A program made the position numbers and the translations under genes. A DNA stretch of 64,000 nt from Nocardioides panaciterrulae (GTDB taxonomy: Bacteria; Actinomycetota; Actinomycetes; Propionibacteriales; Nocardioidaceae): contig NZ_JACCBG010000001.1 of NCBI RefSeq assembly GCF_013409645.1, positions 62,001-126,000 on the forward strand, given 5' to 3'. Under the pieces are notes generated by a model, which did no database searches, had not been told where the DNA came from, and saw only the letters and a list, made by a program, of their open reading frames with translations. The number at the start of each line of letters is the position of its first letter. The stretch's first letter is position 1. Below are positions 1 to 64,000 of the stretch, one piece after another.

Positions 1-586
1 GGTCGGCGAACGCGCGCTCCCGCATGATCGCCGACGCCCGCAGCTCGTCGCGGCGCACGATCAGCGAGACCTTGCTGCCGAAGCGGGTCAGGAACGTCGC
101 CTCCTCGACCGCGGAGTCGCCGCCGCCGACGACCGCGATGTGCTGGTCGCGGAAGAAGAAGCCGTCACAGGTGGCGCACCAGGACACGCCGCGTCCGGAG
201 AGCTCCTCCTCGCGGGGCAGCCCGAGCTTCCGGTAGCCGGAGCCGGTGGCCAGGATCACCGCGTGGGCCGTGTGGGTGTCGGTCGCCGTCCTGACGACCT
301 TGACGTCACCGGTGAGGTCGACCTCGACGACGTCGTCGGGGACCAGCTCGGCGCCGAACCGCTCGGCCTGGGCGCGCATCTCGTCCATCAGGGCCGGGCC
401 CATGATGCCGTCGCGGAACCCCGGGAAGTTCTCGACCTCGGTGGTGTTCATCAGTGCCCCGCCGGCGGTCACCGACCCCTCGAAGACGAGCGGGTGCAGG
501 TTCGCCCGGGCGGCGTACACCGCGGCGGTGTAGCCGGCCGGCCCGGAGCCGATGATGATGACGTTGCGGGTCGCAGAAGCGGACAT
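1..586 (-). CDS. trxB: Thioredoxin reductase, C-terminal part outside the window
   Basis: FAD-dependent thioredoxin-disulfide reductase: it passes electrons from NADPH to thioredoxin in the cytoplasm. Only the first 195 residues are here, because the gene runs off the left edge. Reading from ATG at 586, I see the FAD-binding GSGPAG (residues 13-18), the redox-active CATC pair (137-140) followed by DG, and the start of the NADPH-binding fold, VGGGDSA (153-159). These are the standard bacterial TrxB elements in the right order. It lies downstream of the sigma factor / anti-sigma-like pair, matching the sigM-trxB neighbourhood near the origin in many actinobacteria. A thioredoxin gene would be expected just beyond the left edge; that is inference. 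Confidence 0.95.
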
Positions 587-704
587 GAAGGGCGATCTCT
601 CCTCGATCGGGGACTCACGGGTGCAACCGATCGTAGGTGCTGGCCATTCCCCGTGCGGGCCCGACCGGCGAGCAGCCGGTCCGCGTCCGGAACGGCCACG
701 GGGC

Positions 705-1454
705 TCAGCGCGCGGGCAGCGTCGTGGTCCGCAGCAGGTCGGTGGTGCCGCACCGGAACAGGTCGACGACCTGGCTGTCCCCCGTGGCGGGACGCAGCAC
801 CAGCACGGCCGGGAGCCCGTCGTAGCGCACCGGCACCACCCGGCCGCGACCCCAGTCCGCGGGCTGGCAGTCGAACGCCGGTCGCGACGCGCCGTTGCGG
901 TCCCCCGCGGTCGCGCCCGTCTGGGACATGGCCGCCCTGCGGGCCCGGGTGGCGTCGACCGGGAAGTGGTCGGAGCGGACCCGGACCGGGGGGAGGTCCG
1001 GGATCGTCGCGGGGTGGCGGCCCTCGGTCGCGCCCGCACCGGACCCCGCCGACTTGGAGGGGGCGTGGGCGTACGACTGGGGCCCGGTCCCGTCACCGGA
1101 GGCCCCGTGGGAGGGCTGGCCCGGGTGCTGGCCCGAGGGCCCGCTCGCGGCGCCGCTGGCGGCGGAGTCCTGGGACGAGCCGCCCGAGGACGAGAACGGC
1201 GCCAGCCGGTCCACGCCGACGCCGATGGCGACCACCGCCGCCGCGGCCACCAGCAGGGTGGTGGCCCGCCGCCGGCGGCGGGCGGCGAGGTCGGTGACCT
1301 CGGCCGCCGGCGGCGGGACCTCCTGCTGGCCGGCCAGGTCGGCGATGACCGCGTCGAGGCGGCTCGCCACGTCGACGGGCATCGGCTCGGTGTGCCGCGC
1401 GTCGGCGAGCAGGCGACGGACCTCACGCGCCCGGGCGCTGGGCCGGTGGGTCAT
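705..1454 (-). CDS. Membrane-anchored anti-sigma-factor-like protein
   Basis: A 249-residue protein with a charged N-terminal cytosolic region, one hydrophobic segment (about residues 65-85) preceded by an Arg-rich stretch, then a Ser/Gly/Pro-rich linker and an extracytoplasmic C-terminal domain. This topology, and its place directly downstream of an ECF sigma factor, fit a single-pass anti-sigma factor that holds the sigma factor at the membrane. I see no clear HxxxCxxC zinc anti-sigma motif, so the role rests on position and topology. ATG at 1454 is preferred because an AGGAGG lies about 8 bases upstream; the GTG at 1463 sits on the Shine-Dalgarno itself. It could instead be an unrelated membrane protein. 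Confidence 0.6.
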
Positions 1455-1522
1455 GGCGGTCACCTCCTCGGGTCTGTCTCGGGTCGGTCCGGTGGCTGGT
1501 TGCTGGTGGGTCGGGTCGGGCT

Positions 1523-2269
1523 TCAGGCCGGCGGCCCGCGCGGGGACTCCGGTGATCGGACGGACGAGCCGGGCGGGGGGTTCCCCGACGGGACGTGTCC
1601 CCGGTCACCGGCGTACCCCTCGAGGTCGAGGAGCCGGGCCAGTCGGGTCCGGCCTCGTGAGCAGCGGGACTTCACGGTGCCGACCGCGCACCCCAGGATC
1701 GCGGCCACCTCGCTGACGGGGTAGCCCTCCATGTCCACCAGCACCAGCGCCGCCCGCTGGTCGGCGGGCAGCGTGGCCAGCGCGGCCAGCACCGCGCCCC
1801 GGCGGTCGCCGGCCACGACGGCCTCGGCCGGGTCGGTGGCCTCGGCCCCGGGTGTGGGACCGGTCGCCACCACGCCGCGCCGCTCGTACTCGGCGAGGTC
1901 GTCGGGCAACGGGTCGGCGCGCCGGGACCGCGCGGCGCGCAGCCGGTCGAGGCAGGCGTTGACCACGACCCGGTGCAGCCACGTGGTCACGGCCGCCTCC
2001 CCGCGGAACGAGCCCGCCCGGCGGTAGGCGGCGACCAGGCCGTCCTGGAGACCGTCGGCCGCGTCCTCGGGGTTGCCCATGGTGCGCAGGGCCACCGCCC
2101 ACAGCCGGTCGCGGTGCCGGGTGAACAGTACGCCGAACGCCTCGGCGTCGCCGGCCACGTGGGCCCGCAGCAGGTCGGCGTCGCTGGGCTCTCTGTTGGG
2201 CTCACCGCCGGGCTCGCTGCTGGGCTCGCCGCCGGGCTCACCGTCCGGCGGGACGCGACCCGGGGTCAT
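1523..2269 (-). CDS. sigM: ECF-type RNA polymerase sigma factor (SigM-like)
   Basis: A 248-residue group 4 sigma factor. Region 2 is visible as a helix with LLRAHVAGDAEAFGVLF and the ...DGLQDGLVAAYR segment; region 4 contains LPADQRAALVLVDMEGYPV and a helix-turn-helix ending ...GTVKSRCSRGR, typical of -35 recognition. The N-terminus carries a short Gly-Glu-Pro-Ser repeat and the C-terminus a Pro/Ser-rich tail of about 35 residues, both unusual additions. The start codon overlaps the stop of the upstream pseudokinase gene by four bases (ATGA), so the two are translationally coupled. The name SigM rests on synteny with murJ and trxB; the regulon cannot be read from this sequence. Confidence 0.85.
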   Translation of the reverse strand: MTPGRVPPDGEPGGEPSSEPGGEPNREPSDADLLRAHVAGDAEAFGVLFTRHRDRLWAVALRTMGNPEDAADGLQDGLVAAYRRAGSFRGEAAVTTWLHRVVVNACLDRLRAARSRRADPLPDDLAEYERRGVVATGPTPGAEATDPAEAVVAGDRRGAVLAALATLPADQRAALVLVDMEGYPVSEVAAILGCAVGTVKSRCSRGRTRLARLLDLEGYAGDRGHVPSGNPPPGSSVRSPESPRGPPA

Positions 2270-4359
2270 CCGCGGACCGCGACCTCGGCCACCTCGCCGC
2301 GGTAGCCCCCGTCCACCGGGGGGAGCGAGGTCAGCCACACGGTGAGGTACCGGCCGCGGGCCGGCTTGTCGAGCACGAGGTGGGTGTGGCCGTCGGAGGC
2401 ACGCACCTTGGCGACCGCGCTCATCGTGGACGCCGACGTGGGCTGCTGGTCGCTGACGAAGAGCGAGGCCGAGGTCGGCTGGCCCAGGAAGGTGAGGTCG
2501 ACCGAGGCGACGTCGTGCACGGCGCCGAGATCGACGACCAGGCCGACCCCGGTCTTGAGCCCGCCGGGACCCAGGTTCTGGTCGTAGGTCATGGTGCGCC
2601 ACGCCGTCGACGGGTCGCCGTCCACGGCGAGCGGGGCCAGGTCGGGGTTCTCCTCCGGCGGGTCGCCCTGGGGGTCCAGGTCGGTGGCCGTCAGCCCGGT
2701 GATCGGCTCCGCGGAGGCGCTGGGGGTGGCGGAGGGGGTGCTCTGGTGCTCCGCCGGTACGGCGCCGAGCGGGGTCCGTCCGCGCCCGAGGTTGAAGGTG
2801 ACGACGACCGCCACGAGCAGCAGCAGGCTGACCCCGAGCACCACCGCCAGGCGCATCCAGCTGCGACCGGGGACCTCGTCGTCCTCCTCGTCCTCCTCGG
2901 CGATCGGGATCACGCCGCTGCCGGTCCCCGCGCCGGTGCCGGTGCCGGTGTCCCACGGCCAGTAGTCGCGTCCGTCGGTGCTCGCGATCGCGTTCGGCCG
3001 GGCCTTGCGCACCGGCTGGCCGTCGGTGGGCTCCGGCGCGAACAGCGGCCGCTCGGGGATCTCCTCGAACGGCGGCGGGGGCGGCGGCGGGGTGCTGCGG
3101 GCGCGCAACCACGACACGTCGTCGTTCTCGTCGTCGAAGACCGGCATCCCGGCCTGCGTCGGCAGCTCGGCCGCGGCCTGGTCCGGCGCCTCGGTCCGTG
3201 GCTGCGGCCCGGTGGCGACCCGGTCCTCGGCGTCCGCCGGCTCCTCGGAGACGGCCGGGAGCTCGTCCGCGGAGGTCTCCACGGGGGGCGGGGTCGTCCC
3301 GTGCCCGTTGACGAGCGGCCCGGGCCGGTCCTGGTCGTGCTCACGGTCCGTGGGCTCGGTGGGGGACCCGGTGGTGGGCTCGGTGGTGGGCCCGGTGGTG
3401 GGCCCGGTGGTGGGCCCGGTGGTGGGCCCGGTGCGGGCGACGGGGGCGCGGAACGCGGTGGTGGTGCCGGTGGGCAGCGCCGGGAGCACCACGGTGCGCC
3501 CGTCGTACGCCGCCTGCTGCTGCGCCTGGAGCTGGCGGGCCTGCTGCTGGCGGGCCTGCTGGCGGGCCTCGTCGGTGGCCAGCCCGGCCGCGTCGCCCAC
3601 GAACTCGCACAGGTAGTCGGTGACACCGCGCGCGGAGCCCAGGTCGAAGCCGTTGCGGGGCGACACCTCGGCGTAGGGGTTCACCAGCTGGTCGCAGAGC
3701 TGGTCGAGGGTTCGTGGGATGCCGGCGCGGACCTGCCGCGGGCGCAGCACCCGGCCGTGCTCGTCGGGGGCCGGAGGGACGGCCGAGGGGGACACGCCCG
3801 CCCACCGGCCGGTGAGCGCGAAGTAGAGCAGCGCACCGAGGTCGGTGACGTCGGCGGAGAGGCGCCCCGGGGGCAGGCCGTGCAGCGCCGCGTCGACGCA
3901 GTAGCCGATGAGGCGGACCGAGCCGGTGCTGTCGACCAGCACGTTCTCGGGGGCCAGCCGGCCGTGCGCGACGCCGGCGGCGTGGCCGGCCGCGACCGAC
4001 GCCGCGACCTCCGAGACCAGCCAGGCCGCCCGGCGGGGCGCCATCGGCCCGTCGGTGGCCAGCATGATGTCCAGCGACCGGCCCGAGCCCCACTCGTTGA
4101 CGACGTAGCAGAGCCCGTCGACCCGGTCGGCGTCGAGCACCCGGAGCAGCCTGCGGTCCTGGACCGTCGCCGAGCTCCGGGCCGCCTCCAGCAGTCCGGC
4201 GGCGCGCTCGTCGTCGGCGGCCAGCACGTGCACCGCGACGTGTCGATCGAGCACCCGGTCCTGGGCTCGCCAGAACCGGCCGGCCCCGCTCTCGACGAGC
4301 AGGTCGACCAGGCGGTAACGGTCGGCAAGGACGTCGCCGGGCCGGATCGAGTTCGGCAC
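2266..4359 (-). CDS. Transmembrane pseudokinase associated with MurJ
   Basis: A 697-residue protein starting with a protein-kinase-like domain (about residues 10-280). The catalytic residues are lost: the ATP-binding lysine position reads AVHVL, the catalytic loop reads HGRLAPENVL with no aspartate at the HRD position, and DFG is replaced by IGYCVD. A long low-complexity acidic/Pro/Thr region follows, with (TTGP)n repeats, then one transmembrane helix (about 503-525) and an extracytoplasmic beta-rich C-terminal domain of about 150 residues. In mycobacteria a pseudokinase of this kind is fused to MviN/MurJ and binds the FHA protein FhaA; here it is a separate gene immediately downstream of murJ. 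A role as phospho-dependent regulator of peptidoglycan synthesis is inference from that family. Confidence 0.8.
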   Translation of the reverse strand: MPNSIRPGDVLADRYRLVDLLVESGAGRFWRAQDRVLDRHVAVHVLAADDERAAGLLEAARSSATVQDRRLLRVLDADRVDGLCYVVNEWGSGRSLDIMLATDGPMAPRRAAWLVSEVAASVAAGHAAGVAHGRLAPENVLVDSTGSVRLIGYCVDAALHGLPPGRLSADVTDLGALLYFALTGRWAGVSPSAVPPAPDEHGRVLRPRQVRAGIPRTLDQLCDQLVNPYAEVSPRNGFDLGSARGVTDYLCEFVGDAAGLATDEARQQARQQQARQLQAQQQAAYDGRTVVLPALPTGTTTAFRAPVARTGPTTGPTTGPTTGPTTEPTTGSPTEPTDREHDQDRPGPLVNGHGTTPPPVETSADELPAVSEEPADAEDRVATGPQPRTEAPDQAAAELPTQAGMPVFDDENDDVSWLRARSTPPPPPPPFEEIPERPLFAPEPTDGQPVRKARPNAIASTDGRDYWPWDTGTGTGAGTGSGVIPIAEEDEEDDEVPGRSWMRLAVVLGVSLLLLVAVVVTFNLGRGRTPLGAVPAEHQSTPSATPSASAEPITGLTATDLDPQGDPPEENPDLAPLAVDGDPSTAWRTMTYDQNLGPGGLKTGVGLVVDLGAVHDVASVDLTFLGQPTSASLFVSDQQPTSASTMSAVAKVRASDGHTHLVLDKPARGRYLTVWLTSLPPVDGGYRGEVAEVAVRG
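3370..3432. repeat. 12-bp in-frame tandem repeat inside the pseudokinase gene
   Basis: The unit GGTGGGCCCGGT is repeated about five times with slight decay, encoding Thr-Thr-Gly-Pro on the minus strand. It lies in the disordered linker between kinase-like domain and membrane helix. Being a multiple of three it can change copy number by slippage without a frameshift, so linker length may vary between strains. Confidence 0.85.
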
Positions 4360-4380
4360 TCAGCTCCCCTCTACGGCAGA

Positions 4381-6057
4381 TCAGTGGCCATCGTAGGACC
4401 CCCGGGTCCGCATCCCCGGGAGGCGTCCGGCCACCGTGTCCACGACCTCGGTCACCTCACGCACGTGCAGCAGCCGCGCGAGCACCAGGAAGACCACGAC
4501 GTCCGCGCCGGTGACCAGCAGGGCCCGCAGCGCGGCGACCAGATTGGTGGGCTCCTCGCCCAGGAAGCCGAGCAGCTGGTGGACGGCGTACGCCACGGCG
4601 GTGGAGGCCGTGACGGCGATCGCCATCCGCACCCCGAACCGGACCAGGGTGGGCGTCCGCAGCCCGCCCAGCTCCCGGCGCAGCACCGAGTAGGAGACCA
4701 CCGAGCCCACGGCGTACGACGACGCGTAGGCCACCACCAGCGCAGGCGAGGTGTGCGCGGGGTCGGTGCGCGCGACGAGGACCAGCGCCACCACGATGTT
4801 GGTCGCGGCGACCGCGCACTGGATCCAGAACACCCGCCGGGTCTGCTCGAGCGCGTAGAAGCCCCGCAGCATCAGGTAGTGGACCGTGAACAGCGCGATC
4901 GCCGGGCCGAAGAGCGCCAGCGACAGCACGAACAGCTCGTAGTGCTCGCGGGCCGCGGCGAACGCGACGGTGTTGGCGACGTCGCGGGCGATCACCGGCA
5001 TCAGCGCGGCGAACGGGATGATCACCGCCAGCGCGGTGCGCAGGGTGCCGCTCAGCGAGGTGGCCAGGCCCGCCAGGTCGCCCTCGGAGGCGCGCGCGGC
5101 CAGGCGCGGCAGGATCGCGGTGGCCAGCGACACGGTGATCACCGAGTGCGGCACCATCACGATCAGGAACGTCGTGGAGTAGACGGTGTAGCCGGTCCCG
5201 GTGCTCGAGCTCCCGCAGCCGGTGCCGCCCGAGGCCAGCCGCACCACGACCGTGTAGGCGATCTGGTTGACCACCACGAACAGCACGGTCCACAGCCCCA
5301 GCCGGAGCGTGTGCGAGAGGCCGGTGCCGCGGAAGTCGAACCGCGGCCGCCAGGTCACGCCCGCGGCGCGCAGGTAGGGCAGCAGCACCAGCAGCTGCAC
5401 GGCGATGCCCAGCGTGGCGCCGATGCCCAGCAGCGCCTCCTGGCCGCCGGTGAAGGCCCCGTGCTGCTCGGCGGCGCTGGCCCTGCCGTAGACGAGGAGG
5501 TACGCCGTGAGCACCGCCACCGAGATCACGTTGTTGGCGATCGGCGCCCACATCATCGGCCCGAACCGGCCGCGGGCGTTGAGCACCTGGCCGACCAGCA
5601 CGAACATGCCGTAGAAGAAGACCTGCGGCAGGCAGTAGCGGGCGAACGCCACCACCGAGTCCCGCTCGGCGGCCATCGCGGGGCTGTCGTAGCAGGAGTT
5701 CAGGTAGAGCTGCATCACCCAGGGGGCGGCCACCACCAGCAGCACGGTGACCGAGCCGAGGAAGACCACCGCCAGGGTGATGATCCGGTTCGTGTAGGCC
5801 TCGCCGCCGTCCTGGTCCACCTTCATCGCCCGCACCAGCTGGGGCACCAGCACCGCGTTGAAGACGCCGCCCGCGAGCAGGATGTAGAGCATGTTCGGGA
5901 TCGTGTTGCCGATCGTGAACAGGTCGGCGTGCAGGCCCAGCCCGAGCGCGGCGGTGATCAGGAAGGCGCGGGCGAAGCCGCTGAGCCGCGAGACCACCGT
6001 CCCGGCGGCCATCACCGCGCTCGAGCCCAGGACCTTCTGGCTCTCCGAGGCCGTCAT
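4381..6057 (-). CDS. murJ: Lipid II flippase MurJ (MviN)
   Basis: A 558-residue polytopic membrane protein of the MOP superfamily, which moves lipid-linked peptidoglycan precursor across the cytoplasmic membrane. The N-terminus shows the family signature: SSAVMAAGTVVSRLSGFARA followed by the NTIPNMLYILLAGG region. About 14 hydrophobic segments alternate with short loops. Starting at ATG 6057, it ends 21 bases before the pseudokinase gene begins, so both are probably co-transcribed. Length and topology match stand-alone MurJ, not the mycobacterial fusion with a kinase-like tail. Confidence 0.95.
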   Translation of the reverse strand: MTASESQKVLGSSAVMAAGTVVSRLSGFARAFLITAALGLGLHADLFTIGNTIPNMLYILLAGGVFNAVLVPQLVRAMKVDQDGGEAYTNRIITLAVVFLGSVTVLLVVAAPWVMQLYLNSCYDSPAMAAERDSVVAFARYCLPQVFFYGMFVLVGQVLNARGRFGPMMWAPIANNVISVAVLTAYLLVYGRASAAEQHGAFTGGQEALLGIGATLGIAVQLLVLLPYLRAAGVTWRPRFDFRGTGLSHTLRLGLWTVLFVVVNQIAYTVVVRLASGGTGCGSSSTGTGYTVYSTTFLIVMVPHSVITVSLATAILPRLAARASEGDLAGLATSLSGTLRTALAVIIPFAALMPVIARDVANTVAFAAAREHYELFVLSLALFGPAIALFTVHYLMLRGFYALEQTRRVFWIQCAVAATNIVVALVLVARTDPAHTSPALVVAYASSYAVGSVVSYSVLRRELGGLRTPTLVRFGVRMAIAVTASTAVAYAVHQLLGFLGEEPTNLVAALRALLVTGADVVVFLVLARLLHVREVTEVVDTVAGRLPGMRTRGSYDGH

Positions 6058-6135
6058 GCGCTCCTCCTCATGGATAACAGGCTGCTCGCGATCCGGGCCG
6101 GCGTCACGCCGGCGGTCGGAGCGGGGGACGGGATC

Positions 6136-6201
6136 GGGCTCACGCCGGGCTCACGAGGCGCTCACACGGGGCTCACGAGGGGCTCACGAGGGGCTCACAA
6201 G
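6136..6201. repeat. Six tandem 11-bp units between murJ and the DUF6049 gene
   Basis: The unit GGGCTCACGAG occurs six times in a row with minor variants, and the last copy contains the stop codon of the DUF6049 gene. The unit is not a multiple of three, so slippage would alter the gap between the stop codon and the murJ start, possibly affecting coupling of the two genes (inference). Confidence 0.85.
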
Positions 6202-8393
6202 CGGGCGCCCCGGGCGCCCCGGGCCGCGCGCACCCGGCGGACCAGCCGCAACGCGATGGCGAGGAACAGCAGGGCCAGCCCGGTGCCGATGATCAGCCAG
6301 ATCACCCTGCTGACCTGGGCGGAGCGGATCGGGAGCCGGTCGCTGGCCCCGAGCGGGGTCCCGTCGGAGTCGGTCACGACCAGGGTGATGTTGTGCACGC
6401 CGGGCGCGGACGTCGAGGCGGTCAGCAGCACCGTGGCGCTCCCTCCCGGCCCGAGCGGGATCTGTCGCGGGCCCTCGACGTGCACCCGCGGGCCGGTGAG
6501 CGCCTGGACGTGCACGGTCACCGCCCGGTCCAGGCCGTTGCTGAGCGTGGCCGCGAACCGTCCGCTGGTGCTGGACAGGGTGACCGCGGGCGGAGCGTCG
6601 ATGCGGATCGAGCCCAGCTGCCCCTCGATCCACGACCGCGAGGCCTCCAGCGTGGCCCGGGTCCGGTGCGGGTGGTCGCGGTGACCGAAGGACACCGAGG
6701 TCATCGCCTGGTCCCGGACGGCGGCGGCCACCGCGGCCTGGTCGCCCAGCACGTCCTGCAGCGTGGCGCCGGCGCGCACCAGGCCCCCCGCGGCGGTGAA
6801 CGCCGGCGCGTTCAGCTCGCGCGCCTCCCGGTGCCGGGAGTAGCGCAGCCCGTCGCCGGACACCGGCGTGGCCGCGCGGGCGGAGATGTCGGCGACGCTG
6901 GTCAGCCGCAGCCAGGGCACGTCGAGGCCGTCGAAGAAGTCCGTGGTCGCGTTGGGGGTCCAGTCCGAGGGCAGCAGCACGACGAGGGGGTTCGCGGCCG
7001 GGTCGAGGAAGCGCACCGCCGCCTCGGCGAGGATCCGCTGGCGCATCGCGATCGGGGCCCGTCGGGGGCCCGGTCCGGGGCCGCCCGAGGAGGCGCCCTG
7101 GGAGACGGCGATGACCTTGCGCCCGGCCACCGCGGCCACCGTCGGCGTGGAGGGACCGCCGAGCTCCCGGTCGGAGAGCAGCACCGTGGCGCGCTTCGGC
7201 GCGGCCGTGAGGGTGTCGCTCGGCAGGAACCCCGAGGGGGCGGCCAGCCCCGGCGTCATCGGAATGCCCCAGGGTGACAGCACGTCGCCGCTGCGCTTGC
7301 GGGCCTCGTGCAGCAGCTCCGGGTCGTAGCGGGACGCGGCGGCCGCGTCGACGTCGCCGTACGGCAGCGCCAGCACCTGGTTGCCGTCCAGCGCCTCGTG
7401 CAGCCGGTCGAGCCACGCATTGCCGGCGTCCGCGACCGCGGCCAGCTCGGAGTTCGCCCCGGTGCTGGAGCCGGTGCCGGCGCCCTCCTCCGACGGGGGG
7501 TCGGTGGGGGAGCCCGACGCTGAGGGGGACGCGGACGAGCTCGCCCCGCCGTCCTCGTCGCCGGACCGGGGCGGAACCGCCAGCCGCGCGGGGTTGCCCG
7601 CGGTCAGCGAGCGCACCACCTCGGGCAGGCCGGGGTCGAGCAGCCAGGTCACCGGCCGGTCTCCGGCCGCCGCGCCGAAGTCGACCATCGACCGCAGCCG
7701 GCCGCCCGGCTGGAGGGTCCGTTCCCAGTTGCGCAGGCCCCGGACGCTGCCGTCGGGGGCGTAGGAGACCGCCTTGCGCAGCGGCAGCACCAGGGCGGTG
7801 TCGACCGGCGGCTTGCGGTGGCCCACGACGAGGGGGAGGAAGGTCCGCGCCCGGCCGTCGGCGCCCTCGATACGGCCGTCGGGTCCCGCGCCCAGGGCGT
7901 GCACGCCGAACCAGTAGACGCCGGGCTCGGTCACCGGGAGCTGCGAGCGCGGGATCGTGATCGCGAACTGCTGGCTCTGGCCGGGCTCGATCCGGTCCAG
8001 GGTGGCGTAGGTGCCGGGCTTGGTGATCCGGTCCCCGACGTACGCCGCCGGATCGGTCCGGGCGGCCGCCACCAGCTCGCCGGCGGAGCGCATCGGCGTC
8101 AGCGAGCCCGGCTGGGCGCCCCCGATGAACCCGTAGACCTGTACGGCAGTCCAGGCGGCGTCGTCGTCGTTGGTGACCGAGCCGGTGACCCGGATCGGGC
8201 CCTTGCGCGGGATGGTCGAGGGGTAGATCGAGTCCAGCGAGATCGACAGCGGGGGCGCGTCGGCCGCGGTCCGCGCCGCGGCCGGTGGGGTGGTCAGCGG
8301 CGCCACGCCGGCGACCAGGCCGGCCAGCACCGCGGCCAGCACGGTCACGACCGCCGCCACGAGGGCAGGCGGCAGCGACGTGGGACGAGGCAC
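6195..8393 (-). CDS. DUF6049 family exported membrane-anchored protein
   Basis: A 732-residue protein beginning at GTG 8393. A signal peptide or anchor is visible (about residues 8-30, rich in Val/Ala/Leu), then a long extracytoplasmic region with an Ig-like N-terminal part (VRVTGSVTNDDDAAW-type strands), a Ser/Gly/Pro-rich insert, and a C-terminal transmembrane helix near residue 705 followed by an Arg-rich cytosolic tail. This architecture and its place between murJ and the CCA-adding enzyme match the DUF6049 family, conserved in actinobacteria at this locus. No biochemical function is established; a role in the envelope is inferred from the signal, anchor and neighbours. Confidence 0.8.
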   Translation of the reverse strand: MPRPTSLPPALVAAVVTVLAAVLAGLVAGVAPLTTPPAAARTAADAPPLSISLDSIYPSTIPRKGPIRVTGSVTNDDDAAWTAVQVYGFIGGAQPGSLTPMRSAGELVAAARTDPAAYVGDRITKPGTYATLDRIEPGQSQQFAITIPRSQLPVTEPGVYWFGVHALGAGPDGRIEGADGRARTFLPLVVGHRKPPVDTALVLPLRKAVSYAPDGSVRGLRNWERTLQPGGRLRSMVDFGAAAGDRPVTWLLDPGLPEVVRSLTAGNPARLAVPPRSGDEDGGASSSASPSASGSPTDPPSEEGAGTGSSTGANSELAAVADAGNAWLDRLHEALDGNQVLALPYGDVDAAAASRYDPELLHEARKRSGDVLSPWGIPMTPGLAAPSGFLPSDTLTAAPKRATVLLSDRELGGPSTPTVAAVAGRKVIAVSQGASSGGPGPGPRRAPIAMRQRILAEAAVRFLDPAANPLVVLLPSDWTPNATTDFFDGLDVPWLRLTSVADISARAATPVSGDGLRYSRHREARELNAPAFTAAGGLVRAGATLQDVLGDQAAVAAAVRDQAMTSVSFGHRDHPHRTRATLEASRSWIEGQLGSIRIDAPPAVTLSSTSGRFAATLSNGLDRAVTVHVQALTGPRVHVEGPRQIPLGPGGSATVLLTASTSAPGVHNITLVVTDSDGTPLGASDRLPIRSAQVSRVIWLIIGTGLALLFLAIALRLVRRVRAARGARGARL

Positions 8394-8503
8394 GGGCCTG
8401 ACTGTAGCCGTCGGGCTCCCGCGCCCCGGGGTCGGCGCGGCGCCGGGCGGCTCGGGGCGGGGGTGGGGGCGAGACGCGGAGTCGAGTCCGGCGTCCCGGG
8501 GCT

Positions 8504-8522
8504 TATAGACTCGCGCGCCGTG
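8504..8522 (+). promoter_or_regulatory. Probable leaderless promoter of the CCA-adding enzyme gene
   Basis: TATAGA at 8504-8509 sits 10 bases before the GTG start at 8520, with no Shine-Dalgarno sequence between. This is the usual layout of leaderless actinobacterial transcripts, where transcription begins at or near the start codon. No good -35 box is visible. Confidence 0.6.
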
Positions 8523-9971
8523 CCCGATGCCCCGCTCCCCCCGCTCCAGCTGACCGACGTCCAGCGCTCGGTCTCCGCGGAGCTGGACCGGATCGCCCCG
8601 GTCATCGACGAGCTGGGCCGGCGCTTCCGCGGCGCCGGGCACGAGCTGCACCTGGTCGGCGGGCCGGTGCGCGACGCGATGCTGGGCCGCCAGCACAACG
8701 ACCTGGACTTCACGACCTCCGCGCGCCCCGAGCAGACCGAGCGGCTGCTCAAGGGGTGGGCGGACGCGGTCTGGGACATCGGTCGTGCGTTCGGCACCAT
8801 CGGCTGCCGCCGGGGTGATTGGCAGGTCGAGATCACGACGTACCGCTCGGAGACCTACGACCCCTCCTCGCGCAAGCCCGACGTGGACTTCGGCGACACG
8901 CTGGCCGGCGACCTCGGGCGCCGCGACTTCACCGTCAACGCGATGGCGGTCTCGGTGCCCGACCGGACCTTCGAGGACCCCTTCCACGGGGTGGTGGACC
9001 TGGCGCACCGGGTGCTGCGCACGCCCGGGCGGCCGGAGGACTCCTTCTCCGACGACCCGCTGCGGATGATGCGGGCGGCCCGGTTCGCCGCGCAGCTCGG
9101 GTTCAGCGTCGACCCCGCGGTCGTCTCGGCGATGACCGCGATGGCGGACCGGATCACGATCATCTCCGCCGAACGGGTGCGCGACGAGCTGGTGAAGCTG
9201 GTGTGCGCGCCGTACCCCCGCCTGGGCCTGGGGCTGCTCGTCGAGACCGGGCTGGCCGGGCACGTGCTGCCCGAGCTGCCGGCGCTGGCGCTGGAGCGCG
9301 ACGAGCACCACCGGCACAAGGACGTCTACGAGCACACGCTGACGGTGCTGGAGCAGTCGATCGAGCTCGAGTCGCGGCTGCCCGGCGGCGGACCCGACTT
9401 CGTCTCCCGCTTCGCCGCGCTCATGCATGACGTCGGCAAGCCGCGGACCCGGCGGTTCGTCGGCGACGGCACGGTCACCTTCCACCACCACGACGTGGTC
9501 GGCGCCAAGATCACTCGCAAGCGGATGAAGGCGCTGCGCTTCTCCAACGACCAGATCGACGCGGTCAGCGGGCTCGTCGAGCTGCACCTGCGCTTCCACG
9601 GGTACGGCACCGGCGAGTGGACCGACTCCGCGGTGCGGCGCTACGTCCGCGACGCCGGTGACCAGCTCGAGCGGCTGCACGTGCTGACCCGCGCCGACTG
9701 CACGACCCGCAACAGGCGCAAGGCCGAGCGGCTGCGCCGCACCTACGACGACCTCGAGGCCCGCATCGCCCGGCTCTCGGAGGAGGAGGAGCTGGCCTCG
9801 CTCCGGCCGGACCTCGACGGCAACCAGATCATGGCGATCCTCGAGATCCCGCCGGGCCGCGTGGTCGGCGAGGCCTACCAGCACCTGCTCGAGCTGCGCA
9901 TGGACCGCGGCCCGATGTCGTCCGAGGACGCCGAGGCCGCGCTGCGGGAGTGGTGGGCGGCCCGGGGTTGA
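8520..9971 (+). CDS. cca: CCA tRNA nucleotidyltransferase
   Basis: Adds or repairs the 3'-CCA end of tRNAs using CTP and ATP, without a nucleic acid template. The 483-residue protein has the class II nucleotidyltransferase head: LVGGPVRD (45-52), the metal-binding DLD (61-63) and RRDFTVNAMA. The neck/body includes DPLRMMRAARFAAQ and ISAERVRDEL, followed by an HD-type domain with LMHDVGKPRTRR and HHHD. This two-domain form with an HD region is usual for actinobacteria. The GTG start lies just after a TATAGA box, so a leaderless message is likely. It is divergent from the DUF6049 gene, as in relatives. Confidence 0.95.
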   Translation: MPDAPLPPLQLTDVQRSVSAELDRIAPVIDELGRRFRGAGHELHLVGGPVRDAMLGRQHNDLDFTTSARPEQTERLLKGWADAVWDIGRAFGTIGCRRGDWQVEITTYRSETYDPSSRKPDVDFGDTLAGDLGRRDFTVNAMAVSVPDRTFEDPFHGVVDLAHRVLRTPGRPEDSFSDDPLRMMRAARFAAQLGFSVDPAVVSAMTAMADRITIISAERVRDELVKLVCAPYPRLGLGLLVETGLAGHVLPELPALALERDEHHRHKDVYEHTLTVLEQSIELESRLPGGGPDFVSRFAALMHDVGKPRTRRFVGDGTVTFHHHDVVGAKITRKRMKALRFSNDQIDAVSGLVELHLRFHGYGTGEWTDSAVRRYVRDAGDQLERLHVLTRADCTTRNRRKAERLRRTYDDLEARIARLSEEEELASLRPDLDGNQIMAILEIPPGRVVGEAYQHLLELRMDRGPMSSEDAEAALREWWAARG

Positions 9972-10070
9972 CCGGCGGTCGGCGCGTCTGGGCGTGGCGG
10001 GGGTCACTGCACTGTTGAACATCTGTCAGTAACGTCGGCGCACCGACCACCAGACCTCCGGGAGCGCGCC

Positions 10071-10574
10071 ATGACCCAGCAGACCACCGATACCGACCGG
10101 ATCGAGCCGCTGCTCGAGGAATCGATCGAGATCGCCGCATCGCCCGCCACCGTGTGGGCGCTGGTCTCCGACGTGGCGCGGATGTCCTCCTGGAGTCCGC
10201 AGGTGGTCCGGACGGTCGTGCGCGGTCGTCCCGTGCAGCAGGGCACCCGCTTCTACAACCTGAACCGGCGCGGGCCGCTCTTCTGGCCGACCCAGGCCAT
10301 GGTGGTGGCCTGCGAGCCGCACCGGCGCTTCGCGTTCCGGATCAAGGAGAACTGGACGGTGTGGTCGTTCACGCTCGAGCCGACCGCCGAGGGCGGCACC
10401 CGGCTGACCGAGCGTCGCGAGGCCCCGAAGGGCATCTCGGGCGTCTCGCGCGGCCTGACCCGCCTCGCCCTGGGCGGCCAGCAGGTCTTCACCGCCGAGC
10501 TGCGCGAGGGGATGCGCGAGACCCTGGCCCGGATCCGGGCCGAGGCCGAGGCCCGGCGTACCGACCCCGCCTGA
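10071..10574 (+). CDS. SRPBCC (START-like) family protein
   Basis: A 167-residue protein matching the SRPBCC / polyketide cyclase-dehydrase fold, a helix-grip hydrophobic pocket. Family signs are IEIAASPATVWALVSDVARM near the N-terminus, a W-S-P-x-V strand, and the repeating strand pattern ending FTLEPTAEGGTRLTERRE before a long C-terminal helix. The ligand cannot be told from sequence. ATG at 10071 begins the domain directly. It stands alone between the CCA-adding enzyme and a repeat-flanked gene, so context gives no pathway. Confidence 0.8.
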   Translation: MTQQTTDTDRIEPLLEESIEIAASPATVWALVSDVARMSSWSPQVVRTVVRGRPVQQGTRFYNLNRRGPLFWPTQAMVVACEPHRRFAFRIKENWTVWSFTLEPTAEGGTRLTERREAPKGISGVSRGLTRLALGGQQVFTAELREGMRETLARIRAEAEARRTDPA

Positions 10575-10629
10575 CCTGCCCGCCTGACCTGCCCGCTGTC
10601 CCCGGCCCGGTTTGCCCGGGTGCCCATGT

Positions 10630-10699
10630 TCCGTTCAATTGTTTGGAGTCAAGCCGGCCTACTGGCCGGTAACCCCCCCCAAGTTCGAGCAATTGAACG
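10630..10699. repeat. Upstream copy of a palindromic repeat flanking the DUF559 gene
   Basis: An imperfect palindrome of about 66 bp. It opens with TCCGTTCAATTG, has an inner CCGGCC...GGCCGG hairpin and a C-rich run, and closes with GAGCAATTGAAC. Its reverse complement aligns along its whole length with the element at 11831-11897, so the two are inverted copies of one repeat. Confidence 0.85.
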
Positions 10700-10784
10700 A
10701 GGCGCCAAGGCCGTCACGGTCGACCGGAGCAGGGCTGTGGATAGCCGCCGCGGGTGAACGCCTCGTCGTGCCAAGGTCGGAAAC

Positions 10785-11771
10785 GTGGCAGAAGAGCACG
10801 ACACAGATCCCGGGACCGGGACCGAAGCCGGGGCCGAGGCCGGGACCGGGCTGAACACGAAACGGCCGTTCACCCGCGCGGACGCCGTCCGCGCGGGGAT
10901 CCGCCCGAGCCAGCTCGGCTCGCGCTTCCGCCGGATCTTCCGCGACGTCTTCATCGCCGAGGAAGTGCTCCCCACCAGGCGCGAGAAGGTCGAGGGGGCG
11001 CTGCTGTTGCACCCGAAGGGTGCCCGCGCGAGCCATGTGACCGCGGCCCAGCTGTGCCGCGTACCGGTGCCCGACCACTCTGAGGTGCACATCAGCGTGG
11101 CCAGGGCCAAGGACCGCAGGTTCCAACCCGGGATCAAGTGCCACGTCTCTCCGCCAGGCACCGACTTCCGGCTCCAGGACGGCATCCCGGTGTCCAAGCC
11201 GCAGAGGCTCTTCATCGAGCTGGCCTCGATGCTGACCCTGGTCGACCTCGTGGTGGCCGGCGATGCCATCCTGCGCGTCTTCCACCTGAAGGCGGCGGCG
11301 TTCCGTGAGGGCCTGTCCCGGAGCCGCGACTACTGGTCGCCGGCCGCGCGCGCCGCCGCGGCGTACGTCCGCGACGAGGTGGACTCCCCGATGGAGACGC
11401 GCCTGCGCATGCTCATCGTGCTGGCCGGGCTGCCCGAGCCGGTGGTCAACCACAAGCTGCGCAACCGGGACGGCGAGGTGCTGGTGAGGTTCGACCTGGC
11501 CTATCCCGCGGTGCACCAGGCGATCGAGTACGACGGCCGCCCGCACGTCGAGGTGCGGGCGAACTGGGAGTCCGACATCGACCGTCGCGAGCTGGTCCAG
11601 GACGAGGAGTGGCGGATCATCACCGTGACCTCACGCGGCATCTACGTCGAGCCCGGCCGGACCATCCGCAAGATCGAACTCGCGCTGCGTCGGCTGGGCG
11701 TCCGGATCGGCCGGCTGTCCAACGAGTGGCGCATCCACTTCCCTGGCCGGCAGGGGAACGCTGCCGCCTGA
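10785..11771 (+). CDS. DUF559 / Vsr-fold endonuclease-like protein with AbiEi-type N-terminus
   Basis: A 328-residue protein. Residues about 25-70 resemble the winged-helix start of AbiEi-type antitoxins (FTRADAVRAGIRPSQLGSRF, then a FRRIFRDVFI strand). The C-terminal third looks like the DUF559/Vsr-type nuclease fold: PMETRLRMLIVLAGLPEPV, then VRFDLAYPAVHQAIEYDGR, the usual D...E-Y-D-G pattern of this nuclease-like family, and a final IITVTSRGIY strand. Such genes occur as many paralogues in Nocardioides-like genomes and their role is unsettled (antitoxin remnant, repair, or defence). GTG 10785 starts the frame. The gene with its flanks is bounded by inverted palindromic repeats, suggesting it moved or was duplicated as a unit (inference). 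Confidence 0.75.
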   Translation: MAEEHDTDPGTGTEAGAEAGTGLNTKRPFTRADAVRAGIRPSQLGSRFRRIFRDVFIAEEVLPTRREKVEGALLLHPKGARASHVTAAQLCRVPVPDHSEVHISVARAKDRRFQPGIKCHVSPPGTDFRLQDGIPVSKPQRLFIELASMLTLVDLVVAGDAILRVFHLKAAAFREGLSRSRDYWSPAARAAAAYVRDEVDSPMETRLRMLIVLAGLPEPVVNHKLRNRDGEVLVRFDLAYPAVHQAIEYDGRPHVEVRANWESDIDRRELVQDEEWRIITVTSRGIYVEPGRTIRKIELALRRLGVRIGRLSNEWRIHFPGRQGNAAA

Positions 11772-11830
11772 CCTCGTTCGGCCCCCAGAGCCGTCTGGGC
11801 GATCGACAGCCTCGAACGTCGGCGCTCCGG

Positions 11831-11897
11831 GAACAATTGCTCGGAAGTCGGGGGGTTACTGATCAGTAGCGCCCGGATCTCCGAGCAATTGAACGGA
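11831..11897. repeat. Downstream inverted copy of the palindromic repeat
   Basis: CAATTGCTCGGA (11834-11845) pairs perfectly with TCCGAGCAATTG (11880-11891), with ACTGATCAGT palindromic in the middle. The outer end reads CAATTGAACGGA, the exact 12-base inverse of the outer end at 10630-10641. It is the partner of the element upstream of the DUF559 gene. Confidence 0.85.
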
Positions 11898-11924
11898 CAG
11901 ACCGCACGCCCGCCGTACGGCGAA

Positions 11925-11954
11925 GGCCCCCGCCACCTAGGGGTGACGGGGGCC
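11925..11954 (-). terminator. Strong hairpin downstream of ino1
   Basis: GGCCCCCG (11925-11932) pairs with CGGGGGCC (11947-11954), and CACC/GGTG extends the stem inward around a small loop. It lies about 28 bases past the ino1 stop on the minus strand, the position of a transcription terminator. There is no clear U-tract, which is common in high-GC actinobacteria. Confidence 0.75.
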
Positions 11955-11981
11955 CGGCCGGGTGTCAGCGGGAGCGGACGC

Positions 11982-13067
11982 TCACTCCTCGCCGGCGATG
12001 AAGGCCTCGACGCGGCGGCGACCCTCGTCGTCGGGCAGCTGCACCGGCGGGGACTTCATGAGGTACGACGACGCCGAGATGATCGGGCCGCCGAGGCCGC
12101 GGTCCTTGGCGATCTTCGCGGCGCGGATCGCGTCGATGATGATGCCCGCGGAGTTCGGGGAGTCCCAGACCTCGAGCTTGTACTCGAGGTTCAGCGGGAC
12201 GTCGCCGAAGGCGCGGCCCTCGAGGCGGACGTAGGCCCACTTGCGGTCGTCGAGCCAGGCGACGTAGTCGGACGGGCCGATGTGGACGTTGCGGTCGTGG
12301 ATCTTGCCCGACAGCTCGCCCTGCAGGTTGGAGGTCACGGCCTGGGTCTTGGAGACCTTCTTGGACTCCAGGCGCTCGCGCTCGAGCATGTTCTTGAAGT
12401 CCATGTTGCCGCCGACGTTGAGCTGGTAGGTGCGGTCCAGCGTCACGCCGCGGTCCTCGAACAGCTTCGCCATCACCCGGTGGGTGATGGTGGCGCCGAC
12501 CTGGGACTTGATGTCGTCACCGACGATCGGGACGCCGGCGTCCTCGAACTTCTTGGCCCACTCGGGGTCGGAGGCGATGAAGACCGGCAGCGCGTTGACG
12601 AAGGCCACGCCGGCGTCGATCGCGCACTGGGCGTAGAACTTGTCGGCCTCCTCCGAGCCCACCGGCAGGTAGGAGACGAGGACGTCGACCTCGCGGTCCT
12701 TGAGCACCTGGACCACGTCGACCGGCTCGGCCGCGGACTCCTCGATGGTCTCGCGGTAGTACTTGCCGAGGCCGTCGAGGGTGTGGCCGCGCTGCACCTC
12801 GAGCCCGAGCGTGGGCACGTCGCAGATCTTGATGGTGTTGTTCTCGGAGGCGTTGATGGCCTCGGAGAGGTCCTTGCCGACCTTCTTGTCGTCCACGTCG
12901 AACGCGGCCACGAAGGTGACGTCGGAGACGTGGTATTCGCCGAAGGCGACGTGCATGAGGCCCGGGACGTTGCCCGACGGGTCGGCGTCCTTGTAGTAGT
13001 GCACGCCCTGGACCAAGGAGCTGGCGCAGTTGCCGACTCCCACGATTGCTACTCGTACCGAACCCAT
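11982..13067 (-). CDS. ino1: Inositol-3-phosphate synthase
   Basis: Converts glucose-6-phosphate to 1L-myo-inositol-1-phosphate with NAD as catalytic cofactor. This is the entry step to inositol, used in phosphatidylinositol and mycothiol. The 361-residue protein is the short prokaryotic form: [16 protein letters not shown] is the Rossmann NAD loop near the N-terminus, [15 protein letters not shown] the family core, and [19 protein letters not shown] the C-terminal signature. ATG 13067 fits the start of the Rossmann strand. It is followed on its own strand by a strong hairpin. A PadR-type regulator gene lies just upstream on the same strand, as in many actinobacteria, suggesting control by it. 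Confidence 0.95.
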
Positions 13068-13085
13068 GGGGATTCCTTCCTTCTT

Positions 13086-13703
13086 CTACTTCTGGTCGGC
13101 CGTGGGGCCGGCTGGTTGCTGGGGAGTGGCGTGGGCGGGTGCCTGCGAGAACCCGGACGGCTCCTCGCCGCTGCGCTCGGCCTGGATGAGCTCGGAGAGC
13201 CAGCGGACCTCGCGTTCGACCGACTCGACCCCGTGGCGTTGCAGCTCCGCGGCGTACCGGTCGACTTCCTTCTGGGTCATCGACAGCTGGTTCTGGACCC
13301 GGTCCAACCGCTCCTGGAGGCGGGTACGGCGTCCTTCGAGGACGCGCAGCCGGATCTCCATGTCGGTGCGGCCGAAGAACGCGAACCGGATGTCGAAGTT
13401 GTCGTCCTCCCAGGCGGTGGGACCCACCTCCGACATCAGCCGCTCGAACTCGAGGTGACCCGCGTCGGTCACCTGGTAGACGATGCGCGGACGGCGGGTC
13501 ACCGGGGTGACGGTCGCCGCGGCCTCCTCGATGAGGTGGCTGCGCAGCATCTTCTTCAGCGTGGGGTAGAGCGAGCCGTACGACAGCACCCGACCCCAGC
13601 CGAGCATCAGGTTGAGCCGCTTGCGCAGCTCGTAGCCGTGCATGGGTCCCTCGTGCAGCAGCCCGAGGACTGCCAGCTCGATGGTCTCCGCACGACGTGC
13701 CAT
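13086..13703 (-). CDS. PadR family transcriptional regulator
   Basis: A 205-residue DNA-binding protein. The N-terminal winged helix shows the PadR signature: ELAVLGLLHEGPMHGYELRK, then GSLYPTLKKML and a wing with RPRIVYQVTDAG. The C-terminal part is a long helical dimerisation region (RLRVLEGRRTRLQERLDRV) ending in a Pro/Ala-rich tail. It lies 18 bases upstream of ino1 on the same strand, so the two may be co-transcribed. A perfect short palindrome just ahead of its start suggests autoregulation, usual for PadR proteins; the effector is unknown. Confidence 0.9.
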   Translation of the reverse strand: MARRAETIELAVLGLLHEGPMHGYELRKRLNLMLGWGRVLSYGSLYPTLKKMLRSHLIEEAAATVTPVTRRPRIVYQVTDAGHLEFERLMSEVGPTAWEDDNFDIRFAFFGRTDMEIRLRVLEGRRTRLQERLDRVQNQLSMTQKEVDRYAAELQRHGVESVEREVRWLSELIQAERSGEEPSGFSQAPAHATPQQPAGPTADQK

Positions 13704-13709
13704 GCGACC

Positions 13710-13722
13710 TATCGTAGCGATA
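13710..13722. promoter_or_regulatory. Palindromic candidate operator of the padR gene
   Basis: TATCG-TAG-CGATA is a perfect 5+3+5 palindrome, 7 bases upstream of the padR start codon and within AT-rich bases that stand out from the surrounding GC. Position and symmetry suit autoregulatory binding by the PadR dimer (inference); the same bases may include a -10 element. Confidence 0.5.
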
Positions 13723-13854
13723 TATCCGAGATGCGCGAATGACCGGGCCGGGCGGTGTCGTGGGCCACCCCCGTACCCTGTGTCAGCGTCGGCGGTACGG
13801 GGTAAGAGCGCGTCGACGTGTTCGACCGCGCCCCCAACCCCCCGGAGAGCCGAC

Positions 13855-16206
13855 GTGAGTGGTAAGCGCAGGGCTGCCAGCCCCGCCCAGCAGACGGCGA
13901 AGACGCCCGCCCGGGGCGGGCGACCCCGCCGGAGCGGCAAGCAGCGGCTCAAGCGGGTCGCGCTGTGGCTGCTGGTCGCGGCGCTGTGCGGGGTGCTGCT
14001 GCTCGCCGGCGCGTTCTTCGTGCTCTACCAGAGCATCGACATCCCGGACCCGAACAGCGACTTCCAGACCCAGACCTCCTTCGTCTACTACGCCGACGGC
14101 AAGCAGGAGCTCGGCCGGTTCGCGACCCAGAACCGGGTCTCGCTGCCGCTGAGCAAGATCCCCGACCGCCTGCAGAACGCCGTGATCGCGGCGGAGAACC
14201 GGACGTTCTGGACCGACAAGGGCATCGACCCCAAGGGCATCCTCCGGGCGGCGTTCAACAACGCCCGCGGCGGCGCGACCCAGGGCGCGTCGACGATCAC
14301 CCAGCAGTACGTCAAGATCCTCTACCTCAGCCAGGAACGCTCCTACAAGCGCAAGATCAAGGAAGCGATCCTCTCCCTGAAGATCCACAACCAGCTGTCG
14401 AAGTCGAAGATCCTCCAGGGTTACCTCAACACGATCTACTTCGGCCGCAGCGCGTACGGCGTCCAGGCGGCCGCGCACGCCTACTTCGACAAGGACGTCG
14501 ACCAGCTGAGCCTGCGCGAGGAGGCCGTGCTGGCCAGCGTGCTGAACAACCCGACCGGGCTGGACCCGGCCAACGGCAAGGACAACCGGCACGCGCTCAA
14601 GGAGCGCTACGACTACGTGCTGAACAGCATGGCCAGCATGGGCACGATCAGCTCGGCCCAGGCGCAGAAGGCCGAGAAGAAGCTGCCGACGTTCCCCAAG
14701 ATCGCCTTCCAGAGCCAGCTCGGCGGTCAGCGCGGCTTCATGCTGGCGATGGTTCGCGACGAGCTCCACTCGCTCGGCTACAACGACGAGGAGATCGACG
14801 GCGCCGGCCTCCGGGTGACCACGACCTTCACCCAGAAGGCGATGCGCGCCGCCGAGCAGGGGGTCAAGGAGGCCCGGCCGGACGGGTTCGGCGACAAGCA
14901 GCTGCACGTCGCGGTGGCCAGCGTCGAGCCCGGCACCGGGGCGCTGCGCGGCATCTACGGCGGCCAGGACTACCTGCAGTCGCAGATCAACTGGGCGCTG
15001 ACCGGCGGCTCCCCGGGCTCGTCGTTCAAGCCGTTCGCGCTCGCGACCGGGCTCGAGGCGGGCTACTCGCTGAAGAGCACCTTCGACGGCAACTCGCCCT
15101 ACTACTACAACGGCCAGGGCACCGGGGACCGGGTGCGCAACGAGGGCACCGGGCCCGACGGGCTGGGCACCGACTACGGCTCGGCGGTCAACCTGATCTA
15201 CGCCACCGAGGAGTCGATCAACACGGCGTACGCCGACCTGACGGTCTCCATCCCCAACGGGCCGCAGAAGATCCTCGACACCGCCAACGCGCTCGGCATC
15301 CCCAAGTGGGACAAGTCGGTGCACGGCTACAACCACCTGCACACCAGCCCCGGCCTGGAGCCGATCAGCGGCATCGCGCTCGGGTCGGCCACGGTGGCGC
15401 CGGTCAACATGGCCAACGCCTACGCGAGCATCGCCAACGGCGGCAAGGCCGCGCGGGTGCACGTGATCTCGAAGGTCGTGAACCGCGACGGCAAGACGGT
15501 CTGGTCCTACAAGCAGTCGACGAAGCAGGCGATCGGCCAGGACATCGCCGCCGACACCTCCTACGCCCTGCAGCAGGTGGTCCAGCACGGCACCGGCACC
15601 GCCGCGCTGGCCCTGGGCCGGCCGGCCGCCGGCAAGACCGGCACCGCGACCAACGCCAAGGACCAGGTCTCCTCGGCGTGGTTCGTCGGCTACACCCCGC
15701 AGCTGGCGACCGCGGTGATGTACGTCCGCGGCCAGGGCAACGACCAGCTGGACGGCTGGCTGCCGTCGTACTTCGGCGCCGACTACCCGGCCCGGACCTG
15801 GACCGCGGTGATGCAGAAGGACATGGAGGGCGTCCCCGTGGCGAGCTTCCCGCCGCCGGCCAACGTCTCCGGCACGCCTCCGCAGACCGGGCACGCGCCG
15901 TACACGCCACCGCCGTCGCCGACGCCGACGCACACGACCCAGCCGTCGCGGACGCCCACCCCCACGCCGAGCCGGACCCCGAGCCCGACGCCGACGCCCA
16001 CCGCGCCGCCCTCGACCCCGCAGCCCTCGCCGACTGACACCTGCGGCCCGCTGGGCTGCGCGCCCAGCTCCTCCCCGTCGTCGTCCCCGTCGTCGTCGCC
16101 GTCCTCGACGCCGACGAGCAGCGCCCCGCCCACTCCGAAGCACACCAAGACCCCGGGGCCGCCCGGGGCTGCGGCGCCGGACACCCGCAGGTACGCCTCG
16201 AGGTGA
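13855..16206 (+). CDS. Bifunctional class A penicillin-binding protein
   Basis: A peptidoglycan glycosyltransferase/transpeptidase of 783 residues, PonA-like. In order: a basic cytosolic N-terminus, one transmembrane helix (36-58), a GT51 domain with AAENRTFWTDKGID (catalytic Glu near residue 113) and QGASTITQQYVK, then a transpeptidase domain with SSFK (active Ser389, Lys392), SINTAY as the SxN motif and KTGTAT as KTG. The tail after about residue 670 is Pro/Thr/Ser-rich with runs of serine codons, probably a flexible cell-wall-spanning tail. GTG 13855 is chosen because it begins the basic leader. Its last bases overlap the start of the next gene (GTGA), so the two are coupled. Confidence 0.95.
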   Translation: MSGKRRAASPAQQTAKTPARGGRPRRSGKQRLKRVALWLLVAALCGVLLLAGAFFVLYQSIDIPDPNSDFQTQTSFVYYADGKQELGRFATQNRVSLPLSKIPDRLQNAVIAAENRTFWTDKGIDPKGILRAAFNNARGGATQGASTITQQYVKILYLSQERSYKRKIKEAILSLKIHNQLSKSKILQGYLNTIYFGRSAYGVQAAAHAYFDKDVDQLSLREEAVLASVLNNPTGLDPANGKDNRHALKERYDYVLNSMASMGTISSAQAQKAEKKLPTFPKIAFQSQLGGQRGFMLAMVRDELHSLGYNDEEIDGAGLRVTTTFTQKAMRAAEQGVKEARPDGFGDKQLHVAVASVEPGTGALRGIYGGQDYLQSQINWALTGGSPGSSFKPFALATGLEAGYSLKSTFDGNSPYYYNGQGTGDRVRNEGTGPDGLGTDYGSAVNLIYATEESINTAYADLTVSIPNGPQKILDTANALGIPKWDKSVHGYNHLHTSPGLEPISGIALGSATVAPVNMANAYASIANGGKAARVHVISKVVNRDGKTVWSYKQSTKQAIGQDIAADTSYALQQVVQHGTGTAALALGRPAAGKTGTATNAKDQVSSAWFVGYTPQLATAVMYVRGQGNDQLDGWLPSYFGADYPARTWTAVMQKDMEGVPVASFPPPANVSGTPPQTGHAPYTPPPSPTPTHTTQPSRTPTPTPSRTPSPTPTPTAPPSTPQPSPTDTCGPLGCAPSSSPSSSPSSSPSSTPTSSAPPTPKHTKTPGPPGAAAPDTRRYASR

Positions 16207-17633
16207 CGACCGCGGGCCACGGGGGCCGGGTCCACCCGACCCGGGACGACCCGGTCGTCGCCGCCCTCAGCGAGGTGGTCGGCGGGCCGGCGGGCACCCG
16301 GGCCGGCCGGCACCGGTGGTGGACGCCGGTCCGGGTGGTGCTGGCGCTCGCGGCGGTCTGCCTGGCGCTCGGGATGGTCCAGAAGAGCAGCTGCTACGCC
16401 GACTCCTGGCAGGACGGCCAGGCCCGCTACGCGCACATGTGCTACTCCGACCTGCCCTACCTCTACACCGGGCGCGGGTTCGTCGAGCTGAACTGGCCCT
16501 ACACCGGTGACCCGCAGGTGCGGGCCCGCTACGAGACCATGGAGTACCCCGTGGGCATCTCGTACTGGGCGTGGGGGACCGCCTGGGTGACCCACTGGCT
16601 CAGCGGGTCACCCGACCTCGAGCCGCGCTACGGCCGCAGCGTGCAGTACCTGGACTCCCAGCCGCGGATCATCGCCGAGTCCCGGCTGTTCGTGGTGGTC
16701 AACGCCGTCGGACTCGCCGCCGCGGGCATCCTCGCGGCCTGGTTCCTCGCCCGGGTGGACCGCCGCCGGCCGTGGGACGCCGCGGTCTACGCGCTCTCGC
16801 CGGCGCTGGCGCTCACCGCGCTGGTCAACTGGGACCTGCTCGCGGTCGCGCTGACCGCCGGCGCGCTGTGGGCCTGGTCCCGGGACCGTCCGGTGCTGAC
16901 CGGCGTGCTGATCGGCCTCGGGACCGCCACGAAGCTCTACCCGCTGTTCCTGCTGGGCGGGCTGGTGGTGATCTGCGTACGGCGGGGCCGGTGGCGGACC
17001 CTCGCCGTCGCCACGCTGGCGGCGGCCGGCGCCTGGCTGCTGGCGAACCTGCCGGCGATGCTGTCCGGGCTGGACCAGTGGAAGGTCTTCTGGACCTTCA
17101 ACTCCCGGCGCGGCGCCGACCTCGGCTCGGTCTGGCTGGTGATCAGCCAGGCCAGCGGTGCGACGATCTCCCCGCACACGATCAACGTGGTGTCCTGGCT
17201 GTTCTTCGGCCTGTGGTGCCTCGGCGTCCTCGTCGTCGGCCTGCTGGCGCCGGCCACCCCGCGGCTCGCGCAGCTGGGGTTCCTGATCGTCGCCGGGTTC
17301 CTGCTGGTCAACAAGGTCTACTCGCCGCAGTACGTGCTGTGGCTGCTCCCGCTCGCGGCGCTGGCCCGCCCCCGCTGGCGCGACCAGATCGTGTGGCAGA
17401 GCGGGGAGGTCCTCTACTTCGCCGCGGTGTGGTGGTACCTCGGGAAGTACCTCGAGCCCGCCGCGGGTGGGGACTCCGGCTTCTACTGGGTCGCGATCGG
17501 CCTGCGGATGGCCGCCGAGCTCTACCTCGTCGCGTTCGTGCTGCGCGACGTCCTGGTCCCCGAGAAGGACCCGGCCCGCCCCCCGGGCTGGTCGCGGCCG
17601 CCGCGCGGCCAGGCCTCGCTGGCCCTCAGCTGA
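16203..17633 (+). CDS. GT87/DUF2029-type polyprenyl-phosphate-dependent glycosyltransferase
   Basis: A 476-residue integral membrane protein with about 10-12 hydrophobic segments. It fits the GT-C class that transfers mannose from polyprenyl-phosphate-mannose outside the membrane: first helix (about 44-62), a large first loop containing conserved Tyr/Trp/Asp residues, later LVNWDLLAVALTAGALWAWS and GTATKLYPLFLLGGL, a hallmark of the GT87/DUF2029 family, and VNKVYSPQYVLWLLPL. Acceptor and donor are not determinable. It overlaps the PBP gene by four bases and sits in the place of actinobacterial arabinofuranan/mannan-type transferases. Its 3' end overlaps the convergent racemase-like gene by 8 bases. 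Confidence 0.8.
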   Translation: MTTAGHGGRVHPTRDDPVVAALSEVVGGPAGTRAGRHRWWTPVRVVLALAAVCLALGMVQKSSCYADSWQDGQARYAHMCYSDLPYLYTGRGFVELNWPYTGDPQVRARYETMEYPVGISYWAWGTAWVTHWLSGSPDLEPRYGRSVQYLDSQPRIIAESRLFVVVNAVGLAAAGILAAWFLARVDRRRPWDAAVYALSPALALTALVNWDLLAVALTAGALWAWSRDRPVLTGVLIGLGTATKLYPLFLLGGLVVICVRRGRWRTLAVATLAAAGAWLLANLPAMLSGLDQWKVFWTFNSRRGADLGSVWLVISQASGATISPHTINVVSWLFFGLWCLGVLVVGLLAPATPRLAQLGFLIVAGFLLVNKVYSPQYVLWLLPLAALARPRWRDQIVWQSGEVLYFAAVWWYLGKYLEPAAGGDSGFYWVAIGLRMAAELYLVAFVLRDVLVPEKDPARPPGWSRPPRGQASLALS

Positions 17634-18711
17634 CCACGACCCGGTCGAAGGCGGTCGTGGTGAACCGCACCCGCACGTCGATCCGGTCGCCGACCTCCGG
17701 GACCCGGGAGCCGTGCGGGAGGAACAGCATCGAGGCCTGCATGTGCGGCGGCTCGGCGAACAGCCGCTGCTTGCCGTCGATCGAGAACGGGGAGCGCACG
17801 AAGCCCACCGCGTCGAGGCCGCCGCGGGCCAGGGTGGCGGCGCGGGCCTTCAGCGAGGTGTCCCCCGTGGGCGCCTCCAGGCCGATGCCGTGAGCGGTGC
17901 CGCCGCTGACGACGAGGATGTGGCCGGCCTTCGGGGCGGTGTGGGTCCGGTAGCCGAACACGTCGCCGCGCTCGACGGTGTGCACGTCGAGGACCGTCGC
18001 GGTCGCCCGCAGCGCGCCGCGGTCGCCGAGCCACAGCTGGGTGCCGATCCGCGGGCGGACCGTGAAGTCGGGGTACGCCGCGCGCAGCTGCGCCAGCTCC
18101 TCCGTGGTCAGGTGGCTGACCCAGACGGTCGTGGCCCCCGGGCCGGGCGGGAGCTCGGCGCCGACCACGTCGTTGAGCAGCCGGTGCACCTCGGAGAGGT
18201 GCGAGCCCTGGGCCAGCGGCAGGTGCAGCGCGACGCCCTCGAACCGGGCCCGGGGGTGCCGGTCGGTGAGCAGGGCGGCCGCGGCCCACAGCTCCCGGGC
18301 GGCCAGGCCGTGGCGCAGCATGCTGGTGACGTGCTCGAGCACGAACCGGGCGCCGGGGTCCCGGGCCAGCAGCTCCTCGAGGTCCGGCAGCCGGCTGACC
18401 GTGTGCACGAGTCGCGGGGAGAGCCGCGGGTCGACCTCGAGGGCCGCGCCGAAGGGCCGCCACGGGGTCAGCACCAGCAGGTCGCCGCCGAACCGGTCGG
18501 CCACCTGCGGGAGCTCGTCGTAGGTCCCGACCGCGAGGGTGTCGCCGCCGAGCCCCTGGTCGGCGAGCCACTGGGTGCGACGGGCCAGCCGGCCGATCGT
18601 GAAGCCGTAGCCGTTGCCCTTGGCGACCGGCACCAGCCCGGGGTTGGCCTCGGCCACGCTGCGCAGGTGGCCGCGCCAGCGCTCGCCGTCGACGGTGAGG
18701 ACCAGGCTCAT
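17626..18711 (-). CDS. Alanine racemase-like PLP-fold protein
   Basis: A 361-residue protein of the alanine racemase N-terminal fold (type III PLP enzymes). LVPVAKGNGYGFTIG near the N-terminus matches the PLP-lysine motif (Lys31) followed by the Y-G of the family. The C-terminal beta domain is recognisable (TVRPRIGTQLWLGDRGALRATA, then VFGYRTHTAPKAGHILVVSGG). It differs from housekeeping Alr in the catalytic-tyrosine region, so the substrate is unclear. The next gene, 7 bases downstream, is a FemAB-type transferase; pairing suggests a job in building or editing a peptidoglycan cross-bridge, which is inference. Confidence 0.75.
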   Translation of the reverse strand: MSLVLTVDGERWRGHLRSVAEANPGLVPVAKGNGYGFTIGRLARRTQWLADQGLGGDTLAVGTYDELPQVADRFGGDLLVLTPWRPFGAALEVDPRLSPRLVHTVSRLPDLEELLARDPGARFVLEHVTSMLRHGLAARELWAAAALLTDRHPRARFEGVALHLPLAQGSHLSEVHRLLNDVVGAELPPGPGATTVWVSHLTTEELAQLRAAYPDFTVRPRIGTQLWLGDRGALRATATVLDVHTVERGDVFGYRTHTAPKAGHILVVSGGTAHGIGLEAPTGDTSLKARAATLARGGLDAVGFVRSPFSIDGKQRLFAEPPHMQASMLFLPHGSRVPEVGDRIDVRVRFTTTAFDRVVVS

Positions 18712-18718
18712 CGGGGGC

Positions 18719-19882
18719 TCACCGCCGCCTCATGTAGAGGTCGAACGCGGCGTAGAGCGGCCGGGAGACGGGCAGGTCCCACTCCCCGGCGTACTCCACC
18801 GCCTCGCCACCGGTGCCGACCTTGAACTGGATCAGCCCCACGTGGGAGTCCTCCGGGTCCAGGGTGTCGGTGATGCCGCGCAGGTCGTAGACGTCGGCGC
18901 CGGCGGCCAGCGCGTCCCGGATCATCGCCCACTGCACCGCGTTGGAGCCGCGCACGTCGCGCTTCTCGGTGGAGGAGGCGCCGTAGGAGTACCACGCGTG
19001 GCCGCCGACCCGGACCGCGATCGTGGCCGCGACCAGCTCGCCCTCGTGACGGGCGAGGTAGAGCCGGATCCGGTCGGGCTCCTCGGCGGCGAGCGCCTCG
19101 ACCATGGTGCGGAAGTAGCCCAGCGGGCGCGGGGTGAAGTGGTCGCGCCCGGCGGTGTGCACGTAGAGCTCATGGAACGCCGGCAGCGCGGCCAGCGCCT
19201 CCTCGCGGCCCTCGGACCCGGTGACCTCGACGCCGGCCTTGTCGGCCTTGCGGATGTTGCGCCGCCACTGCTGGTTCATGCCGGCGAGGACGTCGTCCTC
19301 GGTGCGCGGCCGGCCCTCGGCGTCGCGCAGCGGGATCTGGAAGTTGTACTGCGGCTGGCCGGCGGCGAACCCGCCCTCGGCGGCCTGGCGCCGCCAGCCG
19401 AGCTCGTCGAGCTGGGAGAGCACCCGGGCGCCGGTGTGGTCTCGCTCGGAGGGCGCGAGGTCGCCGAGCCGGCGCACCCCCTCGTCGGCGATGCCCTCCT
19501 TGACCTGGGCCGCGCTCCACCGGCGGGTGACCACGGGCGGGCCCATCCGGACGCCGAAGGCGCCGCGCCCCTTCAGGTGGGCGGTCATCGGGGCGAGCCA
19601 GGCGGCCAGGTCGTCGTCGGCCCAGTCGATCACCGGGCCCTCGGGGAGGTAGGCCAGGTAGCGCTTGAGCCGGGGCAGCTGGCGGTAGAGCACCAGCCCG
19701 GCCCCGACCAGCTCCCCGCCGCGGAACCAGCCCAGCGACTCGCGGCGCCACTCCGACTTCACCCGGCCCCAGGCGGGGGTCTGCAGGAAGCTCGCGGACC
19801 GGCGGCTGCGCAGGAAGTCGAGGTGCTCCTCGGGGGACACCTCGCGCACGGTCAGGGGGCCGGGGGGGTGCGGGGAGGTCAC
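18719..19882 (-). CDS. FemAB-family peptidoglycan bridge aminoacyltransferase
   Basis: A 387-residue member of the FemABX family, which transfers amino acids from aminoacyl-tRNA to lipid-II peptide side chains in the cytoplasm. It has tandem GNAT-like halves: FLQTPAWGRVKSEW near the N-terminus (the F-x-Q-S/T-x-W family start), YLPEGPVIDW, a central MNQQWRRNIRKADKAGVEV segment, and HAWYSYGASSTEKRDVRGSN in the second half, followed by YDLRGITDTLDPEDSHVGL and the QFKVG motif. The bridge residue added (Gly, Ala or Ser) cannot be told. It is the first gene of a two-gene unit with the racemase-like gene. Confidence 0.85.
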   Translation of the reverse strand: MTSPHPPGPLTVREVSPEEHLDFLRSRRSASFLQTPAWGRVKSEWRRESLGWFRGGELVGAGLVLYRQLPRLKRYLAYLPEGPVIDWADDDLAAWLAPMTAHLKGRGAFGVRMGPPVVTRRWSAAQVKEGIADEGVRRLGDLAPSERDHTGARVLSQLDELGWRRQAAEGGFAAGQPQYNFQIPLRDAEGRPRTEDDVLAGMNQQWRRNIRKADKAGVEVTGSEGREEALAALPAFHELYVHTAGRDHFTPRPLGYFRTMVEALAAEEPDRIRLYLARHEGELVAATIAVRVGGHAWYSYGASSTEKRDVRGSNAVQWAMIRDALAAGADVYDLRGITDTLDPEDSHVGLIQFKVGTGGEAVEYAGEWDLPVSRPLYAAFDLYMRRR

Positions 19883-19902
19883 CCGGCGAGGCTACCGGGC
19901 CC

Positions 19903-20697
19903 TCAGAGCCGCTCGCGCAGCCAGGCGAAGTCGGCCCGGTGCTCCTCGGCGCCGCCGGGAGTCTCGCAGACCACGGGGGCGCCGGCGTCGCGCACCACCG
20001 CGGCGAGCAGGTCCGGGTCGATCCGGCCGGCGCCGAAGTTGGCGTGCCGGTCGGCGCCGGAGTCGAAGTCGTCGCGGCTGTCGTTGCAGTGCACCAGGTC
20101 GATGCGGCCGGTGATCCGGCGTACGTCGTCCACCACGGTCTCCAGCGCGTTGCCGCCCGCGTGGGCGTGGCAGGTGTCGAGGCAGAAGCCGACCAGGTCG
20201 GCCTGCTCGCAGCCGGAGATCGCCGCCCACACGCCCTCGAGCCGCTCGAGGTGCCGGGTCATCGCGTTCTCGCCGCCCGCGGTGTTCTCGATCAGCAGCG
20301 GCAGCTTCAGGTCGGTCGCCTCGATCGCCTTGCGCCAGTTGTCGAAGCCCTTGGCCGGGTCGTCGGCCTTGTTGACGTGGCCGCCGTGCACGATCAGCCC
20401 CTTGGCCCCGATCGCCGCCGCCGCGTCCACGTGCTGCTGGAGCAGCTTGCGGCTCGGGATCCGGATCCGGTTGTTGGTGGTGGCGACGTTGACGATGTAC
20501 GGCGCGTGCACGTAGAGGTCGATCCCCGCCGCCTCGGCGTCCGCCCGCAACTCCTCCGCGCCCCCGGCGTACGCGAACTCGGGGCCCTGGTAGCCCTGCG
20601 GGTCGCCGAGGAAGAACTGCACCAGCGGCGCCTGCCGGGCCTTCGCCTCCGCGATCGGGTCGGCCTGGTCGACGTGGGCTCCGATGCTGATGGTCAT
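19903..20697 (-). CDS. nfo: Endonuclease IV (AP endonuclease)
   Basis: A 264-residue TIM-barrel metalloenzyme that cleaves DNA at abasic sites. Metal-ligand motifs are present in order: IGAHVD near the start, LYVHAPYIVNVAT, LIVHGGHV, LLIENTAGG with the ligand Glu, FCLDTCHAHAGG, and VHCNDSRDDFDSGADRHANFGAG, ending with VVCETPGG. ATG 20697 begins right at the first barrel strand. Length is slightly under the 280-285 residues of E. coli Nfo, normal for actinobacteria. It stands alone, leftward, ahead of the divergent rpsF operon. Confidence 0.92.
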   Translation of the reverse strand: MTISIGAHVDQADPIAEAKARQAPLVQFFLGDPQGYQGPEFAYAGGAEELRADAEAAGIDLYVHAPYIVNVATTNNRIRIPSRKLLQQHVDAAAAIGAKGLIVHGGHVNKADDPAKGFDNWRKAIEATDLKLPLLIENTAGGENAMTRHLERLEGVWAAISGCEQADLVGFCLDTCHAHAGGNALETVVDDVRRITGRIDLVHCNDSRDDFDSGADRHANFGAGRIDPDLLAAVVRDAGAPVVCETPGGAEEHRADFAWLRERL

Positions 20698-21068
20698 GGG
20701 GGTCATCCTAGGAAGGAGCCGGCTGCGGGAATCCCGGCGTGCTCGCGGGTCCCGGGTGCGTGCGGGAATCCCCGGCCAGCCGGGGACTCCCGCGGTTGAT
20801 GGGCGTTGCAACGGCCCCCAAGCGAGAGAACGCCCTGACAACCCGCGGGGCCGTCGACCCTCCACCGCTGACCCCGGTGGCGGAGGAATTCGGCGGGGTG
20901 CCTGCGCGCTGCTAGCCTGTGCTGTCCCTGTCTCCGCCCGCCGAACGGTGCGGCTGACCGGGACGACCCGGTTCCGTCGGCCGACCTGGCCACCACGGAG
21001 CCGGACGCAATGCCCTCCTGCCACGGAGAGTCCGTGGCCGCCTGAGTCCAGAGGAGGTGGAGACCGCT
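20698..21068 (+). promoter_or_regulatory. Promoter and structured leader of the rpsF-ssb-rpsR-rplI operon
   Basis: This 371-base stretch has no gene. TAGCCT at 20913-20918 is a plausible -10 box for the ribosomal operon, giving a leader of about 140 bases. Just before the Shine-Dalgarno (GAGGAGG, 21050-21056), GCCACGGA (21020-21027) pairs perfectly with TCCGTGGC (21031-21038) around a GAG loop. In many bacteria S6:S18 binds the rpsF leader to control the operon; whether this hairpin is that element is unproven, as I did not fold the whole leader. Confidence 0.5.
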
Positions 21069-21359
21069 TTGCGTGCATATGAAGTGATGGTCATCCTCGA
21101 TCCCAGCATCGAAGAGCGCACCGTCGAGAACTCGCTCGGCAAGTACCTCGACGTGATCCGCAAGGACGGTGGCACCGTCGAGTCCGTCGACGTGTGGGGC
21201 CGCCGTCGCCTCGCCTACGAGGTGAAGAAGAACGCCGAGGGCGTCTACGCCGTCGTCAACCTGAACGCCGAGCCGGCCACGGTCAAGGAGTTCGACCGCC
21301 AGCTCGGGCTCAACGAGACCATCCTCCGCACCAAGGTGATGCGCGCCGCCGCTCACTGA
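21069..21359 (+). CDS. rpsF: 30S ribosomal protein bS6
   Basis: Ribosomal protein bS6, 96 residues, which binds 16S rRNA with bS18 in the platform of the small subunit. The start is TTG at 21069: translation from there gives (M)[18 protein letters not shown], the conserved bS6 N-terminus, while the GTG at 21057 lies against the Shine-Dalgarno and would add four residues foreign to the family. Other motifs are [19 protein letters not shown] and [12 protein letters not shown]. First gene of the operon with ssb, rpsR and rplI. Confidence 0.95.
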
Positions 21360-21483
21360 GCGACGGTGAACGGCCGGTCGCCCCGCGACCGGCCGCACCA
21401 CCTGTGGAGGAGTGCCTCCGCCTGTCGGCGCCACCGGCGACGATGGGCGCGAACACACCGAACCCAACGAGCAGGAGACCCGC

Positions 21484-22083
21484 ATGGCAGGCGAGACCGT
21501 CATCACGGTGGTCGGCAACCTCGTCGACGACCCGGAGCTGCGCTTCACCCCCTCGGGTGCGGCCGTGGCGAACTTCCGGATCGCGTCGACGCCGCGCACC
21601 TTCGACCGGCAGGCCAACGAGTGGAAGGACGGCGACGCGCTGTTCCTCTCCTGCTCGGTGTGGCGCCAGGCCGCGGAGAACGTCGCGGAGTCGCTGCAGC
21701 GCGGCATGCGTGTCGTCGTGCAGGGTCGCCTGAAGTCCCGCACCTACGAGACCCGCGAGGGCGAGAAGCGCACCGTCTTCGAGATCGAGGTCGAGGAGGT
21801 CGGTCCGTCGCTGAAGTACGCCACCGCCAAGGTCACCCGCACCACCCGTCAGGGTGGCCAGGGCGGTCCTGGCGGCGGCCAGGGCGGCGGTCAGGGCGGC
21901 GGCTGGGGTGGCGGCCAGGCCTCGGGCCAGGGCGGCGCCCCGCAGGGCGACGACCCGTGGGCCACCCCGGCTCCCCAGTCCGGGGGCCAGGGCGGCGGAG
22001 GCGGGTGGGGCGCTCCGGCGTCCGCGCCGGCCGGCGACCCGTGGGGCGCCCCCGGTGTGGGCTCGGACGAGCCTCCGTTCTGA
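21484..22083 (+). CDS. ssb: Single-stranded DNA-binding protein
   Basis: SSB protects single-stranded DNA in replication and repair. The 199-residue protein has an OB fold (about 1-115: [72 protein letters not shown]), a Gly/Gln-rich disordered linker of about 65 residues, and the acidic C-terminal tip DEPPF, which is the docking site for partner proteins. It lies between rpsF and rpsR as in most actinobacteria. AGGAGA upstream supports ATG 21484. Confidence 0.96.
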
Positions 22084-22127
22084 CCCACCCCGTTGCCGAG
22101 CTCGCGAGGCAACCGATCAGGTGGGCA

Positions 22128-22182
22128 GGTCGAGTAGCGCCACGGCCGAGTCTGCGAGGCCGTGACGCGCGTATCGAGATCC
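22128..22182. repeat. REP-like palindromic element between ssb and rpsR
   Basis: The stretch begins GGTCGAGTAGCGC, has a CACGGCC/GGCCGTG hairpin in the middle (22141-22147 with 22158-22164), and ends GCGTATCGAGATCC, with ends that are rough inverses of each other. From memory, sequences of this GGTCGAGTAG...TATCGAGACC form are dispersed many times in Nocardioides and some related genomes; that cannot be confirmed from one window. It lies inside an operon, so it would be transcribed as a structured spacer. Confidence 0.6.
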
Positions 22183-22253
22183 AGCAGCACGAAAAGACCG
22201 AACACCCTCAACCATTCCGGCTCCAGCCGGGCTTCTAGAAAGGAAGCACCACA

Positions 22254-22490
22254 ATGGCCAAGGCAGTGATTCGCAAGCCCAAGAAGAAGGTTTGCCAGTT
22301 CTGCAAGGAGAAGGCGACCGGTGTCGACTACAAGGACACCGCGCTGCTCCGCAAGTTCATCTCCGACCGCGGCAAGATCCGCGCTCGTCGCGTGACCGGC
22401 AACTGCGTCCAGCACCAGCGGGACGTGGCGATCGCGGTCAAGAACGCCCGCGAGCTCGCCCTGCTGCCCTACACGTCCACCGGTCGCTGA
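22254..22490 (+). CDS. rpsR: 30S ribosomal protein bS18
   Basis: Ribosomal protein bS18, 78 residues, partner of bS6 in the small-subunit platform. The sequence shows [20 protein letters not shown] and [17 protein letters not shown], with cysteines at the CxxC and third positions of the zinc-binding type of bS18, then the [21 protein letters not shown]-terminus. A good Shine-Dalgarno (GAAAGGA) precedes ATG 22254. It is 13 bases from rplI, so the two are co-transcribed. Confidence 0.96.
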
Positions 22491-22503
22491 GAGGAGCCAG
22501 GAG

Positions 22504-22953
22504 ATGATGAAGCTGATCCTGACCCAGGAGGTCACCGGCCTCGGTGCCCCGGGCGACGTGGTCGAGGTCAAGAACGGGTACGCCCGCAACTACCTCGTCC
22601 CGCGGGGCCTCGGCATCCGCTGGACCCGTGGCGCGGAGAAGACCGTCGAGTCGATCAAGACCGCGCGCAACGCGCGTGCGGTGCGCGACCACGACCACGC
22701 CGAGCAGATCAAGGCCAAGCTCGAGGCCCAGACGGTCAACGTGCAGGTCCGGTCCGGTGCGGGCGGCCGCCTCTTCGGCGCCGTCACCGTCGCCGAGATC
22801 GCCGGCGCGCTGGCCGAGGCCTCCGGTGAGCAGGTCGACAAGCGCACGATCGTGGTCACCAACCCGATCAAGTCGCTCGGCGCCCACCAGGTGGCGGTCA
22901 AGCTCCACGACGAGGTCTCCGCCTCGGTGGCGCTCAACGTCGTCCCGGCCTGA
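22504..22953 (+). CDS. rplI: 50S ribosomal protein bL9
   Basis: Ribosomal protein bL9, 149 residues. The compact N-terminal domain has [20 protein letters not shown] and [15 protein letters not shown], the family signature; a long connecting helix (about 42-75) and a C-terminal domain ([32 protein letters not shown]) follow. ATG 22504 or 22507 are both possible; the first fits the GAGGAG upstream. Last gene of the operon, followed by a strong hairpin. Confidence 0.96.
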
Positions 22954-22973
22954 GCGCGGCCGGCACAGCAGCC

Positions 22974-23558
22974 TCACGCGGCAGGGGCCGTTCCTCCTTC
23001 GGGAGGGGCGGCCCCTGTCGCCTGCTCGGAGGCGGACCGGGCCCACGGTCGCGCCGCGTAGCTGAACAGCAACCAGATCACCAGCACGAGCACACCCGTC
23101 GCCAGCAACAAGGTGGGCACCAGCAGCGCCCGCTGCCCGGCGCCGTAGACGGCCAGCGGCGCCACCGCGGCGACGACGGTCAGCGTCGAGGCGGTGCGCA
23201 GCCAGGCGGCCGCGGCCCGGTCCTCCTGCTCCGTGGCCGCCCGGGCCAGGCCCGCGGTGAGGGCGGCGACGAAGGCCAGCTGGGGCAGCGTGGCCGCCCA
23301 CAGCAACGACTCGTCGGCGTCCTCGAGGGCGGCGACGACGGCCGGGAACCACAGCGGCACGCTGAGCAGCCCGGCCAGCCCGGCCAGCACGGCGAGCGCC
23401 CGGACGGTGCCGGCCCGGGCCGGGCGGCGGGGCAGCAGCCGGACGCCGGCGAGGACCAGCACCCAGCCGGCCGGGTCGGCCAGGACGTCGTACCCGTGGA
23501 CCCTCGCCGCCAGCGCGATGATGACCAGCCCCATCGCGACGGACTGCAGCGGCCTCAT
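22974..23558 (-). CDS. Four- to six-helix membrane protein of unknown function
   Basis: A 194-residue protein with hydrophobic segments near residues 5-20, 28-45, 54-75, 90-108, 125-142 and 148-168, a basic cluster between the second and third, and a short Ala/Gly/Pro tail. I recognise no family motif. It is convergent with rplI and its 3' end contains the rplI terminator hairpin. The MATE gene lies 11 bases upstream on the same strand, so they probably form a transcript, but no joint function can be claimed. Confidence 0.6.
   Translation of the reverse strand: MRPLQSVAMGLVIIALAARVHGYDVLADPAGWVLVLAGVRLLPRRPARAGTVRALAVLAGLAGLLSVPLWFPAVVAALEDADESLLWAATLPQLAFVAALTAGLARAATEQEDRAAAAWLRTASTLTVVAAVAPLAVYGAGQRALLVPTLLLATGVLVLVIWLLFSYAARPWARSASEQATGAAPPEGGTAPAA
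22983..23016 (+). terminator. Terminator hairpin of the ribosomal operon
   Basis: AGGGGCCG (22983-22990) pairs with CGGCCCCT (23009-23016), with a further CCTC/GAGG pairing around CTTCGG. It begins 30 bases after the rplI stop codon. It also falls within the last codons of the convergent membrane-protein gene, so it is a shared 3' region. Confidence 0.8.
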
Positions 23559-23568
23559 GGGCGAGAAC

Positions 23569-24936
23569 CTACGACGGGTCGGGGGCGGCCCGTCGGACGG
23601 GTGGCGCCCCGGTGACCAGCCAGGCGTCACCGCGGGCCCGACGGAGCAGCACGACGAGCCGGGCGCCCATGAACAGCCCGGCGAAGCAGGCCCAGACCGC
23701 GACCAGTCCCAGTGACCCGGCGGCGACCAGCAGCACGACGGGGGCGTACACCACGAGGGTGACCAGGCCGCCGCGAGCCAGGTAGCTGCCGTCCCCGGCG
23801 CCGATGAGCACGCCGTCGAGCACGAAGACCACGCCGGCGACGGGCTGGCCGAGGGCGGCGACGAGCAGGACCGGCACCAGCGCCCGGTGCACCGCCTGGT
23901 CGCCGGTGAACAGCGGGCCCAGCAGCGGGCTGACGGCCGCGAGCAGCAGCCCGGTCACGACGCCGCAGGCCGCCCCCCACTTGACCATGCGCCGGGTCAG
24001 GGCGCGGGTGCCCTCGACGTCGCCGGCCCCCAGCGCGCGGCCCGTGACGGCCTGGGCGGCGATCGCCAGCGCGTCCAGGGCGAAGGCCAGGAAGCTCCAG
24101 ACGGTGGAGGCGAGCTGGTGGGTGGCCAGGTCCACCTCCTGGCCGCGGGCGGAGGTGGCGCCGAGGGTCACGGCGTACGTCGTGACCAGCAGCGCGGCCC
24201 GCAACGTGAGGGTGCGCACCACCAGCGCGGCGCCGGCGTGGGCGGCGGCCCGGATGCCGGCCCGGTCCGGGCGCAGCGGGGCCCCGTGCCGGCGGGCGGC
24301 GCGCACCACGACCGCGGTCAGCACCACGGCACTGGCGACCTGGGCCAGGACCGAGCCGAGCGCCGACCCGGCGATGCCCAGGCCGGCGACCGGACCGAGC
24401 CCGTAGACCAGCAGCAGGTTGAGGGCCACGTTGAGCACGTTCGCGCCGACGGCGACGGCCAGCGGGGTCCGGGTGTCCTGCAGGCCGCGCAGCACGCCGG
24501 TGGCGGCGAGCATGACCAGCAGCGGGGTGGTGCCGAGGAAGGCCAGGCGGAGGTACGTCGTGGCCGGGCCGGCGACCGCGGCGCTGGTGCCGAACAGCGC
24601 GACCAGGGGGCCGGTCAGGGCGACGCCGGCCACGGTGGTGAGCAGGCCGATGAGGACCGCCAGCCAGAGCCCGTCGATGCCCTGGGCCAGCGCGCCGGCC
24701 CGGTCGCCCGCGCCCAGCTGCCGGGCGACCGAGGAGGTGGTGCCGTAGGCGAGGAACACGCACAGGCCGACGGCGGTCTGCAGGACCACTCCGGCGAGCC
24801 CGAGACCGGCGAGCGGTGCGGTGCCGAGGTGCCCGACGATCGCGGCGTCGGCCATGAGGAAGAGCGGTTCGGCCACGAGCGCCAGGAAGGCCGGGACGGC
24901 CAGCCGGACGATCTCCCGGTCCGATCCGCTGCGCAC
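23569..24936 (-). CDS. MATE family efflux transporter (DinF-like)
   Basis: A 455-residue multidrug and toxic compound extrusion protein, a 12-helix exporter usually driven by proton or sodium gradients. The N-terminus REIVRLAVPAFLALVAEPLFLM and ADAAIVGHLGTAPLAGLGLA, and AYGTTSSVARQLGAGDR, are the DinF-branch signatures; the second half repeats the fold (DALAIAAQAVTGRALGAGD). It reads from GTG 24936. The substrate is unknown. It is divergent from dnaB across a 484-base intergenic region rich in DnaA-box-like sites. Confidence 0.9.
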   Translation of the reverse strand: MRSGSDREIVRLAVPAFLALVAEPLFLMADAAIVGHLGTAPLAGLGLAGVVLQTAVGLCVFLAYGTTSSVARQLGAGDRAGALAQGIDGLWLAVLIGLLTTVAGVALTGPLVALFGTSAAVAGPATTYLRLAFLGTTPLLVMLAATGVLRGLQDTRTPLAVAVGANVLNVALNLLLVYGLGPVAGLGIAGSALGSVLAQVASAVVLTAVVVRAARRHGAPLRPDRAGIRAAAHAGAALVVRTLTLRAALLVTTYAVTLGATSARGQEVDLATHQLASTVWSFLAFALDALAIAAQAVTGRALGAGDVEGTRALTRRMVKWGAACGVVTGLLLAAVSPLLGPLFTGDQAVHRALVPVLLVAALGQPVAGVVFVLDGVLIGAGDGSYLARGGLVTLVVYAPVVLLVAAGSLGLVAVWACFAGLFMGARLVVLLRRARGDAWLVTGAPPVRRAAPDPS

Positions 24937-25021
24937 CGCCCGAGCCTAGTCACGGTAAGGACCAGAGCGAGACATGTCCACGACAATGACTAGTCGTCAG
25001 GCCTGTGGGAAATGACCCCGA

Positions 25022-25273
25022 ACCTGTGGATTTCGGGACGAAGGTCCTTTTGTCGACATCCGGTACGACGGGCCGGGCCGGGTCCGCGCGCCTCGGCCGG
25101 ACCCACAGCCGAAGTATTTCTTGTGCACACGTGTGGAGTCGCATTACCGCAGGTCAGAGGGGTGGAGCGGGTGAGATCTGGCGCTTTGTCCACAGGTTCC
25201 TCCCCAGGGGGTGCACAACATCCCGCGTGTCGTCCACGGGCATACCCCGGTTATCCACAGGGCCTGTGGACGA
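25022..25273. promoter_or_regulatory. Cluster of DnaA-box-like sites upstream of dnaB
   Basis: The 484-base gap between the MATE gene and dnaB (24,937-25,420) has no gene. It contains TTGTCCACA at 25186-25194 and TTATCCACA at 25251-25259, both perfect matches to known DnaA-box forms, plus weaker matches on the other strand: TGTGGATTT (25025-25033) and TGTGGACGA (25265-25273). DnaA is known to bind TT(A/G)TCCACA. The cluster may regulate dnaB by DnaA or act as a DnaA reservoir; I see no AT-rich unwinding region to suggest an origin. Confidence 0.6.
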
Positions 25274-25420
25274 CGGGCTTTCGTCGAGGGCGTCCGCCGA
25301 CGTACGGTCCAGCGGTCGTCGGTGGACCAGTCCCCGGTTGTCGGCGGCCGCCTCTAGCCTCGTCCCGTCCGGGGCGCGGGCCCGGGCGGACGGTTGCGGG
25401 ACGGTCAGGAAGGCGCAGGA

Positions 25421-27280
25421 GTGAGCATCGCGGAGCAGGACTCGCCAGGCCACGGGCCGGGGGGCCAGGACTGGTCCGTCGGCATGATCGAGCCGCTGGA
25501 GGAGTGGGGCGACGGCCCGGCGCCGTACGCGCCCGGCGAGCGGCCCACCCGGCCCGGCGACCGCACCCCGCCGCAGGACATGGCCGCCGAGCAGTCGGTG
25601 CTCGGGTCGATGCTGCTGTCGAAGGACGCGATCGCCGACGTGGCCGAGGTGCTGCGCGGCGCCGACTTCTACCGGCCCTCCCACGAGACCATCCACGACG
25701 CGGTGATCGACCTCTACGGCCGCGGCGAGCCGGTGGACATGGTCACGGTGGCCGCCGAGCTGCAGCGCCGCGGCGAGCTGCAGCGCATCGGGGGCGCGCC
25801 GTACCTCCACACGCTCTCGGCCAACGTGCCGATCGCCGCGAACGCCGGCTACTACGCCGAGATCGTGCGCGAGAAGGCGATCCTGCGCCGGCTGGTCGAC
25901 GCCGGCACCAAGATCGTCCAGATCGGCTATGCCGGCGAGGGCCAGATCGACGACGTGGTGGACCAGGCGCAGGCCGAGGTCTACAAGATCGCCGACAAAC
26001 GCTCGGGCGAGGACTACGTCCCGCTCTCCGACATCATGGACGGGGTCCTCGACGAGATCGAGGCGATCTCCAACCGGGAGGCCGGGCTGTACGGCGTGCC
26101 CACGGGCTTCGCCGACCTCGACGACCTCACCAACGGCCTGCACGCCGGCCAGATGATCATCGTCGCCGCGCGCCCCGCGATGGGCAAGGCGCTGGCGCTC
26201 GACACCCCGCTGCCGACGCCCTCGGGCTGGACGACCATGGGCGAGGTCCAGGTGGGCGCCCTCCTCTACGACGCCGAGGGCCGGCCGACCCGGGTGGTCG
26301 CGGCGACCGAGGTGCTCCACGATCGTCCGTGCTACGAGGTCGAGTTCTCCGACGGCTCGATGATCGTGGCCGACGCCCAGCACCAGTGGCTGACCGAGAC
26401 CGTCGAGGACCGGCGTGTCCGCACGACCGAGCAGCTGGCTGGGTCGGTGGCCGAGCGTCACGTCATCGGAATGCCGGACGGCAGCACCATGAAGGTCGAG
26501 TCGGTTCGGCCGACGGCGACCGTCCCCGTGCGCTGCGTCCAGGTGGACAACGAGGAGCACCTCTACCTCGCCGGCCGGTCGATGATCCCGACCCACAACT
26601 CGACCCTGGCGCTGGACTTCTGCCGGGCAGCGTCGATCGCCAACAACCTCACGAGCGCGTTCTTCAGCCTGGAGATGACGCGCTCGGAGATCACCATGCG
26701 CCTGCTGTCCGCCGAGGCCAAGGTGCCGCTGAACCACATCCGCAACGGCAACATGAACGACGACGACTGGGCCAAGCTGGCCCGCAAGATGGGCGAGGTG
26801 TCCTCGGCGCCGATGTTCATCGACGACAGCCCGAACATGACGATGATGGAGATCCGGGCCAAGGCCCGCCGGCTCAAGCAGCGCCACGACCTCAAGCTGA
26901 TGGTCATCGACTACCTGCAGCTGATGAGCTCGGGCAAGAAGGTCGAGTCCCGCCAGCTGGAGGTCTCGGAGTTCTCCCGCCAGATCAAGCTGCTGGCCAA
27001 GGAGCTCGAGATCCCGATCATCGCGCTCTCCCAGCTCAACCGTGGCCCGGAGCAGCGCGGCGACAAGCGCCCGATGATGAGCGACCTGCGCGAGTCGGGG
27101 TCGATCGAGCAGGACGCCGACATGGTGGTCCTGCTCCACCGCGACGACGTCTACGAGAAGGAGTCGACCCGCCCCGGCGAGGCCGACCTGATCGTGGCCA
27201 AGCACCGCAACGGTCCGACGCGGGACATCACCGTTGCCTTCCAGGGCCACTACTCGCGCTTCGTCGACATGGCGCACTGA
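25421..27280 (+). CDS. dnaB: Replicative DNA helicase DnaB, interrupted by a mini-intein
   Basis: Hexameric replicative helicase that unwinds DNA ahead of the fork. GTG 25421 gives 619 residues; removing the 137-residue intein leaves a 482-residue helicase of normal length. Visible parts: N-terminal domain (PPQDMAAEQSVLGSMLLSKD), linker, RecA-like core with Walker A split as PAMGK / STLALDFCR, Walker B LMVIDYLQLM, and IIALSQLNRGPEQR and KHRNGPT near the end. The intein sits between Lys256 and the P-loop Ser, so helicase activity requires splicing. The stop codon is the last three bases of the 5-bp target duplication of the downstream transposon, which leaves the gene intact. Confidence 0.97.
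   Translation: MSIAEQDSPGHGPGGQDWSVGMIEPLEEWGDGPAPYAPGERPTRPGDRTPPQDMAAEQSVLGSMLLSKDAIADVAEVLRGADFYRPSHETIHDAVIDLYGRGEPVDMVTVAAELQRRGELQRIGGAPYLHTLSANVPIAANAGYYAEIVREKAILRRLVDAGTKIVQIGYAGEGQIDDVVDQAQAEVYKIADKRSGEDYVPLSDIMDGVLDEIEAISNREAGLYGVPTGFADLDDLTNGLHAGQMIIVAARPAMGKALALDTPLPTPSGWTTMGEVQVGALLYDAEGRPTRVVAATEVLHDRPCYEVEFSDGSMIVADAQHQWLTETVEDRRVRTTEQLAGSVAERHVIGMPDGSTMKVESVRPTATVPVRCVQVDNEEHLYLAGRSMIPTHNSTLALDFCRAASIANNLTSAFFSLEMTRSEITMRLLSAEAKVPLNHIRNGNMNDDDWAKLARKMGEVSSAPMFIDDSPNMTMMEIRAKARRLKQRHDLKLMVIDYLQLMSSGKKVESRQLEVSEFSRQIKLLAKELEIPIIALSQLNRGPEQRGDKRPMMSDLRESGSIEQDADMVVLLHRDDVYEKESTRPGEADLIVAKHRNGPTRDITVAFQGHYSRFVDMAH
26189..26599 (+). other. Class 3 mini-intein in the DnaB P-loop
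   Basis: A 137-residue in-frame insert that excises itself from the DnaB precursor. Block A reads ALALDTPLPTPSGWTTMGEV, so residue 1 is Ala rather than the usual Cys or Ser. Trp67 follows ADAQHQ in block B, Cys116 lies in block F (VPVRCVQVDNEEHLYLAG), Thr135 lies in block G and the insert ends THN, with Ser as the +1 residue. Ala1 with this Trp/Cys/Thr triplet is the hallmark of class 3 inteins, known from a mycobacteriophage DnaB helicase at the same insertion point. At 137 residues there is no room for a homing endonuclease. Confidence 0.9.
27276..27280. repeat. Left target-site duplication of the transposon
   Basis: ACTGA, whose final TGA is the dnaB stop codon. The same five bases occur immediately outside the right end at 48619-48623. 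A 5-bp duplication is the standard product of Tn7-family transposition. Confidence 0.85.
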
Positions 27281-27420
27281 TATGACGCGACATCTTGATG
27301 TCAGTGGTTGCGACACCACGTGTCAGTCCGACGGCGACAGCAAGGTGTCAGTGACGCGACGCGACGTGTCAGTAGCCCTGTGGACAAACGACATGACGTG
27401 TCAGTAGTGACATGGCTTGC
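27281..27420. repeat. Left transposon end with repeated TnsB-type sites
   Basis: Copies of a CGACA-(5 to 6 bases)-TGTCAGT motif start near 27287, 27310, 27334 and 27389, with a shortened form at 27361. The innermost copy lies within a 39-base sequence (27381-27419) repeated in direct orientation in the right end (32 of 39 identical). TGTGGACAA at 27380-27388 is a perfect reverse DnaA box. Multiple spaced repeats like these are typical transposase-binding sites of Tn7-family ends. From 27,421 to about 27,700 I see nothing else beyond short inverted repeats. Confidence 0.8.
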
Positions 27421-27712
27421 CGTTTCTCCACAGGGACTGGTCGACAGCGTTTGGCGCGATGCGTGCCTGAACTCACTCGGGGCGACCCTGCGAAGCATCG
27501 TTCGTCGGGCTACCGGCAAGGAGTCCTGAGGACGAGCGCGGCAGTTTGTCGGTGTCGGCGAGTAAAGTGGCCACTACATCTAGTAGTTACACCGTCGTAG
27601 TTAGTCGGCGTCGCCGCTCGGTGTGCCGGTGAAATAGCAAGTCCCGACGTGGGACGAGCCGACATCGGGACCTGAATACAAGCGGGAACTTGTTCGGGAA
27701 CCGTAGCACTGG

Positions 27713-27749
27713 GCCGGGCAGGCGTCCTCAGATGGGGGGCCTGCCCGGC
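27713..27749. promoter_or_regulatory. Perfect 11-bp inverted repeat ahead of two small genes
   Basis: GCCGGGCAGGC (27713-27723) pairs perfectly with GCCTGCCCGGC (27739-27749) across a 15-base loop. It ends 53 bases before the first small rightward gene of the element. It could be a terminator that insulates this gene from readthrough out of dnaB, or an RNA leader structure; there is no U-tract. Confidence 0.55.
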
Positions 27750-27802
27750 GAGTCACAAACCGGTGGTGGGCTCAGCCGTCTGTTTCGCCAGGAAGCAGAA
27801 CG

Positions 27803-28006
27803 ATGACCAAACCCAAGAATCACGGCAAGTCATGGACGCCGAGTGACGACAAGTCGCTCAAGCAGTTGGCGTCCCAAAACACCCCGACCAGGGTGATTGG
27901 CTTGAAGATGGGGCGCACTCCCGAGGCTGTGCAGTCACACGCCTCTGAACTGGGCGTGAGCCTCAAGCCGACCAACCGGTCGCCCTACGGCAGCAGGAAG
28001 AAGTGA
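27803..28006 (+). CDS. Small basic helix-turn-helix-like protein
   Basis: A 67-residue basic protein: WTPSDDKSLKQLASQNTPTRVIGLKMGRTPEAVQSHASELGV reads as a SANT/GcrA-like or sigma-like helix-turn-helix, with a conserved Trp then a helix, a turn at N-T-P-T, and a recognition-like helix. AGGAAG 9 bases before ATG 27803 supports translation. Its stop overlaps the GTG start of the next gene (GTGA), so they are coupled. It lies just inside the left end of the transposon and may be a regulator; no partner is known. Confidence 0.6.
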   Translation: MTKPKNHGKSWTPSDDKSLKQLASQNTPTRVIGLKMGRTPEAVQSHASELGVSLKPTNRSPYGSRKK

Positions 28007-28281
28007 GTGCCGCGGGGAACCCCAACCGGGGTGGTCAGCACCGTGTGCGAGCGAAGGTCAGATGTCGTAGTGGGCATGAGCACGACCTGTGCATCCTGGT
28101 GGGTCGCGAGGTGCACCCGGACCTGCGGTGTCCGCCGGACCAGGGCGCGGGCTACGGATTCGGCGGCGGCGGTGGCGGGTGTGTTCTGCCAGCAAACCTT
28201 GATGCGCTCGCTGAACGGGAGTTGAGGGAGCACTACCAGGAATCGCGGCGGCGCGGCTGGATTGAGATAGCCGCCGCCTAA
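28003..28281 (+). CDS. Small hypothetical protein, coupled to the preceding gene
   Basis: A 92-residue protein with a central Gly-rich run (YGFGGGGGG) between Cys-containing segments: VRCRSGHEHDLCI, RCPPDQG and GCVLP. The spaced cysteines and histidines could bind a metal, but I cannot match them to a known zinc-finger pattern. The C-terminus is helical and charged (ALAERELREHYQESRRRGW). Translation is supported by overlap with the upstream small gene rather than by a strong Shine-Dalgarno. Function unknown. Confidence 0.55.
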   Translation: MSAAGNPNRGGQHRVRAKVRCRSGHEHDLCILVGREVHPDLRCPPDQGAGYGFGGGGGGCVLPANLDALAERELREHYQESRRRGWIEIAAA

Positions 28282-28365
28282 CCCCATCCGGGTGCCCCGG
28301 TCGACATCATGACGACCGGGGCCCCTTGCTCGTGTTGCCCCCTCATGTCGCTGCCGGTGCCGCGC

Positions 28366-28818
28366 TCACGGCGCTTGGAGGAATGCGGCGAGCATGGTGA
28401 GCGCATCATCGGTCGCGTCGCTGCTTTCCCAGTCTCCGTACTCGTCGAGGGTTACCCCGGCACGCAGGTAGGCGATGACCCGGTCGGCGGGGAGGCCGGT
28501 GGCGAGCCATTCGATGTCCTGGTTCGTGAGGTTGATGACAGTGATTGCCTGTTCCAAGGTGTAGCGGCGGTCGTAGAAGTAGATGGCTTCGGCGGCCTCG
28601 AACCCTTGTGCGTGCCATGCGATGGCTTCGTCGAGCGGGATTACGTGGTCGTCGTAGGCAATGGCTTCGGCTGCGACGATGGACGAGCCAGCCGTCCAGG
28701 TCGAGCCGTCGGCCCACGCTTCGGCGTCCGCGCGTGGGAAGCAGGCGTCTAAGAGCATCGCGACGATGACTGACCTGTCGGTGGGTGGGAGCCACAGGCT
28801 CTGCGTGATGGTGGTCAT
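28366..28818 (-). CDS. Hypothetical acidic protein, last gene of the transposition operon
   Basis: A 150-residue acidic protein with no family I recognise. It contains DAEAWADGSTW and several Ala/Glu-rich helices (VIPLDEAIAWHAQGFEAAEAIYF), then LTNQDIEWLATGLPADRVIAYL, resembling short repeated helical hairpins. AGGAGA upstream of ATG 28818 supports the start. It follows the helix-turn-helix gene by about 120 bases on the same strand and may be co-transcribed with it. No signal peptide or membrane helix. Confidence 0.6.
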   Translation of the reverse strand: MTTITQSLWLPPTDRSVIVAMLLDACFPRADAEAWADGSTWTAGSSIVAAEAIAYDDHVIPLDEAIAWHAQGFEAAEAIYFYDRRYTLEQAITVINLTNQDIEWLATGLPADRVIAYLRAGVTLDEYGDWESSDATDDALTMLAAFLQAP

Positions 28819-28942
28819 GCCTTGTTCTCCTGGTTGCATTCGTAGGGGCGTGGCTCTCGGGTGCGAGTCGTGTCCGGCTTGTTCGGGGCGGGTCGTGGCC
28901 TTGGTTGTGCGCGGGAGCCCGTGGCGTGGGTGGCAGCGCCGC

Positions 28943-29647
28943 CTACAGGAACGCTTCGAGCGCTTCGTCGCTGAAGGCTGGCTGCTTGGCCTGGGTGAGG
29001 ACACCGAGGTTGACCATCCCCCCGAGGGTGAGAAGCCGTTGGCGGGCGGACCGGTTCACGGTGACCTCCTGCCGGGAGAGGATTTGGTGGGCAGCCCGGT
29101 AGTGGTTGTAGTTCAGGCCGCGCTCGTAGACCTTGCGGTTGGTGAGCGCCTTGTGGGCGTCTAGGTGGTCGTTGACGGGCGTGACGAACAGTTCGCCGTG
29201 GCTGGTGTTGACCGCCAGCCCCGCGGGCTGGAGTCGGCGGCTGGCCTCTGCGGCGGCGGCGTAGGTGCGGTCGAGGGTCCACTCGAACGCCTTGGCGACC
29301 TCGCTGATGAGCGTGGGGGTTGTGCGCCCGGTGTCGTAGATGCAAGCGAGGAGTTGCTCCGCGTCGGCGACGGAATCGTTCGGCGCGTGCGGGTCCAGGT
29401 CGTCCGGGTCGGGCAGCGGCGCTGGGCGAGCGAACATGGAGTGGAGCGGGATTCCAAGCAGGTTGGCCATGTTGGCGAGCGTTGCGATGCGCAGGTCGCC
29501 GGGTTCCACGGTGCCTCGCAGGAAGGCTTCGACGACGCCGTTCGACATGTCGAGCCGGGTGGCGAACTCGTTGATGTGGTACCCGCGCTGATTGAAGACG
29601 TGGGCTACGTAGCGGTGGTCGAACACGGGCTGGCTGGTCGTAGTCAT
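28943..29647 (-). CDS. XRE-type helix-turn-helix protein of the transposition operon
   Basis: A 234-residue protein. Residues about 15-70 form a Cro/CI-like helix-turn-helix (INEFATRLDMSNGVVEAFL, then LRIATLANMANLLGIPLHSM). The second half (residues about 100-220) looks like one or two winged helices: LISEVAKAFEWTLDRTYAAA, then LAVNTSHGELFV and a final helical segment. The gene overlaps the upstream 399-residue protein gene by four bases (ATGA), so they are made together. DNA binding in regulation or target-site recognition are both possible; being coupled to the presumed target-selection slot makes the second worth testing. Confidence 0.7.
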   Translation of the reverse strand: MTTTSQPVFDHRYVAHVFNQRGYHINEFATRLDMSNGVVEAFLRGTVEPGDLRIATLANMANLLGIPLHSMFARPAPLPDPDDLDPHAPNDSVADAEQLLACIYDTGRTTPTLISEVAKAFEWTLDRTYAAAAEASRRLQPAGLAVNTSHGELFVTPVNDHLDAHKALTNRKVYERGLNYNHYRAAHQILSRQEVTVNRSARQRLLTLGGMVNLGVLTQAKQPAFSDEALEAFL

Positions 29648-30843
29648 GTGAGGTCTCGCAGTTCTAGGCCGAAGCGCCAGATGGGGCGCTGGGTGTGGGT
29701 CAGGGAGCCGCCGCGCAAGAAGCGGGCGTCAATGGGGATACCGAGGTGGCGGCGGGCGTCGATGAGGTCTTCAAGGTGGCGGCGTGGTCCCTTCTGGTTG
29801 AGATAGGGGTCGCCGTCTCGCGCGTTCTCGCCGCGACGGAAGGCCAGGTGTGCTTTCAGGAGGGGCCGGGCCAGGTCGGGCAGGGGTCGACCCCGCACGT
29901 GTCCGTCGTGCAGGAACCGCTCGACCTCGGCGATGGTCACGGCGTTGATGACGTCGGGTGCGATGTCGAGTAGGTACAGCGCGACACCGGCGACACGTGG
30001 GGTGCGGACGTAACCGTGGAGCGCGCGCCAGTGCGCGTCGGTGGGGTTGGGGGAGCGGACCGAGCACAGCGTTCCGATGGCCTTGTCCTGATGTGCGTTG
30101 AGAAGCCAGCCGCGTGTGAGGAGCGCGACCTGGGTGGCGCGCAACGCCACCATGATGGGGGCGGTGTCGGTGGCGGTCCGGGTGACCTCGGCGAGCATTG
30201 CGACGATGCTGTCCAAGTTGGGTTCGACGGTTGTGGCAGCGGCGTAGGCCGCGCGGTAGTTGGCGTCGATGGCCGTGAAGCGTTGTGGTTCGTTGAGGGT
30301 CCGGGCGTGGTGCCGGAACAGCAGGAAGTCGACCGTGGGCAGGTGTTCCATGCCGTAGGCGGGTTCGGGCAGCGGCTCGGAGTCTGGGACCGGAGGAAGC
30401 CGGTCCAGGAGGTCGTCCCACGCCAACTGCTCTGGCGTGACCCCGGCGGCCAGCACTGCCGCGCGGGTCCGCTCGTATCCGCCCGGCTCGCACACGAACG
30501 TCACTTCCGGCACGGTCGCTGCGTACTCGAACACTGCCTGCATCGTGGCCGGGAAGAGGACGTCACCGTTGAAGACCGTCAGGTGGCGGGCGTCGTAGGC
30601 GGTGAACCAGTGCTGAATCTGCGAGCGGAACTCGCTGGTCTGTCCGGTGTATGAACCGACGGTGCCGAGGTTCTTGCCCAGGCAGTGGAAGAACGGAATC
30701 GAGACTGTCTTGCGGGTGCGCTTTCCGCGTACCTTCTCGGCCGCGCCGATGAGCAACGCGAACGTTCCGTGCTCGGCGGAGAACCGTCCCCGCAGCAGGG
30801 CAGGCGGGTTTCCCGATGGCAGTTCGCTCACGTAGACCTTCAT
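29644..30843 (-). CDS. Unrecognised 399-residue protein in the TniQ/TnsD position
   Basis: Encoded directly after the TnsC-like ATPase, with start and stop codons overlapping (TGATG), where Tn7-family elements usually carry tniQ/tnsD. It has no TniQ zinc finger (no CxxC or CxxH pair) and no FPxPYPGES-type TniQ start. The N-terminus is beta-rich (VYVSELPSGNPPALLRGRF, FALLIGAAEKVRGKR), the middle has VTFVCEPGGYERTRAAVL, and the C-terminal half is helical and basic, ending with LTHTQRPIWRFGLELRDL. It may be a divergent target selector or a different subunit; position is the only argument. I did not recognise any family. Confidence 0.65.
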   Translation of the reverse strand: MKVYVSELPSGNPPALLRGRFSAEHGTFALLIGAAEKVRGKRTRKTVSIPFFHCLGKNLGTVGSYTGQTSEFRSQIQHWFTAYDARHLTVFNGDVLFPATMQAVFEYAATVPEVTFVCEPGGYERTRAAVLAAGVTPEQLAWDDLLDRLPPVPDSEPLPEPAYGMEHLPTVDFLLFRHHARTLNEPQRFTAIDANYRAAYAAATTVEPNLDSIVAMLAEVTRTATDTAPIMVALRATQVALLTRGWLLNAHQDKAIGTLCSVRSPNPTDAHWRALHGYVRTPRVAGVALYLLDIAPDVINAVTIAEVERFLHDGHVRGRPLPDLARPLLKAHLAFRRGENARDGDPYLNQKGPRRHLEDLIDARRHLGIPIDARFLRGGSLTHTQRPIWRFGLELRDLT

Positions 30844-31658
30844 CAGCGTGCTCCGAGAAGGTTTTGGAGGCGGCGCACGTCCTCACCGGCAATCGCCTTG
30901 GGCTTGCCCTTGCCGGTGGTGGAGGGCAGGTAGTCGATGTGCTTGGCGAACTGGTGCCAGGCGCGGATGTTGCCGTCGGTGATGTTCTCGTTGATGCGTT
31001 CGAGGACCGACTGGGCGGTAACCGCCAGGCGGGGGTGCAGTTGGTGTGCCAGGACGAGGAGGTCGTCGGGGTGCTGGATGTGGTCGAACAGCACCCAGCG
31101 AGCGACGCGGGTGCGGACCTCGTCTGCCCGCGCCAGGGTCTCGCGGACGTCGCAGCCGACGAGAATCATCGGGAACGGCTCGTGGTAGATGGTCGCCCGG
31201 TCCCACAGGTGCCGGTACTGCTGCATGCCGAGCAGCCCCACGTGGTGAACCTCGTCGATGACGACACCGAGGTCGCCCTCGGAGAGCCGACGGGCAAGTG
31301 CGTCGGTGGCTTCGCGTTCACTCAGCGGGCCGCACCAGCCGAACACGGACTCGTACAAGGCAAGCATCGCGCCCTTGGTGGTCGCCTTCTGCGGCGGGAT
31401 GCAGTATTTCCAGGTGACGCCGCCGACCTGCTGGGTGGCAAGGGTGACGGCGGTGGTCTTGCCGGTGCCGGGGGCTCCGTTGAAGCAGGCGATGTCACGG
31501 AAGTCGACGGCCATCCGGGTCGCCGTGAGGGACTGGGTGACGGAAAGCAGGTCGGCGATGTTGTCCGGGACGGGCGGAAAGAGCCCGGCGGTGAGCGGGA
31601 CCGGCGTCTGCTGCTTGAGGGGTGAGGAGTCGTCCTTGGGGTCGACGGTGATGGTCAT
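30843..31658 (-). CDS. TnsC/TniB-like AAA+ ATPase
   Basis: A 271-residue ATPase of the TnsC/TniB/MuB class, which couples target choice to the transposase. Walker A is ACFNGAPGTGKTTAVTLA (P-loop 61-69) and Walker B is LGVVIDEVHHVGLL (132-138), in the TniB form with DEVHH. A sensor-type strand (MILVGCDVRETLA) follows. The C-terminus is helical. It lies between tnsB and the 399-residue protein gene and is translationally coupled to the latter. Length is that of short TnsC/TniB proteins, not of the 555-residue E. coli TnsC. Confidence 0.88.
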   Translation of the reverse strand: MTITVDPKDDSSPLKQQTPVPLTAGLFPPVPDNIADLLSVTQSLTATRMAVDFRDIACFNGAPGTGKTTAVTLATQQVGGVTWKYCIPPQKATTKGAMLALYESVFGWCGPLSEREATDALARRLSEGDLGVVIDEVHHVGLLGMQQYRHLWDRATIYHEPFPMILVGCDVRETLARADEVRTRVARWVLFDHIQHPDDLLVLAHQLHPRLAVTAQSVLERINENITDGNIRAWHQFAKHIDYLPSTTGKGKPKAIAGEDVRRLQNLLGAR

Positions 31659-31741
31659 GGTGTTGCCTTTCTGATGGGTTGAGGGTGTGTTCGGGGACGG
31701 GGCCGACCGGCTGTCGGCCCCGACAGCGGGGGGGGGGTGGG

Positions 31742-33430
31742 TCAGCCGGTGGCGGCGCGCGTCCAGGTAGCCGCGTCGGTGGCATCGCTCCGACGCTTTG
31801 CCTCGGTCCGCTCGCGAAGGGTCTGCTTGCCTCCGGCCTTGTCCTTGGAGGGCACCTTGGCCGTCCGGGACTTGCGGCCACCGGGGTCGGCCGGGGTCCC
31901 CGGCTCGGCCTCCGATGCGTCGACGATGTCCGGTTCGTTCTCTGGCGCGTCGTACTGTCGGTGGTCTGCCCGCTCAGCCTCAAGTTCGTCCAGCACCATC
32001 TGGCGGCGAGCAGCAATGGCGATGAGGTCACGCTTGGCGATTTCCTCCAGATGCGCGGTCATCGTGTTGATGTGCCTGCGGCGTGTCTGCGCGGTTTCAC
32101 CAGCCTGGGCGACGCTCTGGTACTTGTCCCATACGGCGTCACCGAGGTACTCGCCGCGCCCGTTGTAGACCGACACGTACTGGTAGCGGTCGGGGAGGTA
32201 ACGGAAGGTCACCTTGCTCTGTTCAGCCGCGTCGATGAGCGCGCGCCGCCGCTCGATGGCCAGTTCGTCCTCATCGGAGTCCTGGACGGACTGCGGGTGC
32301 AGGTTGTAGGTCCGGTTGTCCCACTCGATGCGCCGACGCCGCAGCATGCGGGCGTCCTCCTGCCGCATCGACGCACGCAGCGCCACGCCATCGACTTGAC
32401 GCACGAGGTCGGGGTTGAGGCTCACCTCCCGCTCCCAACAGTCCTGCGGGGTCAGCCCATGAGCCGAGTGAACGCGCTGGGTGTTGTAGTGGCGCACGGC
32501 CTTGAGGACCTCTACCGCGAGTTCCTCGAACGTCAGCAGACCATCAGCCGCCGGGGGCTCCACCTTCTTGCGACGGTCACCCTGCTTGTAGTCGGACCAG
32601 TCGAAGCCGGGCAGGTGCTTGAACACCGACTTGTACCGGTGCCACCGCTCAATCTTGCCGTTCTGCTGCGGCGTGTAGGGGGCGCTGTACCTGCGGGCGA
32701 TTTTCTCTGTCACCAGACCCATCGACGTCGCGCGGGTGACGAAGATGCTGCCCCGGTCAGTGCGGAGCGCCTGCGGCTTCCCGCCGATGAACACCCCATC
32801 CTCGGTGTAGTGGCCCGCCATCGCGGTGGCCAGATTCTCCACCGCATCGTCGGTCCTGAACGTGTACGGAGACACGACGACCGACAGGATGTAGCGGGTG
32901 CAACCGTCGATGATGCCCTGCATTTGGGCCTTGCCGACCCGGCCGGAAGGCAGAACACACCACACCGGCAGTTGGGTGTCGTCCATCGACCACTCCTCGT
33001 TGACTTCCAGGTCGGGCATCCGGCTGGTCGGCAACTGCGCGGCGGCCGCGTCATAGCCCTGCCGGGCGAACGTCAGCAGCGCGGTCGGATACTCCCGGGC
33101 GAAGGCTCGCTGCATGGTGCGGGTGCTGACGGTCTCCTTACCGGCTGCAGCCAAGGAGTTGCGAAGGTCCGCGATGCTCCCGCCGTGCCGCATCAGCAAC
33201 GTCCGGTATTCAGGGTCCGGCTCCCAGCGCTTGCGCTGCGACGCGGGCACCCCTCCACGCTGGACCCAGCGCCACACCGTCCGCTCGGAACACCCGAGCA
33301 CCCGAACAGCGTCACGCACGTCGGCTGCCGACACCTCCCCGCGCTCCTCCTTGGTACGCAACAGCGCCGTGACCACCGCGTTCTTCAACTCGTGAGTCGC
33401 CTTGCACTCGGTCTCCGTCCGAGGGTCCAT
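31742..33430 (-). CDS. tnsB: TnsB-like DDE transposase
   Basis: A 562-residue retroviral-integrase/Mu-type transposase that binds the element ends and joins them to target DNA. In order: N-terminal helix-turn-helix domains (DAVRVLGCSERTVWRWVQRG; VSTRTMQRAF), an rve core with the triad Asp150 (EEWSMDDTQL), Asp225 (ALRTDRGSIF) and Glu261 (QQNGKIERWH) spaced DD35E, a Mu-type C-terminal beta domain (VTFRYLPDRYQYVSVY), and a basic, disordered tail of about 70 residues that probably contacts TnsC. Its start codon overlaps the stop of the TnsA-like gene (TGATG), as expected of a TnsA/TnsB pair. Confidence 0.93.
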   Translation of the reverse strand: MDPRTETECKATHELKNAVVTALLRTKEERGEVSAADVRDAVRVLGCSERTVWRWVQRGGVPASQRKRWEPDPEYRTLLMRHGGSIADLRNSLAAAGKETVSTRTMQRAFAREYPTALLTFARQGYDAAAAQLPTSRMPDLEVNEEWSMDDTQLPVWCVLPSGRVGKAQMQGIIDGCTRYILSVVVSPYTFRTDDAVENLATAMAGHYTEDGVFIGGKPQALRTDRGSIFVTRATSMGLVTEKIARRYSAPYTPQQNGKIERWHRYKSVFKHLPGFDWSDYKQGDRRKKVEPPAADGLLTFEELAVEVLKAVRHYNTQRVHSAHGLTPQDCWEREVSLNPDLVRQVDGVALRASMRQEDARMLRRRRIEWDNRTYNLHPQSVQDSDEDELAIERRRALIDAAEQSKVTFRYLPDRYQYVSVYNGRGEYLGDAVWDKYQSVAQAGETAQTRRRHINTMTAHLEEIAKRDLIAIAARRQMVLDELEAERADHRQYDAPENEPDIVDASEAEPGTPADPGGRKSRTAKVPSKDKAGGKQTLRERTEAKRRSDATDAATWTRAATG

Positions 33431-34305
33431 CAGCGACCACCCCCCGAACGGGCAGCCAGCCGTAGCGGGGCCTCGGCGGTGTGAGCGAGCAGACGCACCG
33501 GTTCCCCATGACGCACCAGCCGGGCGGTGTCGGCCGCCATCAGCGGCACGAGCCGCACCCCGAGGAACGACTCACCCATGGCAGCCGCCCCCGCAGCCGC
33601 GTAGCGGCGTGTCTGCGCCAGCCAGGCCGACGGCACCTGGCGACCCGTGGCGACCCGACTCGTCTTCACCTCATCGAAGAACATCTCGTTGGTGGACGTG
33701 TTGGCCCATGCAAGGTCGACCGGTCCTTCGCCGGTGTCGTACTCGACGCCGAGCAGCCGCCACGGCGGCCTAGGGGGGAACTCGGTCAGGTAGCGGAAGG
33801 CGAGGCTGGCCGCCTCCGTGGCCAGCACCCGCGTCGCGTTCGGGTTGGCCTCGATGAGCGCGTAGGCGACCGCATACATCCGCTCCAGCAGGTTCGACGG
33901 CACCTGGCCATCGGAGAGGAACTGGATGTGGGAGCCAATGAGCCCGTGGGTCAGCGAGCCGAGGTCGCTGGTGCCGCGACCGGTGAACGGGGTCGACTGG
34001 GGAAGGAGGGTGGGCATGAGCACTCCAAGGGAGCCGGGCCCGCGCCGCCTGCGACTCGGGCTAGTGGAACCCGTGCCGGGACGGGCAGAGGACCAACTGG
34101 TCTCTGAACCCGACTGCCATGCGAACTGCTCCTCGACGTACTCGCTGTTCAGTGGACCCCCGTGGCCCGCGCTCCCGTTGGTGTGGAACGGGAGTTCAGT
34201 GGGACGGACCGTAGCGTCCGGACGGATGGCCGAGTCAACGGTGGCCTGGACGTCGACGCTAGTCGTCCGTACGTCCGAGTTGGCGGCGGAGGAGCGGTTG
34301 TTCAT
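33430..34305 (-). CDS. tnsA: TnsA-like PD-(D/E)XK endonuclease subunit
   Basis: A 291-residue protein just upstream of tnsB, in the tnsA position. The nuclease core is readable as PVDLAW (Asp197) followed by FFDEVKTSR (Glu212, Lys214), the D...ExK arrangement of restriction-enzyme-type folds; a preceding helical segment (SNLLERMYAVAYALIEANPNAT) and a Trp-rich strand fit. TnsA cuts the 5' ends of the element so that it moves by cut-and-paste. The first 95 residues are low-complexity and unlike E. coli TnsA, and overall similarity is low, so the assignment rests on motif plus position. Start chosen at ATG 34305; a shorter start near residue 97 is possible. Confidence 0.75.
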   Translation of the reverse strand: MNNRSSAANSDVRTTSVDVQATVDSAIRPDATVRPTELPFHTNGSAGHGGPLNSEYVEEQFAWQSGSETSWSSARPGTGSTSPSRRRRGPGSLGVLMPTLLPQSTPFTGRGTSDLGSLTHGLIGSHIQFLSDGQVPSNLLERMYAVAYALIEANPNATRVLATEAASLAFRYLTEFPPRPPWRLLGVEYDTGEGPVDLAWANTSTNEMFFDEVKTSRVATGRQVPSAWLAQTRRYAAAGAAAMGESFLGVRLVPLMAADTARLVRHGEPVRLLAHTAEAPLRLAARSGGGR

Positions 34306-34436
34306 GACAGGAATCGTTGTCGAGATTCCGTCCCAAAACATGCCGCAAAAGACGCCCTGGCACGCCGTTCCGTGGCACCAGATGCCCCGGCATATTTTGC
34401 CGTTTGCCGACGCCGCGATCGGTGGGGTAAAGGGTG

Positions 34437-34895
34437 CTAGCGGTCGGGCCAGCGCCACCAGTCCGGGGGTTCGATGCGCTTCTCTGCCACCTCGATGAAC
34501 GTACGGACCTCGTCCTCGCTCGGCATCGCGCCGGGTAGGATGACCATGAGGGTGGCGATGTCGGCGGTCGTCAGGTTCGCCCGCCCGCACAGTCGAGCGT
34601 TCCAGCGCTTCTGCGTGTCTGGGCGTGGGTCGAGGGCCGCCAACTGCTCCTGGGTAAGCCGCTCTTGTCCGTCCGGGCCGAACGTCTCCTCGTTCTTGGC
34701 CTTGCGGACGCGCAGGCAGATGACGTGCTGCATCACCGCAGCGCGGAACTTCGCCACCTCCACCAGGTCGTTGCCCTTGGGTGGAAGCCACGTCCTCTTC
34801 GACACGTTCAACTGCCCGAACGCTTCCGGCGGAGAACACCACTTCTGGGGTCCCGACACGCTCGTGGACCGTCGGGGGGAGGAGGGGGTGGTCAC
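34437..34895 (-). CDS. Hypothetical protein, first gene of the transposition operon
   Basis: A 152-residue protein starting at GTG 34895 with a TAGGGT -10-like box (34905-34910) about 9 bases ahead, suggesting a leaderless message. The C-terminal half reads RWNARLCGRANLTTADIATLMVILPGAMPSEDEVRTFIEVAEKR, which looks like a helix-turn-helix fold. It may regulate the operon that follows (131 bases to the tnsA start). No family recognised. Confidence 0.6.
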   Translation of the reverse strand: MTTPSSPRRSTSVSGPQKWCSPPEAFGQLNVSKRTWLPPKGNDLVEVAKFRAAVMQHVICLRVRKAKNEETFGPDGQERLTQEQLAALDPRPDTQKRWNARLCGRANLTTADIATLMVILPGAMPSEDEVRTFIEVAEKRIEPPDWWRWPDR

Positions 34896-35139
34896 GCAGC
34901 CCGACCCTAGGCGTTGACGCCGTGTATGCGAGTCAGTGACGCGCACAGACCAGCGCCCAGGTGTGGTCCCAAGTGATGGTGCGTTGCGGCCTGGCTGCCA
35001 GGATGCTTCGGTAACACGCTAGTGACACCCCGGGCGGGTCGTTTACGCCGACTGAGACGCGGCCGTTGCCTAGGGTTGGACCGCATTGACGGACTGTATG
35101 CCTCGCGCCTTGCTCCCGGAGTACGGCTGACGGCAAGTC

Positions 35140-35167
35140 TGCCGATGTCGACGCATACACATCGGCA
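35140..35167. promoter_or_regulatory. Inverted repeat just upstream of mod
   Basis: TGCCGATGT (35140-35148) and ACATCGGCA (35159-35167) are a perfect 9-bp inverted repeat across 10 bases, ending 14 bases before the mod start codon. It could be an operator controlling restriction-modification expression, or a hairpin masking the ribosome site. No controller (C) protein gene is evident next to it. The rest of 34,896-35,181 holds only the divergent promoters. Confidence 0.55.
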
Positions 35168-35181
35168 AGTCAGAACGGAGC

Positions 35182-37329
35182 GTGCGAGTGTCAACGCTGA
35201 GCAACCTGCTGCGACAGGTCGAGCAGAAGGACCCGCAGTTGGCAGCCGACCTCGCCAACGAGGTCAAGGCTCTTGGTGAACGCCGTGAGTTCGGGCTCAA
35301 CTTCGAACGCCACACCCCTGAGACCGTCGAACTTCCAGGACGACCTGTCCGCAAGGGCGACAAGGTGCGCTTCCTTCCCGAGCGCGGAGCCTCTACCAAG
35401 GGCCTCGACCAGCGGCTCTGGCGCGTCGTGGCCGTTCAGCGAACCACAGACGGTCGCACGGCCACCCTGGTACGGCAAGACACTCCAGACTCCGAGCACG
35501 AGACCACGACACGTGCCATCGAGGACCTCGTCGTTGTGGCGGAGTTCCGCGACCCCATCTACCCCGGCCTCATCTCCACCGGCAAGGTCGAACGGGGCGG
35601 TGACAAGCCGTACCACTCCGTCATCAACGCCGAGAACTTCCACGCTCTGCAAGCGCTCCTCTACACCCACGAAGGCAAGGTCGATGCCATCTACATCGAC
35701 CCGCCCTACAACACCGGCGCACGCGACTGGAAGTACAACAACGACTACGTCGACTCCGACGACATCTACCGCCACTCCAAGTGGCTCGCCTTCATGGAGC
35801 GCCGTCTCAAAGTCGCCCAGCGGCTGCTCAACCCCGAGAACTCCGTACTAATCGTCACCATCGACGAGAAGGAAGTCCACCGGCTCGGCTTGCTACTGGA
35901 GCAGACTTTTCCAACTGCTCGGGTGACCATGGTTTCTTCGGTCATCAACTCGAAGGGCTCCGCCCGCACTGGCACCTTTCGTCGAACGGACGAATACCTA
36001 TTCTTTGTCATGTTCGGCAGCGCTGCCCCGAGTGGACTGGAACTGTCCGACGAGTGGCGAGTGGTAAGCGACGCTCGTGCGCAATCGCTCCGCTGGGCTA
36101 CCTTGCAGCGCCAAGGCGCAAACGGGCGAAGAACCGCGCGACCCAATCTTTTCTATCCCATCTTCATCCAGAACAAGAACGGCACTGCGCTCTTTCATTC
36201 CGTAGGGGAGACATTCACTGGTGCCGGATGGGGTGGTCTAAGCGCTCCAGAGGGGGCGGTTGCTGTTTGGCCGATCCGCGGGGTCGGCGAAGAAGGTACG
36301 TGGTCAGTCTCACCACAAACCCTTCGTGACCTAATTGACAAGGGCTACGTAAGGCTCGGCGCATGGCGAGAAGCCCAGACAACGGTTACATTCCTGACGA
36401 GCGGCGAACAAGCGAAGATTGAGTCGGGAATTTTTCCCGTTCAAGGTCGCAGATTGGACGGCTCGGTCATCGTTGATGATGCTGATTACCGCCCACGCTA
36501 CATCCCAGGGACTCAGTGGCGCATTGCTTCTCATAATGCTGGTGGGTCTGGTGGTGTTGGAATGATCCGCTCACTTCTGCCGGACCGCACGTTCCCATAT
36601 CCCAAGTCGCTGTATGCCGTGGAGGACGCTCTACGGTTCTTCGTCGACGAAAAGCCCGATGCCTTGATTGTTGACTTCTTTACGGGGTCGGGAACCACTG
36701 CTCACGCTGTGATGCGTTTGAACCGTCAGGACAACGGACATCGACGCTCCATCAGTGTGACGAATAACGAGGTATCGGACGACGAGCAGGCGGGGTTGCG
36801 AGGCAGGGGGCTGAGGCCGGGGGACGCCGAGTGGGAAGCGCTCGGCGTCTGCGACTACATCACGAAGCCACGCATTGAGGCCGCTATCACGGGGCGCACG
36901 CCGGAGGGTGAGCCAGTCAAGGGCGATTACAAGTTCATTGACGAGTTCCCGATGTCCGACGGGTTCGAGGAGAACGTTGAGTTCTTCTCGATGACCTACG
37001 AAGCGCCTCGCTCTGTGGCACACAACCGGTCCTTCGACGCGATCGCACCGCTTCTGTGGCTCAAGGCAGGGGCGCAGGGTCGCCGCGTTGTGGCGGCGAC
37101 GGAGGACTTCGACGTTGCGGACACCTACGGAGTCTTGTTCGACATGGACTACTCACACGACTTCCTGGAAGCAGTTGAGAAGTCCGAGACGGTCCGGATG
37201 GCGTTCATCGTCACCGACGACGACCGCAGTTACCAGATGGTGTGCTCGGACCTCCCGGCACACGTCGAACCGGTGCGCCTCTACGAGTCGTACCTGACGA
37301 ACTTCACGATCAACACGGGCAGGGAGTGA
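35182..37329 (+). CDS. mod: Type III restriction-modification methyltransferase (Mod)
   Basis: An adenine-specific DNA methyltransferase of 715 residues and the specificity subunit of a type III system. Motif IV is IYIDPPYNTG (DPPY 173-176) and motif I follows late in the protein as DFFTGSGTTAH (about 498-508), giving the IV-TRD-I order of beta-class enzymes used by Mod proteins. Between them lies the target-recognition domain, whose DNA (about 35,890-36,780) is clearly less GC-rich than its flanks, suggesting exchange of specificity. Starts GTG 35182 and GTG 35188 are both possible. The res gene follows 9 bases downstream. Confidence 0.92.
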   Translation: MRVSTLSNLLRQVEQKDPQLAADLANEVKALGERREFGLNFERHTPETVELPGRPVRKGDKVRFLPERGASTKGLDQRLWRVVAVQRTTDGRTATLVRQDTPDSEHETTTRAIEDLVVVAEFRDPIYPGLISTGKVERGGDKPYHSVINAENFHALQALLYTHEGKVDAIYIDPPYNTGARDWKYNNDYVDSDDIYRHSKWLAFMERRLKVAQRLLNPENSVLIVTIDEKEVHRLGLLLEQTFPTARVTMVSSVINSKGSARTGTFRRTDEYLFFVMFGSAAPSGLELSDEWRVVSDARAQSLRWATLQRQGANGRRTARPNLFYPIFIQNKNGTALFHSVGETFTGAGWGGLSAPEGAVAVWPIRGVGEEGTWSVSPQTLRDLIDKGYVRLGAWREAQTTVTFLTSGEQAKIESGIFPVQGRRLDGSVIVDDADYRPRYIPGTQWRIASHNAGGSGGVGMIRSLLPDRTFPYPKSLYAVEDALRFFVDEKPDALIVDFFTGSGTTAHAVMRLNRQDNGHRRSISVTNNEVSDDEQAGLRGRGLRPGDAEWEALGVCDYITKPRIEAAITGRTPEGEPVKGDYKFIDEFPMSDGFEENVEFFSMTYEAPRSVAHNRSFDAIAPLLWLKAGAQGRRVVAATEDFDVADTYGVLFDMDYSHDFLEAVEKSETVRMAFIVTDDDRSYQMVCSDLPAHVEPVRLYESYLTNFTINTGRE

Positions 37330-37338
37330 CGCGTCGCC

Positions 37339-39930
37339 ATGCGGTTCACGCTGAAGGACTACCAGAACGACGCGGTGGGCGAGGTGCTGCGCAACCTGGC
37401 CGACGCGCACGACGACTGGCACCGCAAGGGTCGTCCAGTCGCGTTCTCCCTGACCGCCACGACGGGTGCGGGTAAGACCGTGATGGCGGCTGCCGTGGTC
37501 GAGTCGCTGTTCGACGGCAACGACGACTTCGACTTCGCTGCCGACCCCGGAGCGGTGGTGCTCTGGTTCACCGATGACCCCTCGTTGAACGAGCAGACCC
37601 GGTTCCGGCTCATGGAGGCCGGTGACCGGATCCCGCACTCGCGTCTGGTCGTCATCGGGAACACGTTCAACCAGGAGAAGTTGGAGCCCGGCAGGGTCTA
37701 TTTCCTAAACGCCCAGAAGTTGTCCAAGAACTCCCTGCTCGTCAAGGGAGCCCCGAGCGACGAACAGGACGCACTGGTAGACCGGAAGGCGTCTCCGGAC
37801 CTGCGCGCCTTCACGATGTGGGACACCATCCGCAACACCATCGAGGACGAGCGCCTCACTCTCTACCTGGTGCTCGACGAGGCGCACCGGGGCATGCGCA
37901 AGCCGAACAAGAACGACAGGGCTGAGAAGCAGACCATCGTCCGGCGACTCATTAACGGCGCGAACGGCACTCCCGCAGTCCCGGTCGTGTTGGGCATCTC
38001 CGCGACCGTGGAGCGGTTCAACACCGCGATGGCCGAGTCCGAGGGCAGGCTCCAGTACCCGTCGGTCATCGTCGACCCCTCGCGCGTGCAGGAGTCCGGG
38101 CTCCTCAAGGACGACATCCGACTCGACTTCCCCGCCGAGACGGGCACCTTTGACACGGTGCTACTGGCACGAGCCGTGCGGAAGATCAAGGAGTCGACCA
38201 CCCTGTGGCGTGAGTACGCCGAGGCACAGGACCCGCCCACCGAGCCGGTCGTCCCCCTTCTGGTCGTACAGGTGCCGAACACCCCGTCTGACGCCCTGCT
38301 ACTGGACGCCGTCACCACCATCTATGACGAGTGGCCCGACCTTCCGGCTGACGCGCTCGCGCACGTCTTCGGTGAACACACGCCACTGGACGTCGGAGGA
38401 CATGTCATCTCCTACGTCAGTCCCGAGAAGGTGCAGGACCGCACCCATATCCGCATCCTCTTCGCCAAGGACGCCATCTCCACCGGCTGGGACTGCCCCC
38501 GTGCGGAGGTCTTGGCTTCGTTCCGACCGGCCACCGACGAAACGCACATCACCCAGTTGCTGGGCCGTATGGTCCGCACCCCGCTTGCACGTCGCATCTC
38601 CGGCCACGACCGGTTGAACTCGGTCGAGTGTGTGCTGCCCAAGTTCAACCGCAAGACCGCCACCACCGTCGCAGAAGTCCTCCTCGGCAATAAGGCCGAA
38701 GGCGACGACGGCTCCGGCGACAGCGGAGGCGGCAAAGGACGACGGGTGCTGTTCAAGCCCGCCGACATGAAGGCCAACAAGGCGATCCCCGACGCGGTCT
38801 GGGAGGCGTTCGACAACATCCCCTCACAGACCCTGCCTCGCAAGGCCGCCAAGCCGACCAAGCGGCTCACCGCACTCGCACAGGCACTCTCGAAGGACAA
38901 CCTGCGACCCCATGCCCGCAAGGACGCCTACAAGGAACTGTTCTCCGTTCTAGACGGGCTTATGGCCCGCCACAAGGACAAGGTCGAAGCCGCCAGCGAC
39001 GCCATCCTCGAAGTCGAAGGCGAAACCATCGTTGCCGGGGTCGGCACCAACAAGGTGGCCGTCGCAGGTACCTTCACCGAGATCGCCGACGAGCGCTCGG
39101 TTGACGCTGACTTCAAGGATGCCGGACGAGTCCTCTCCCCGGACATCGCCCGCAAGTACGCCGACCACATCGCCGTCGCCGACGGAGACGACGACGGCCT
39201 GTTCGAGGCACACCTCAAGGTCGCCGCGCTCGCCAAGGTCGACGGTGTGCAGGCCGAACTCGACCGGGAAGCCGACGCCATCGCCCGCAAGTGGCTCGAC
39301 GAGTACCGGGTGGCCATCAAGGGCCTCGGCGACGACCGCCGCGCCGTCTACGACGACATCATCGCCATGTCGTCCGACCCCCAGCGCATCGACATCCTCC
39401 GCCCCAAGGTTCGCGCGGAGGAGACCGAGGACGCCGAGGGCAACAAGGTTGATACCAAGACGAGCCACCTCATGTCGGACGAAGACGGAGCGTTCCCCAT
39501 CGGTGTGCTCAACGGATGGGAAACCCGCGTGCTGGAAAGCGAGATGAAGCAGCCCGGGTTCCTCGCCTGGTACCGAAACCCCGGACGCGCCTCCGACGAC
39601 TCCCTCGCCATCGCCTACAAGGACGGTAAGGACAACTGGCGACGGCTCTGCCCTGACTTCATCTTCTTCACTGGCACCGAGGACGACGTGAAGGTGTCCA
39701 TCGTCGACCCCCACGGCTTCCACCTCGGAGACGCCCTCCCCAAGTTGCGGGGCCTCGCCACCTTCACCGTCGACCATGCCGACGACTTCCACCGCGTCGA
39801 AGCCATCGCAGAGATGAAGGACAAGACCCTCCGAGTCCTCGACCTCACCAACCACAGGGTGCGCAAGGCCATCCACGACGCCGACGACGCGGAGACGTTG
39901 TACCTCAGCAGTGCGGCCAGCAACTACTGA
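37339..39930 (+). CDS. res: Type III restriction enzyme helicase/nuclease subunit (Res)
   Basis: An 863-residue ATP-dependent translocase and nuclease that works with Mod to cut DNA lacking the methylated site. Walker A is TATTGAGKTVMAA (TTGAGKT 41-47) and the helicase II box is LVLDEAHRGM. Later SF2 motifs include FAKDAISTGWDCPRAEV and ITQLLGRMVRTP. The C-terminal nuclease-like region reads LCPDFIFF then VSIVDPHGFHLGDALPKL, a PD-(D/E)XK-like layout in which the usual ExK is replaced by a VDPHG...K pattern found in one Res branch. It follows mod closely and is followed at 11 bases by a TIGR02391 gene, so all three are likely one transcript. Confidence 0.9.
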   Translation: MRFTLKDYQNDAVGEVLRNLADAHDDWHRKGRPVAFSLTATTGAGKTVMAAAVVESLFDGNDDFDFAADPGAVVLWFTDDPSLNEQTRFRLMEAGDRIPHSRLVVIGNTFNQEKLEPGRVYFLNAQKLSKNSLLVKGAPSDEQDALVDRKASPDLRAFTMWDTIRNTIEDERLTLYLVLDEAHRGMRKPNKNDRAEKQTIVRRLINGANGTPAVPVVLGISATVERFNTAMAESEGRLQYPSVIVDPSRVQESGLLKDDIRLDFPAETGTFDTVLLARAVRKIKESTTLWREYAEAQDPPTEPVVPLLVVQVPNTPSDALLLDAVTTIYDEWPDLPADALAHVFGEHTPLDVGGHVISYVSPEKVQDRTHIRILFAKDAISTGWDCPRAEVLASFRPATDETHITQLLGRMVRTPLARRISGHDRLNSVECVLPKFNRKTATTVAEVLLGNKAEGDDGSGDSGGGKGRRVLFKPADMKANKAIPDAVWEAFDNIPSQTLPRKAAKPTKRLTALAQALSKDNLRPHARKDAYKELFSVLDGLMARHKDKVEAASDAILEVEGETIVAGVGTNKVAVAGTFTEIADERSVDADFKDAGRVLSPDIARKYADHIAVADGDDDGLFEAHLKVAALAKVDGVQAELDREADAIARKWLDEYRVAIKGLGDDRRAVYDDIIAMSSDPQRIDILRPKVRAEETEDAEGNKVDTKTSHLMSDEDGAFPIGVLNGWETRVLESEMKQPGFLAWYRNPGRASDDSLAIAYKDGKDNWRRLCPDFIFFTGTEDDVKVSIVDPHGFHLGDALPKLRGLATFTVDHADDFHRVEAIAEMKDKTLRVLDLTNHRVRKAIHDADDAETLYLSSAASNY

Positions 39931-39940
39931 CAGGGAAGCC

Positions 39941-40657
39941 ATGAGTTTCATCAGGCAGATCGGAAGCAGCCACGGCATCACTAAGGCCAAGATCATCCAC
40001 AACCCGGGCACTGACGACGAAGAGACGCGTGAGGCCGACGCCCTCATTCAGGGAGAGTCGGGCTTCTTCGAAGTCGACACCCCCATCTTCGAGGGCGACT
40101 TGGTTGAGGTTCCGGACCCCCGAAGAGGACCCGACGGTGTCGAGCGACGACTCGCCCGCAAGGTCAAGGTCAACAACATGGGGCCTCGCAACATGCACCA
40201 CATCCACGTGGAATGGGGCGCGGCCCCGCCACCGCGCGTAGCCCCGGTGCGACGCTTGACCTTCGAAAACCTGCACCCAGCCGTGCAGGAAGCGGCCGGG
40301 TCTCTGTTCGCTGACGGCCATTATGAGTCCGCCGTCTCCGAAGCCTTCAAGTCCATCGAGGTTCGCGTCCGCGAGACCACCGGCCTGGCTAAGTCAGGCG
40401 CGGCGCTCATGGGTGACGCCTTCAAGATGGACGGCTCCGTCCTCGATGTGGCCAGCCACGAAGGGCGTAGCGGCGAAGACGAACGAGAAGGCTTCCTGCA
40501 CATCTTTCGGGGAGCCATGCTCGGCATCCGGAACCCCGGGGCGCACGAACTCTTCCAGGCAGGGGACCCGCAGCAGGCGCTGGAGTACCTCGGCTTCGCC
40601 AGCCTTCTTCACCGGCGCATCGACGCCGCTCTCGCCAAGCAGGCGGGGTCTGAGTAA
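39941..40657 (+). CDS. TIGR02391 (Ymh) family protein
   Basis: A 238-residue protein. The C-terminal half carries the TIGR02391 signature: LHPAVQEAAGSLFADGHYES, AVSEAFKSIEVRVRETTGL, then EGFLHIFRGAMLGIRNPGAH. The first half is a separate beta-rich domain (GFFEVDTPIFEGDLVEVPDP) not usual for the family. TIGR02391 proteins are common next to restriction and other defence genes, but no activity is established. Only 11 bases separate it from res, suggesting it belongs with the type III system. Confidence 0.8.
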   Translation: MSFIRQIGSSHGITKAKIIHNPGTDDEETREADALIQGESGFFEVDTPIFEGDLVEVPDPRRGPDGVERRLARKVKVNNMGPRNMHHIHVEWGAAPPPRVAPVRRLTFENLHPAVQEAAGSLFADGHYESAVSEAFKSIEVRVRETTGLAKSGAALMGDAFKMDGSVLDVASHEGRSGEDEREGFLHIFRGAMLGIRNPGAHELFQAGDPQQALEYLGFASLLHRRIDAALAKQAGSE

Positions 40658-40744
40658 TCGCCCCTCGCCGGGCCACGGATGGGTGAGAAGCGCAGTTCCT
40701 CAGAACCGCTGTAGTGGGCGTGCAGTCTCTCCGATGATTCACGC

Positions 40745-41740
40745 ATGGAGAACGCGACGTGCTCAGTGACTCGGTGGCGCAGGTACGGGAAGGACCGGCT
40801 GTACGTCGAGCGGCCTGACGGGGTGAAGGTCGGCTGGTGGGACCTCACCACGAACGAGGCGCACCCGGAGAGCCAGGATGACCTGCCCGCCCTCACCCAT
40901 GCCGTAGATGACTGGATGTCCGATCAAGTGGAGGACGGATCAGAGGCAGACGCGACTGCCCCCAAGTCCGGCGACACCGTCGACCTCACTCAGACCGGAT
41001 GGACCGCCCCGCCCATCGAACAGCCACATCCTGCAGGTCAGGAGCCGCCGGACCCCGTGCCTCTGCAGGTCGTCGAGTCGACAACGCACGAAACTGCCGA
41101 CGAAGCCACACCCCGGCCCTGGGTGGACCTCTCTACCAACCGAGCCGGTGCCGAGGCACGAGAGCAGGCGCAAGCCGCACGCGACGCCGCACCCGTGAAG
41201 ACTGTCCTCGCCCGAGTCCTTGGGGTCCACACCGACGAACGCGCTTGGCGAATCGGCGCGGACGGCGAAGAACTCGTCGCCGCCCAACTCGCCAAGGCTG
41301 CGAAGAAGGACCCCCGCTGGCAGGCGCTACATGCCATTCAGGTCGGCGAGCGAGGCTCCGACATCGACCACCTCGTCGTCGGCCCCGGCGGAGTGTTCAC
41401 TGTCAACGCCAAGCACCACCCCAAGGCCAAAATCTGGGTCGGCGGGAACACCTTCATGGTCAACGGCAACCGGCAGCCCTACATCCGCAACAGCCGCCAC
41501 GAGGCCGCCCGCGCAGCCAAACTGCTTACTGCCGCTTGCGGCTTCCCGGTCCACGTCGAAGGTCTCATCGTCACCGTCAACGCAGCCGACGTTGTCATCA
41601 AGACCCAGCCCGACGGAGTCAGCGTCACCTGGCGCAACAACCTCGCCAAGTGGCTCCTGCGCCACGGCGACATCCACACACCCGAGGCACTCGACGCCAT
41701 CTATGAGGCGGCACGCCGGTCAACCACCTGGCGGTCGTGA
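40745..41740 (+). CDS. NERD-domain (nuclease-related) protein
   Basis: A 331-residue protein. After a variable N-terminal part (about 1-150) that includes a WDL-type short segment and a charged linker, residues about 165-280 show the NERD domain: AWRIGADGEELVAAQL, then GERGSDIDHLVVGPGGVFTVNAKHH, which supplies the acidic and Lys residues of this PD-(D/E)XK-related fold, and HEAARAAKLL. NERD proteins are thought to act on nucleic acids and recur in defence islands. It starts 87 bases after the TIGR02391 gene. Confidence 0.85.
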   Translation: MENATCSVTRWRRYGKDRLYVERPDGVKVGWWDLTTNEAHPESQDDLPALTHAVDDWMSDQVEDGSEADATAPKSGDTVDLTQTGWTAPPIEQPHPAGQEPPDPVPLQVVESTTHETADEATPRPWVDLSTNRAGAEAREQAQAARDAAPVKTVLARVLGVHTDERAWRIGADGEELVAAQLAKAAKKDPRWQALHAIQVGERGSDIDHLVVGPGGVFTVNAKHHPKAKIWVGGNTFMVNGNRQPYIRNSRHEAARAAKLLTAACGFPVHVEGLIVTVNAADVVIKTQPDGVSVTWRNNLAKWLLRHGDIHTPEALDAIYEAARRSTTWRS

Positions 41741-41840
41741 CGTCCGAGGTCCTGCCTGATCGCCGGTCGGCACCGCCACTGTCGGTGGACGCCCTTAACC
41801 TCCCTGCGGAAGAAGTCACCCTGGGGGAACGGAGAGTCTG

Positions 41841-42767
41841 ATGGGACCTGCGGAACGCAAACCGCTGCTGGACAGATGGATGAGCCGATCCAGCGCATCC
41901 GAAGACGAGCGCATGGACCGTGCCGAGCGAATGGTCAAGGCCGCGATCGACGCCCATCCAGCCTTCGATGGATACCGCTCCTCGATCAAGGTCTACGCCA
42001 AGGGGTCCTACGCCAACCAGACCAACGTGCGCGCCGACAGTGACGTCGACGTGGTGGTCGAAAATCGAGACCTCTACTACTACCGGTACAACCCCACGAG
42101 CAGCGCCCCGGCACCCGATCCGAACGCGAGCCCGTACACCGGCCGGTGGGACGACAAGGCCGAGTGGCGGACCGAGGTCACGAAGGCGCTTATCAACGCC
42201 TTCGGGGCCACCCAGGTCGACACCAGCGGCAAGGTCGCCCTGACCATCGCCGAGGTACCCGGCAGCCGTCCGTCAGCCGACGTGGTCCCGTCATTCGAGT
42301 TCCGCCGGTTCGACGCCGCCGACCGCAGCGTCGTGCATCACGGCAGCCGGGTCTTCTCGACCGACGGTAAGGCGATCGACAACTTCCCCGCACAGCAGAA
42401 GAGCAACGGTGTCGAGAAGGACCGAGTCACGAGCGGGAGGTACAAGAAGTACGTCCGCGCGCTCAAGAGCGCCGAGAACTACCTCGCCGAGAACGGCATC
42501 ATCTCCGACCTGCCCTCCTACTTCATGGAGTGCCTGGTGTCGAACGTGCCCAACCACGCCATCACGACTGGTTACTCCGTCGATGACGGGTTCCGCGCCA
42601 CCCTCGCCCACCTCCTGACCAACCTGATCCCGGACAACTTCGACAAGAACGAATGGCGGGAACCGAACGGCCTCAAGTGGCTGTTCGCCGACGACTCCAA
42701 GTGGACCCGCGATGATGGCCTCCTCCTCTGCTGGCGCACCTGGGAGCATCTCGGGTATCAGTCGTGA
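41841..42767 (+). CDS. CD-NTase family nucleotidyltransferase (CBASS-like)
   Basis: A 308-residue cGAS/DncV-like enzyme predicted to make a cyclic oligonucleotide signal when phage infection is sensed. The active site is complete: KGSYANQTNVRADSDVDVVV gives GSY (55-57) with Asp68 and Asp70, and the third acid is Asp147 in PSADVVPSFEF. A helical C-terminal part (YVRALKSAENYLAE, then FMECLVSNVPNHAI) matches this superfamily. The exact clade and product cannot be read by eye. The next gene starts within its stop codon (GTGA), so sensor and effector are coupled. Confidence 0.88.
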   Translation: MGPAERKPLLDRWMSRSSASEDERMDRAERMVKAAIDAHPAFDGYRSSIKVYAKGSYANQTNVRADSDVDVVVENRDLYYYRYNPTSSAPAPDPNASPYTGRWDDKAEWRTEVTKALINAFGATQVDTSGKVALTIAEVPGSRPSADVVPSFEFRRFDAADRSVVHHGSRVFSTDGKAIDNFPAQQKSNGVEKDRVTSGRYKKYVRALKSAENYLAENGIISDLPSYFMECLVSNVPNHAITTGYSVDDGFRATLAHLLTNLIPDNFDKNEWREPNGLKWLFADDSKWTRDDGLLLCWRTWEHLGYQS

Positions 42768-43405
42768 ACTCCACCGCCAACCTTGCGCGGTTCACCGCCA
42801 TCGGGGTCTCCGCCGTCTGGGCTGCGGTCCTCTTCTTCACGGGCCTGGACCTGGACTGGGAGATTCGCCGGTGGCTTGCCTACTTGCCCTCGGCAGTGGG
42901 ACTCCTCGTGGTCGCCTTCGACCTGTGGCTCTGGAAGATCCCCGGCGTCAGCAAGGCCACCGGGCGACCACACCTCTACGGCACTTGGAGAGCCACCCTC
43001 ACCCCGAATCCCAACAGCCGGATCCCAGAAGGCGGCAACTGGCAACCCACCGGGGCACTCGTCATCGAACAGACCTTCTGGACGACCGCCGTGCGCCTCC
43101 ACACCGACCAGAGCACATCAGCCTCCACCACGGCAGCCATCACGTCCGCTCCCGACAGCAAGCAGAGCAAGAACCTCTACTTCACCTACGCGAACCGAGC
43201 GAGGCAGGAACACAACGAGCGCAGTTACCCCCACCACGGGACCACCCTGCTCCACGTGACCGGCCTCAAACCCACAAGGCTGGACGGCACCTACTGGACC
43301 GATCGACTTACCTCGGGCGACATCGCGATCCAGCGGGTCAACTCCAAGGTCGACCTCTCCGCAGCCGATGCACTCGCGGCCGTCCGGCAGCAGGACCAGT
43401 CGTGA
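42764..43405 (+). CDS. Cap15-like membrane beta-barrel CBASS effector
   Basis: A 213-residue protein with two membrane helices (about 10-27 and 38-55) and then a compact beta-rich domain from about residue 68 that begins PHLYGTWRATLTPN. Two helices plus a minimal beta-barrel starting with this G-x-W pattern is the layout of Cap15, a CBASS effector that oligomerises on binding its cyclic dinucleotide and disrupts the inner membrane. Translational coupling to the CD-NTase supports the role. The barrel assignment is by pattern, not structure. Confidence 0.75.
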   Translation: MNSTANLARFTAIGVSAVWAAVLFFTGLDLDWEIRRWLAYLPSAVGLLVVAFDLWLWKIPGVSKATGRPHLYGTWRATLTPNPNSRIPEGGNWQPTGALVIEQTFWTTAVRLHTDQSTSASTTAAITSAPDSKQSKNLYFTYANRARQEHNERSYPHHGTTLLHVTGLKPTRLDGTYWTDRLTSGDIAIQRVNSKVDLSAADALAAVRQQDQS

Positions 43406-43983
43406 TCGGCCGTCGCCGACGGAAGGAACGCAACCCGGCCCCGGCTCCGAAGGACCGAAGCGCCATCACCAAAGCAGAACTCGAAGCGTTCATCGACCAA
43501 TCTCGCTGGCTCATCGAGTACCACGACAAGCGGGGCGACTCCTTCACCACGCGCGCAACCGCGCTCCTGGGCTTCAGCGGCGTGATCCTCGTCCTCCTCC
43601 TGCGTGGACCGCTCCCAGAGGGAGTCGAACTCACCACGTCTCTCAAGGTCGCGGGCATCACCACCGTTGTCCTCCTACTGATGTGCGCACTGTTCTGCTT
43701 GCTCACCGTGCTGCCCGGACCCACTACCGCCCCCGGCGTCGACGAACACCGCGAGCGCTGGAAGAGGTGGCTCGCCAAGGAAGGACGCGGCAAGGTCCTC
43801 GGCGACATCGCAGACTCCTACTTGATGGCACACGATGCCCAGGACGGGTTCCCCGTCGGCGACGCCTACACCCGCGCTGACCGGCGAGCCGGATTCTTCA
43901 TCACCGCCGCCGCAGCCATGCTGGTGTCACTGATTTCGCTCGCAGTCCTGCTGTTCCTGATCTACCAGCAGACCGCCGCCTGA
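43402..43983 (+). CDS. Second membrane protein of the CBASS-like operon
   Basis: A 193-residue protein with a basic N-terminus, a helix ending YHDKRGDSFTTR, two membrane segments (about 52-67 and 80-103), a charged cytosolic region (about 105-160) and a third membrane segment (168-190). The layout resembles the Pycsar/SLATT-type helical membrane effector families, but I cannot assign it firmly. Its GTG start overlaps the Cap15-like stop (GTGA), so it is made with the other two. It could be a second effector, a pore-partner, or an immunity factor limiting the first. Confidence 0.7.
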   Translation: MIGRRRRKERNPAPAPKDRSAITKAELEAFIDQSRWLIEYHDKRGDSFTTRATALLGFSGVILVLLLRGPLPEGVELTTSLKVAGITTVVLLLMCALFCLLTVLPGPTTAPGVDEHRERWKRWLAKEGRGKVLGDIADSYLMAHDAQDGFPVGDAYTRADRRAGFFITAAAAMLVSLISLAVLLFLIYQQTAA

Positions 43984-44000
43984 CCCGAGGGAGGTGAAAG

Positions 44001-44153
44001 ATGCCCGGCGACGACGATGACGACTTCGACTACACCACCACGGACGTTGGCCCGCGTGAGCCTGACCGGTTCGAGAAGCGCGGGAAGCCCGACAACAGCG
44101 AGAGCGGCGACGATCGCTCCGACCGTGGACGCGAGATTCGCGAAGACCGGTAG
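44001..44153 (+). CDS. 50-residue highly acidic small protein
   Basis: ATG 44001 is preceded by GAGGGAGGTG, the strongest Shine-Dalgarno in this part of the element, 17 bases after the CBASS-like operon. The product begins MPGDDDDDFDYTTTD and is rich in Asp, Glu and Arg with no hydrophobic stretch, so it is probably disordered. Position and ribosome site make translation likely; function is unknown. It might modulate the neighbouring system. Confidence 0.6.
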   Translation: MPGDDDDDFDYTTTDVGPREPDRFEKRGKPDNSESGDDRSDRGREIREDR

Positions 44154-44237
44154 GCACAGCCGACGAGACCCGAGCCGCGCATGTCGGCGGCTCGGGTCTG
44201 GTCTCTGACGCCCGCCACGCGGGGCATGATGTCCGTC

Positions 44238-44822
44238 ATGGCCACCACAGCCAGCCGGACAACGCGGTCGAAGGTCGCGCTCACCAAGCGTCACCTGACG
44301 CGCCTTTCCAAGATTGCCGCCGCCGACCACGAAGACCTCTACGCGCGTCGTCCCGACTACCGGGGGCAACTGATCGCTGTCGTGCTCGCGCAGGGCGGGG
44401 GACAGCATTACCTTGACCGCCGCAACGGCGTGAAAGACCTCGACGTGTGGTCCTTCTTCGCGTTGCCGCCCAGCGAGAGCCGGTTCCCAGAGGACCGTCG
44501 CAAGCGACACGTCGACTTCGGTCCCTCCGACCTGGGCCGCCAGCGGTACGTCATGGCGAAGGCTCGGTCACCCCGAGAATTGGCCCTCTGGACCAAGTGG
44601 CACCGCGAGCACCAGGGTCGCCGAGTCGACCTGATGATGCGCGGCCTCCCATGCGCCCCTGACGACGACCCCGCCGCCGCGATCCGCGACTGGCTCGACC
44701 GAGGGATCCGGAAACCGAACAGTTCACCCGGCTACCTGCGACGCAAAGGCGTCATCCTCATCGACCCGCCAGACCGGCGCGGAGAGGTCATCTGGGAACC
44801 GGCCAACTGCGATGCCGGGTGA
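44238..44822 (+). CDS. Uncharacterised protein, possibly nucleotidyltransferase-fold
   Basis: A 194-residue protein (ATG 44238 preferred: it follows a CATGAT -10-like box by 7 bases, with no Shine-Dalgarno). The segment QHYLDRRNGVKDLDVWSFF followed later by GRRVDLMMRGLP resembles the acidic triad layout of nucleotidyltransferase folds (D-L-D and a third Asp), but the Gly-Ser loop of true transferases is absent (GGGQHYL), so it may be inactive or a chance likeness. It lies next to the CBASS-like operon. Otherwise unrecognised. Confidence 0.5.
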   Translation: MATTASRTTRSKVALTKRHLTRLSKIAAADHEDLYARRPDYRGQLIAVVLAQGGGQHYLDRRNGVKDLDVWSFFALPPSESRFPEDRRKRHVDFGPSDLGRQRYVMAKARSPRELALWTKWHREHQGRRVDLMMRGLPCAPDDDPAAAIRDWLDRGIRKPNSSPGYLRRKGVILIDPPDRRGEVIWEPANCDAG

Positions 44823-45053
44823 CGTGACTGTGGCCCGAGCCGCCTGTCAGTACGGCTCGGGCCACATCGTCAACCGCCTAGTTCGCCCTGTTGACCGCGA
44901 ACGAGACCTCGGGCCGGGTCGAGAAGCCGGTCAGTGCCACTCGCGTTCGGACCAGTGCCGTAGGCCCGGTCCGCCTGATCACCGCGCACCGTGCCACCCG
45001 ACACGTCGACAGTATTGATCGCCGATCGGGTCCAGCGGAAGAGAGAACCTTGG

Positions 45054-45578
45054 TCAGTCGTCGTCGAGCGCCTCGGCCACCTCGACCGCCGAGACCGGCC
45101 TTCCCAGTGAAACAACAGTTAGGCCGCTGACCGGGTCAGTCGCTACGTTGTAGTGCTCTCCGAGGGAGCCTTGAGGGGGCGTGCCCGCAGCCCACTCCTG
45201 CGCCACGGTGTCAGCGAGACGGGCCAGGACCTCGGGTGCTCCACCGTCGGTCAACCAGCCGAGTGGCGAGGCGTCGTCGAGTTCGGGCGCAGGCGTGTGG
45301 AGTAGGACCGCTACTGCCCACGGGTCGAACGAACGCAACGCTCCGAGAACCGGGAGCAGCGCGGGCCTGACCTCGACCGCATCCGCGCGTTGAACGAACT
45401 GGTCTACCGGGTAGAGGCGCGTTCCATCGCTGGTCTGCAACCCGAGGATTCTCCCGGTCTTCCTCCACGCGGCCAGGGTCTGGGAAGTGACTCCGGTTGC
45501 TGTGAGGACCTTGTGCTCGGACCAGCACACACCGACCACTTGCGCGAATTCATTATCTGTGACGGGTTCCTCGGTCAT
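45054..45578 (-). CDS. DNA-binding antitoxin-like protein without an adjacent toxin
   Basis: A 174-residue protein starting at ATG 45578 behind GGGAAGGGGA. The N-terminal part (LTATGVTSQTLAAWRKTGRI, then TRLYPVDQF) reads as a helix-turn-helix; the C-terminal part (FDPWAVAVLLHTPAPELD, then LGWLTDGGAPEVLARLADTV) resembles the toxin-binding domain of Xre/MbcA/ParS antitoxins, including the L-G-W-L-x-x-G motif. No RES-type toxin gene is next to it. The flanking stretches 44,823-45,053 and 45,579-45,864 show no gene. Confidence 0.6.
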   Translation of the reverse strand: MTEEPVTDNEFAQVVGVCWSEHKVLTATGVTSQTLAAWRKTGRILGLQTSDGTRLYPVDQFVQRADAVEVRPALLPVLGALRSFDPWAVAVLLHTPAPELDDASPLGWLTDGGAPEVLARLADTVAQEWAAGTPPQGSLGEHYNVATDPVSGLTVVSLGRPVSAVEVAEALDDD

Positions 45579-45864
45579 GTGTCCCTTCCCCGTTCCTGAC
45601 GAGAAGCACCACATCGAGGCCCGGTCCCGCCCACCTCAGGCTCCTACGAGAGTTCCAGCGGGCGCGGCCAGCGCGGCGACTTGTCGACAGCATCCGGCCG
45701 GTGGGGGGAAACACGCAAGGCGGGCATCCGCCGACGGGGCACCAGAACTGGTCAATCAGGCGAGAAGGCCGTCAGCCGTATGTTCGGCGGCTACTGAACT
45801 TGCCAGCCTGTGCGGCGCGCCTCCCGCGACCAACCCGCTCGTGCCGTGCGGGAGGTCCGGTGAC

Positions 45865-46929
45865 TCAATGAAGTGCTCGCATCATGCGCCGGACTGCTGC
45901 CTGCCAGTTCGACTGGATGGCCGTAGTGCATCCCTTGTGGATCTTGTTGCCACTTGTGGCATGCGTGGCCGTGAGCACCCGTTGGGTCGTGCGGGCACCC
46001 GGTGTCATGCAGAGCAAGTACACGCTTCCCTTGTTGGTCGGTGTGCCGCGCCAGCACGCGAGGTGGCCTGTGTGCTCATCCGTACGTCGCCACCGTCTAC
46101 CGGTGATGGGCCGCCCGAGGTCCGCACTCAACTGGTGTGGGTGGACCGGTCGATCGGCAGGATCCATGGAGAGTGCGCGGTCAATGACCCGGGCGATCGT
46201 GTCCGGTACGTGCGGAGCAACGTCCCGCAGTTTACGTGCAGGGGTGCTGCTGATATGCGTCAGTTTGTCAACATCGTCGATGTAGCGGGAGAGGTCATGA
46301 GGGGGCACCCCAGCCAGCATCCAGAAGGCGCTGGCGGCGAGTGAGTAGACATCGCTTCGTGTCGTGGCCTGCGCGGCCGGTCCCCAGGCGGAGGCCACCT
46401 CGGGAGCCAAGGTCGCGAGGGTCCCGCCATGGACGGGTGCCGTGCCGGTGGTGGGATCGATCAAGCCAGCGAATCCGAAGTCCCCGACGCGACAGTCGTC
46501 GTGCTCGGTGAGGAACAAGTTGCCGGGCTTGATGTCGTTGTGAACGAGCCCGAGGTCGTGTGCACGGCTGATGCCCTGGCATGCCTGCCGTGTCCAGCGG
46601 ATCGCGTCGAGAGGGTCAAGACCGAGGGGCTCTCCGTTGACGCGGTCCTCGACGGTGCCGTGAGAGGCAACCTCGGTGACGACGATCGGGTAGCCAGACT
46701 CGGGGAAGGCGTTCCGGATCGGGAGGATGTGGTGGTCGCTGAGACGCCGCAGAATCTGCGCCTCTACCCAGGGCCCATACGGCGTGAGCGTGTTCGGGTC
46801 GATGATCTTGAGTGCCACCTCGTCGCCCTCGACATGGTCGCGGACGCGGTACACCTCACCGCCGCCTCCGGACCCCAAAGATCCCAAGACCTCGTAGCGG
46901 TTGCCGATAATGGACCCCGGGGTAAGCAC
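45865..46929 (-). CDS. Serine/threonine protein kinase
   Basis: A 354-residue Hanks-type kinase with no membrane helix. The domain (about 8-275) keeps all key residues: glycine loop GSLGSGGGGEVYRV, ATP-binding Lys41 (EVALKII), catalytic loop LVHNDIKPGNLFL with Asp132 (HND in place of HRD), and GDFGFAG with Asp150. A GTG start at 46929 is read. The C-terminal 80 residues are basic, with several Cys and His, unlike a PASTA or other known sensor. It is divergent from a RuvC-like gene with only 22 bases between. Being transposon cargo, it is more likely a defence than housekeeping kinase (inference). Confidence 0.85.
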   Translation of the reverse strand: MLTPGSIIGNRYEVLGSLGSGGGGEVYRVRDHVEGDEVALKIIDPNTLTPYGPWVEAQILRRLSDHHILPIRNAFPESGYPIVVTEVASHGTVEDRVNGEPLGLDPLDAIRWTRQACQGISRAHDLGLVHNDIKPGNLFLTEHDDCRVGDFGFAGLIDPTTGTAPVHGGTLATLAPEVASAWGPAAQATTRSDVYSLAASAFWMLAGVPPHDLSRYIDDVDKLTHISSTPARKLRDVAPHVPDTIARVIDRALSMDPADRPVHPHQLSADLGRPITGRRWRRTDEHTGHLACWRGTPTNKGSVYLLCMTPGARTTQRVLTATHATSGNKIHKGCTTAIQSNWQAAVRRMMRALH

Positions 46930-46951
46930 CCGTGCAGGTTACGGTCTTGCC

Positions 46952-47422
46952 GTGCGAGTTTTCGGTATAGACGTAGCCATGCAGGGCGACCAAAAGGCCA
47001 CGGCCTACGTGGTCATCGTGGACGACGGCAGCGGGTCGCCGGTCGTCGTCGACCAGTTCGCAATCACCAACGACGAGGCCGACCTCGCCACGCGTCTGTA
47101 CGACATGGCAGAAAATATCCGGACCAAAGTCAGCACCTTTAAGCCGGACCGCGTCGCCATCCGGCGCGCCGACTTCCCGCCGACCGGCAGCCGCAAAGAG
47201 GCCCCCAAGGTGCGGCTGTTGGCCGAGGGGGCGCTGACGAGCGCCGCACGCAGCAACTGCGTCAACACCTACTTGGCCACCGGCAAGGACCTCGGGGCGT
47301 GGTGCGGGTCCGACAAGGACACGGTGGAGGCCGAGGCCAAGAGTCTGGCCAAATCCACCGGGCTCGCACAGAAGTACGCTCGCGCCATCGGTGCAGCGCT
47401 GGGAGCACTCAGCCATCCTTAG
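46952..47422 (+). CDS. RuvC/RNase H-fold-like protein
   Basis: A 156-residue protein starting at GTG 46952. VFGIDVAMQGDQKATAYVVI at the N-terminus fits the first strand of a RuvC-like fold with the catalytic-type Asp (G-I-D), and KPDRVAIRRAD fits the second strand, but with Arg where RuvC has Glu. A late DTVEAEAKSLAKSTG helix could supply another acid. It is shorter than RuvC and lacks its other motifs, so it is best called RuvC-like and perhaps non-catalytic. It is divergent from the kinase gene with overlapping promoters, suggesting a linked pair. Confidence 0.55.
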   Translation: MRVFGIDVAMQGDQKATAYVVIVDDGSGSPVVVDQFAITNDEADLATRLYDMAENIRTKVSTFKPDRVAIRRADFPPTGSRKEAPKVRLLAEGALTSAARSNCVNTYLATGKDLGAWCGSDKDTVEAEAKSLAKSTGLAQKYARAIGAALGALSHP

Positions 47423-47462
47423 GTCTTCGATGTCTAAGGTTCATCGGCCGGGACAAGTCCCA

Positions 47463-47987
47463 TCAGTTGGTCAAGTCCGCAGTCGTTCGAGGCAAGGTCA
47501 ATGACCCGACAACTCGGTCAAGAAGTTCGATCGCATGCTGGCGCTTAGCGTCTGCGCGGTCGAAACACTCCATCGCGTCCCGCATGTGCTTGACCCCGGC
47601 GGCCCGATCGGCATCCGCTTCGAGCAACACAGCCATCGCCGCTCGCTGTAGTTGCAGTGCTTCACGTAACGCGACGATCTCGGCGACCGCGTCCGAGGAG
47701 TCCGCCAGCCGCCCCTCGACCAGCCTGCGCAGCGATCGAACCTCACCAGCCAGGGACGAACCGGCCGCAGGGTCCGCCGCGCCTCCACGCCTCCTCCTAT
47801 CGAAGGTGCCGTGCTCTTCCACGTAAGCGTCGACGTCCTCCCGACGAATCGCATAGAAGGTTCGATTCCCCTTCTTGGTTGCGACCGCTCGGAGAGCGCC
47901 GTCGATGATCAGTGACCGCACCGTGGGTGCCGTGCACCCCAGGACCTCCGCCGCCTGCGGAGGCGTCATGTCGGTGGGCGGTGGCAT
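47463..47987 (-). CDS. Excisionase/MerR-type helix-turn-helix protein
   Basis: A 174-residue protein starting ATG 47987. Residues 5-55 show the excisionase-type winged helix: TPPQAAEVLGCTAPTVRSLI, DGALRAVATKKGNRTFYAIR and REDVDAYVEEH. The rest is helical and charged, like a coiled coil (SLRRLVEGRLADSSDAVAEI, then ALREALQLQRAAMAVLLEAD), suggesting a dimer. It is convergent with the RuvC-like gene and divergent from the next gene, and probably controls one or both of these small cargo genes. Confidence 0.75.
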   Translation of the reverse strand: MPPPTDMTPPQAAEVLGCTAPTVRSLIIDGALRAVATKKGNRTFYAIRREDVDAYVEEHGTFDRRRRGGAADPAAGSSLAGEVRSLRRLVEGRLADSSDAVAEIVALREALQLQRAAMAVLLEADADRAAGVKHMRDAMECFDRADAKRQHAIELLDRVVGSLTLPRTTADLTN

Positions 47988-48070
47988 CCTTCGATAGTAC
48001 GAAACAAACTTTGTACCCACCACAGGGTCCACGTCCCCAATCCGCAACCACAAAGAAAGATACTTTCCTC

Positions 48071-48505
48071 ATGGACGCCGGACAGACCATCCTCCTTGAG
48101 GGCCTCCTGCGGGCCCAAGACCGCGACAACGAAGTGGTCGGGTATGCGCAGATTCAACGTCACGCGGAGCATGTCATCGACTGGGCGAGCCGTCTCACCA
48201 ACCCCGTGCTGATGCCGGTCGGTGACGCCGCACAACGCCTGTTAGGGGCTGTGTCGCTGATGGCACAGGGCAGTATCGACATCCCTGTTTGGACCGACAG
48301 ACTTGACGGACGCGATGTCTTGCTCGTCGGCACCGTCGTTGCGTCACTAATCGAGTTCGAGGCGGCTGCTATTAACGCCCGACGACGCGGCGCGACTCAC
48401 ATCCACGGGTGCGCCATCGAAGTCGCAGGGCACACCTCGTCAAGCATGCTCGACTCGTTCACTTTGCTCGGTCAAAGCAGCCTGCGGGCCCGTCGGTCTG
48501 CATGA
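48071..48505 (+). CDS. Phosphoribosyltransferase-like protein
   Basis: A 144-residue protein starting at ATG 48071, the last gene before the right end. DRLDGRDVLLVGTVVASLIEFEAAAINARRRGATHIHGCAIEV is shaped like the PRPP-binding strand-loop-helix of type I phosphoribosyltransferases (VLLVDDVxxTG), but the acidic pair and the TG are replaced, so the enzyme is probably inactive or uses another ligand. Related PRTase-like folds occur in several defence and nucleotide-sensing contexts. Function unknown. Confidence 0.5.
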   Translation: MDAGQTILLEGLLRAQDRDNEVVGYAQIQRHAEHVIDWASRLTNPVLMPVGDAAQRLLGAVSLMAQGSIDIPVWTDRLDGRDVLLVGTVVASLIEFEAAAINARRRGATHIHGCAIEVAGHTSSSMLDSFTLLGQSSLRARRSA

Positions 48506-48544
48506 CGCCAAGGACGAGGCCGCGAGCAGCATCGCCGATGTGCC

Positions 48545-48618
48545 TGTGGACAGACGACAAGTGGTGTCAGTGGTGACGCGGCTTGTCGCGGACACTGTCA
48601 GATTCCTGTCGCGGGACA
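48545..48618. repeat. Right transposon end
   Basis: The tip reads TGTCCCGCGACA on the bottom strand and contains the CGCGACA and GCGACA blocks 23 bases apart that match the left end. The segment 48547-48585 is a direct repeat of 27381-27419 (32 of 39 identical). ACTGA follows at 48619-48623, the second copy of the target duplication. Confidence 0.8.
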
Positions 48619-48623
48619 ACTGA
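48619..48623. repeat. Right target-site duplication
   Basis: ACTGA, identical to 27276-27280 at the dnaB stop. Removing the element and one copy gives an uninterrupted dnaB end followed by GAGATAGGGCCC, the presumed original downstream sequence. Confidence 0.85.
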
Positions 48624-48683
48624 GAGATAGGGCCCACTGAGAAGGCGCACCGACAGGACACACCGATGAGGAGGGAGTGACCG

Positions 48684-49337
48684 ATGGACCTCGCCGCGGA
48701 GCAGCAGCCCACCGACTGGGGCGCCTGGCACGACAGGTACGACGACCCCGGGTCGTCGCTCGCGGCGCGGCTGGCGGCGATCCAGGGGGTCATCGGCCGC
48801 TGGCTGGACCGGACCGCGCCCCGTCCGGTGCGCGTGGCCAGTGCGTGCGCCGGTGAGGGCCGCGACCTGCTCGGGGTGCTGGAGGACCGCGACGACGCGG
48901 CCCGGGTGGAGGTGGTGCTGCTGGAGGCGGACCCGGCGCTGGCGCGGACCGCCGCCGCGCAGGCGCAGCGGCTGGCGCTGCCGGGGGTGGAGGTGCGCTG
49001 CGCCGACGCGGGCAGCACCCGCGGCTACGCGGGGGCGGTGCCGGCGGACCTGGTGCTGCTGTGCGGGGTGTTCGGCAACATCAGCGACGTCGACGTGCAC
49101 CGCACGATCCGGGCGCTGCCGCAGCTGTGCGCGCCGGACGCGCTGGTGGTGTGGACCCGACACCGGGGCGCCCCCGACCCGACCCCGACGATCCGCCGGT
49201 GGTTCGCCGAGCAGGGCTGCGAGGAGCAGGGGTTCGTCTCCCCGGGCGAGGACTCCTGGGCGGTGGGCGTGCACCGGTTCCGCGGCCGGCCCCAGCCGCT
49301 CGAGCGGGAGCACCAGCTCTTCACGTTCCTCCGCTGA
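48684..49337 (+). CDS. Predicted SAM-dependent methyltransferase
   Basis: A 217-residue class I methyltransferase-like protein. Motif I reads VRVASACAGEGRDLLGVL in place of the usual ExGxG, followed by VEVVLLEADPALARTAAAQA (the acidic end of strand 2) and LVLLCGVFGNISDVDV (strand 4 region). Substrate unknown. AGGAGGGA about 8 bases before ATG 48684 supports the start. It is the original gene downstream of dnaB, now separated from it by the transposon. Confidence 0.75.
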   Translation: MDLAAEQQPTDWGAWHDRYDDPGSSLAARLAAIQGVIGRWLDRTAPRPVRVASACAGEGRDLLGVLEDRDDAARVEVVLLEADPALARTAAAQAQRLALPGVEVRCADAGSTRGYAGAVPADLVLLCGVFGNISDVDVHRTIRALPQLCAPDALVVWTRHRGAPDPTPTIRRWFAEQGCEEQGFVSPGEDSWAVGVHRFRGRPQPLEREHQLFTFLR

Positions 49338-49393
49338 CCGGCCGGGTCAGCCCGCACCCCAGGCCGTCCCGCGGCCTCGCGTGCGGTCGGCGC

Positions 49394-50353
49394 TCAGGGC
49401 TCGGGCGTGGCGAGGTGCACGACCGCGTCGCCGCCGTTGACCACCGGCGCCTCGGTGCGGCCGACCACGAGGCCGGTGCGGTCCGCGCGGACCAGGCGCA
49501 GCGTGCGGCCGAAGGAGTCGGACAGGCTGCCCAGCCGGTCGCCGTCGGTGACCTGCTGGCCGAGCTGCGCGTCGAGGTGCAGGAAGCCGGTGTGCCGGGC
49601 CCGCACCCAGCCGCTGGCCCGGCACTCCACGCTCGGCGCGGGCGGCGCCTCCTCCTCGACACGGTCGACCATCCCGAGCTCCTCGAGGACCCGGCGTACG
49701 CCGTCCACCGCCGCGGTGATCGCCCACTCGTCGAACCGCCAGGCCTCGCCGCCCTCGTAGAGCAGCACGGTCGCGCCCTGCTCCCGCGCCGCGTGCCGCA
49801 GCGAGCCGTCGCGGATCCGCGCGTGCAGCATCACCGGCGCGCCGAACGCCGCGGCCAGCTCGCGGGTGCGCGGGTCGTCGAGGTCGGCACGCACCTGCGG
49901 CAGGTTCGTGCGCCGGTCGGAGCCGGTGTGCAGGTCGATCCCGACCTCGCACTTCGCGACCACCTCGGTCATCATCAGGTGCGCGATCCGGCTGGCCAGC
50001 GAGCCGCGGGCCGAGCCCGGGAAGGATCGGTTCAGGTCGCGGCGGTCCGGCAGGTAGCGCTCGCCGGTCATCACGCCGAGCACGTTGAGGACGGGTACGG
50101 CGATCAGCGTGCCCCGCATGTCCCGCGGCTTCAGGGTCGCCAGCAGCCGGCGGATCACCTCGACGCCGACCACCTCGTCGCCGTGCGTGGCGGCGTTGAC
50201 CCACACCACCGGTCCGTCCTCCCGGCCGTGCAGGACGCGCACCGGCAGGCCGACGTCGGCGCCGCTGATCAGCCGGGTGATCGGGAGCTCGAGGTCCCGT
50301 GCGGCGCCGGCCCGCACCCGCACCGGACCGATGGCGAAGGAGTCGCGGGGCAT
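49394..50353 (-). CDS. Succinylglutamate desuccinylase/aspartoacylase family deacylase
   Basis: A 319-residue zinc-dependent hydrolase of the AstE/AspA (M14-like) family. Metal ligands are visible as VNAATHGDEVVGVEVIRRLL (His and Glu of HGxE-type), and ECEVGIDLHTGSD-like GIDLHTGSD; RRDLNRSFPG carries the substrate Arg and Asn. The C-terminal beta domain (SGWVRARHTGFLHLDAQLGQ) is biotinyl-like. It overlaps the retropepsin-like gene by one base (TGATG) and is divergent from a RimK-type ligase. In other bacteria a RimK/RimB pair with a deacylase-like gene forms a cluster for peptide tagging; the substrate here is unknown. Confidence 0.85.
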   Translation of the reverse strand: MPRDSFAIGPVRVRAGAARDLELPITRLISGADVGLPVRVLHGREDGPVVWVNAATHGDEVVGVEVIRRLLATLKPRDMRGTLIAVPVLNVLGVMTGERYLPDRRDLNRSFPGSARGSLASRIAHLMMTEVVAKCEVGIDLHTGSDRRTNLPQVRADLDDPRTRELAAAFGAPVMLHARIRDGSLRHAAREQGATVLLYEGGEAWRFDEWAITAAVDGVRRVLEELGMVDRVEEEAPPAPSVECRASGWVRARHTGFLHLDAQLGQQVTDGDRLGSLSDSFGRTLRLVRADRTGLVVGRTEAPVVNGGDAVVHLATPEP

Positions 50354-50832
50354 CAGCGACCCCGGTTCTGCCGGCGCACCGACACCTGGGGCCGGCCGCC
50401 GACGTAGGAGCGGCTCGGGTCGACCACGAAGCCCTGGCGCAGCGCCTCCCGGCCGATGAGCATCCGGAAGCCCATCTGGTCGCGGCGCGAGAGCGTCATC
50501 TCGGTGGTGACCCGCCGTCCGGCCAGGCTGACGTCCATCCGCACGACGTACCGCTCGTCGGAGTGCCCCGAGGAGCTGCGCACGAGGCGGCGGTCCAGGA
50601 TCGGGCTCTCCACGGTGGTGGCGTCCTCGCCGGAGCCCTGCCAGGGGTGCACCGAGTAGCGCACCCACGGCGCGCCGTCGCGCTCGAGCTCGACGAGGTC
50701 GAAGGCGTGGATCGCCGAGGAGCGCGCGCCGGTGTCGATCTTGGCCTTGATCCAGCCGACGCCGCAGTCGGGGAGGCTCACCCACTCCCGCCAGCCGACG
50801 AGGGTGCTCTCAGGGGTCTTCGACACGGGCAC
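50353..50832 (-). CDS. rimB: Retropepsin-like aspartic protease (RimB/DUF785 family)
   Basis: A 159-residue protein with the retropepsin active-site motif AKIDTGARSSAIHA (D-T-G) and a second conserved segment MGFRMLIGREALRQGF. This is the family annotated as ATP-dependent zinc protease or RimB, found beside RimK-type ligases. GTG 50826 has the better-placed AGGA; GTG 50832 is also possible. It is translationally coupled to the deacylase gene. Protease activity is inferred from the family. Confidence 0.85.
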   Translation of the reverse strand: MPVSKTPESTLVGWREWVSLPDCGVGWIKAKIDTGARSSAIHAFDLVELERDGAPWVRYSVHPWQGSGEDATTVESPILDRRLVRSSSGHSDERYVVRMDVSLAGRRVTTEMTLSRRDQMGFRMLIGREALRQGFVVDPSRSYVGGRPQVSVRRQNRGR

Positions 50833-50932
50833 ATCCTGTCAGGAGCCGACCAGCGCCCGGGCCAGGCGGCACCCTGCTCGGTGATCGGTGCTTGAATGGG
50901 CGGCCGTCACCCCCGGCGGCCCCAGGACGGTC

Positions 50933-52123
50933 ATGAAACTGGCGATCCTCTCCCGAGCACCACGTGCCTACAGCACCCAGCGACTCCGGTCGGCCGCGCT
51001 CGAGCGCGGCCACAACGTGAAGGTGCTCAACACGCTGCGCTTCTCCATCGACCTCTCCGGCGACGAGCCCGACCTGCAGTTCCGGGGCAAGCATCTCTCC
51101 AGCTACGACGCGGTCCTGCCGCGGATCGGCAACTCGATCACCTACTTCGGCACGGCCGTGGTCCGTCAGTTCGAGCAGATGGACGTCTACACGCCGAACC
51201 CGGCGTACGGCATCACCAACAGCCGCGACAAGCTCCGCGCCACCCAGATCCTGTCCCGCCACAACATCGGGATGCCCGCCACGACGTTCGTGCGCGACCG
51301 CAAGGACGTGGTCGCGGCCATCGAGCGGGTCGGCGGCGCGCCGGTGGTGATCAAGCTGCTCGAGGGCACCCAGGGCATCGGCGTGATCCTCGCGCCGGAC
51401 CGCAAAGTCGCCGAGGCGATCATCGAGACCCTGCACAGCACCCAGCAGAACGTGCTGATCCAGCGGTTCGTGAAGGAGAGCAAGGGCCGCGACATCCGAG
51501 CGCTGGTCGTCGGTGACCGGGTCGTCGCCGCGATGCGACGGGTCGCCCAGGGCGACGAGTTCCGCTCGAACGTGCACCGCGGCGGGTCGGTCGAGCCGGT
51601 CGCGCTCGACGCGGAGTACGAGCGCACCGCGGTGCGCGCGGCCCAGATCATGGGCCTGCGGGTCGCCGGCGTGGACATGCTCGAGGGCAACGACGGTCCG
51701 CTGGTGATGGAGGTCAACTCCTCGCCCGGCCTGGAGGGCATCGAGACCGCCACCCAGCTCGACGTCGCCGGCGCGATCATCGACTTCATCGCCAACCAGG
51801 TGGCCTTCCCCGAGATCGACGTCCGCCAGCGGCTCAGCGTCTCGACCGGGTACGGCGTGGCCGAGCTCGTGGTCCACCCCGGGGCCGACATGGTCGGCCG
51901 GAAGCTCAGCGAGTCCGGACTCGACGACCGCGACATCACCGTGCTCACCCTGCACCGCGGTGCCACCGTGATCCCCAACCCGCGCAACAAGGAGCTCGTC
52001 GAGGCGGGCGACCGACTGCTCTGCTTCGGCAAGCTGGAGGAGATGCGCTCGATGATCCCCGCGCGCCGCCGGCGCCGCAGCCGGGTCAAGAAGCTGCCGG
52101 AGCAGCCGATCCCCGAGTCCTGA
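50933..52123 (+). CDS. rimK: RimK-type ATP-grasp ligase with C-terminal RCK domain
   Basis: A 396-residue protein. Residues about 1-300 are a RimK-like glutamate ligase that adds acidic residues to an acceptor using ATP: MKLAILSRAPRAYSTQRL, ADRKLRATQILSRHNIGMP-type segment, APVVIKLLEGTQGIGV, LIQRFVKESKGRDIRALVVG and GPLVMEVNSSPGLEGIE. Residues about 310-385 form a TrkA-C/RCK domain (GVAELVVHPGADMVGRKLSE, then VIPNPRNKELVEAGDRLLCF), a fusion that could make it ligand-responsive. The protease-like and deacylase genes are divergent. The acceptor (ribosomal protein S6 in E. coli) is not known here. Confidence 0.88.
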   Translation: MKLAILSRAPRAYSTQRLRSAALERGHNVKVLNTLRFSIDLSGDEPDLQFRGKHLSSYDAVLPRIGNSITYFGTAVVRQFEQMDVYTPNPAYGITNSRDKLRATQILSRHNIGMPATTFVRDRKDVVAAIERVGGAPVVIKLLEGTQGIGVILAPDRKVAEAIIETLHSTQQNVLIQRFVKESKGRDIRALVVGDRVVAAMRRVAQGDEFRSNVHRGGSVEPVALDAEYERTAVRAAQIMGLRVAGVDMLEGNDGPLVMEVNSSPGLEGIETATQLDVAGAIIDFIANQVAFPEIDVRQRLSVSTGYGVAELVVHPGADMVGRKLSESGLDDRDITVLTLHRGATVIPNPRNKELVEAGDRLLCFGKLEEMRSMIPARRRRRSRVKKLPEQPIPES

Positions 52124-52172
52124 CCGGTCCGGCGTGCCGACCGCCGAGGGGCCGCTGGTGGTCGCCCGGCAC

Positions 52173-52296
52173 GGGTCGGCCGGGTCGGCCGGGTCGGCCG
52201 GGGCGGGCTGGGGCGGGCTGGGGCGGGCTGGGCGGGATAGTCCGTGACGTTTCGGCCCCTTACTGACCCGCAGCGGGGCCGGATCGTCACGGACTA
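52173..52296. repeat. Tandem repeats and a large hairpin after rimK
   Basis: Three 9-bp GGGTCGGCC units (52173-52199) are followed by three 10-bp GGGGCGGGCT units (52200-52229). Then TAGTCCGTGACG (52238-52249) pairs perfectly with CGTCACGGACTA (52285-52296), with CGGCCCC (52253-52259) and GGGGCCG (52275-52281) as an inner stem. Downstream of rimK it may serve as a terminator, but the stem is longer and more perfect than usual. Confidence 0.8.
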
Positions 52297-52330
52297 CCCC
52301 CGTCGCCCTCCCACCGGCCGGCCGGCCCCA

Positions 52331-52357
52331 CGGTGTCAACGAGCGCCGACTCGGCGT
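52331..52357. repeat. Dispersed palindromic repeat, single copy
   Basis: The 28-base stretch CACGGTGTCAACGAG + CGCCGACTCGGCG matches the reverse complement of units at 63718-63777 at all but one base. The core CGCCGA-x-TCGGCG is palindromic. It lies in the rimK/BNR-protein intergenic region; the remainder up to 52,473 shows no gene. Confidence 0.8.
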
Positions 52358-52473
52358 GCTCAACCGCTCCAGACCAGTGCCGCGCCGGAGTTTGTGCCGT
52401 AGCGCGGCGGGAAGTCCGTCGTTGACGCAGGCAGACGGAGGAGCAGGTCCTCCACGGCGAAGGGTCCACCAGC

Positions 52474-54249
52474 ATGCGACTGCTGTCCTCATCCGCCCGT
52501 ACGGCGCTCGGGAGCCTCGGCGCCCTTCTGCTGCTGGCCGGCGGCCTGACCGCGCTCGGGTCGGCCGACGCCGCGACCCCGGCCGAGGGGACCGTCGCCG
52601 CCGACGGCCACCACAAGGCGACCTGGACCGGGGGACCGTTCGCGGTCCCGAACGTCACCGGCAACGCGCTGGACCAGCCGGACTGCTCGGCCCCGCAGTC
52701 GTGTGACGACTTCACGCTGCACGTCGACAGCCCGAAGGGCTACGGCGCCCACCACCAGCTGAGGGTGCGGGTCGGCTGGTCGAACGCCGCGGCCGACTTC
52801 GACGTCTACCTGCTCGACGCGAAGGGCGACGCGGTGGCCACCGCCGCGAGCAGCGCCGACCCCGAGCTGATCCTCGCGGCGCCGAAGGCGGGCGACTACA
52901 CCGTGCGCGTCGTGCCGTTCGCCCCGCTCGGCGAGAGCTACTCCGCCACCGCCAAGCTGGTGAAGAAGCCGGACAACCCGGCCCCGGCGCCCGGCAGGGC
53001 GCCCACCTTCCGCAACTACAAGGCGCCGAAGAAGTTCGCCGACGCCGACAACGCCGGCGAGCCCAGCATCGGCAACAGCTTCAAGACCGGCGCCACGATG
53101 TACCAGGCCTACCTGTCGACCTACAAGGTCCGCTGGAAGCACGGCAAGGCCGCGTGGACCGACGTCTCGGCCAACGCCGGCAACGGCTGCCCGCAGGGCA
53201 GCACACAGAGCCTCGACCCGATCCTGTTCACCGACCGCCAGACCGGCCGCACCTTCGAGTCCCAGCTGACCGGGGTCGACTCCGCGACCTGCTGGACCGA
53301 CGACGACGGCAAGACCTGGAACCCCAGCGAGGGCGGCGGCATCCCCAGCGGGGTCGACCACCAGAGCATCGGCGGTGGCCCCTACGCGGCCGGCGGACTG
53401 GGCGGCCTGCCGACCTCGGCGTACCCGAACGCCGTCTACTACTGCAGCCAGGACATCGCGACCGCGTTCTGCGCCGCGTCCCACGACGGCGGCACCACCT
53501 TCGGCGCGGGCGTCCCGACCTACGACCTGACCCAGTGCGGCGGCCTGCACGGCCACCTCAAGGTCGCCCCCGACGGCACGGCCTACCTGCCGAACAAGGG
53601 CTGCGGCTCCAACGCCGCCGTCGCGGTCTCCTCCGACGACGGCCAGAGCTGGACGGTCCGCAAGGTGCCCTCGAGCACCGTCGGCGACTCCGACCCGTCG
53701 ATCGGGATCGGCGCCAACGGCACGGTCTACTTCGGGTACGTCGGCGCCGACAGCCGACCCGGCGTCGCGGTGAGCCACGACCAGGGCCGGACCTGGAAGC
53801 ACGGCCAGCAGGTCGCCGGTGACTTCGGCGTCAAGAACGCGGTGTTCCCGGAGATGGTCGCGGGCGCCGACGACCGCGCCGCGTTCGCCTACCTCGGCAC
53901 CACCAAGGGGGGCAACTACCAGGCGACCGGCAAGTTCAAGGGCGTCTGGCACCTCTACATCAGCACGACGTACGACGGCGGCCGGCACTGGGTGACCCGG
54001 GACGCCACCCCGAAGGACCCGGTGCAGCGCGGCTCGCTGTGCACCGGCGGCACCACCTGCGGCAACGACCGGAACCTGCTCGACTTCATGGACATCACCC
54101 TCGACGAGCACGGGCGGATCCTGGTCGGCTACGCCGACGGCTGCATCGGCGCCTGCGTGGACCACCCGAGGAAGAACGGCCACGACGCCTACGCCACGAT
54201 CGCCCGGCAGACCGGGGGCCGCACGCTGTTCCCGAAGTACGACCGATGA
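52474..54249 (+). CDS. Secreted sialidase-like (BNR-repeat) protein
   Basis: A 591-residue exported protein. An N-terminal signal peptide (about 1-34, ending ADAAT) is followed by a beta-sandwich of about 110 residues (LHVDSPKGYGAHHQLRVRVG, then KAGDYTVRVVPF) like bacterial pre-peptidase domains, and then a beta-propeller with Asp-box/BNR repeats such as SHDGGTTF, SSDDGQSW, SHDQGRTW and TYDGGRHW. The propeller is of the sialidase fold, but I see no arginine triad, so glycosidase activity is not assured. The next gene overlaps its stop (ATGA), so the two are coupled. Confidence 0.8.
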   Translation: MRLLSSSARTALGSLGALLLLAGGLTALGSADAATPAEGTVAADGHHKATWTGGPFAVPNVTGNALDQPDCSAPQSCDDFTLHVDSPKGYGAHHQLRVRVGWSNAAADFDVYLLDAKGDAVATAASSADPELILAAPKAGDYTVRVVPFAPLGESYSATAKLVKKPDNPAPAPGRAPTFRNYKAPKKFADADNAGEPSIGNSFKTGATMYQAYLSTYKVRWKHGKAAWTDVSANAGNGCPQGSTQSLDPILFTDRQTGRTFESQLTGVDSATCWTDDDGKTWNPSEGGGIPSGVDHQSIGGGPYAAGGLGGLPTSAYPNAVYYCSQDIATAFCAASHDGGTTFGAGVPTYDLTQCGGLHGHLKVAPDGTAYLPNKGCGSNAAVAVSSDDGQSWTVRKVPSSTVGDSDPSIGIGANGTVYFGYVGADSRPGVAVSHDQGRTWKHGQQVAGDFGVKNAVFPEMVAGADDRAAFAYLGTTKGGNYQATGKFKGVWHLYISTTYDGGRHWVTRDATPKDPVQRGSLCTGGTTCGNDRNLLDFMDITLDEHGRILVGYADGCIGACVDHPRKNGHDAYATIARQTGGRTLFPKYDR

Positions 54250-54806
54250 GGGGGTCTGCCGGGGCGCGGCCGGGCAGGGTGCGGCCGGTGGGGTTGCGGG
54301 CGGCGGCGCTCGCGGTCGCCCTGCTGCTCGGCCTGCCGACGCTGGCGGGCTGCGGCGGCGACGCCGACGGCGAGCCGGCGTCGGGCCGGGGGACCGAGCC
54401 GACCCAGGGGCACGAGACCGATCAGGAGGCCGGCAACGAGCTCGAGGGGGCCGCCGACCGGACGATCTGCCAGGCCGACGCGACCGCCGTGGCCACGCCG
54501 TACGCCGAGGGCTTCCCCGACGCGTGGCGCTTCCCGCCGCGGACCACGGTCTACGACGTCGAGGACCGCGGCTCGACCGGGGTGATCGTCACCGGGATCT
54601 CCTCGACCCCGTTCAAGCAGATCCTCGACTTCCTCAACCACGACGCGGTCGACGCCGGCTTCGAGGTCACCGGCGGGGAGACCGAGGAGCACGACGCCGA
54701 GGCGAACTGGTCCACGGGGCGGCAGGACGGGCGCTGGGCGATCCGCGAATCGCCGCAGTGCCCCGGCGAGACCGTGATCCAGGTGTACGCCGAGCCGACG
54801 TCCTGA
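54246..54806 (+). CDS. Putative lipoprotein
   Basis: A 186-residue protein with a basic start, a hydrophobic segment (about 18-35) and the lipobox LAGC, so lipidated and surface-anchored. The mature part is acidic and Glu/Gly-rich at first, then a folded domain of about 100 residues (WRFPPRTTVYDVEDRGSTGV, then PFKQILDFLNHDAVDAGFEV). I recognise no family. It is translationally coupled to the BNR-repeat protein gene, which suggests the two act together outside the cell. Confidence 0.75.
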   Translation: MRGSAGARPGRVRPVGLRAAALAVALLLGLPTLAGCGGDADGEPASGRGTEPTQGHETDQEAGNELEGAADRTICQADATAVATPYAEGFPDAWRFPPRTTVYDVEDRGSTGVIVTGISSTPFKQILDFLNHDAVDAGFEVTGGETEEHDAEANWSTGRQDGRWAIRESPQCPGETVIQVYAEPTS

Positions 54807-54900
54807 CCGGCGCCGGACTGGTGCTGCCGGCTGGTGCTGCCGGCTGGGGCTGCCAGCTCAGCCCCTCCACCCCCAGCCCGCCGTGTAGGAGACTGCTGCC

Positions 54901-56214
54901 GTGACCGACCAGCCCACGCTCAGCCGGGCCCAGCGGGCCACCACCAGCGCCGTGTCCGTCGGCCGGGAGGTCCAGGGCCGGATCTACCGCGCCGGCGTCT
55001 TCGGCCACCGACCGGCGGTCCCGGTCGAACCGGCCGCGCTCGAGCGTGCGGCCGAGCGGGCGATGAGCCGGCAGGCCTGGTCCTACGTGGCCGGCAGCGC
55101 CGGCCAGCAGCGCACCGCCCGGGCCAACGTCGAGGCGTTCGACCGGCACCGGATCGTGCCGCGGATGCTGGTCGACGTCGAGGAGCGCGACACCTCGGTG
55201 GAGCTCTTCGGCCGCCGGCTGCCGGCGCCGCTGCTGTTCGCGCCCGTCGGCGTGCTCGAGATGGCGCACCGGGACGCCGACCTCGCGGTCGCCGAGGCGG
55301 CCCGGCAGCTGGGCCTCCCGATGGTGCTCTCCACGCAGGCGTCGGTGCCGATGGAGCAGGTGGCCGCCCGCCTCGGGGACGCACCACGCTGGTTCCAGCT
55401 CTACTGGAGCCGCGAGGACGAGCTCGTCGACTCGTTCGTACGCCGGGCCGAGCAGATCGGCAGCGAGGCGATCGTGGTCACGCTGGACACCCACGTGCTC
55501 GGCTGGCGCACCCGCGACCTCGACCTGGCCTACCTGCCGTTCGCGCGCGGCCAGGGCATCGCGCAGTACACCAGCGACCCGGTCTTCCGGCGGCTGGTGG
55601 CGGAGCGGGCGGCGGCCGGGCCCTCGGGCGAGCCGACGCCCCGGCCGACCGCGGCCGCCGTACGCGCGCTGGTCTCGATGGCGCGGCACTGGCCGGGCGA
55701 CACCTGGGGCAACCTGCGCTCCCCGCTGCCGCGGGCCGCGGTCGAGACCTTCCTCGACGTGTTCTCGCGCTCGTCGCTGAGCTGGGCCGACCTGGCCTAC
55801 CTGCGCGAGCGGACCGCGCTGCCGATCCTGCTCAAGGGCATCCAGGACCCGCGGGACGCGGCGCTCGCCCTGGACCACGGCGTGGACGGGATCGTGGTGT
55901 CCAATCACGGGGGCCGCCAGGTCGACGGCGCGATCGGGTCGCTCGACGCCCTGCCCGGCATCGTGGAGGAGGTCGACGGCCGGGTCCCGGTGCTGTTCGA
56001 CAGCGGCGTGCGCAGCGGCGCCGACGCGTTCAAGGCGCTCGCGCTCGGCGCCCGGGCGGTGCTGGTCGGGCGGCCCTGGGTCTACGGGCTGGCGCTCGCC
56101 GGCGCGCGGGGGGTGCGCGAGGTGATGGAGGACCTGTGGGCCGAGCTCGACCTGACCATGGCGCTGAGCGGCGTCGGCGGCGTCGAGCAGGTCACCCGCG
56201 ACCTGCTGGCCTGA
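54901..56214 (+). CDS. FMN-dependent alpha-hydroxy acid oxidase / lactate 2-monooxygenase-like
   Basis: A 437-residue TIM-barrel flavoprotein. The family run is visible: SYVAGSAGQQRTARANVEAF, LLFAPVGVLEMAHRDAD, RWFQLYWSREDELV, VTLDTHVLGWRTRDLD, then the catalytic VVSNHGGRQVDGAIGSLDAL with the active His, and FDSGVRSGADAFKALALGA for FMN phosphate. The insert DLDLAYLPFARGQGIAQYTSD resembles lactate 2-monooxygenase, which decarboxylates L-lactate to acetate; a plain oxidase cannot be excluded. GTG 54901 begins the frame. Probably not in an operon with its neighbours. Confidence 0.85.
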   Translation: MTDQPTLSRAQRATTSAVSVGREVQGRIYRAGVFGHRPAVPVEPAALERAAERAMSRQAWSYVAGSAGQQRTARANVEAFDRHRIVPRMLVDVEERDTSVELFGRRLPAPLLFAPVGVLEMAHRDADLAVAEAARQLGLPMVLSTQASVPMEQVAARLGDAPRWFQLYWSREDELVDSFVRRAEQIGSEAIVVTLDTHVLGWRTRDLDLAYLPFARGQGIAQYTSDPVFRRLVAERAAAGPSGEPTPRPTAAAVRALVSMARHWPGDTWGNLRSPLPRAAVETFLDVFSRSSLSWADLAYLRERTALPILLKGIQDPRDAALALDHGVDGIVVSNHGGRQVDGAIGSLDALPGIVEEVDGRVPVLFDSGVRSGADAFKALALGARAVLVGRPWVYGLALAGARGVREVMEDLWAELDLTMALSGVGGVEQVTRDLLA

Positions 56215-56288
56215 GCTCGCCGGCCGGGGCGGCACCCGCCCGCGGCGGTAGACTCGGGCGTCACCCAGGCCGCGACGGAACGGAACCC

Positions 56289-56696
56289 ATGGGCCGCCAG
56301 CACATGCAGATCGGCGAGGTCGCCAACCGCACCGGTCTGAGCCTGCGCACCATCCGCTACTACGAGGAGATGGGCCTGGTCGTGCCCTCGGCGCGTACGA
56401 CGGGCGGCTTCCGGCTCTACACCGAGAGCGACGTGGCCCGGCTGATGGTGATCAAGCGGATGAAGCCGCTGGAGTTCTCGCTGGAGGAGATGAGCGAGCT
56501 GCTCGGCACGCTCGACGCCCTCGAGCGCCAGGACCCCGAGGCCGACCGGTCGGTGCTGCTGGCGCGACTCTCGCTGTTCCACGAGGCCGCCCTGGCCCGG
56601 GTGGACGCGATCCGGGCACAGCTCGCGGTGGCCGAGGGGTTCGCCGAGGAGCTGCGCGGCGCGGTCGCCAAGCAGCGGCGCTCCGCGCGGCACTGA
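56289..56696 (+). CDS. MerR family transcriptional regulator
   Basis: A 135-residue regulator. The DNA-binding head is MQIGEVANRTGLSLRTIRYY, then EEMGLVVPSARTTGGFRLYTE, followed by a helix (VARLMVIKRMKPLEFSLEEM) and a coiled-coil dimer helix. No metal-binding cysteines are visible, so it does not look like a heavy-metal sensor. ATG 56289 or the internal ATG at 56304 may be used. The target promoter is unknown. Confidence 0.85.
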   Translation: MGRQHMQIGEVANRTGLSLRTIRYYEEMGLVVPSARTTGGFRLYTESDVARLMVIKRMKPLEFSLEEMSELLGTLDALERQDPEADRSVLLARLSLFHEAALARVDAIRAQLAVAEGFAEELRGAVAKQRRSARH

Positions 56697-56769
56697 CTCC
56701 CGGCTCGGCCGACCGCCGGGGCGGCAGGAATGCGGGCCACCCTCACGCGGCGGTAGGCTCCGTGCACCT

Positions 56770-58344
56770 ATGCAACCGAGCAGCGACACCCGACCCCGCC
56801 GTACCTTCGCGGTCATCAGCCACCCGGACGCCGGCAAGTCGACGCTCACCGAGGCGCTGGCGCTGCACGCCGAGATGCTGTCCGAGGCCGGCGCCGTGCA
56901 CGGCAAGGCCGGCCGCCGAGGCACGGTCTCGGACTGGATGGAGATGGAGCGCGCCCGCGGCATCTCGATCAGCTCCGCCGCGCTGCAGTTCGCCTTCCGC
57001 GACCACGTGGTGAACCTCGTCGACACCCCCGGGCACGCGGACTTCTCCGAGGACACCTACCGGGTCCTCACCGCGGTCGACTCCGCGGTGATGCTGGTCG
57101 ACGCCGCCAAGGGGCTCGAGCCGCAGACGCTGAAGCTCTTCCGGGTGTGTGCCCAGCGGCGGATCCCGGTCCTCACCGTGGTCAACAAGTGGGACCGGCC
57201 CGGGCTGGAGCCGCTGGCCCTGATGGACGAGATCCAGCAGCAGATCGGGCTCGACCCCACGCCGCTCACCTGGCCGGTCGGCCTCGCCGGCGACTTCCGC
57301 GGCGTCCTCGACCGGCGCAGCGGGGAGTTCGTCCGGTACACCCGCACCGCGGGGGGCGCCACGAAGGCCCCCGAGGAGCGGATGGACCCGGCCGCCGCGG
57401 CGGCCCGGGAGGGCGACGCCTGGGCGACCGCGGTCGAGGAGCACGAGCTGCTCGCGGCCGACGGCGCCGAGCACGACCAGGAGCTCTTCCTCGCCGGCGC
57501 GACCACGCCGGTGCTGTTCGCCTCCGCGCTGCTCAACTTCGGCGTCGGCCGGCTGCTCGACACGCTGCTCGAGCTGGCGCCGGCGCCGGGCCCGACGCTG
57601 GACGCGCAGGGGAGCCCCCGGCAGCCGGGCGACGACTTCAGCGCCTACGTCTTCAAGGTGCAGGCCGGCATGGACGCCGCGCACCGCGACCGGCTCGCCT
57701 ACGCCCGGGTCTGCTCGGGCACCTTCGAGCGCGGCATGGTGGTCCGGCACGCCGCCACCGGCCGGCCGTTCGCGACCAAGTACGCCCAGGCTGTCTTCGG
57801 CCGCGAGCGCTCGTCGGTCGACGTGGCCGAGCCCGGCGACATCATCGGGCTGGTCAACGCGGCGGCGCTGCGCGTGGGCGACACGATCTACGACGGCTCG
57901 CCGGTGGAGTACCCGCCGATCGCCAGCTTCCCGCCCGAGCACTTCGCCAGCGTCCGGGCCGCCGACAGCGGCCGGCACAAGCAGTTCCGCCGCGGCATCG
58001 AGCAGCTCGACCAGGAGGGCGTGGTCCAGGTGCTGCGCTCGGAGCTGCGCGGCGACCAGGCGCCGGTGCTGGCCGCGGTCGGCCCGATGCAGTTCGAGGT
58101 GGTCGTGGCCCGGATGGCGGCGGAGTACAAGTGCCCGGTGCGCCTCGACCACCTCGACTACACCCTGGCGCGCCGGGTCCCCGCGGACCAGGCCGAGGCG
58201 CTGGCCGGCAAGCGCGGCGTCGAGGTGATGCGCCGCAGCGACGGGGCGCTGCTGGCGCTCTTCCCCGACCGGTGGCGGGTCTCCAGCGTCCAGCGCGAGC
58301 TCCCCGACCTGCGGCTCGAGGAGCTCGGCGTCGACCAGGCGTGA
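56770..58344 (+). CDS. prfC: Peptide chain release factor 3
   Basis: A 524-residue translational GTPase that recycles release factors 1 and 2. G1 is AVISHPDAGKSTLTEALAL, then MEMERARGISISSAALQF (G2 region), VDTPGHADFSEDTYRVL (G3) and NKWDR (G4). The middle and C-terminal parts carry RF3 domains II and III (FKVQAGMDAAHRDRLAYARV, and GPMQFEVVVARMAAEYKCPV), distinct from EF-G, which is longer. ATG 56770 is preferred. A long hairpin follows the stop. Confidence 0.93.
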   Translation: MQPSSDTRPRRTFAVISHPDAGKSTLTEALALHAEMLSEAGAVHGKAGRRGTVSDWMEMERARGISISSAALQFAFRDHVVNLVDTPGHADFSEDTYRVLTAVDSAVMLVDAAKGLEPQTLKLFRVCAQRRIPVLTVVNKWDRPGLEPLALMDEIQQQIGLDPTPLTWPVGLAGDFRGVLDRRSGEFVRYTRTAGGATKAPEERMDPAAAAAREGDAWATAVEEHELLAADGAEHDQELFLAGATTPVLFASALLNFGVGRLLDTLLELAPAPGPTLDAQGSPRQPGDDFSAYVFKVQAGMDAAHRDRLAYARVCSGTFERGMVVRHAATGRPFATKYAQAVFGRERSSVDVAEPGDIIGLVNAAALRVGDTIYDGSPVEYPPIASFPPEHFASVRAADSGRHKQFRRGIEQLDQEGVVQVLRSELRGDQAPVLAAVGPMQFEVVVARMAAEYKCPVRLDHLDYTLARRVPADQAEALAGKRGVEVMRRSDGALLALFPDRWRVSSVQRELPDLRLEELGVDQA

Positions 58345-58407
58345 GCCACGGGCCAGCGCTCGCGTCGATTCGTCCCTGAGTCTTACGTAAGGGTAGAGTT
58401 GCTGACT

Positions 58408-58446
58408 CGAGGGCCCGGGTGCGTCACGCACGCCCCGGGGCCCTCG
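58408..58446 (+). terminator. Hairpin downstream of prfC
   Basis: CGAGGGCCC (58408-58416) pairs with GGGCCCTCG (58438-58446), extended inward by further G-C pairs around a TCAC loop. It lies about 64 bases past the prfC stop and before the SulP gene, so it probably ends prfC transcription. Confidence 0.7.
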
Positions 58447-58626
58447 GGGCTTTCGGGGCCTTCAGGCCGGGGATGTCGCCGCGACGTCCTCCGCCGCGTG
58501 CCCCGCCGCGTTCTTCGTGGGCCCTCCCTGCCACTGCCGCGGCGTCCCCGGACGCCGACGGCGTGGACGGCGTCGTACCTCCGCGGCCTTCCCCCGTACA
58601 GATCCAGTTCCCACGGAGCCTCCTCC

Positions 58627-60156
58627 TTGATCGATCCCGCCCTGTCCCGGCCGGCCCGCTCCTCGTCGTACGACCCGGCGGGCGACCGCGTCGCCACGGT
58701 CCTGCGCTCACCCCGGCTGCTGCGCCGGGAGCTGATCGCCGGCCTCGTCGTGGCCCTCGCGCTGATCCCCGAGGCCATCTCGTTCTCGGTCATCGCGGGC
58801 GTCGACCCCGAGGTCGGGCTGTTCGCCTCGTTCACGATGGCCTGCTCGATCGCCTTCCTCGGCGGCCGCCCGGCGATGATCTCGGCCGCGACGGGCTCCG
58901 TCGCGCTGGTGATCGCGCCGATGGTCCGCGAGCACGGCGAGCAGTACTTCATCGCCACCGTGATCCTCGCCGGCGTCTTCCAGGTGCTGCTCGGCCTGGC
59001 CGGCGTGGCGCGGCTGATGCGGTTCGTGCCGCGCTCGGTGATGGTCGGGTTCGTGAACGCCTTGGCGATCCTGATCTTCCTGGCCCAGGTGCCGCACCTC
59101 GTGCACGTGCCGTGGCTGGTCTACCCGGTCGTGGTGGTCGGGATCACGATGATCGTGCTGCTGCCGCGACTGACCACCGCCGTGCCCGCCCCGCTGGTCG
59201 CGATCGTCGTGGTCACCGCGGTGACGCTGCTCGCCGGCTGGGACCTGCCGAACGTGGGCGACGAGGGCGAGCTGCCGCACAGCCTCCCCACGCTGGGGAT
59301 CCCGCACGTGCCGGTCACGCTCGAGACGTTCAAGATCATCGCGCCCTACGCCCTGGGGATGGCGCTGGTCGGCCTGCTGGAGTCGCTGCTGACCGCCAAG
59401 CTGGTCGACGACATCACCGACACCCGCTCCCACACGAGCCGCGAGGCCTGGGGCCAGGGCTGCGCCAACGTCATCACCGGGTTCTTCGGCGGGATGGGCG
59501 GCTGCGCGATGATCGGCCAGACGATGATCAACGTGAAGGCCTCGGGGGCCCGGTCACGGATCTCGACGTTCTGCGCCGGGCTGTTCCTGCTCATCCTCGT
59601 GGTCGGCTTCGGCGACGTCGTGGGCCGGATCCCGATGGCCGCGCTGGTCGCGGTGATGGTCATGGTCTCGGTCGGCACCTTCGACTGGCACAGCATCCAG
59701 CCGGCCACGCTGCGCCGGATGCCGCGCAGCGAGACCATCGTGATGGTCGCGACCGTGGTCGTGGTGGTCGCCACCAGCAACCTGGCGATCGGCGTCGTGG
59801 TCGGCGTCCTGGTCGCGATGACGCTCTTCGCCCGCCGGGTCGCCCACCTCGCCGAGGTCTCCCGCGAGCTGGTCGAGGACCCCGACGGCGGGGTGCGCGC
59901 GGTCTACACGGTCACCGGCGAGCTGTTCTTCGCCTCCAGCAACGACCTCTACACCCAGTTCGAGTACGCCGCGGACCCCGACCGGGTGGTGATCGACCTC
60001 AGCGCGTCCCACGTGTGGGACGCCTCGACGGTCGCCGCGCTGGACAGCATCACCACCAAGTACGACCGCAAGGGCAAGACCGTGGAGATCCGCGGGCTCA
60101 ACGACGCGAGCTCGCGGATGCACGGCCGGCTCACCGGGCAGCTCGCGACGCACTGA
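58627..60156 (+). CDS. SulP family anion permease with STAS domain
   Basis: A 509-residue transporter from TTG 58627, chosen because GGAG lies about 9 bases upstream and nothing upstream looks like protein. About 10-12 membrane segments include AGLVVALALIPEAISFSVIAG, the SulP core motif, followed by SVMVGFVNALAILIFLAQ and GQGCANVITGFFGGMGGCAMIG. The C-terminal STAS domain (residues about 415-505) has VIDLSASHVWDASTVAALDS, a regulatory strand pair. Bicarbonate or sulfate are typical substrates of this family; which one applies here is unknown. Confidence 0.9.
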   Translation: MIDPALSRPARSSSYDPAGDRVATVLRSPRLLRRELIAGLVVALALIPEAISFSVIAGVDPEVGLFASFTMACSIAFLGGRPAMISAATGSVALVIAPMVREHGEQYFIATVILAGVFQVLLGLAGVARLMRFVPRSVMVGFVNALAILIFLAQVPHLVHVPWLVYPVVVVGITMIVLLPRLTTAVPAPLVAIVVVTAVTLLAGWDLPNVGDEGELPHSLPTLGIPHVPVTLETFKIIAPYALGMALVGLLESLLTAKLVDDITDTRSHTSREAWGQGCANVITGFFGGMGGCAMIGQTMINVKASGARSRISTFCAGLFLLILVVGFGDVVGRIPMAALVAVMVMVSVGTFDWHSIQPATLRRMPRSETIVMVATVVVVVATSNLAIGVVVGVLVAMTLFARRVAHLAEVSRELVEDPDGGVRAVYTVTGELFFASSNDLYTQFEYAADPDRVVIDLSASHVWDASTVAALDSITTKYDRKGKTVEIRGLNDASSRMHGRLTGQLATH

Positions 60157-60199
60157 CCGGCTCCGGGGGCCGTCCGGGGCCCGGGGCTAGGCTGCCGGC

Positions 60200-60535
60200 G
60201 TGTGGTCCCTCCGGTCGGAGAACTCGATCCTGTCGATCTGCTCCCAGGACTCGGTGCTCTCGATCGGCTGCGCGGCCTCGGTCGCCTCGGTCGCGAGCGT
60301 CGGCTCCTTCGCCTCGGTGGGGTCGATCGGGTCGGCGATGTCGGCCGCCTCGCTGCTGTCCTACCAGTGCCGGGGCTCGGCCCTGTCCCACCAGTGCGAC
60401 GGGTCCGTGCTCTCGAGTCAGTCCCGCCACGGGTTCCGCGACCGGCAGGCCACCGGCCGGGTGCCGGCCTGGTCGGTCGCCGGTGGCGTGCTGGCGATGC
60501 TCGCGGCGATCGCCGTGCACCGCGCCCGTCGGTAG
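60200..60535 (+). CDS. Serine-repeat small membrane-anchored protein
   Basis: A 111-residue protein starting GTG 60200. Residues about 5-75 are made of short repeats of the form S-(V/I/A)-L-S and S-V-(A/G)-S, with Ser roughly every three to five residues and repeated Ser-Leu-Ser ends, suggesting a small beta-solenoid. The C-terminus has one membrane helix (SVAGGVLAMLAAIAVHRARR). I have seen this serine-repeat pattern in unstudied actinobacterial proteins but know no function. The repeats are not low-complexity DNA, since codons vary. Confidence 0.6.
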   Translation: MWSLRSENSILSICSQDSVLSIGCAASVASVASVGSFASVGSIGSAMSAASLLSYQCRGSALSHQCDGSVLSSQSRHGFRDRQATGRVPAWSVAGGVLAMLAAIAVHRARR

Positions 60536-60596
60536 TCGCCCGCCTCTGCCCGCCTCCGCTCGCCTCCGTCGCCGTCGCGGGGACTCCGACTCCGGC

Positions 60597-61406
60597 TCAG
60601 CCCATCTGCATGCTCTGGCCAGAGGGCAGGTGCAGCCCGGGCAGCGCGTCCGGGGCGGCGATCAGGAGCACGCCGAGAGCCAGCAGCAGGCCGGCCGTGG
60701 TCAGGGTGACCGTCCGGCGCCAGGGGAGCGTCTTCTCGGCGGCGATGATGCCCGCGACCAGCGCCATCCAGGTGATGCTCATGATCCCGAGGGCGAACAG
60801 CGAGGCCATCAGCGCCCAGCAGCAGCCGACGCACCAGGCCCCGTTGCCGGCGCCCATCCGCAGCGCGCCGGTCGGGCCGCCGTGCCAGGAGCCGAGCAGC
60901 GCGCTCAGGGGGCTGCGGCACTTGGCCAGGCAGACGTCCTTGAGCGGGGTGAGCTCGTAGGCCGCGGCGACCACCAGGGTGGCGCCCGCGACCGCCCGGC
61001 CCGCGTGGTCCCAGGCCACGGTGTCGCCGGCGATCGCGACGGTGCCCCGCCCGACGAGGAAGGCCACCAGCCCGGCGCCGACCCAGGCGAGCAGGTACCC
61101 GCCGGCGAACAGCCAGGGTGCGGCACGGGAGGCGGCCTTGGTGACCTGGGTGTAGAGCGCGATCGTCGGGGCCACCGACGGGAACATCATCGCGGCCATC
61201 ATCACCACCCAGACGGTGAGGAACCAGCCGAGGCTGCCCAGGCTGGTCCAGGGCCCGTGGTCCATCCCGCGCATCTCCCGCGCCGTCCACACCCAGCCAG
61301 CGGCGGCGACCGCGAACAGCGCGAGGACCAGGCCGAGGCGGGCGCGCGCGGCGGCGTACGCCGGGTTCGGGCCGGCGTTCGGGGTGGGCCCGGCCGTCGA
61401 CCCCAT
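60597..61406 (-). CDS. DUF2182 integral membrane protein
   Basis: A 269-residue polytopic membrane protein. The signature VVMMAAMMFPSVAPTIALYTQ (a M-M-x-A-M-M-F-P run) and CVGCCWALMASLFALGIMSI match DUF2182, a predicted metal-binding membrane family of six or so helices. Its partner DUF1326 follows 6 bases downstream on the same strand. The pair is recurrent in actinobacteria and proteobacteria, but its biochemical role is not known to me. Confidence 0.88.
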   Translation of the reverse strand: MGSTAGPTPNAGPNPAYAAARARLGLVLALFAVAAAGWVWTAREMRGMDHGPWTSLGSLGWFLTVWVVMMAAMMFPSVAPTIALYTQVTKAASRAAPWLFAGGYLLAWVGAGLVAFLVGRGTVAIAGDTVAWDHAGRAVAGATLVVAAAYELTPLKDVCLAKCRSPLSALLGSWHGGPTGALRMGAGNGAWCVGCCWALMASLFALGIMSITWMALVAGIIAAEKTLPWRRTVTLTTAGLLLALGVLLIAAPDALPGLHLPSGQSMQMG

Positions 61407-61412
61407 CTCGGC

Positions 61413-62015
61413 TCAGGCGGCCCAGGTGAAGGTGGACGTGGACAGCCCGGTGCGGCCCTCGTAGGAGATGCCGAACGCGTCGATCCGGCTGCGCTTGGCC
61501 TCGGCCATCGTGAGATCGGAGGCGACCGGGTGGAACATGCCCTGGAAGCGCACCGGCTCGCCGGTCTCGACGCCGAACGGGACGACGTCCTCGATCTCGA
61601 AGTCGATGGTGTCGGCGACCCGGACGCTGTGCCGCAGCCCGTCGTCGCTCACCTCGATCCGGGCGCGCTCGACTCCGATGATCTCGCCCACCAGCGGCGC
61701 GAGGGCGCCCATCGGGCCGCCGAGCTGCCCGCCGAACACCTTCACGAGCCGGTCGAACTGCTCGTCGCTGGCCCCGTCGTCGACGTACACCCCGAGCCGC
61801 CAGTTGCCCTGCGTCATCACCTTGGGCGTGTCCGCGATCAGCGCGACCTTGCGGCCTGCGATGTCGGTGCCCTCGATGTCACCCTCACGGATGACGAAGA
61901 CGAGGGTCACCCGGCAGAAGTCGTAGGTCGCGCCGTGGTCGAACGACAGGTTGCACGGGCACATCAGCTCGCACGAGCAGGTCTCGACGTAGCTACCGGT
62001 CAGATTCCATGCCAT
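61413..62015 (-). CDS. DUF1326 family protein
   Basis: A 200-residue protein. The N-terminus LTGSYVETCSCELMCPCNLS shows the DUF1326 cysteine pattern, and the core has VALIADTPKVMTQGNWRLG, a characteristic strand. DUF1326 pairs with DUF2182, as here. The cluster of cysteines at the start suggests metal or thiol chemistry, but this is inference. ATG 62015. Confidence 0.9.
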   Translation of the reverse strand: MAWNLTGSYVETCSCELMCPCNLSFDHGATYDFCRVTLVFVIREGDIEGTDIAGRKVALIADTPKVMTQGNWRLGVYVDDGASDEQFDRLVKVFGGQLGGPMGALAPLVGEIIGVERARIEVSDDGLRHSVRVADTIDFEIEDVVPFGVETGEPVRFQGMFHPVASDLTMAEAKRSRIDAFGISYEGRTGLSTSTFTWAA

Positions 62016-62203
62016 CCCGGTCCCCTTCCCTGGGCCCTCTCATTCTTCGACCGCGGAATCGGCCCGTCAATCCACCAGACGGGCGATACGGCGGCCCCGG
62101 CTCGGCGACGAGCGGTGCCGAGGATCGGGACCGCGAGTCGCCGCTCCTCGACCCCGAACTTGTGGGACGCGCGACGCCGGGAACCGACCGTAGAGTCGAA
62201 GTC

Positions 62204-63064
62204 GTGGCACTGCTCCCACTCTGCTGGAGGTTCACCGGACGAGCCCGGCCTCGGCTGGTCGGTGAGCTCGCGATCGTCGCCGCGCTCCTCGTCTTCTACG
62301 GCCGGGTGCGATCCCTGGCCGCGGTCCGCCCGTCCGAGGCGGTCGCCCACGGCCGGGCGATCCTCGACGCCGAGGGGGCCGTGTCCCTGCGCGTCGAGGG
62401 CGCGGTGAACGGCTGGCTGACCGGTCAGGGACTGGTGCGCATGCTGGCGGTCGACTACTACCAGTTCCTCCACCTGAGCGTGGCGATGGGCGTGCTGGCG
62501 TTCTGCTACGTGCGTCGGCCGGCCCTCTACCGTCCGGCGCGGAACGCGCTGGTGCTCACGAACGTCGTCGCGCTGTTGGTGTTCGCCCTCTATCCCGCGG
62601 CGCCGCCTCGGCTGCTGCCGGGGGCCGGGTTCGTGGACTCGGTGGCCCGGGCGGGCTTCGGGACCACGCACGGGCCGATCCCCGCCGACCAGTACGGCGC
62701 GCTGCCGTCGCTCCATCTCGCCTGGGCCACCTGGGTGGCCGTCGTCGGCGTCGCCATGGTGCGCCGCTGGTGGGTGCGCGCTCTGCTGGTGGCGCATCCG
62801 TTGCTCACCGCGGTCGTGGTCGTGGTGACCGCCAACCACTACGTGGTCGACGTGGGCAGCGGGATGCTGCTCGGCCTCGTGGCGACCTGGGCGGTGGGGC
62901 TGCTGACGCCCGGCGCCACCCGCAGCGCCCGCGGGGCACCGAAGGAGGCCGCCCCCGCGGCGGCACGGCCGGCCCTGGCGGGTGCACCGGTGGGCGCACC
63001 AGCGGGCGTCCGCGCGAGTCCGGCAGGGGGGCCGGGCCCGGGAAACAGGTCCTCGCCCACGTAG
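62204..63064 (+). CDS. PAP2-superfamily membrane phosphatase-like protein
   Basis: A 286-residue membrane protein with five or six hydrophobic segments. The PAP2/inositol-phosphorylceramide-synthase-like core shows DQYGALPSLHLAWATWVAVV (C2 motif, S-L-H) and VTANHYVVDVGSGMLLGLVA (C3 motif, H-Y-x-x-D). The N-terminal part has RVEGAVNGWLTGQGLVR. Likely dephosphorylates or transfers a lipid phosphate on the outer face; substrate unknown. The start is GTG 62204, with TAGAGT (62191-62196) seven bases ahead, so probably leaderless. The C-terminal tail of about 45 residues is Pro/Ala-rich. Confidence 0.85.
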   Translation: MALLPLCWRFTGRARPRLVGELAIVAALLVFYGRVRSLAAVRPSEAVAHGRAILDAEGAVSLRVEGAVNGWLTGQGLVRMLAVDYYQFLHLSVAMGVLAFCYVRRPALYRPARNALVLTNVVALLVFALYPAAPPRLLPGAGFVDSVARAGFGTTHGPIPADQYGALPSLHLAWATWVAVVGVAMVRRWWVRALLVAHPLLTAVVVVVTANHYVVDVGSGMLLGLVATWAVGLLTPGATRSARGAPKEAAPAAARPALAGAPVGAPAGVRASPAGGPGPGNRSSPT

Positions 63065-63098
63065 TCCTGGTCGGCCCCGGACCGGGCGCCCGTGGTGC

Positions 63099-63545
63099 CT
63101 ACCGGCAGCCGACGCCCGGCCGGTGGGCGAACGTGTGGTAGCCCGATCCCTTCACCCGGAGGGTTGTGAAGAACCGGCTGCCGCACAGCTCCCGGGGCTT
63201 CGCCAGGTGCACGGTGACCCGGTAACGGGCGTAGTGGCCGTGGGCGCAGTCCGGCTTGCAGTCGTTGACGTGGGCGACGCCCTTGCCGACCGCTCGGCGC
63301 GCGTCCCAGGTGGTCCATCGCATGCCGGTGACGTACAACGACCCGTCGACGGAGGGGTTCAGCCGGCTCGGCCGGTAGGCGTGGGTGTCGACGCCGTACT
63401 GGGCGACGTACGTCGGCTGGCTCGCGGCCCGGACCAGGGTGTCGGCATGGTCGGGGGCAGAACTCTGGCAGCCGATCGCCGTGGCCACCGCGAGCAGCAG
63501 GCCGACCGGTGCTGCGAGCAGGTGGGGGGCGGGCGAGCTGCGCAT
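63099..63545 (-). CDS. Small putative lipoprotein of unknown function
   Basis: A 148-residue exported protein: signal segment ending AIGC (lipobox-like), then a compact domain with four cysteines (DCKPDCAHGHYARYRVTVHL, LCGSRFF and a final GVGCR), probably disulfide-linked. The FTTLRVKGSGYHTF strand suggests a beta-rich fold. No family recognised. It faces the PAP2 gene convergently with about 35 bases between. Confidence 0.65.
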   Translation of the reverse strand: MRSSPAPHLLAAPVGLLLAVATAIGCQSSAPDHADTLVRAASQPTYVAQYGVDTHAYRPSRLNPSVDGSLYVTGMRWTTWDARRAVGKGVAHVNDCKPDCAHGHYARYRVTVHLAKPRELCGSRFFTTLRVKGSGYHTFAHRPGVGCR

Positions 63546-63717
63546 GGCGGGGCTCCGATCCGGGCGGCGTGGCGCGTGCACGGGTCGTGAGCTCGCGGTG
63601 CGCCGGGGGGCCGGCGCCGTGTCTCCCGGCGGTGCTGTGCCGGACACTTCCGTTATACCCCGCCGGGCGCGTGACGGCAGGACCCATTTCGACTAGATCG
63701 CGGCCCGGCCCCTGATC

Positions 63718-63926
63718 CGCCGAGTCGGCGCTCGTTGACGCCGTGCGCACGCCGAGTCGGCGCTCGTTGACGCCGTGTTCCCGTGTGGAAGGTCAACCTG
63801 CGCCGACTCGGCGACCCGGGTGGAACGTCAACATGGGCCGACTCGGCGCAGGTTGACGCCGGGTTCCCGTGCGGAAGGAGGCCCGGCGGTCGCCCGACTC
63901 GGCGACCCGGGTGGAACGTCAACAGG
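63718..63926. repeat. Cluster of palindromic repeats near the right edge
   Basis: At least five copies of a CGCCGA-x-TCGGCG palindrome or close variants, starting near 63718, 63750, 63801, 63837 and 63891. The first two carry CTCGTTGACGCCGTG after the core; later ones carry flanking GTTGACG or GGAACGTCAAC in either orientation. A single matching copy occurs at 52331-52357. I see no gene in 63,546-64,000. Confidence 0.85.
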
Positions 63927-64000
63927 CCGCCTCGGTGGCGTGCAGGCGGCGCAGCCGTGGTCGCAGCTATCGCGACGATCACCGGTCTTGTCTGCGTGCA

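Follow-up and report, generated by a model that had tools for sequence, protein, structure and literature searches.

In known Tn7-like systems, TniQ is regarded as a conserved bridge that passes target recognition on to TnsC, which it caps, and CRISPR-associated transposons use it in the same way (review PMC11406308). Genes for tnsD/tniQ are reported in 73-97% of the elements per clade in a survey that also includes one clade dominated by Actinobacteria and without experimental work (Benler 2021, PMC8649781). A different kind of selector has been described for Tn6022, whose target-selection operon encodes TnsF, a protein with an inactivated tyrosine-recombinase domain and an N-terminal zinc-finger region of about 200 aa, which makes contact with TniQ and has comM as its target (Faure et al. 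2023, PMC10293859). The words dnaB and Actinobacteria are absent from the main text of the latter paper, and the main text of Benler 2021 contains neither dnaB nor "ribonucleotide". Among the literature matches listed, in which subscription papers are little covered, no TniQ-less element with a gene pair like the one presented here was described.

We analysed a window of 64,000 nucleotides from Nocardioides panaciterrulae, in which an element lies directly behind dnaB (Table 1). The element has TnsB, TnsC, a 5-bp duplication, arrays of end repeats and a position beside a conserved gene, as Tn7-like transposons do, whereas genome, X-locus and profile searches found no TniQ/TnsD selector. The sequence-only reading had placed a 399-residue protein behind TnsC and coupled it to a helix-turn-helix protein, and both reading frames, here called X and H, indeed lie there on the minus strand. 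The X start shares 1 nt with the TnsC stop, and the H start shares 4 nt with the X stop. We consider it fairly likely that the window element is a cut-and-paste transposon of the Tn7 type whose X-H module stands in for TniQ/TnsD; X and H are conserved and are probably a new target-selection module. We rejected an origin of X and H as chance open reading frames, as both are conserved across genera, and likewise a cargo or defence role, as the genes follow TnsC and not the cargo.

Table 1. Features of the window element and its insertion site (window coordinates)
Feature	Position	Strand	Evidence or remark
dnaB, target gene, host helicase	25394..27280	+	TIGR00665 DnaB 4.1e-159
Left target-site duplication ACTGA	27276..27280	+	includes dnaB stop TGA (27278-27280)
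Whole transposon (window element), 21,338 bp	27281..48618		matching termini and identical ACTGA 5-bp flanks
dnaB-side end	27281..27407		five related units ending TGTCAGT
150-aa ORF between H and dnaB-side end	28366..28818	-	no significant family (Pfam, PHROG, NCBIfam)
Protein H, 234 aa, XRE-type HTH, partner of X	28943..29647	-	HTH_3 match
Protein X, 399 aa, proposed target selector/adaptor	29644..30843	-	profile comparison
TnsC-like AAA+ ATPase, 271 aa	30843..31658	-	Pfam AAA_22 1.4e-8; PHROG 296 1.5e-11
TnsB-like transposase, 562 aa	31742..33430	-	Pfam rve_3 5.3e-8; PHROG 310 9.5e-42
TnsA-like endonuclease, 195 aa	33430..34017	-	E, D, DE-x-K invariant across 8 aligned sequences
169-codon ORF 5' of tnsA	34437..34946	-	84.5% identical in N. 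solisilvae relic
Cargo: type III restriction-modification mod and res	35182..39930	+	
Cargo: CBASS-type cyclase, Cap15 effector, PycTM-like membrane protein	41841..43983	+	
Distal end	48545..48618		one TGTCAGT unit and inverted units
Right target-site duplication ACTGA	48619..48623	+	

The TnsC-like ATPase carries GAPGTGKTT as Walker A and VVIDE as Walker B. The TnsA-like protein has no Pfam match and a weak PDB match to NucS (E 0.096). The cargo, which additionally includes genes for a protein kinase and a NERD nuclease, forms a defence cluster (35182-43983 and 45865-46929). None of the cargo proteins searched was recognised as a resolvase. Within the host dnaB itself, at about 26189-26599, an in-frame intein-like insert of about 137 codons sits at the P-loop; it begins with Ala, ends HN|S and is unmatched in the dnaB of N. 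solisilvae.

The units ending TGTCAGT are probable TnsB sites. Beyond the dnaB-side end, the sole further strong unit of this kind is found at 48558, inside the distal end. Read from outer to inner, the termini TATGACGCGACA (left) and TGTCCCGCGACA (right) are alike at 9 of 12 positions. A second ACTGA located 17 bp farther right scored equally with the copy at 48619-48623, and we chose the nearer copy because the terminal ACA precedes it. Directly 3' of dnaB in N. solisilvae, a relic (L005) retains the TnsA-like gene, TnsB residues 12-300 and the 169-codon ORF, and the end of this relic begins TGAGACGCGACA immediately after the dnaB stop codon. An empty dnaB site was not found, as the right flank of the window element is absent from the dnaB-downstream pieces (up to 1.5 kb each) of 27 other genomes. 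Site-specific insertion at dnaB, which the sequence-only reading had put forward conditionally, is borne out by ACTGA at both flanks and by the recurrence of the stop-codon position in N. solisilvae and at nrdJ (see below). Within the family, dnaB is the site of the window element and of the L005 relic; other elements are found at nrdJ.

The same reading had stated that no TniQ/TnsD occupies the selector position, and searches with PF06527 and profiles revealed none, whether in X, elsewhere in the element or in the rest of the genome. The TniQ family PF06527 had no match in the window's own genome and exceeded the cut-off in none of 14 X-carrying genomes, of which G185 and G263 contain sub-threshold pieces; for eleven other carriers (G246, G282, G318, G329, G378, G624, G634, G640, G760, G820 and G858) the TniQ search covered the X loci only. 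Within the genus, 13 of 209 genomes had a PF06527 match above the cut-off. Of three TniQ proteins tested from L037/L038, two were strong matches to PF06527 and the third a weak one (E 0.0058). Our own TniQ profile, trained on TniQ loci collected here, recovers 20 of its 21 training loci, as expected by construction, and had no match in the X loci and their flanking sequence, which add up to 761,070 bases with overlapping parts counted. This null result also speaks against X being an extremely diverged TniQ/TnsD, an explanation that we regard as very improbable: X has no Pfam match to a TniQ core, both of its halves match other families, and the profile-profile comparison suggested earlier for this purpose gave 13.7 and 14.2 for the two halves against a 5-row TniQ profile, within the shuffles (maxima 17.1 and 26.2). 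TniQ genes do occur near dnaB elsewhere. Genome G139 has them 3' of dnaB (L145, L038, L146), with a repeat unit beside dnaB and two matching units about 27 kb away, and in G028 (L111, L166) a TniQ gene follows dnaB at a distance of about 15 kb on the downstream side. X-H and TniQ elements thus seem, judged by gene positions, to share the dnaB landing place in one genus.

Searched at E values up to 1, window X matched nothing in Pfam or PHROGs; in NCBIfam it had only two matches, neither of them significant (0.068 and 0.23). Three of 12 X proteins matched AAA_22 weakly (best 6.5e-4). Window H matched HTH_3 weakly (E 0.042); this family was matched by five of seven members of the H family, window H included (best 1.9e-12). 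We compared profiles by hhalign with column-shuffled X as the null, and the X rows omit 12 of the 26 loci, which are frameshifted or partial (L063, L064, L067, L070, L071, L075, L087 and L101-L105). With a 14-row X, the N-half scored 30.6 against TnsC (maximum of 40 shuffles, 15.8), and the C-half scored a non-significant 16.5 against 10 tyrosine recombinases (shuffle maximum 17.4). With 34 recombinases the C-half reached 27.9 over 155 columns (maximum of 60 shuffles, 17.6; reversed, 12.1). An 18-row X gave 33.8 for the N-half against TnsC (maximum of 20 shuffles, 16.1) and 35.2 over 166 columns for the C-half against tyrosine recombinases (shuffle maximum 15.1). The fold call for X depends on profile depth, since the C-half was not significant with 10 recombinases. 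Among seven profiles, these two pairings with the 18-row X were the only ones far above the shuffles; of the other 12 pairings, ten, including TniQ, did not exceed them, and two did so slightly (C-half with H, 16.4 vs 13.7; N-half with recombinases, 16.6 vs 15.7). The recombinase profile scored 20.0 against the TniQ profile in the same run as the 14-row X (shuffle maximum 16.4), so that scores near 20 mean little. The hhalign probabilities were modest (50% and 41%), and the matches were judged against shuffles, not against a database. No recombinase was found with X in Pfam, PHROGs or the PDB, where the matches of the X profile were not meaningful, and AlphaFold on X alone gave a model with a pLDDT of 39.5, too low to be of use.

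The alignment of the N-half of X to TnsC starts after the P-loop and continues through the Walker B strand, and Walker A ([AG]x4GK[ST]) is present in none of 18 X proteins versus 13 of 13 TnsC proteins (12 of 13 for a stricter form with G). Residues of about 1-165 are most likely a TnsC-like AAA+ half without a P-loop, and residues of about 166-399 are most likely a truncated, inactivated tyrosine-recombinase-like half. The likeness of the C-half to tyrosine recombinases would also suit an active site-specific recombinase or resolvase that is no selector at all. We consider this scarcely credible, given that the arginine at the aligned first catalytic position is missing from all 18 X proteins (L088, L089 and L211 have an arginine one residue past it), that the match stops before HxxR...Y, and that separate Pfam-matching recombinases are found near several TnsA-less loci (L066, L088, L069). 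A lone HxxR string occurs in the X of L066 without the rest of the motif. A CxxC pair was seen in one of the 18 X proteins (L031, residue 307). The earlier description of X and H as two unfamiliar proteins is accordingly kept in that they form a conserved two-gene module, and is revised for X, to which the profiles assign a TnsC-like half and a dead recombinase half.

At E <=0.001, genomes with an X match numbered 9 of 215 in the genus, 9 of 394 in the class, 6 of 40 in a second genus and 9 of 396 in the phylum, with the window's own genome counted where sampled; matches just under this threshold (G094/L003, G321/L076, G991/L098) count in these tallies and not as X loci. TnsB, TnsC, X and H were all matched by profiles at 17 of the 26 X-bearing actinobacterial loci, and at least one was missing at L063, L067, L068, L075 and L101-L105, some of which lie at contig ends. 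TnsA was matched at eight of the 26 (the window, L029, L031, L033, L036, L070, L071 and L100) and also in the L005 relic. At least one gene has a frame break at L070, L071, L087 and L088. A possible X start overlaps the TnsC stop at 13 of the 14 loci inspected, and at L089 X and H form a single reading frame of 705 codons. The X of L088 matched 12 plasmid records (Streptomyces 6, Rhodococcus 3, Streptomycetaceae 1, Nonomuraea 1 and Paenarthrobacter 1); window X and L028 X as queries found no relatives in plasmids. Of four annotated regions inspected, L208, L210 and L211 have the order transposase, ATP-binding protein and, at the X position, hypothetical protein, which at L208 and L210 is immediately followed by a second hypothetical protein, similar to H in size; in L209 the annotation gives conserved hypothetical proteins along with a putative transposase. 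No X relatives were found in viral contigs (queries: the window protein and two small alignments) or in phages (query: window X), and window TnsB had no match in phages. In a TnsB tree, 19 X-H rows lie on one side of a branch with two TniQ rows and three others opposite, at weak support (74/94), and the window TnsB is a long branch grouped with L028/L029 (86/86). By this topology, a single origin of the X-H group is possible.

In one genus, a gene for a tyrosine recombinase lies near most of the TnsA-less loci (L064, L066, L087, L088, and L190 of the L089 genome), confirmed by Pfam at L066 and L088; at L065 none was seen. A serine resolvase is present at L069, and a recombinase is annotated at L210. 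Recombinases near TnsA-less X-H loci would fit replicative transposition, a pattern reported by Benler 2021 (PMC8649781). One candidate for a complete TnsA-less X-H element, at L066 7060-14412, spans 7,353 bp with TGCAT flanks and a tyrosine recombinase inside. Two further arrangements were seen in the family: at L104, two consecutive TnsC-like ATPase matches (8019-8687 and 8819-9478) precede X, and at L065, three DnaB-like helicase frames (654-4172), 25-37% identical to the host DnaB, lie by a TnsA-less X-H element.

A second target gene of the family is nrdJ. At five loci with TnsA (L031, L033, L036, L070 and L100) the element ends directly behind the nrdJ stop codon, and nrdJ faces the element. 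End-like repeats likewise start right behind the nrdJ stop at L101, where TnsA and TnsB hits are absent, and about 60-70 nt past it at L028, which has no TnsA hit. NCBIfam identified nrdJ as the vitamin B12-dependent ribonucleotide reductase at L028, L031, L036, L070 and L100; at L033 it was confirmed by NCBIfam on the neighbouring piece L073, and at L101 it was identified by tblastn. The GCTGA flanks of the nrdJ elements contain the stop codon, as ACTGA does at dnaB. Paired ends with GCTGA flanks delimit elements of 22,532 bp at L036, 22,049 bp at L070 and 25,120 bp at L100, and weaker paired ends with GCTGA flanks one of 33,525 bp at L031, where the terminal match is 9/12 and the pair comes from the given-site search only. 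The termini vary among loci, those of L031 and L070 being alike. In the given-site search, the choice between equal flanks was made by how well the 12 terminal bases matched; by alignment score, the right end so chosen came first at L070, tied first in the window, second at L036, third at L031 and fourth at L100. A site-free search for ends and flanks covered 19 loci, L031 not included, and could not detect the left end of the window element, which begins with TAT and not TG. It ranked the same pair first at L036, L070 and L100, gave candidates at L066 and L089, and found no convincing pair at L028, L029, L033, L064, L065, L068, L069, L071, L087, L088, L101, L103 and L104. No distal end was found for L028, L033 or L101. 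At L029, nrdJ lies about 18 kb from the TnsA side of the operon, with the junction not established, and at L071 nrdJ is broken by frameshifts. The right junction of L070, read with L137, shows a second, near-identical left end directly behind the right GCTGA, from either a tandem insertion or a remnant. The nrdJ frame of L101 (607-5901), at 1764 codons, has large in-frame inserts between conserved blocks, which are probably inteins.

The insertion site was not established for 15 of the 26 X loci, the TnsA-less group among them, and X-H therefore need not mean gene-end homing. That X-H also occurs in elements where no gene-end site was found suits another explanation, by which X is a TnsC-related accessory protein or regulator and H a repressor, and by which the choice of site falls to a host protein or to TnsB/TnsC by themselves. 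The TnsC-like N-half of X and the resemblance of H to an ordinary XRE regulator agree with it too, and Mu and IS21 function without TniQ. An exact placement at the stop codons of two unrelated genes, however, needs a sequence reader; in addition, one half of X belongs to a DNA-binding class, and X and H are kept together, closely spaced. We consider a merely regulatory X-H pair rather unlikely.

More likely, in our view, X and H select the target, and on balance we favour, with some reserve, a broader proposal: a widespread actinobacterial group of Tn7-type elements would do without TniQ and home to stop codons of genes for DNA metabolism by means of an adaptor of dead TnsC and dead recombinase that links the site to the TnsC ring, with the XRE protein as co-reader, as a second independent solution to the TniQ step. 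The recombinase-like part of X, together with H, would bind the target gene at the conserved 3' end of its coding sequence. Docking on TnsC, the part of TniQ in known systems, would fall to the pseudo-AAA+ half, which would cap or seed the TnsC ring directly, so that a TniQ bridge would be unnecessary. TnsC would then recruit TnsA-TnsB and the element ends, and the ring would fix the insertion point immediately after the stop codon, so that the reading frame is preserved. Insertion at exactly the stop codon in two genes that are unrelated favours a constant distance between this point and a site within the coding end. H may additionally control the operon.

If this proposal is true, precise homing without TniQ would mean that a TnsC ring can be loaded by another adaptor, and the X-H family would offer a comparison for what TniQ really does. 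The dnaB and nrdJ elements would then be natural swap partners, and the two gene ends would be integration sites for actinobacterial genetics. Among the literature matches listed, no description of a selector architecture like that of X-H was found.

The window element resembles Tn7-like transposons with TniQ/TnsD in its TnsB, TnsC and TnsA-like genes, its 5-bp flanks and its end-repeat arrays. Like them, it has inserted 3' of a conserved gene, apparently the same gene, dnaB, in the case of the TniQ-type element of G139. It differs from them in that X and H are present where no TniQ/TnsD was found, and in that the insertion lies directly behind the stop codon. Tn5053/Tn402 elements have the gene content TniABQR. 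X-H elements have a comparable pair of transposase and ATPase, and several TnsA-less relatives have a recombinase gene nearby; unlike in Tn5053/Tn402, no TniQ was found in them, and in the window element a TnsA-like gene is present while the searched cargo contains no recognised resolvase. X is like the TnsC/MuB AAA+ regulators in the stretch that follows the P-loop and includes the Walker B strand, and unlike them in being devoid of Walker A and fused to a recombinase-like half, with a separate TnsC that retains its Walker motifs. Judged by its published description, the nearest known selector to X is TnsF. Profile comparison gives X, like TnsF, an inactivated tyrosine-recombinase domain. In contrast to TnsF, X has no TniQ found beside it and carries a TnsC-like N-half in place of the zinc fingers, and the sites of X-H elements are dnaB and nrdJ instead of comM.
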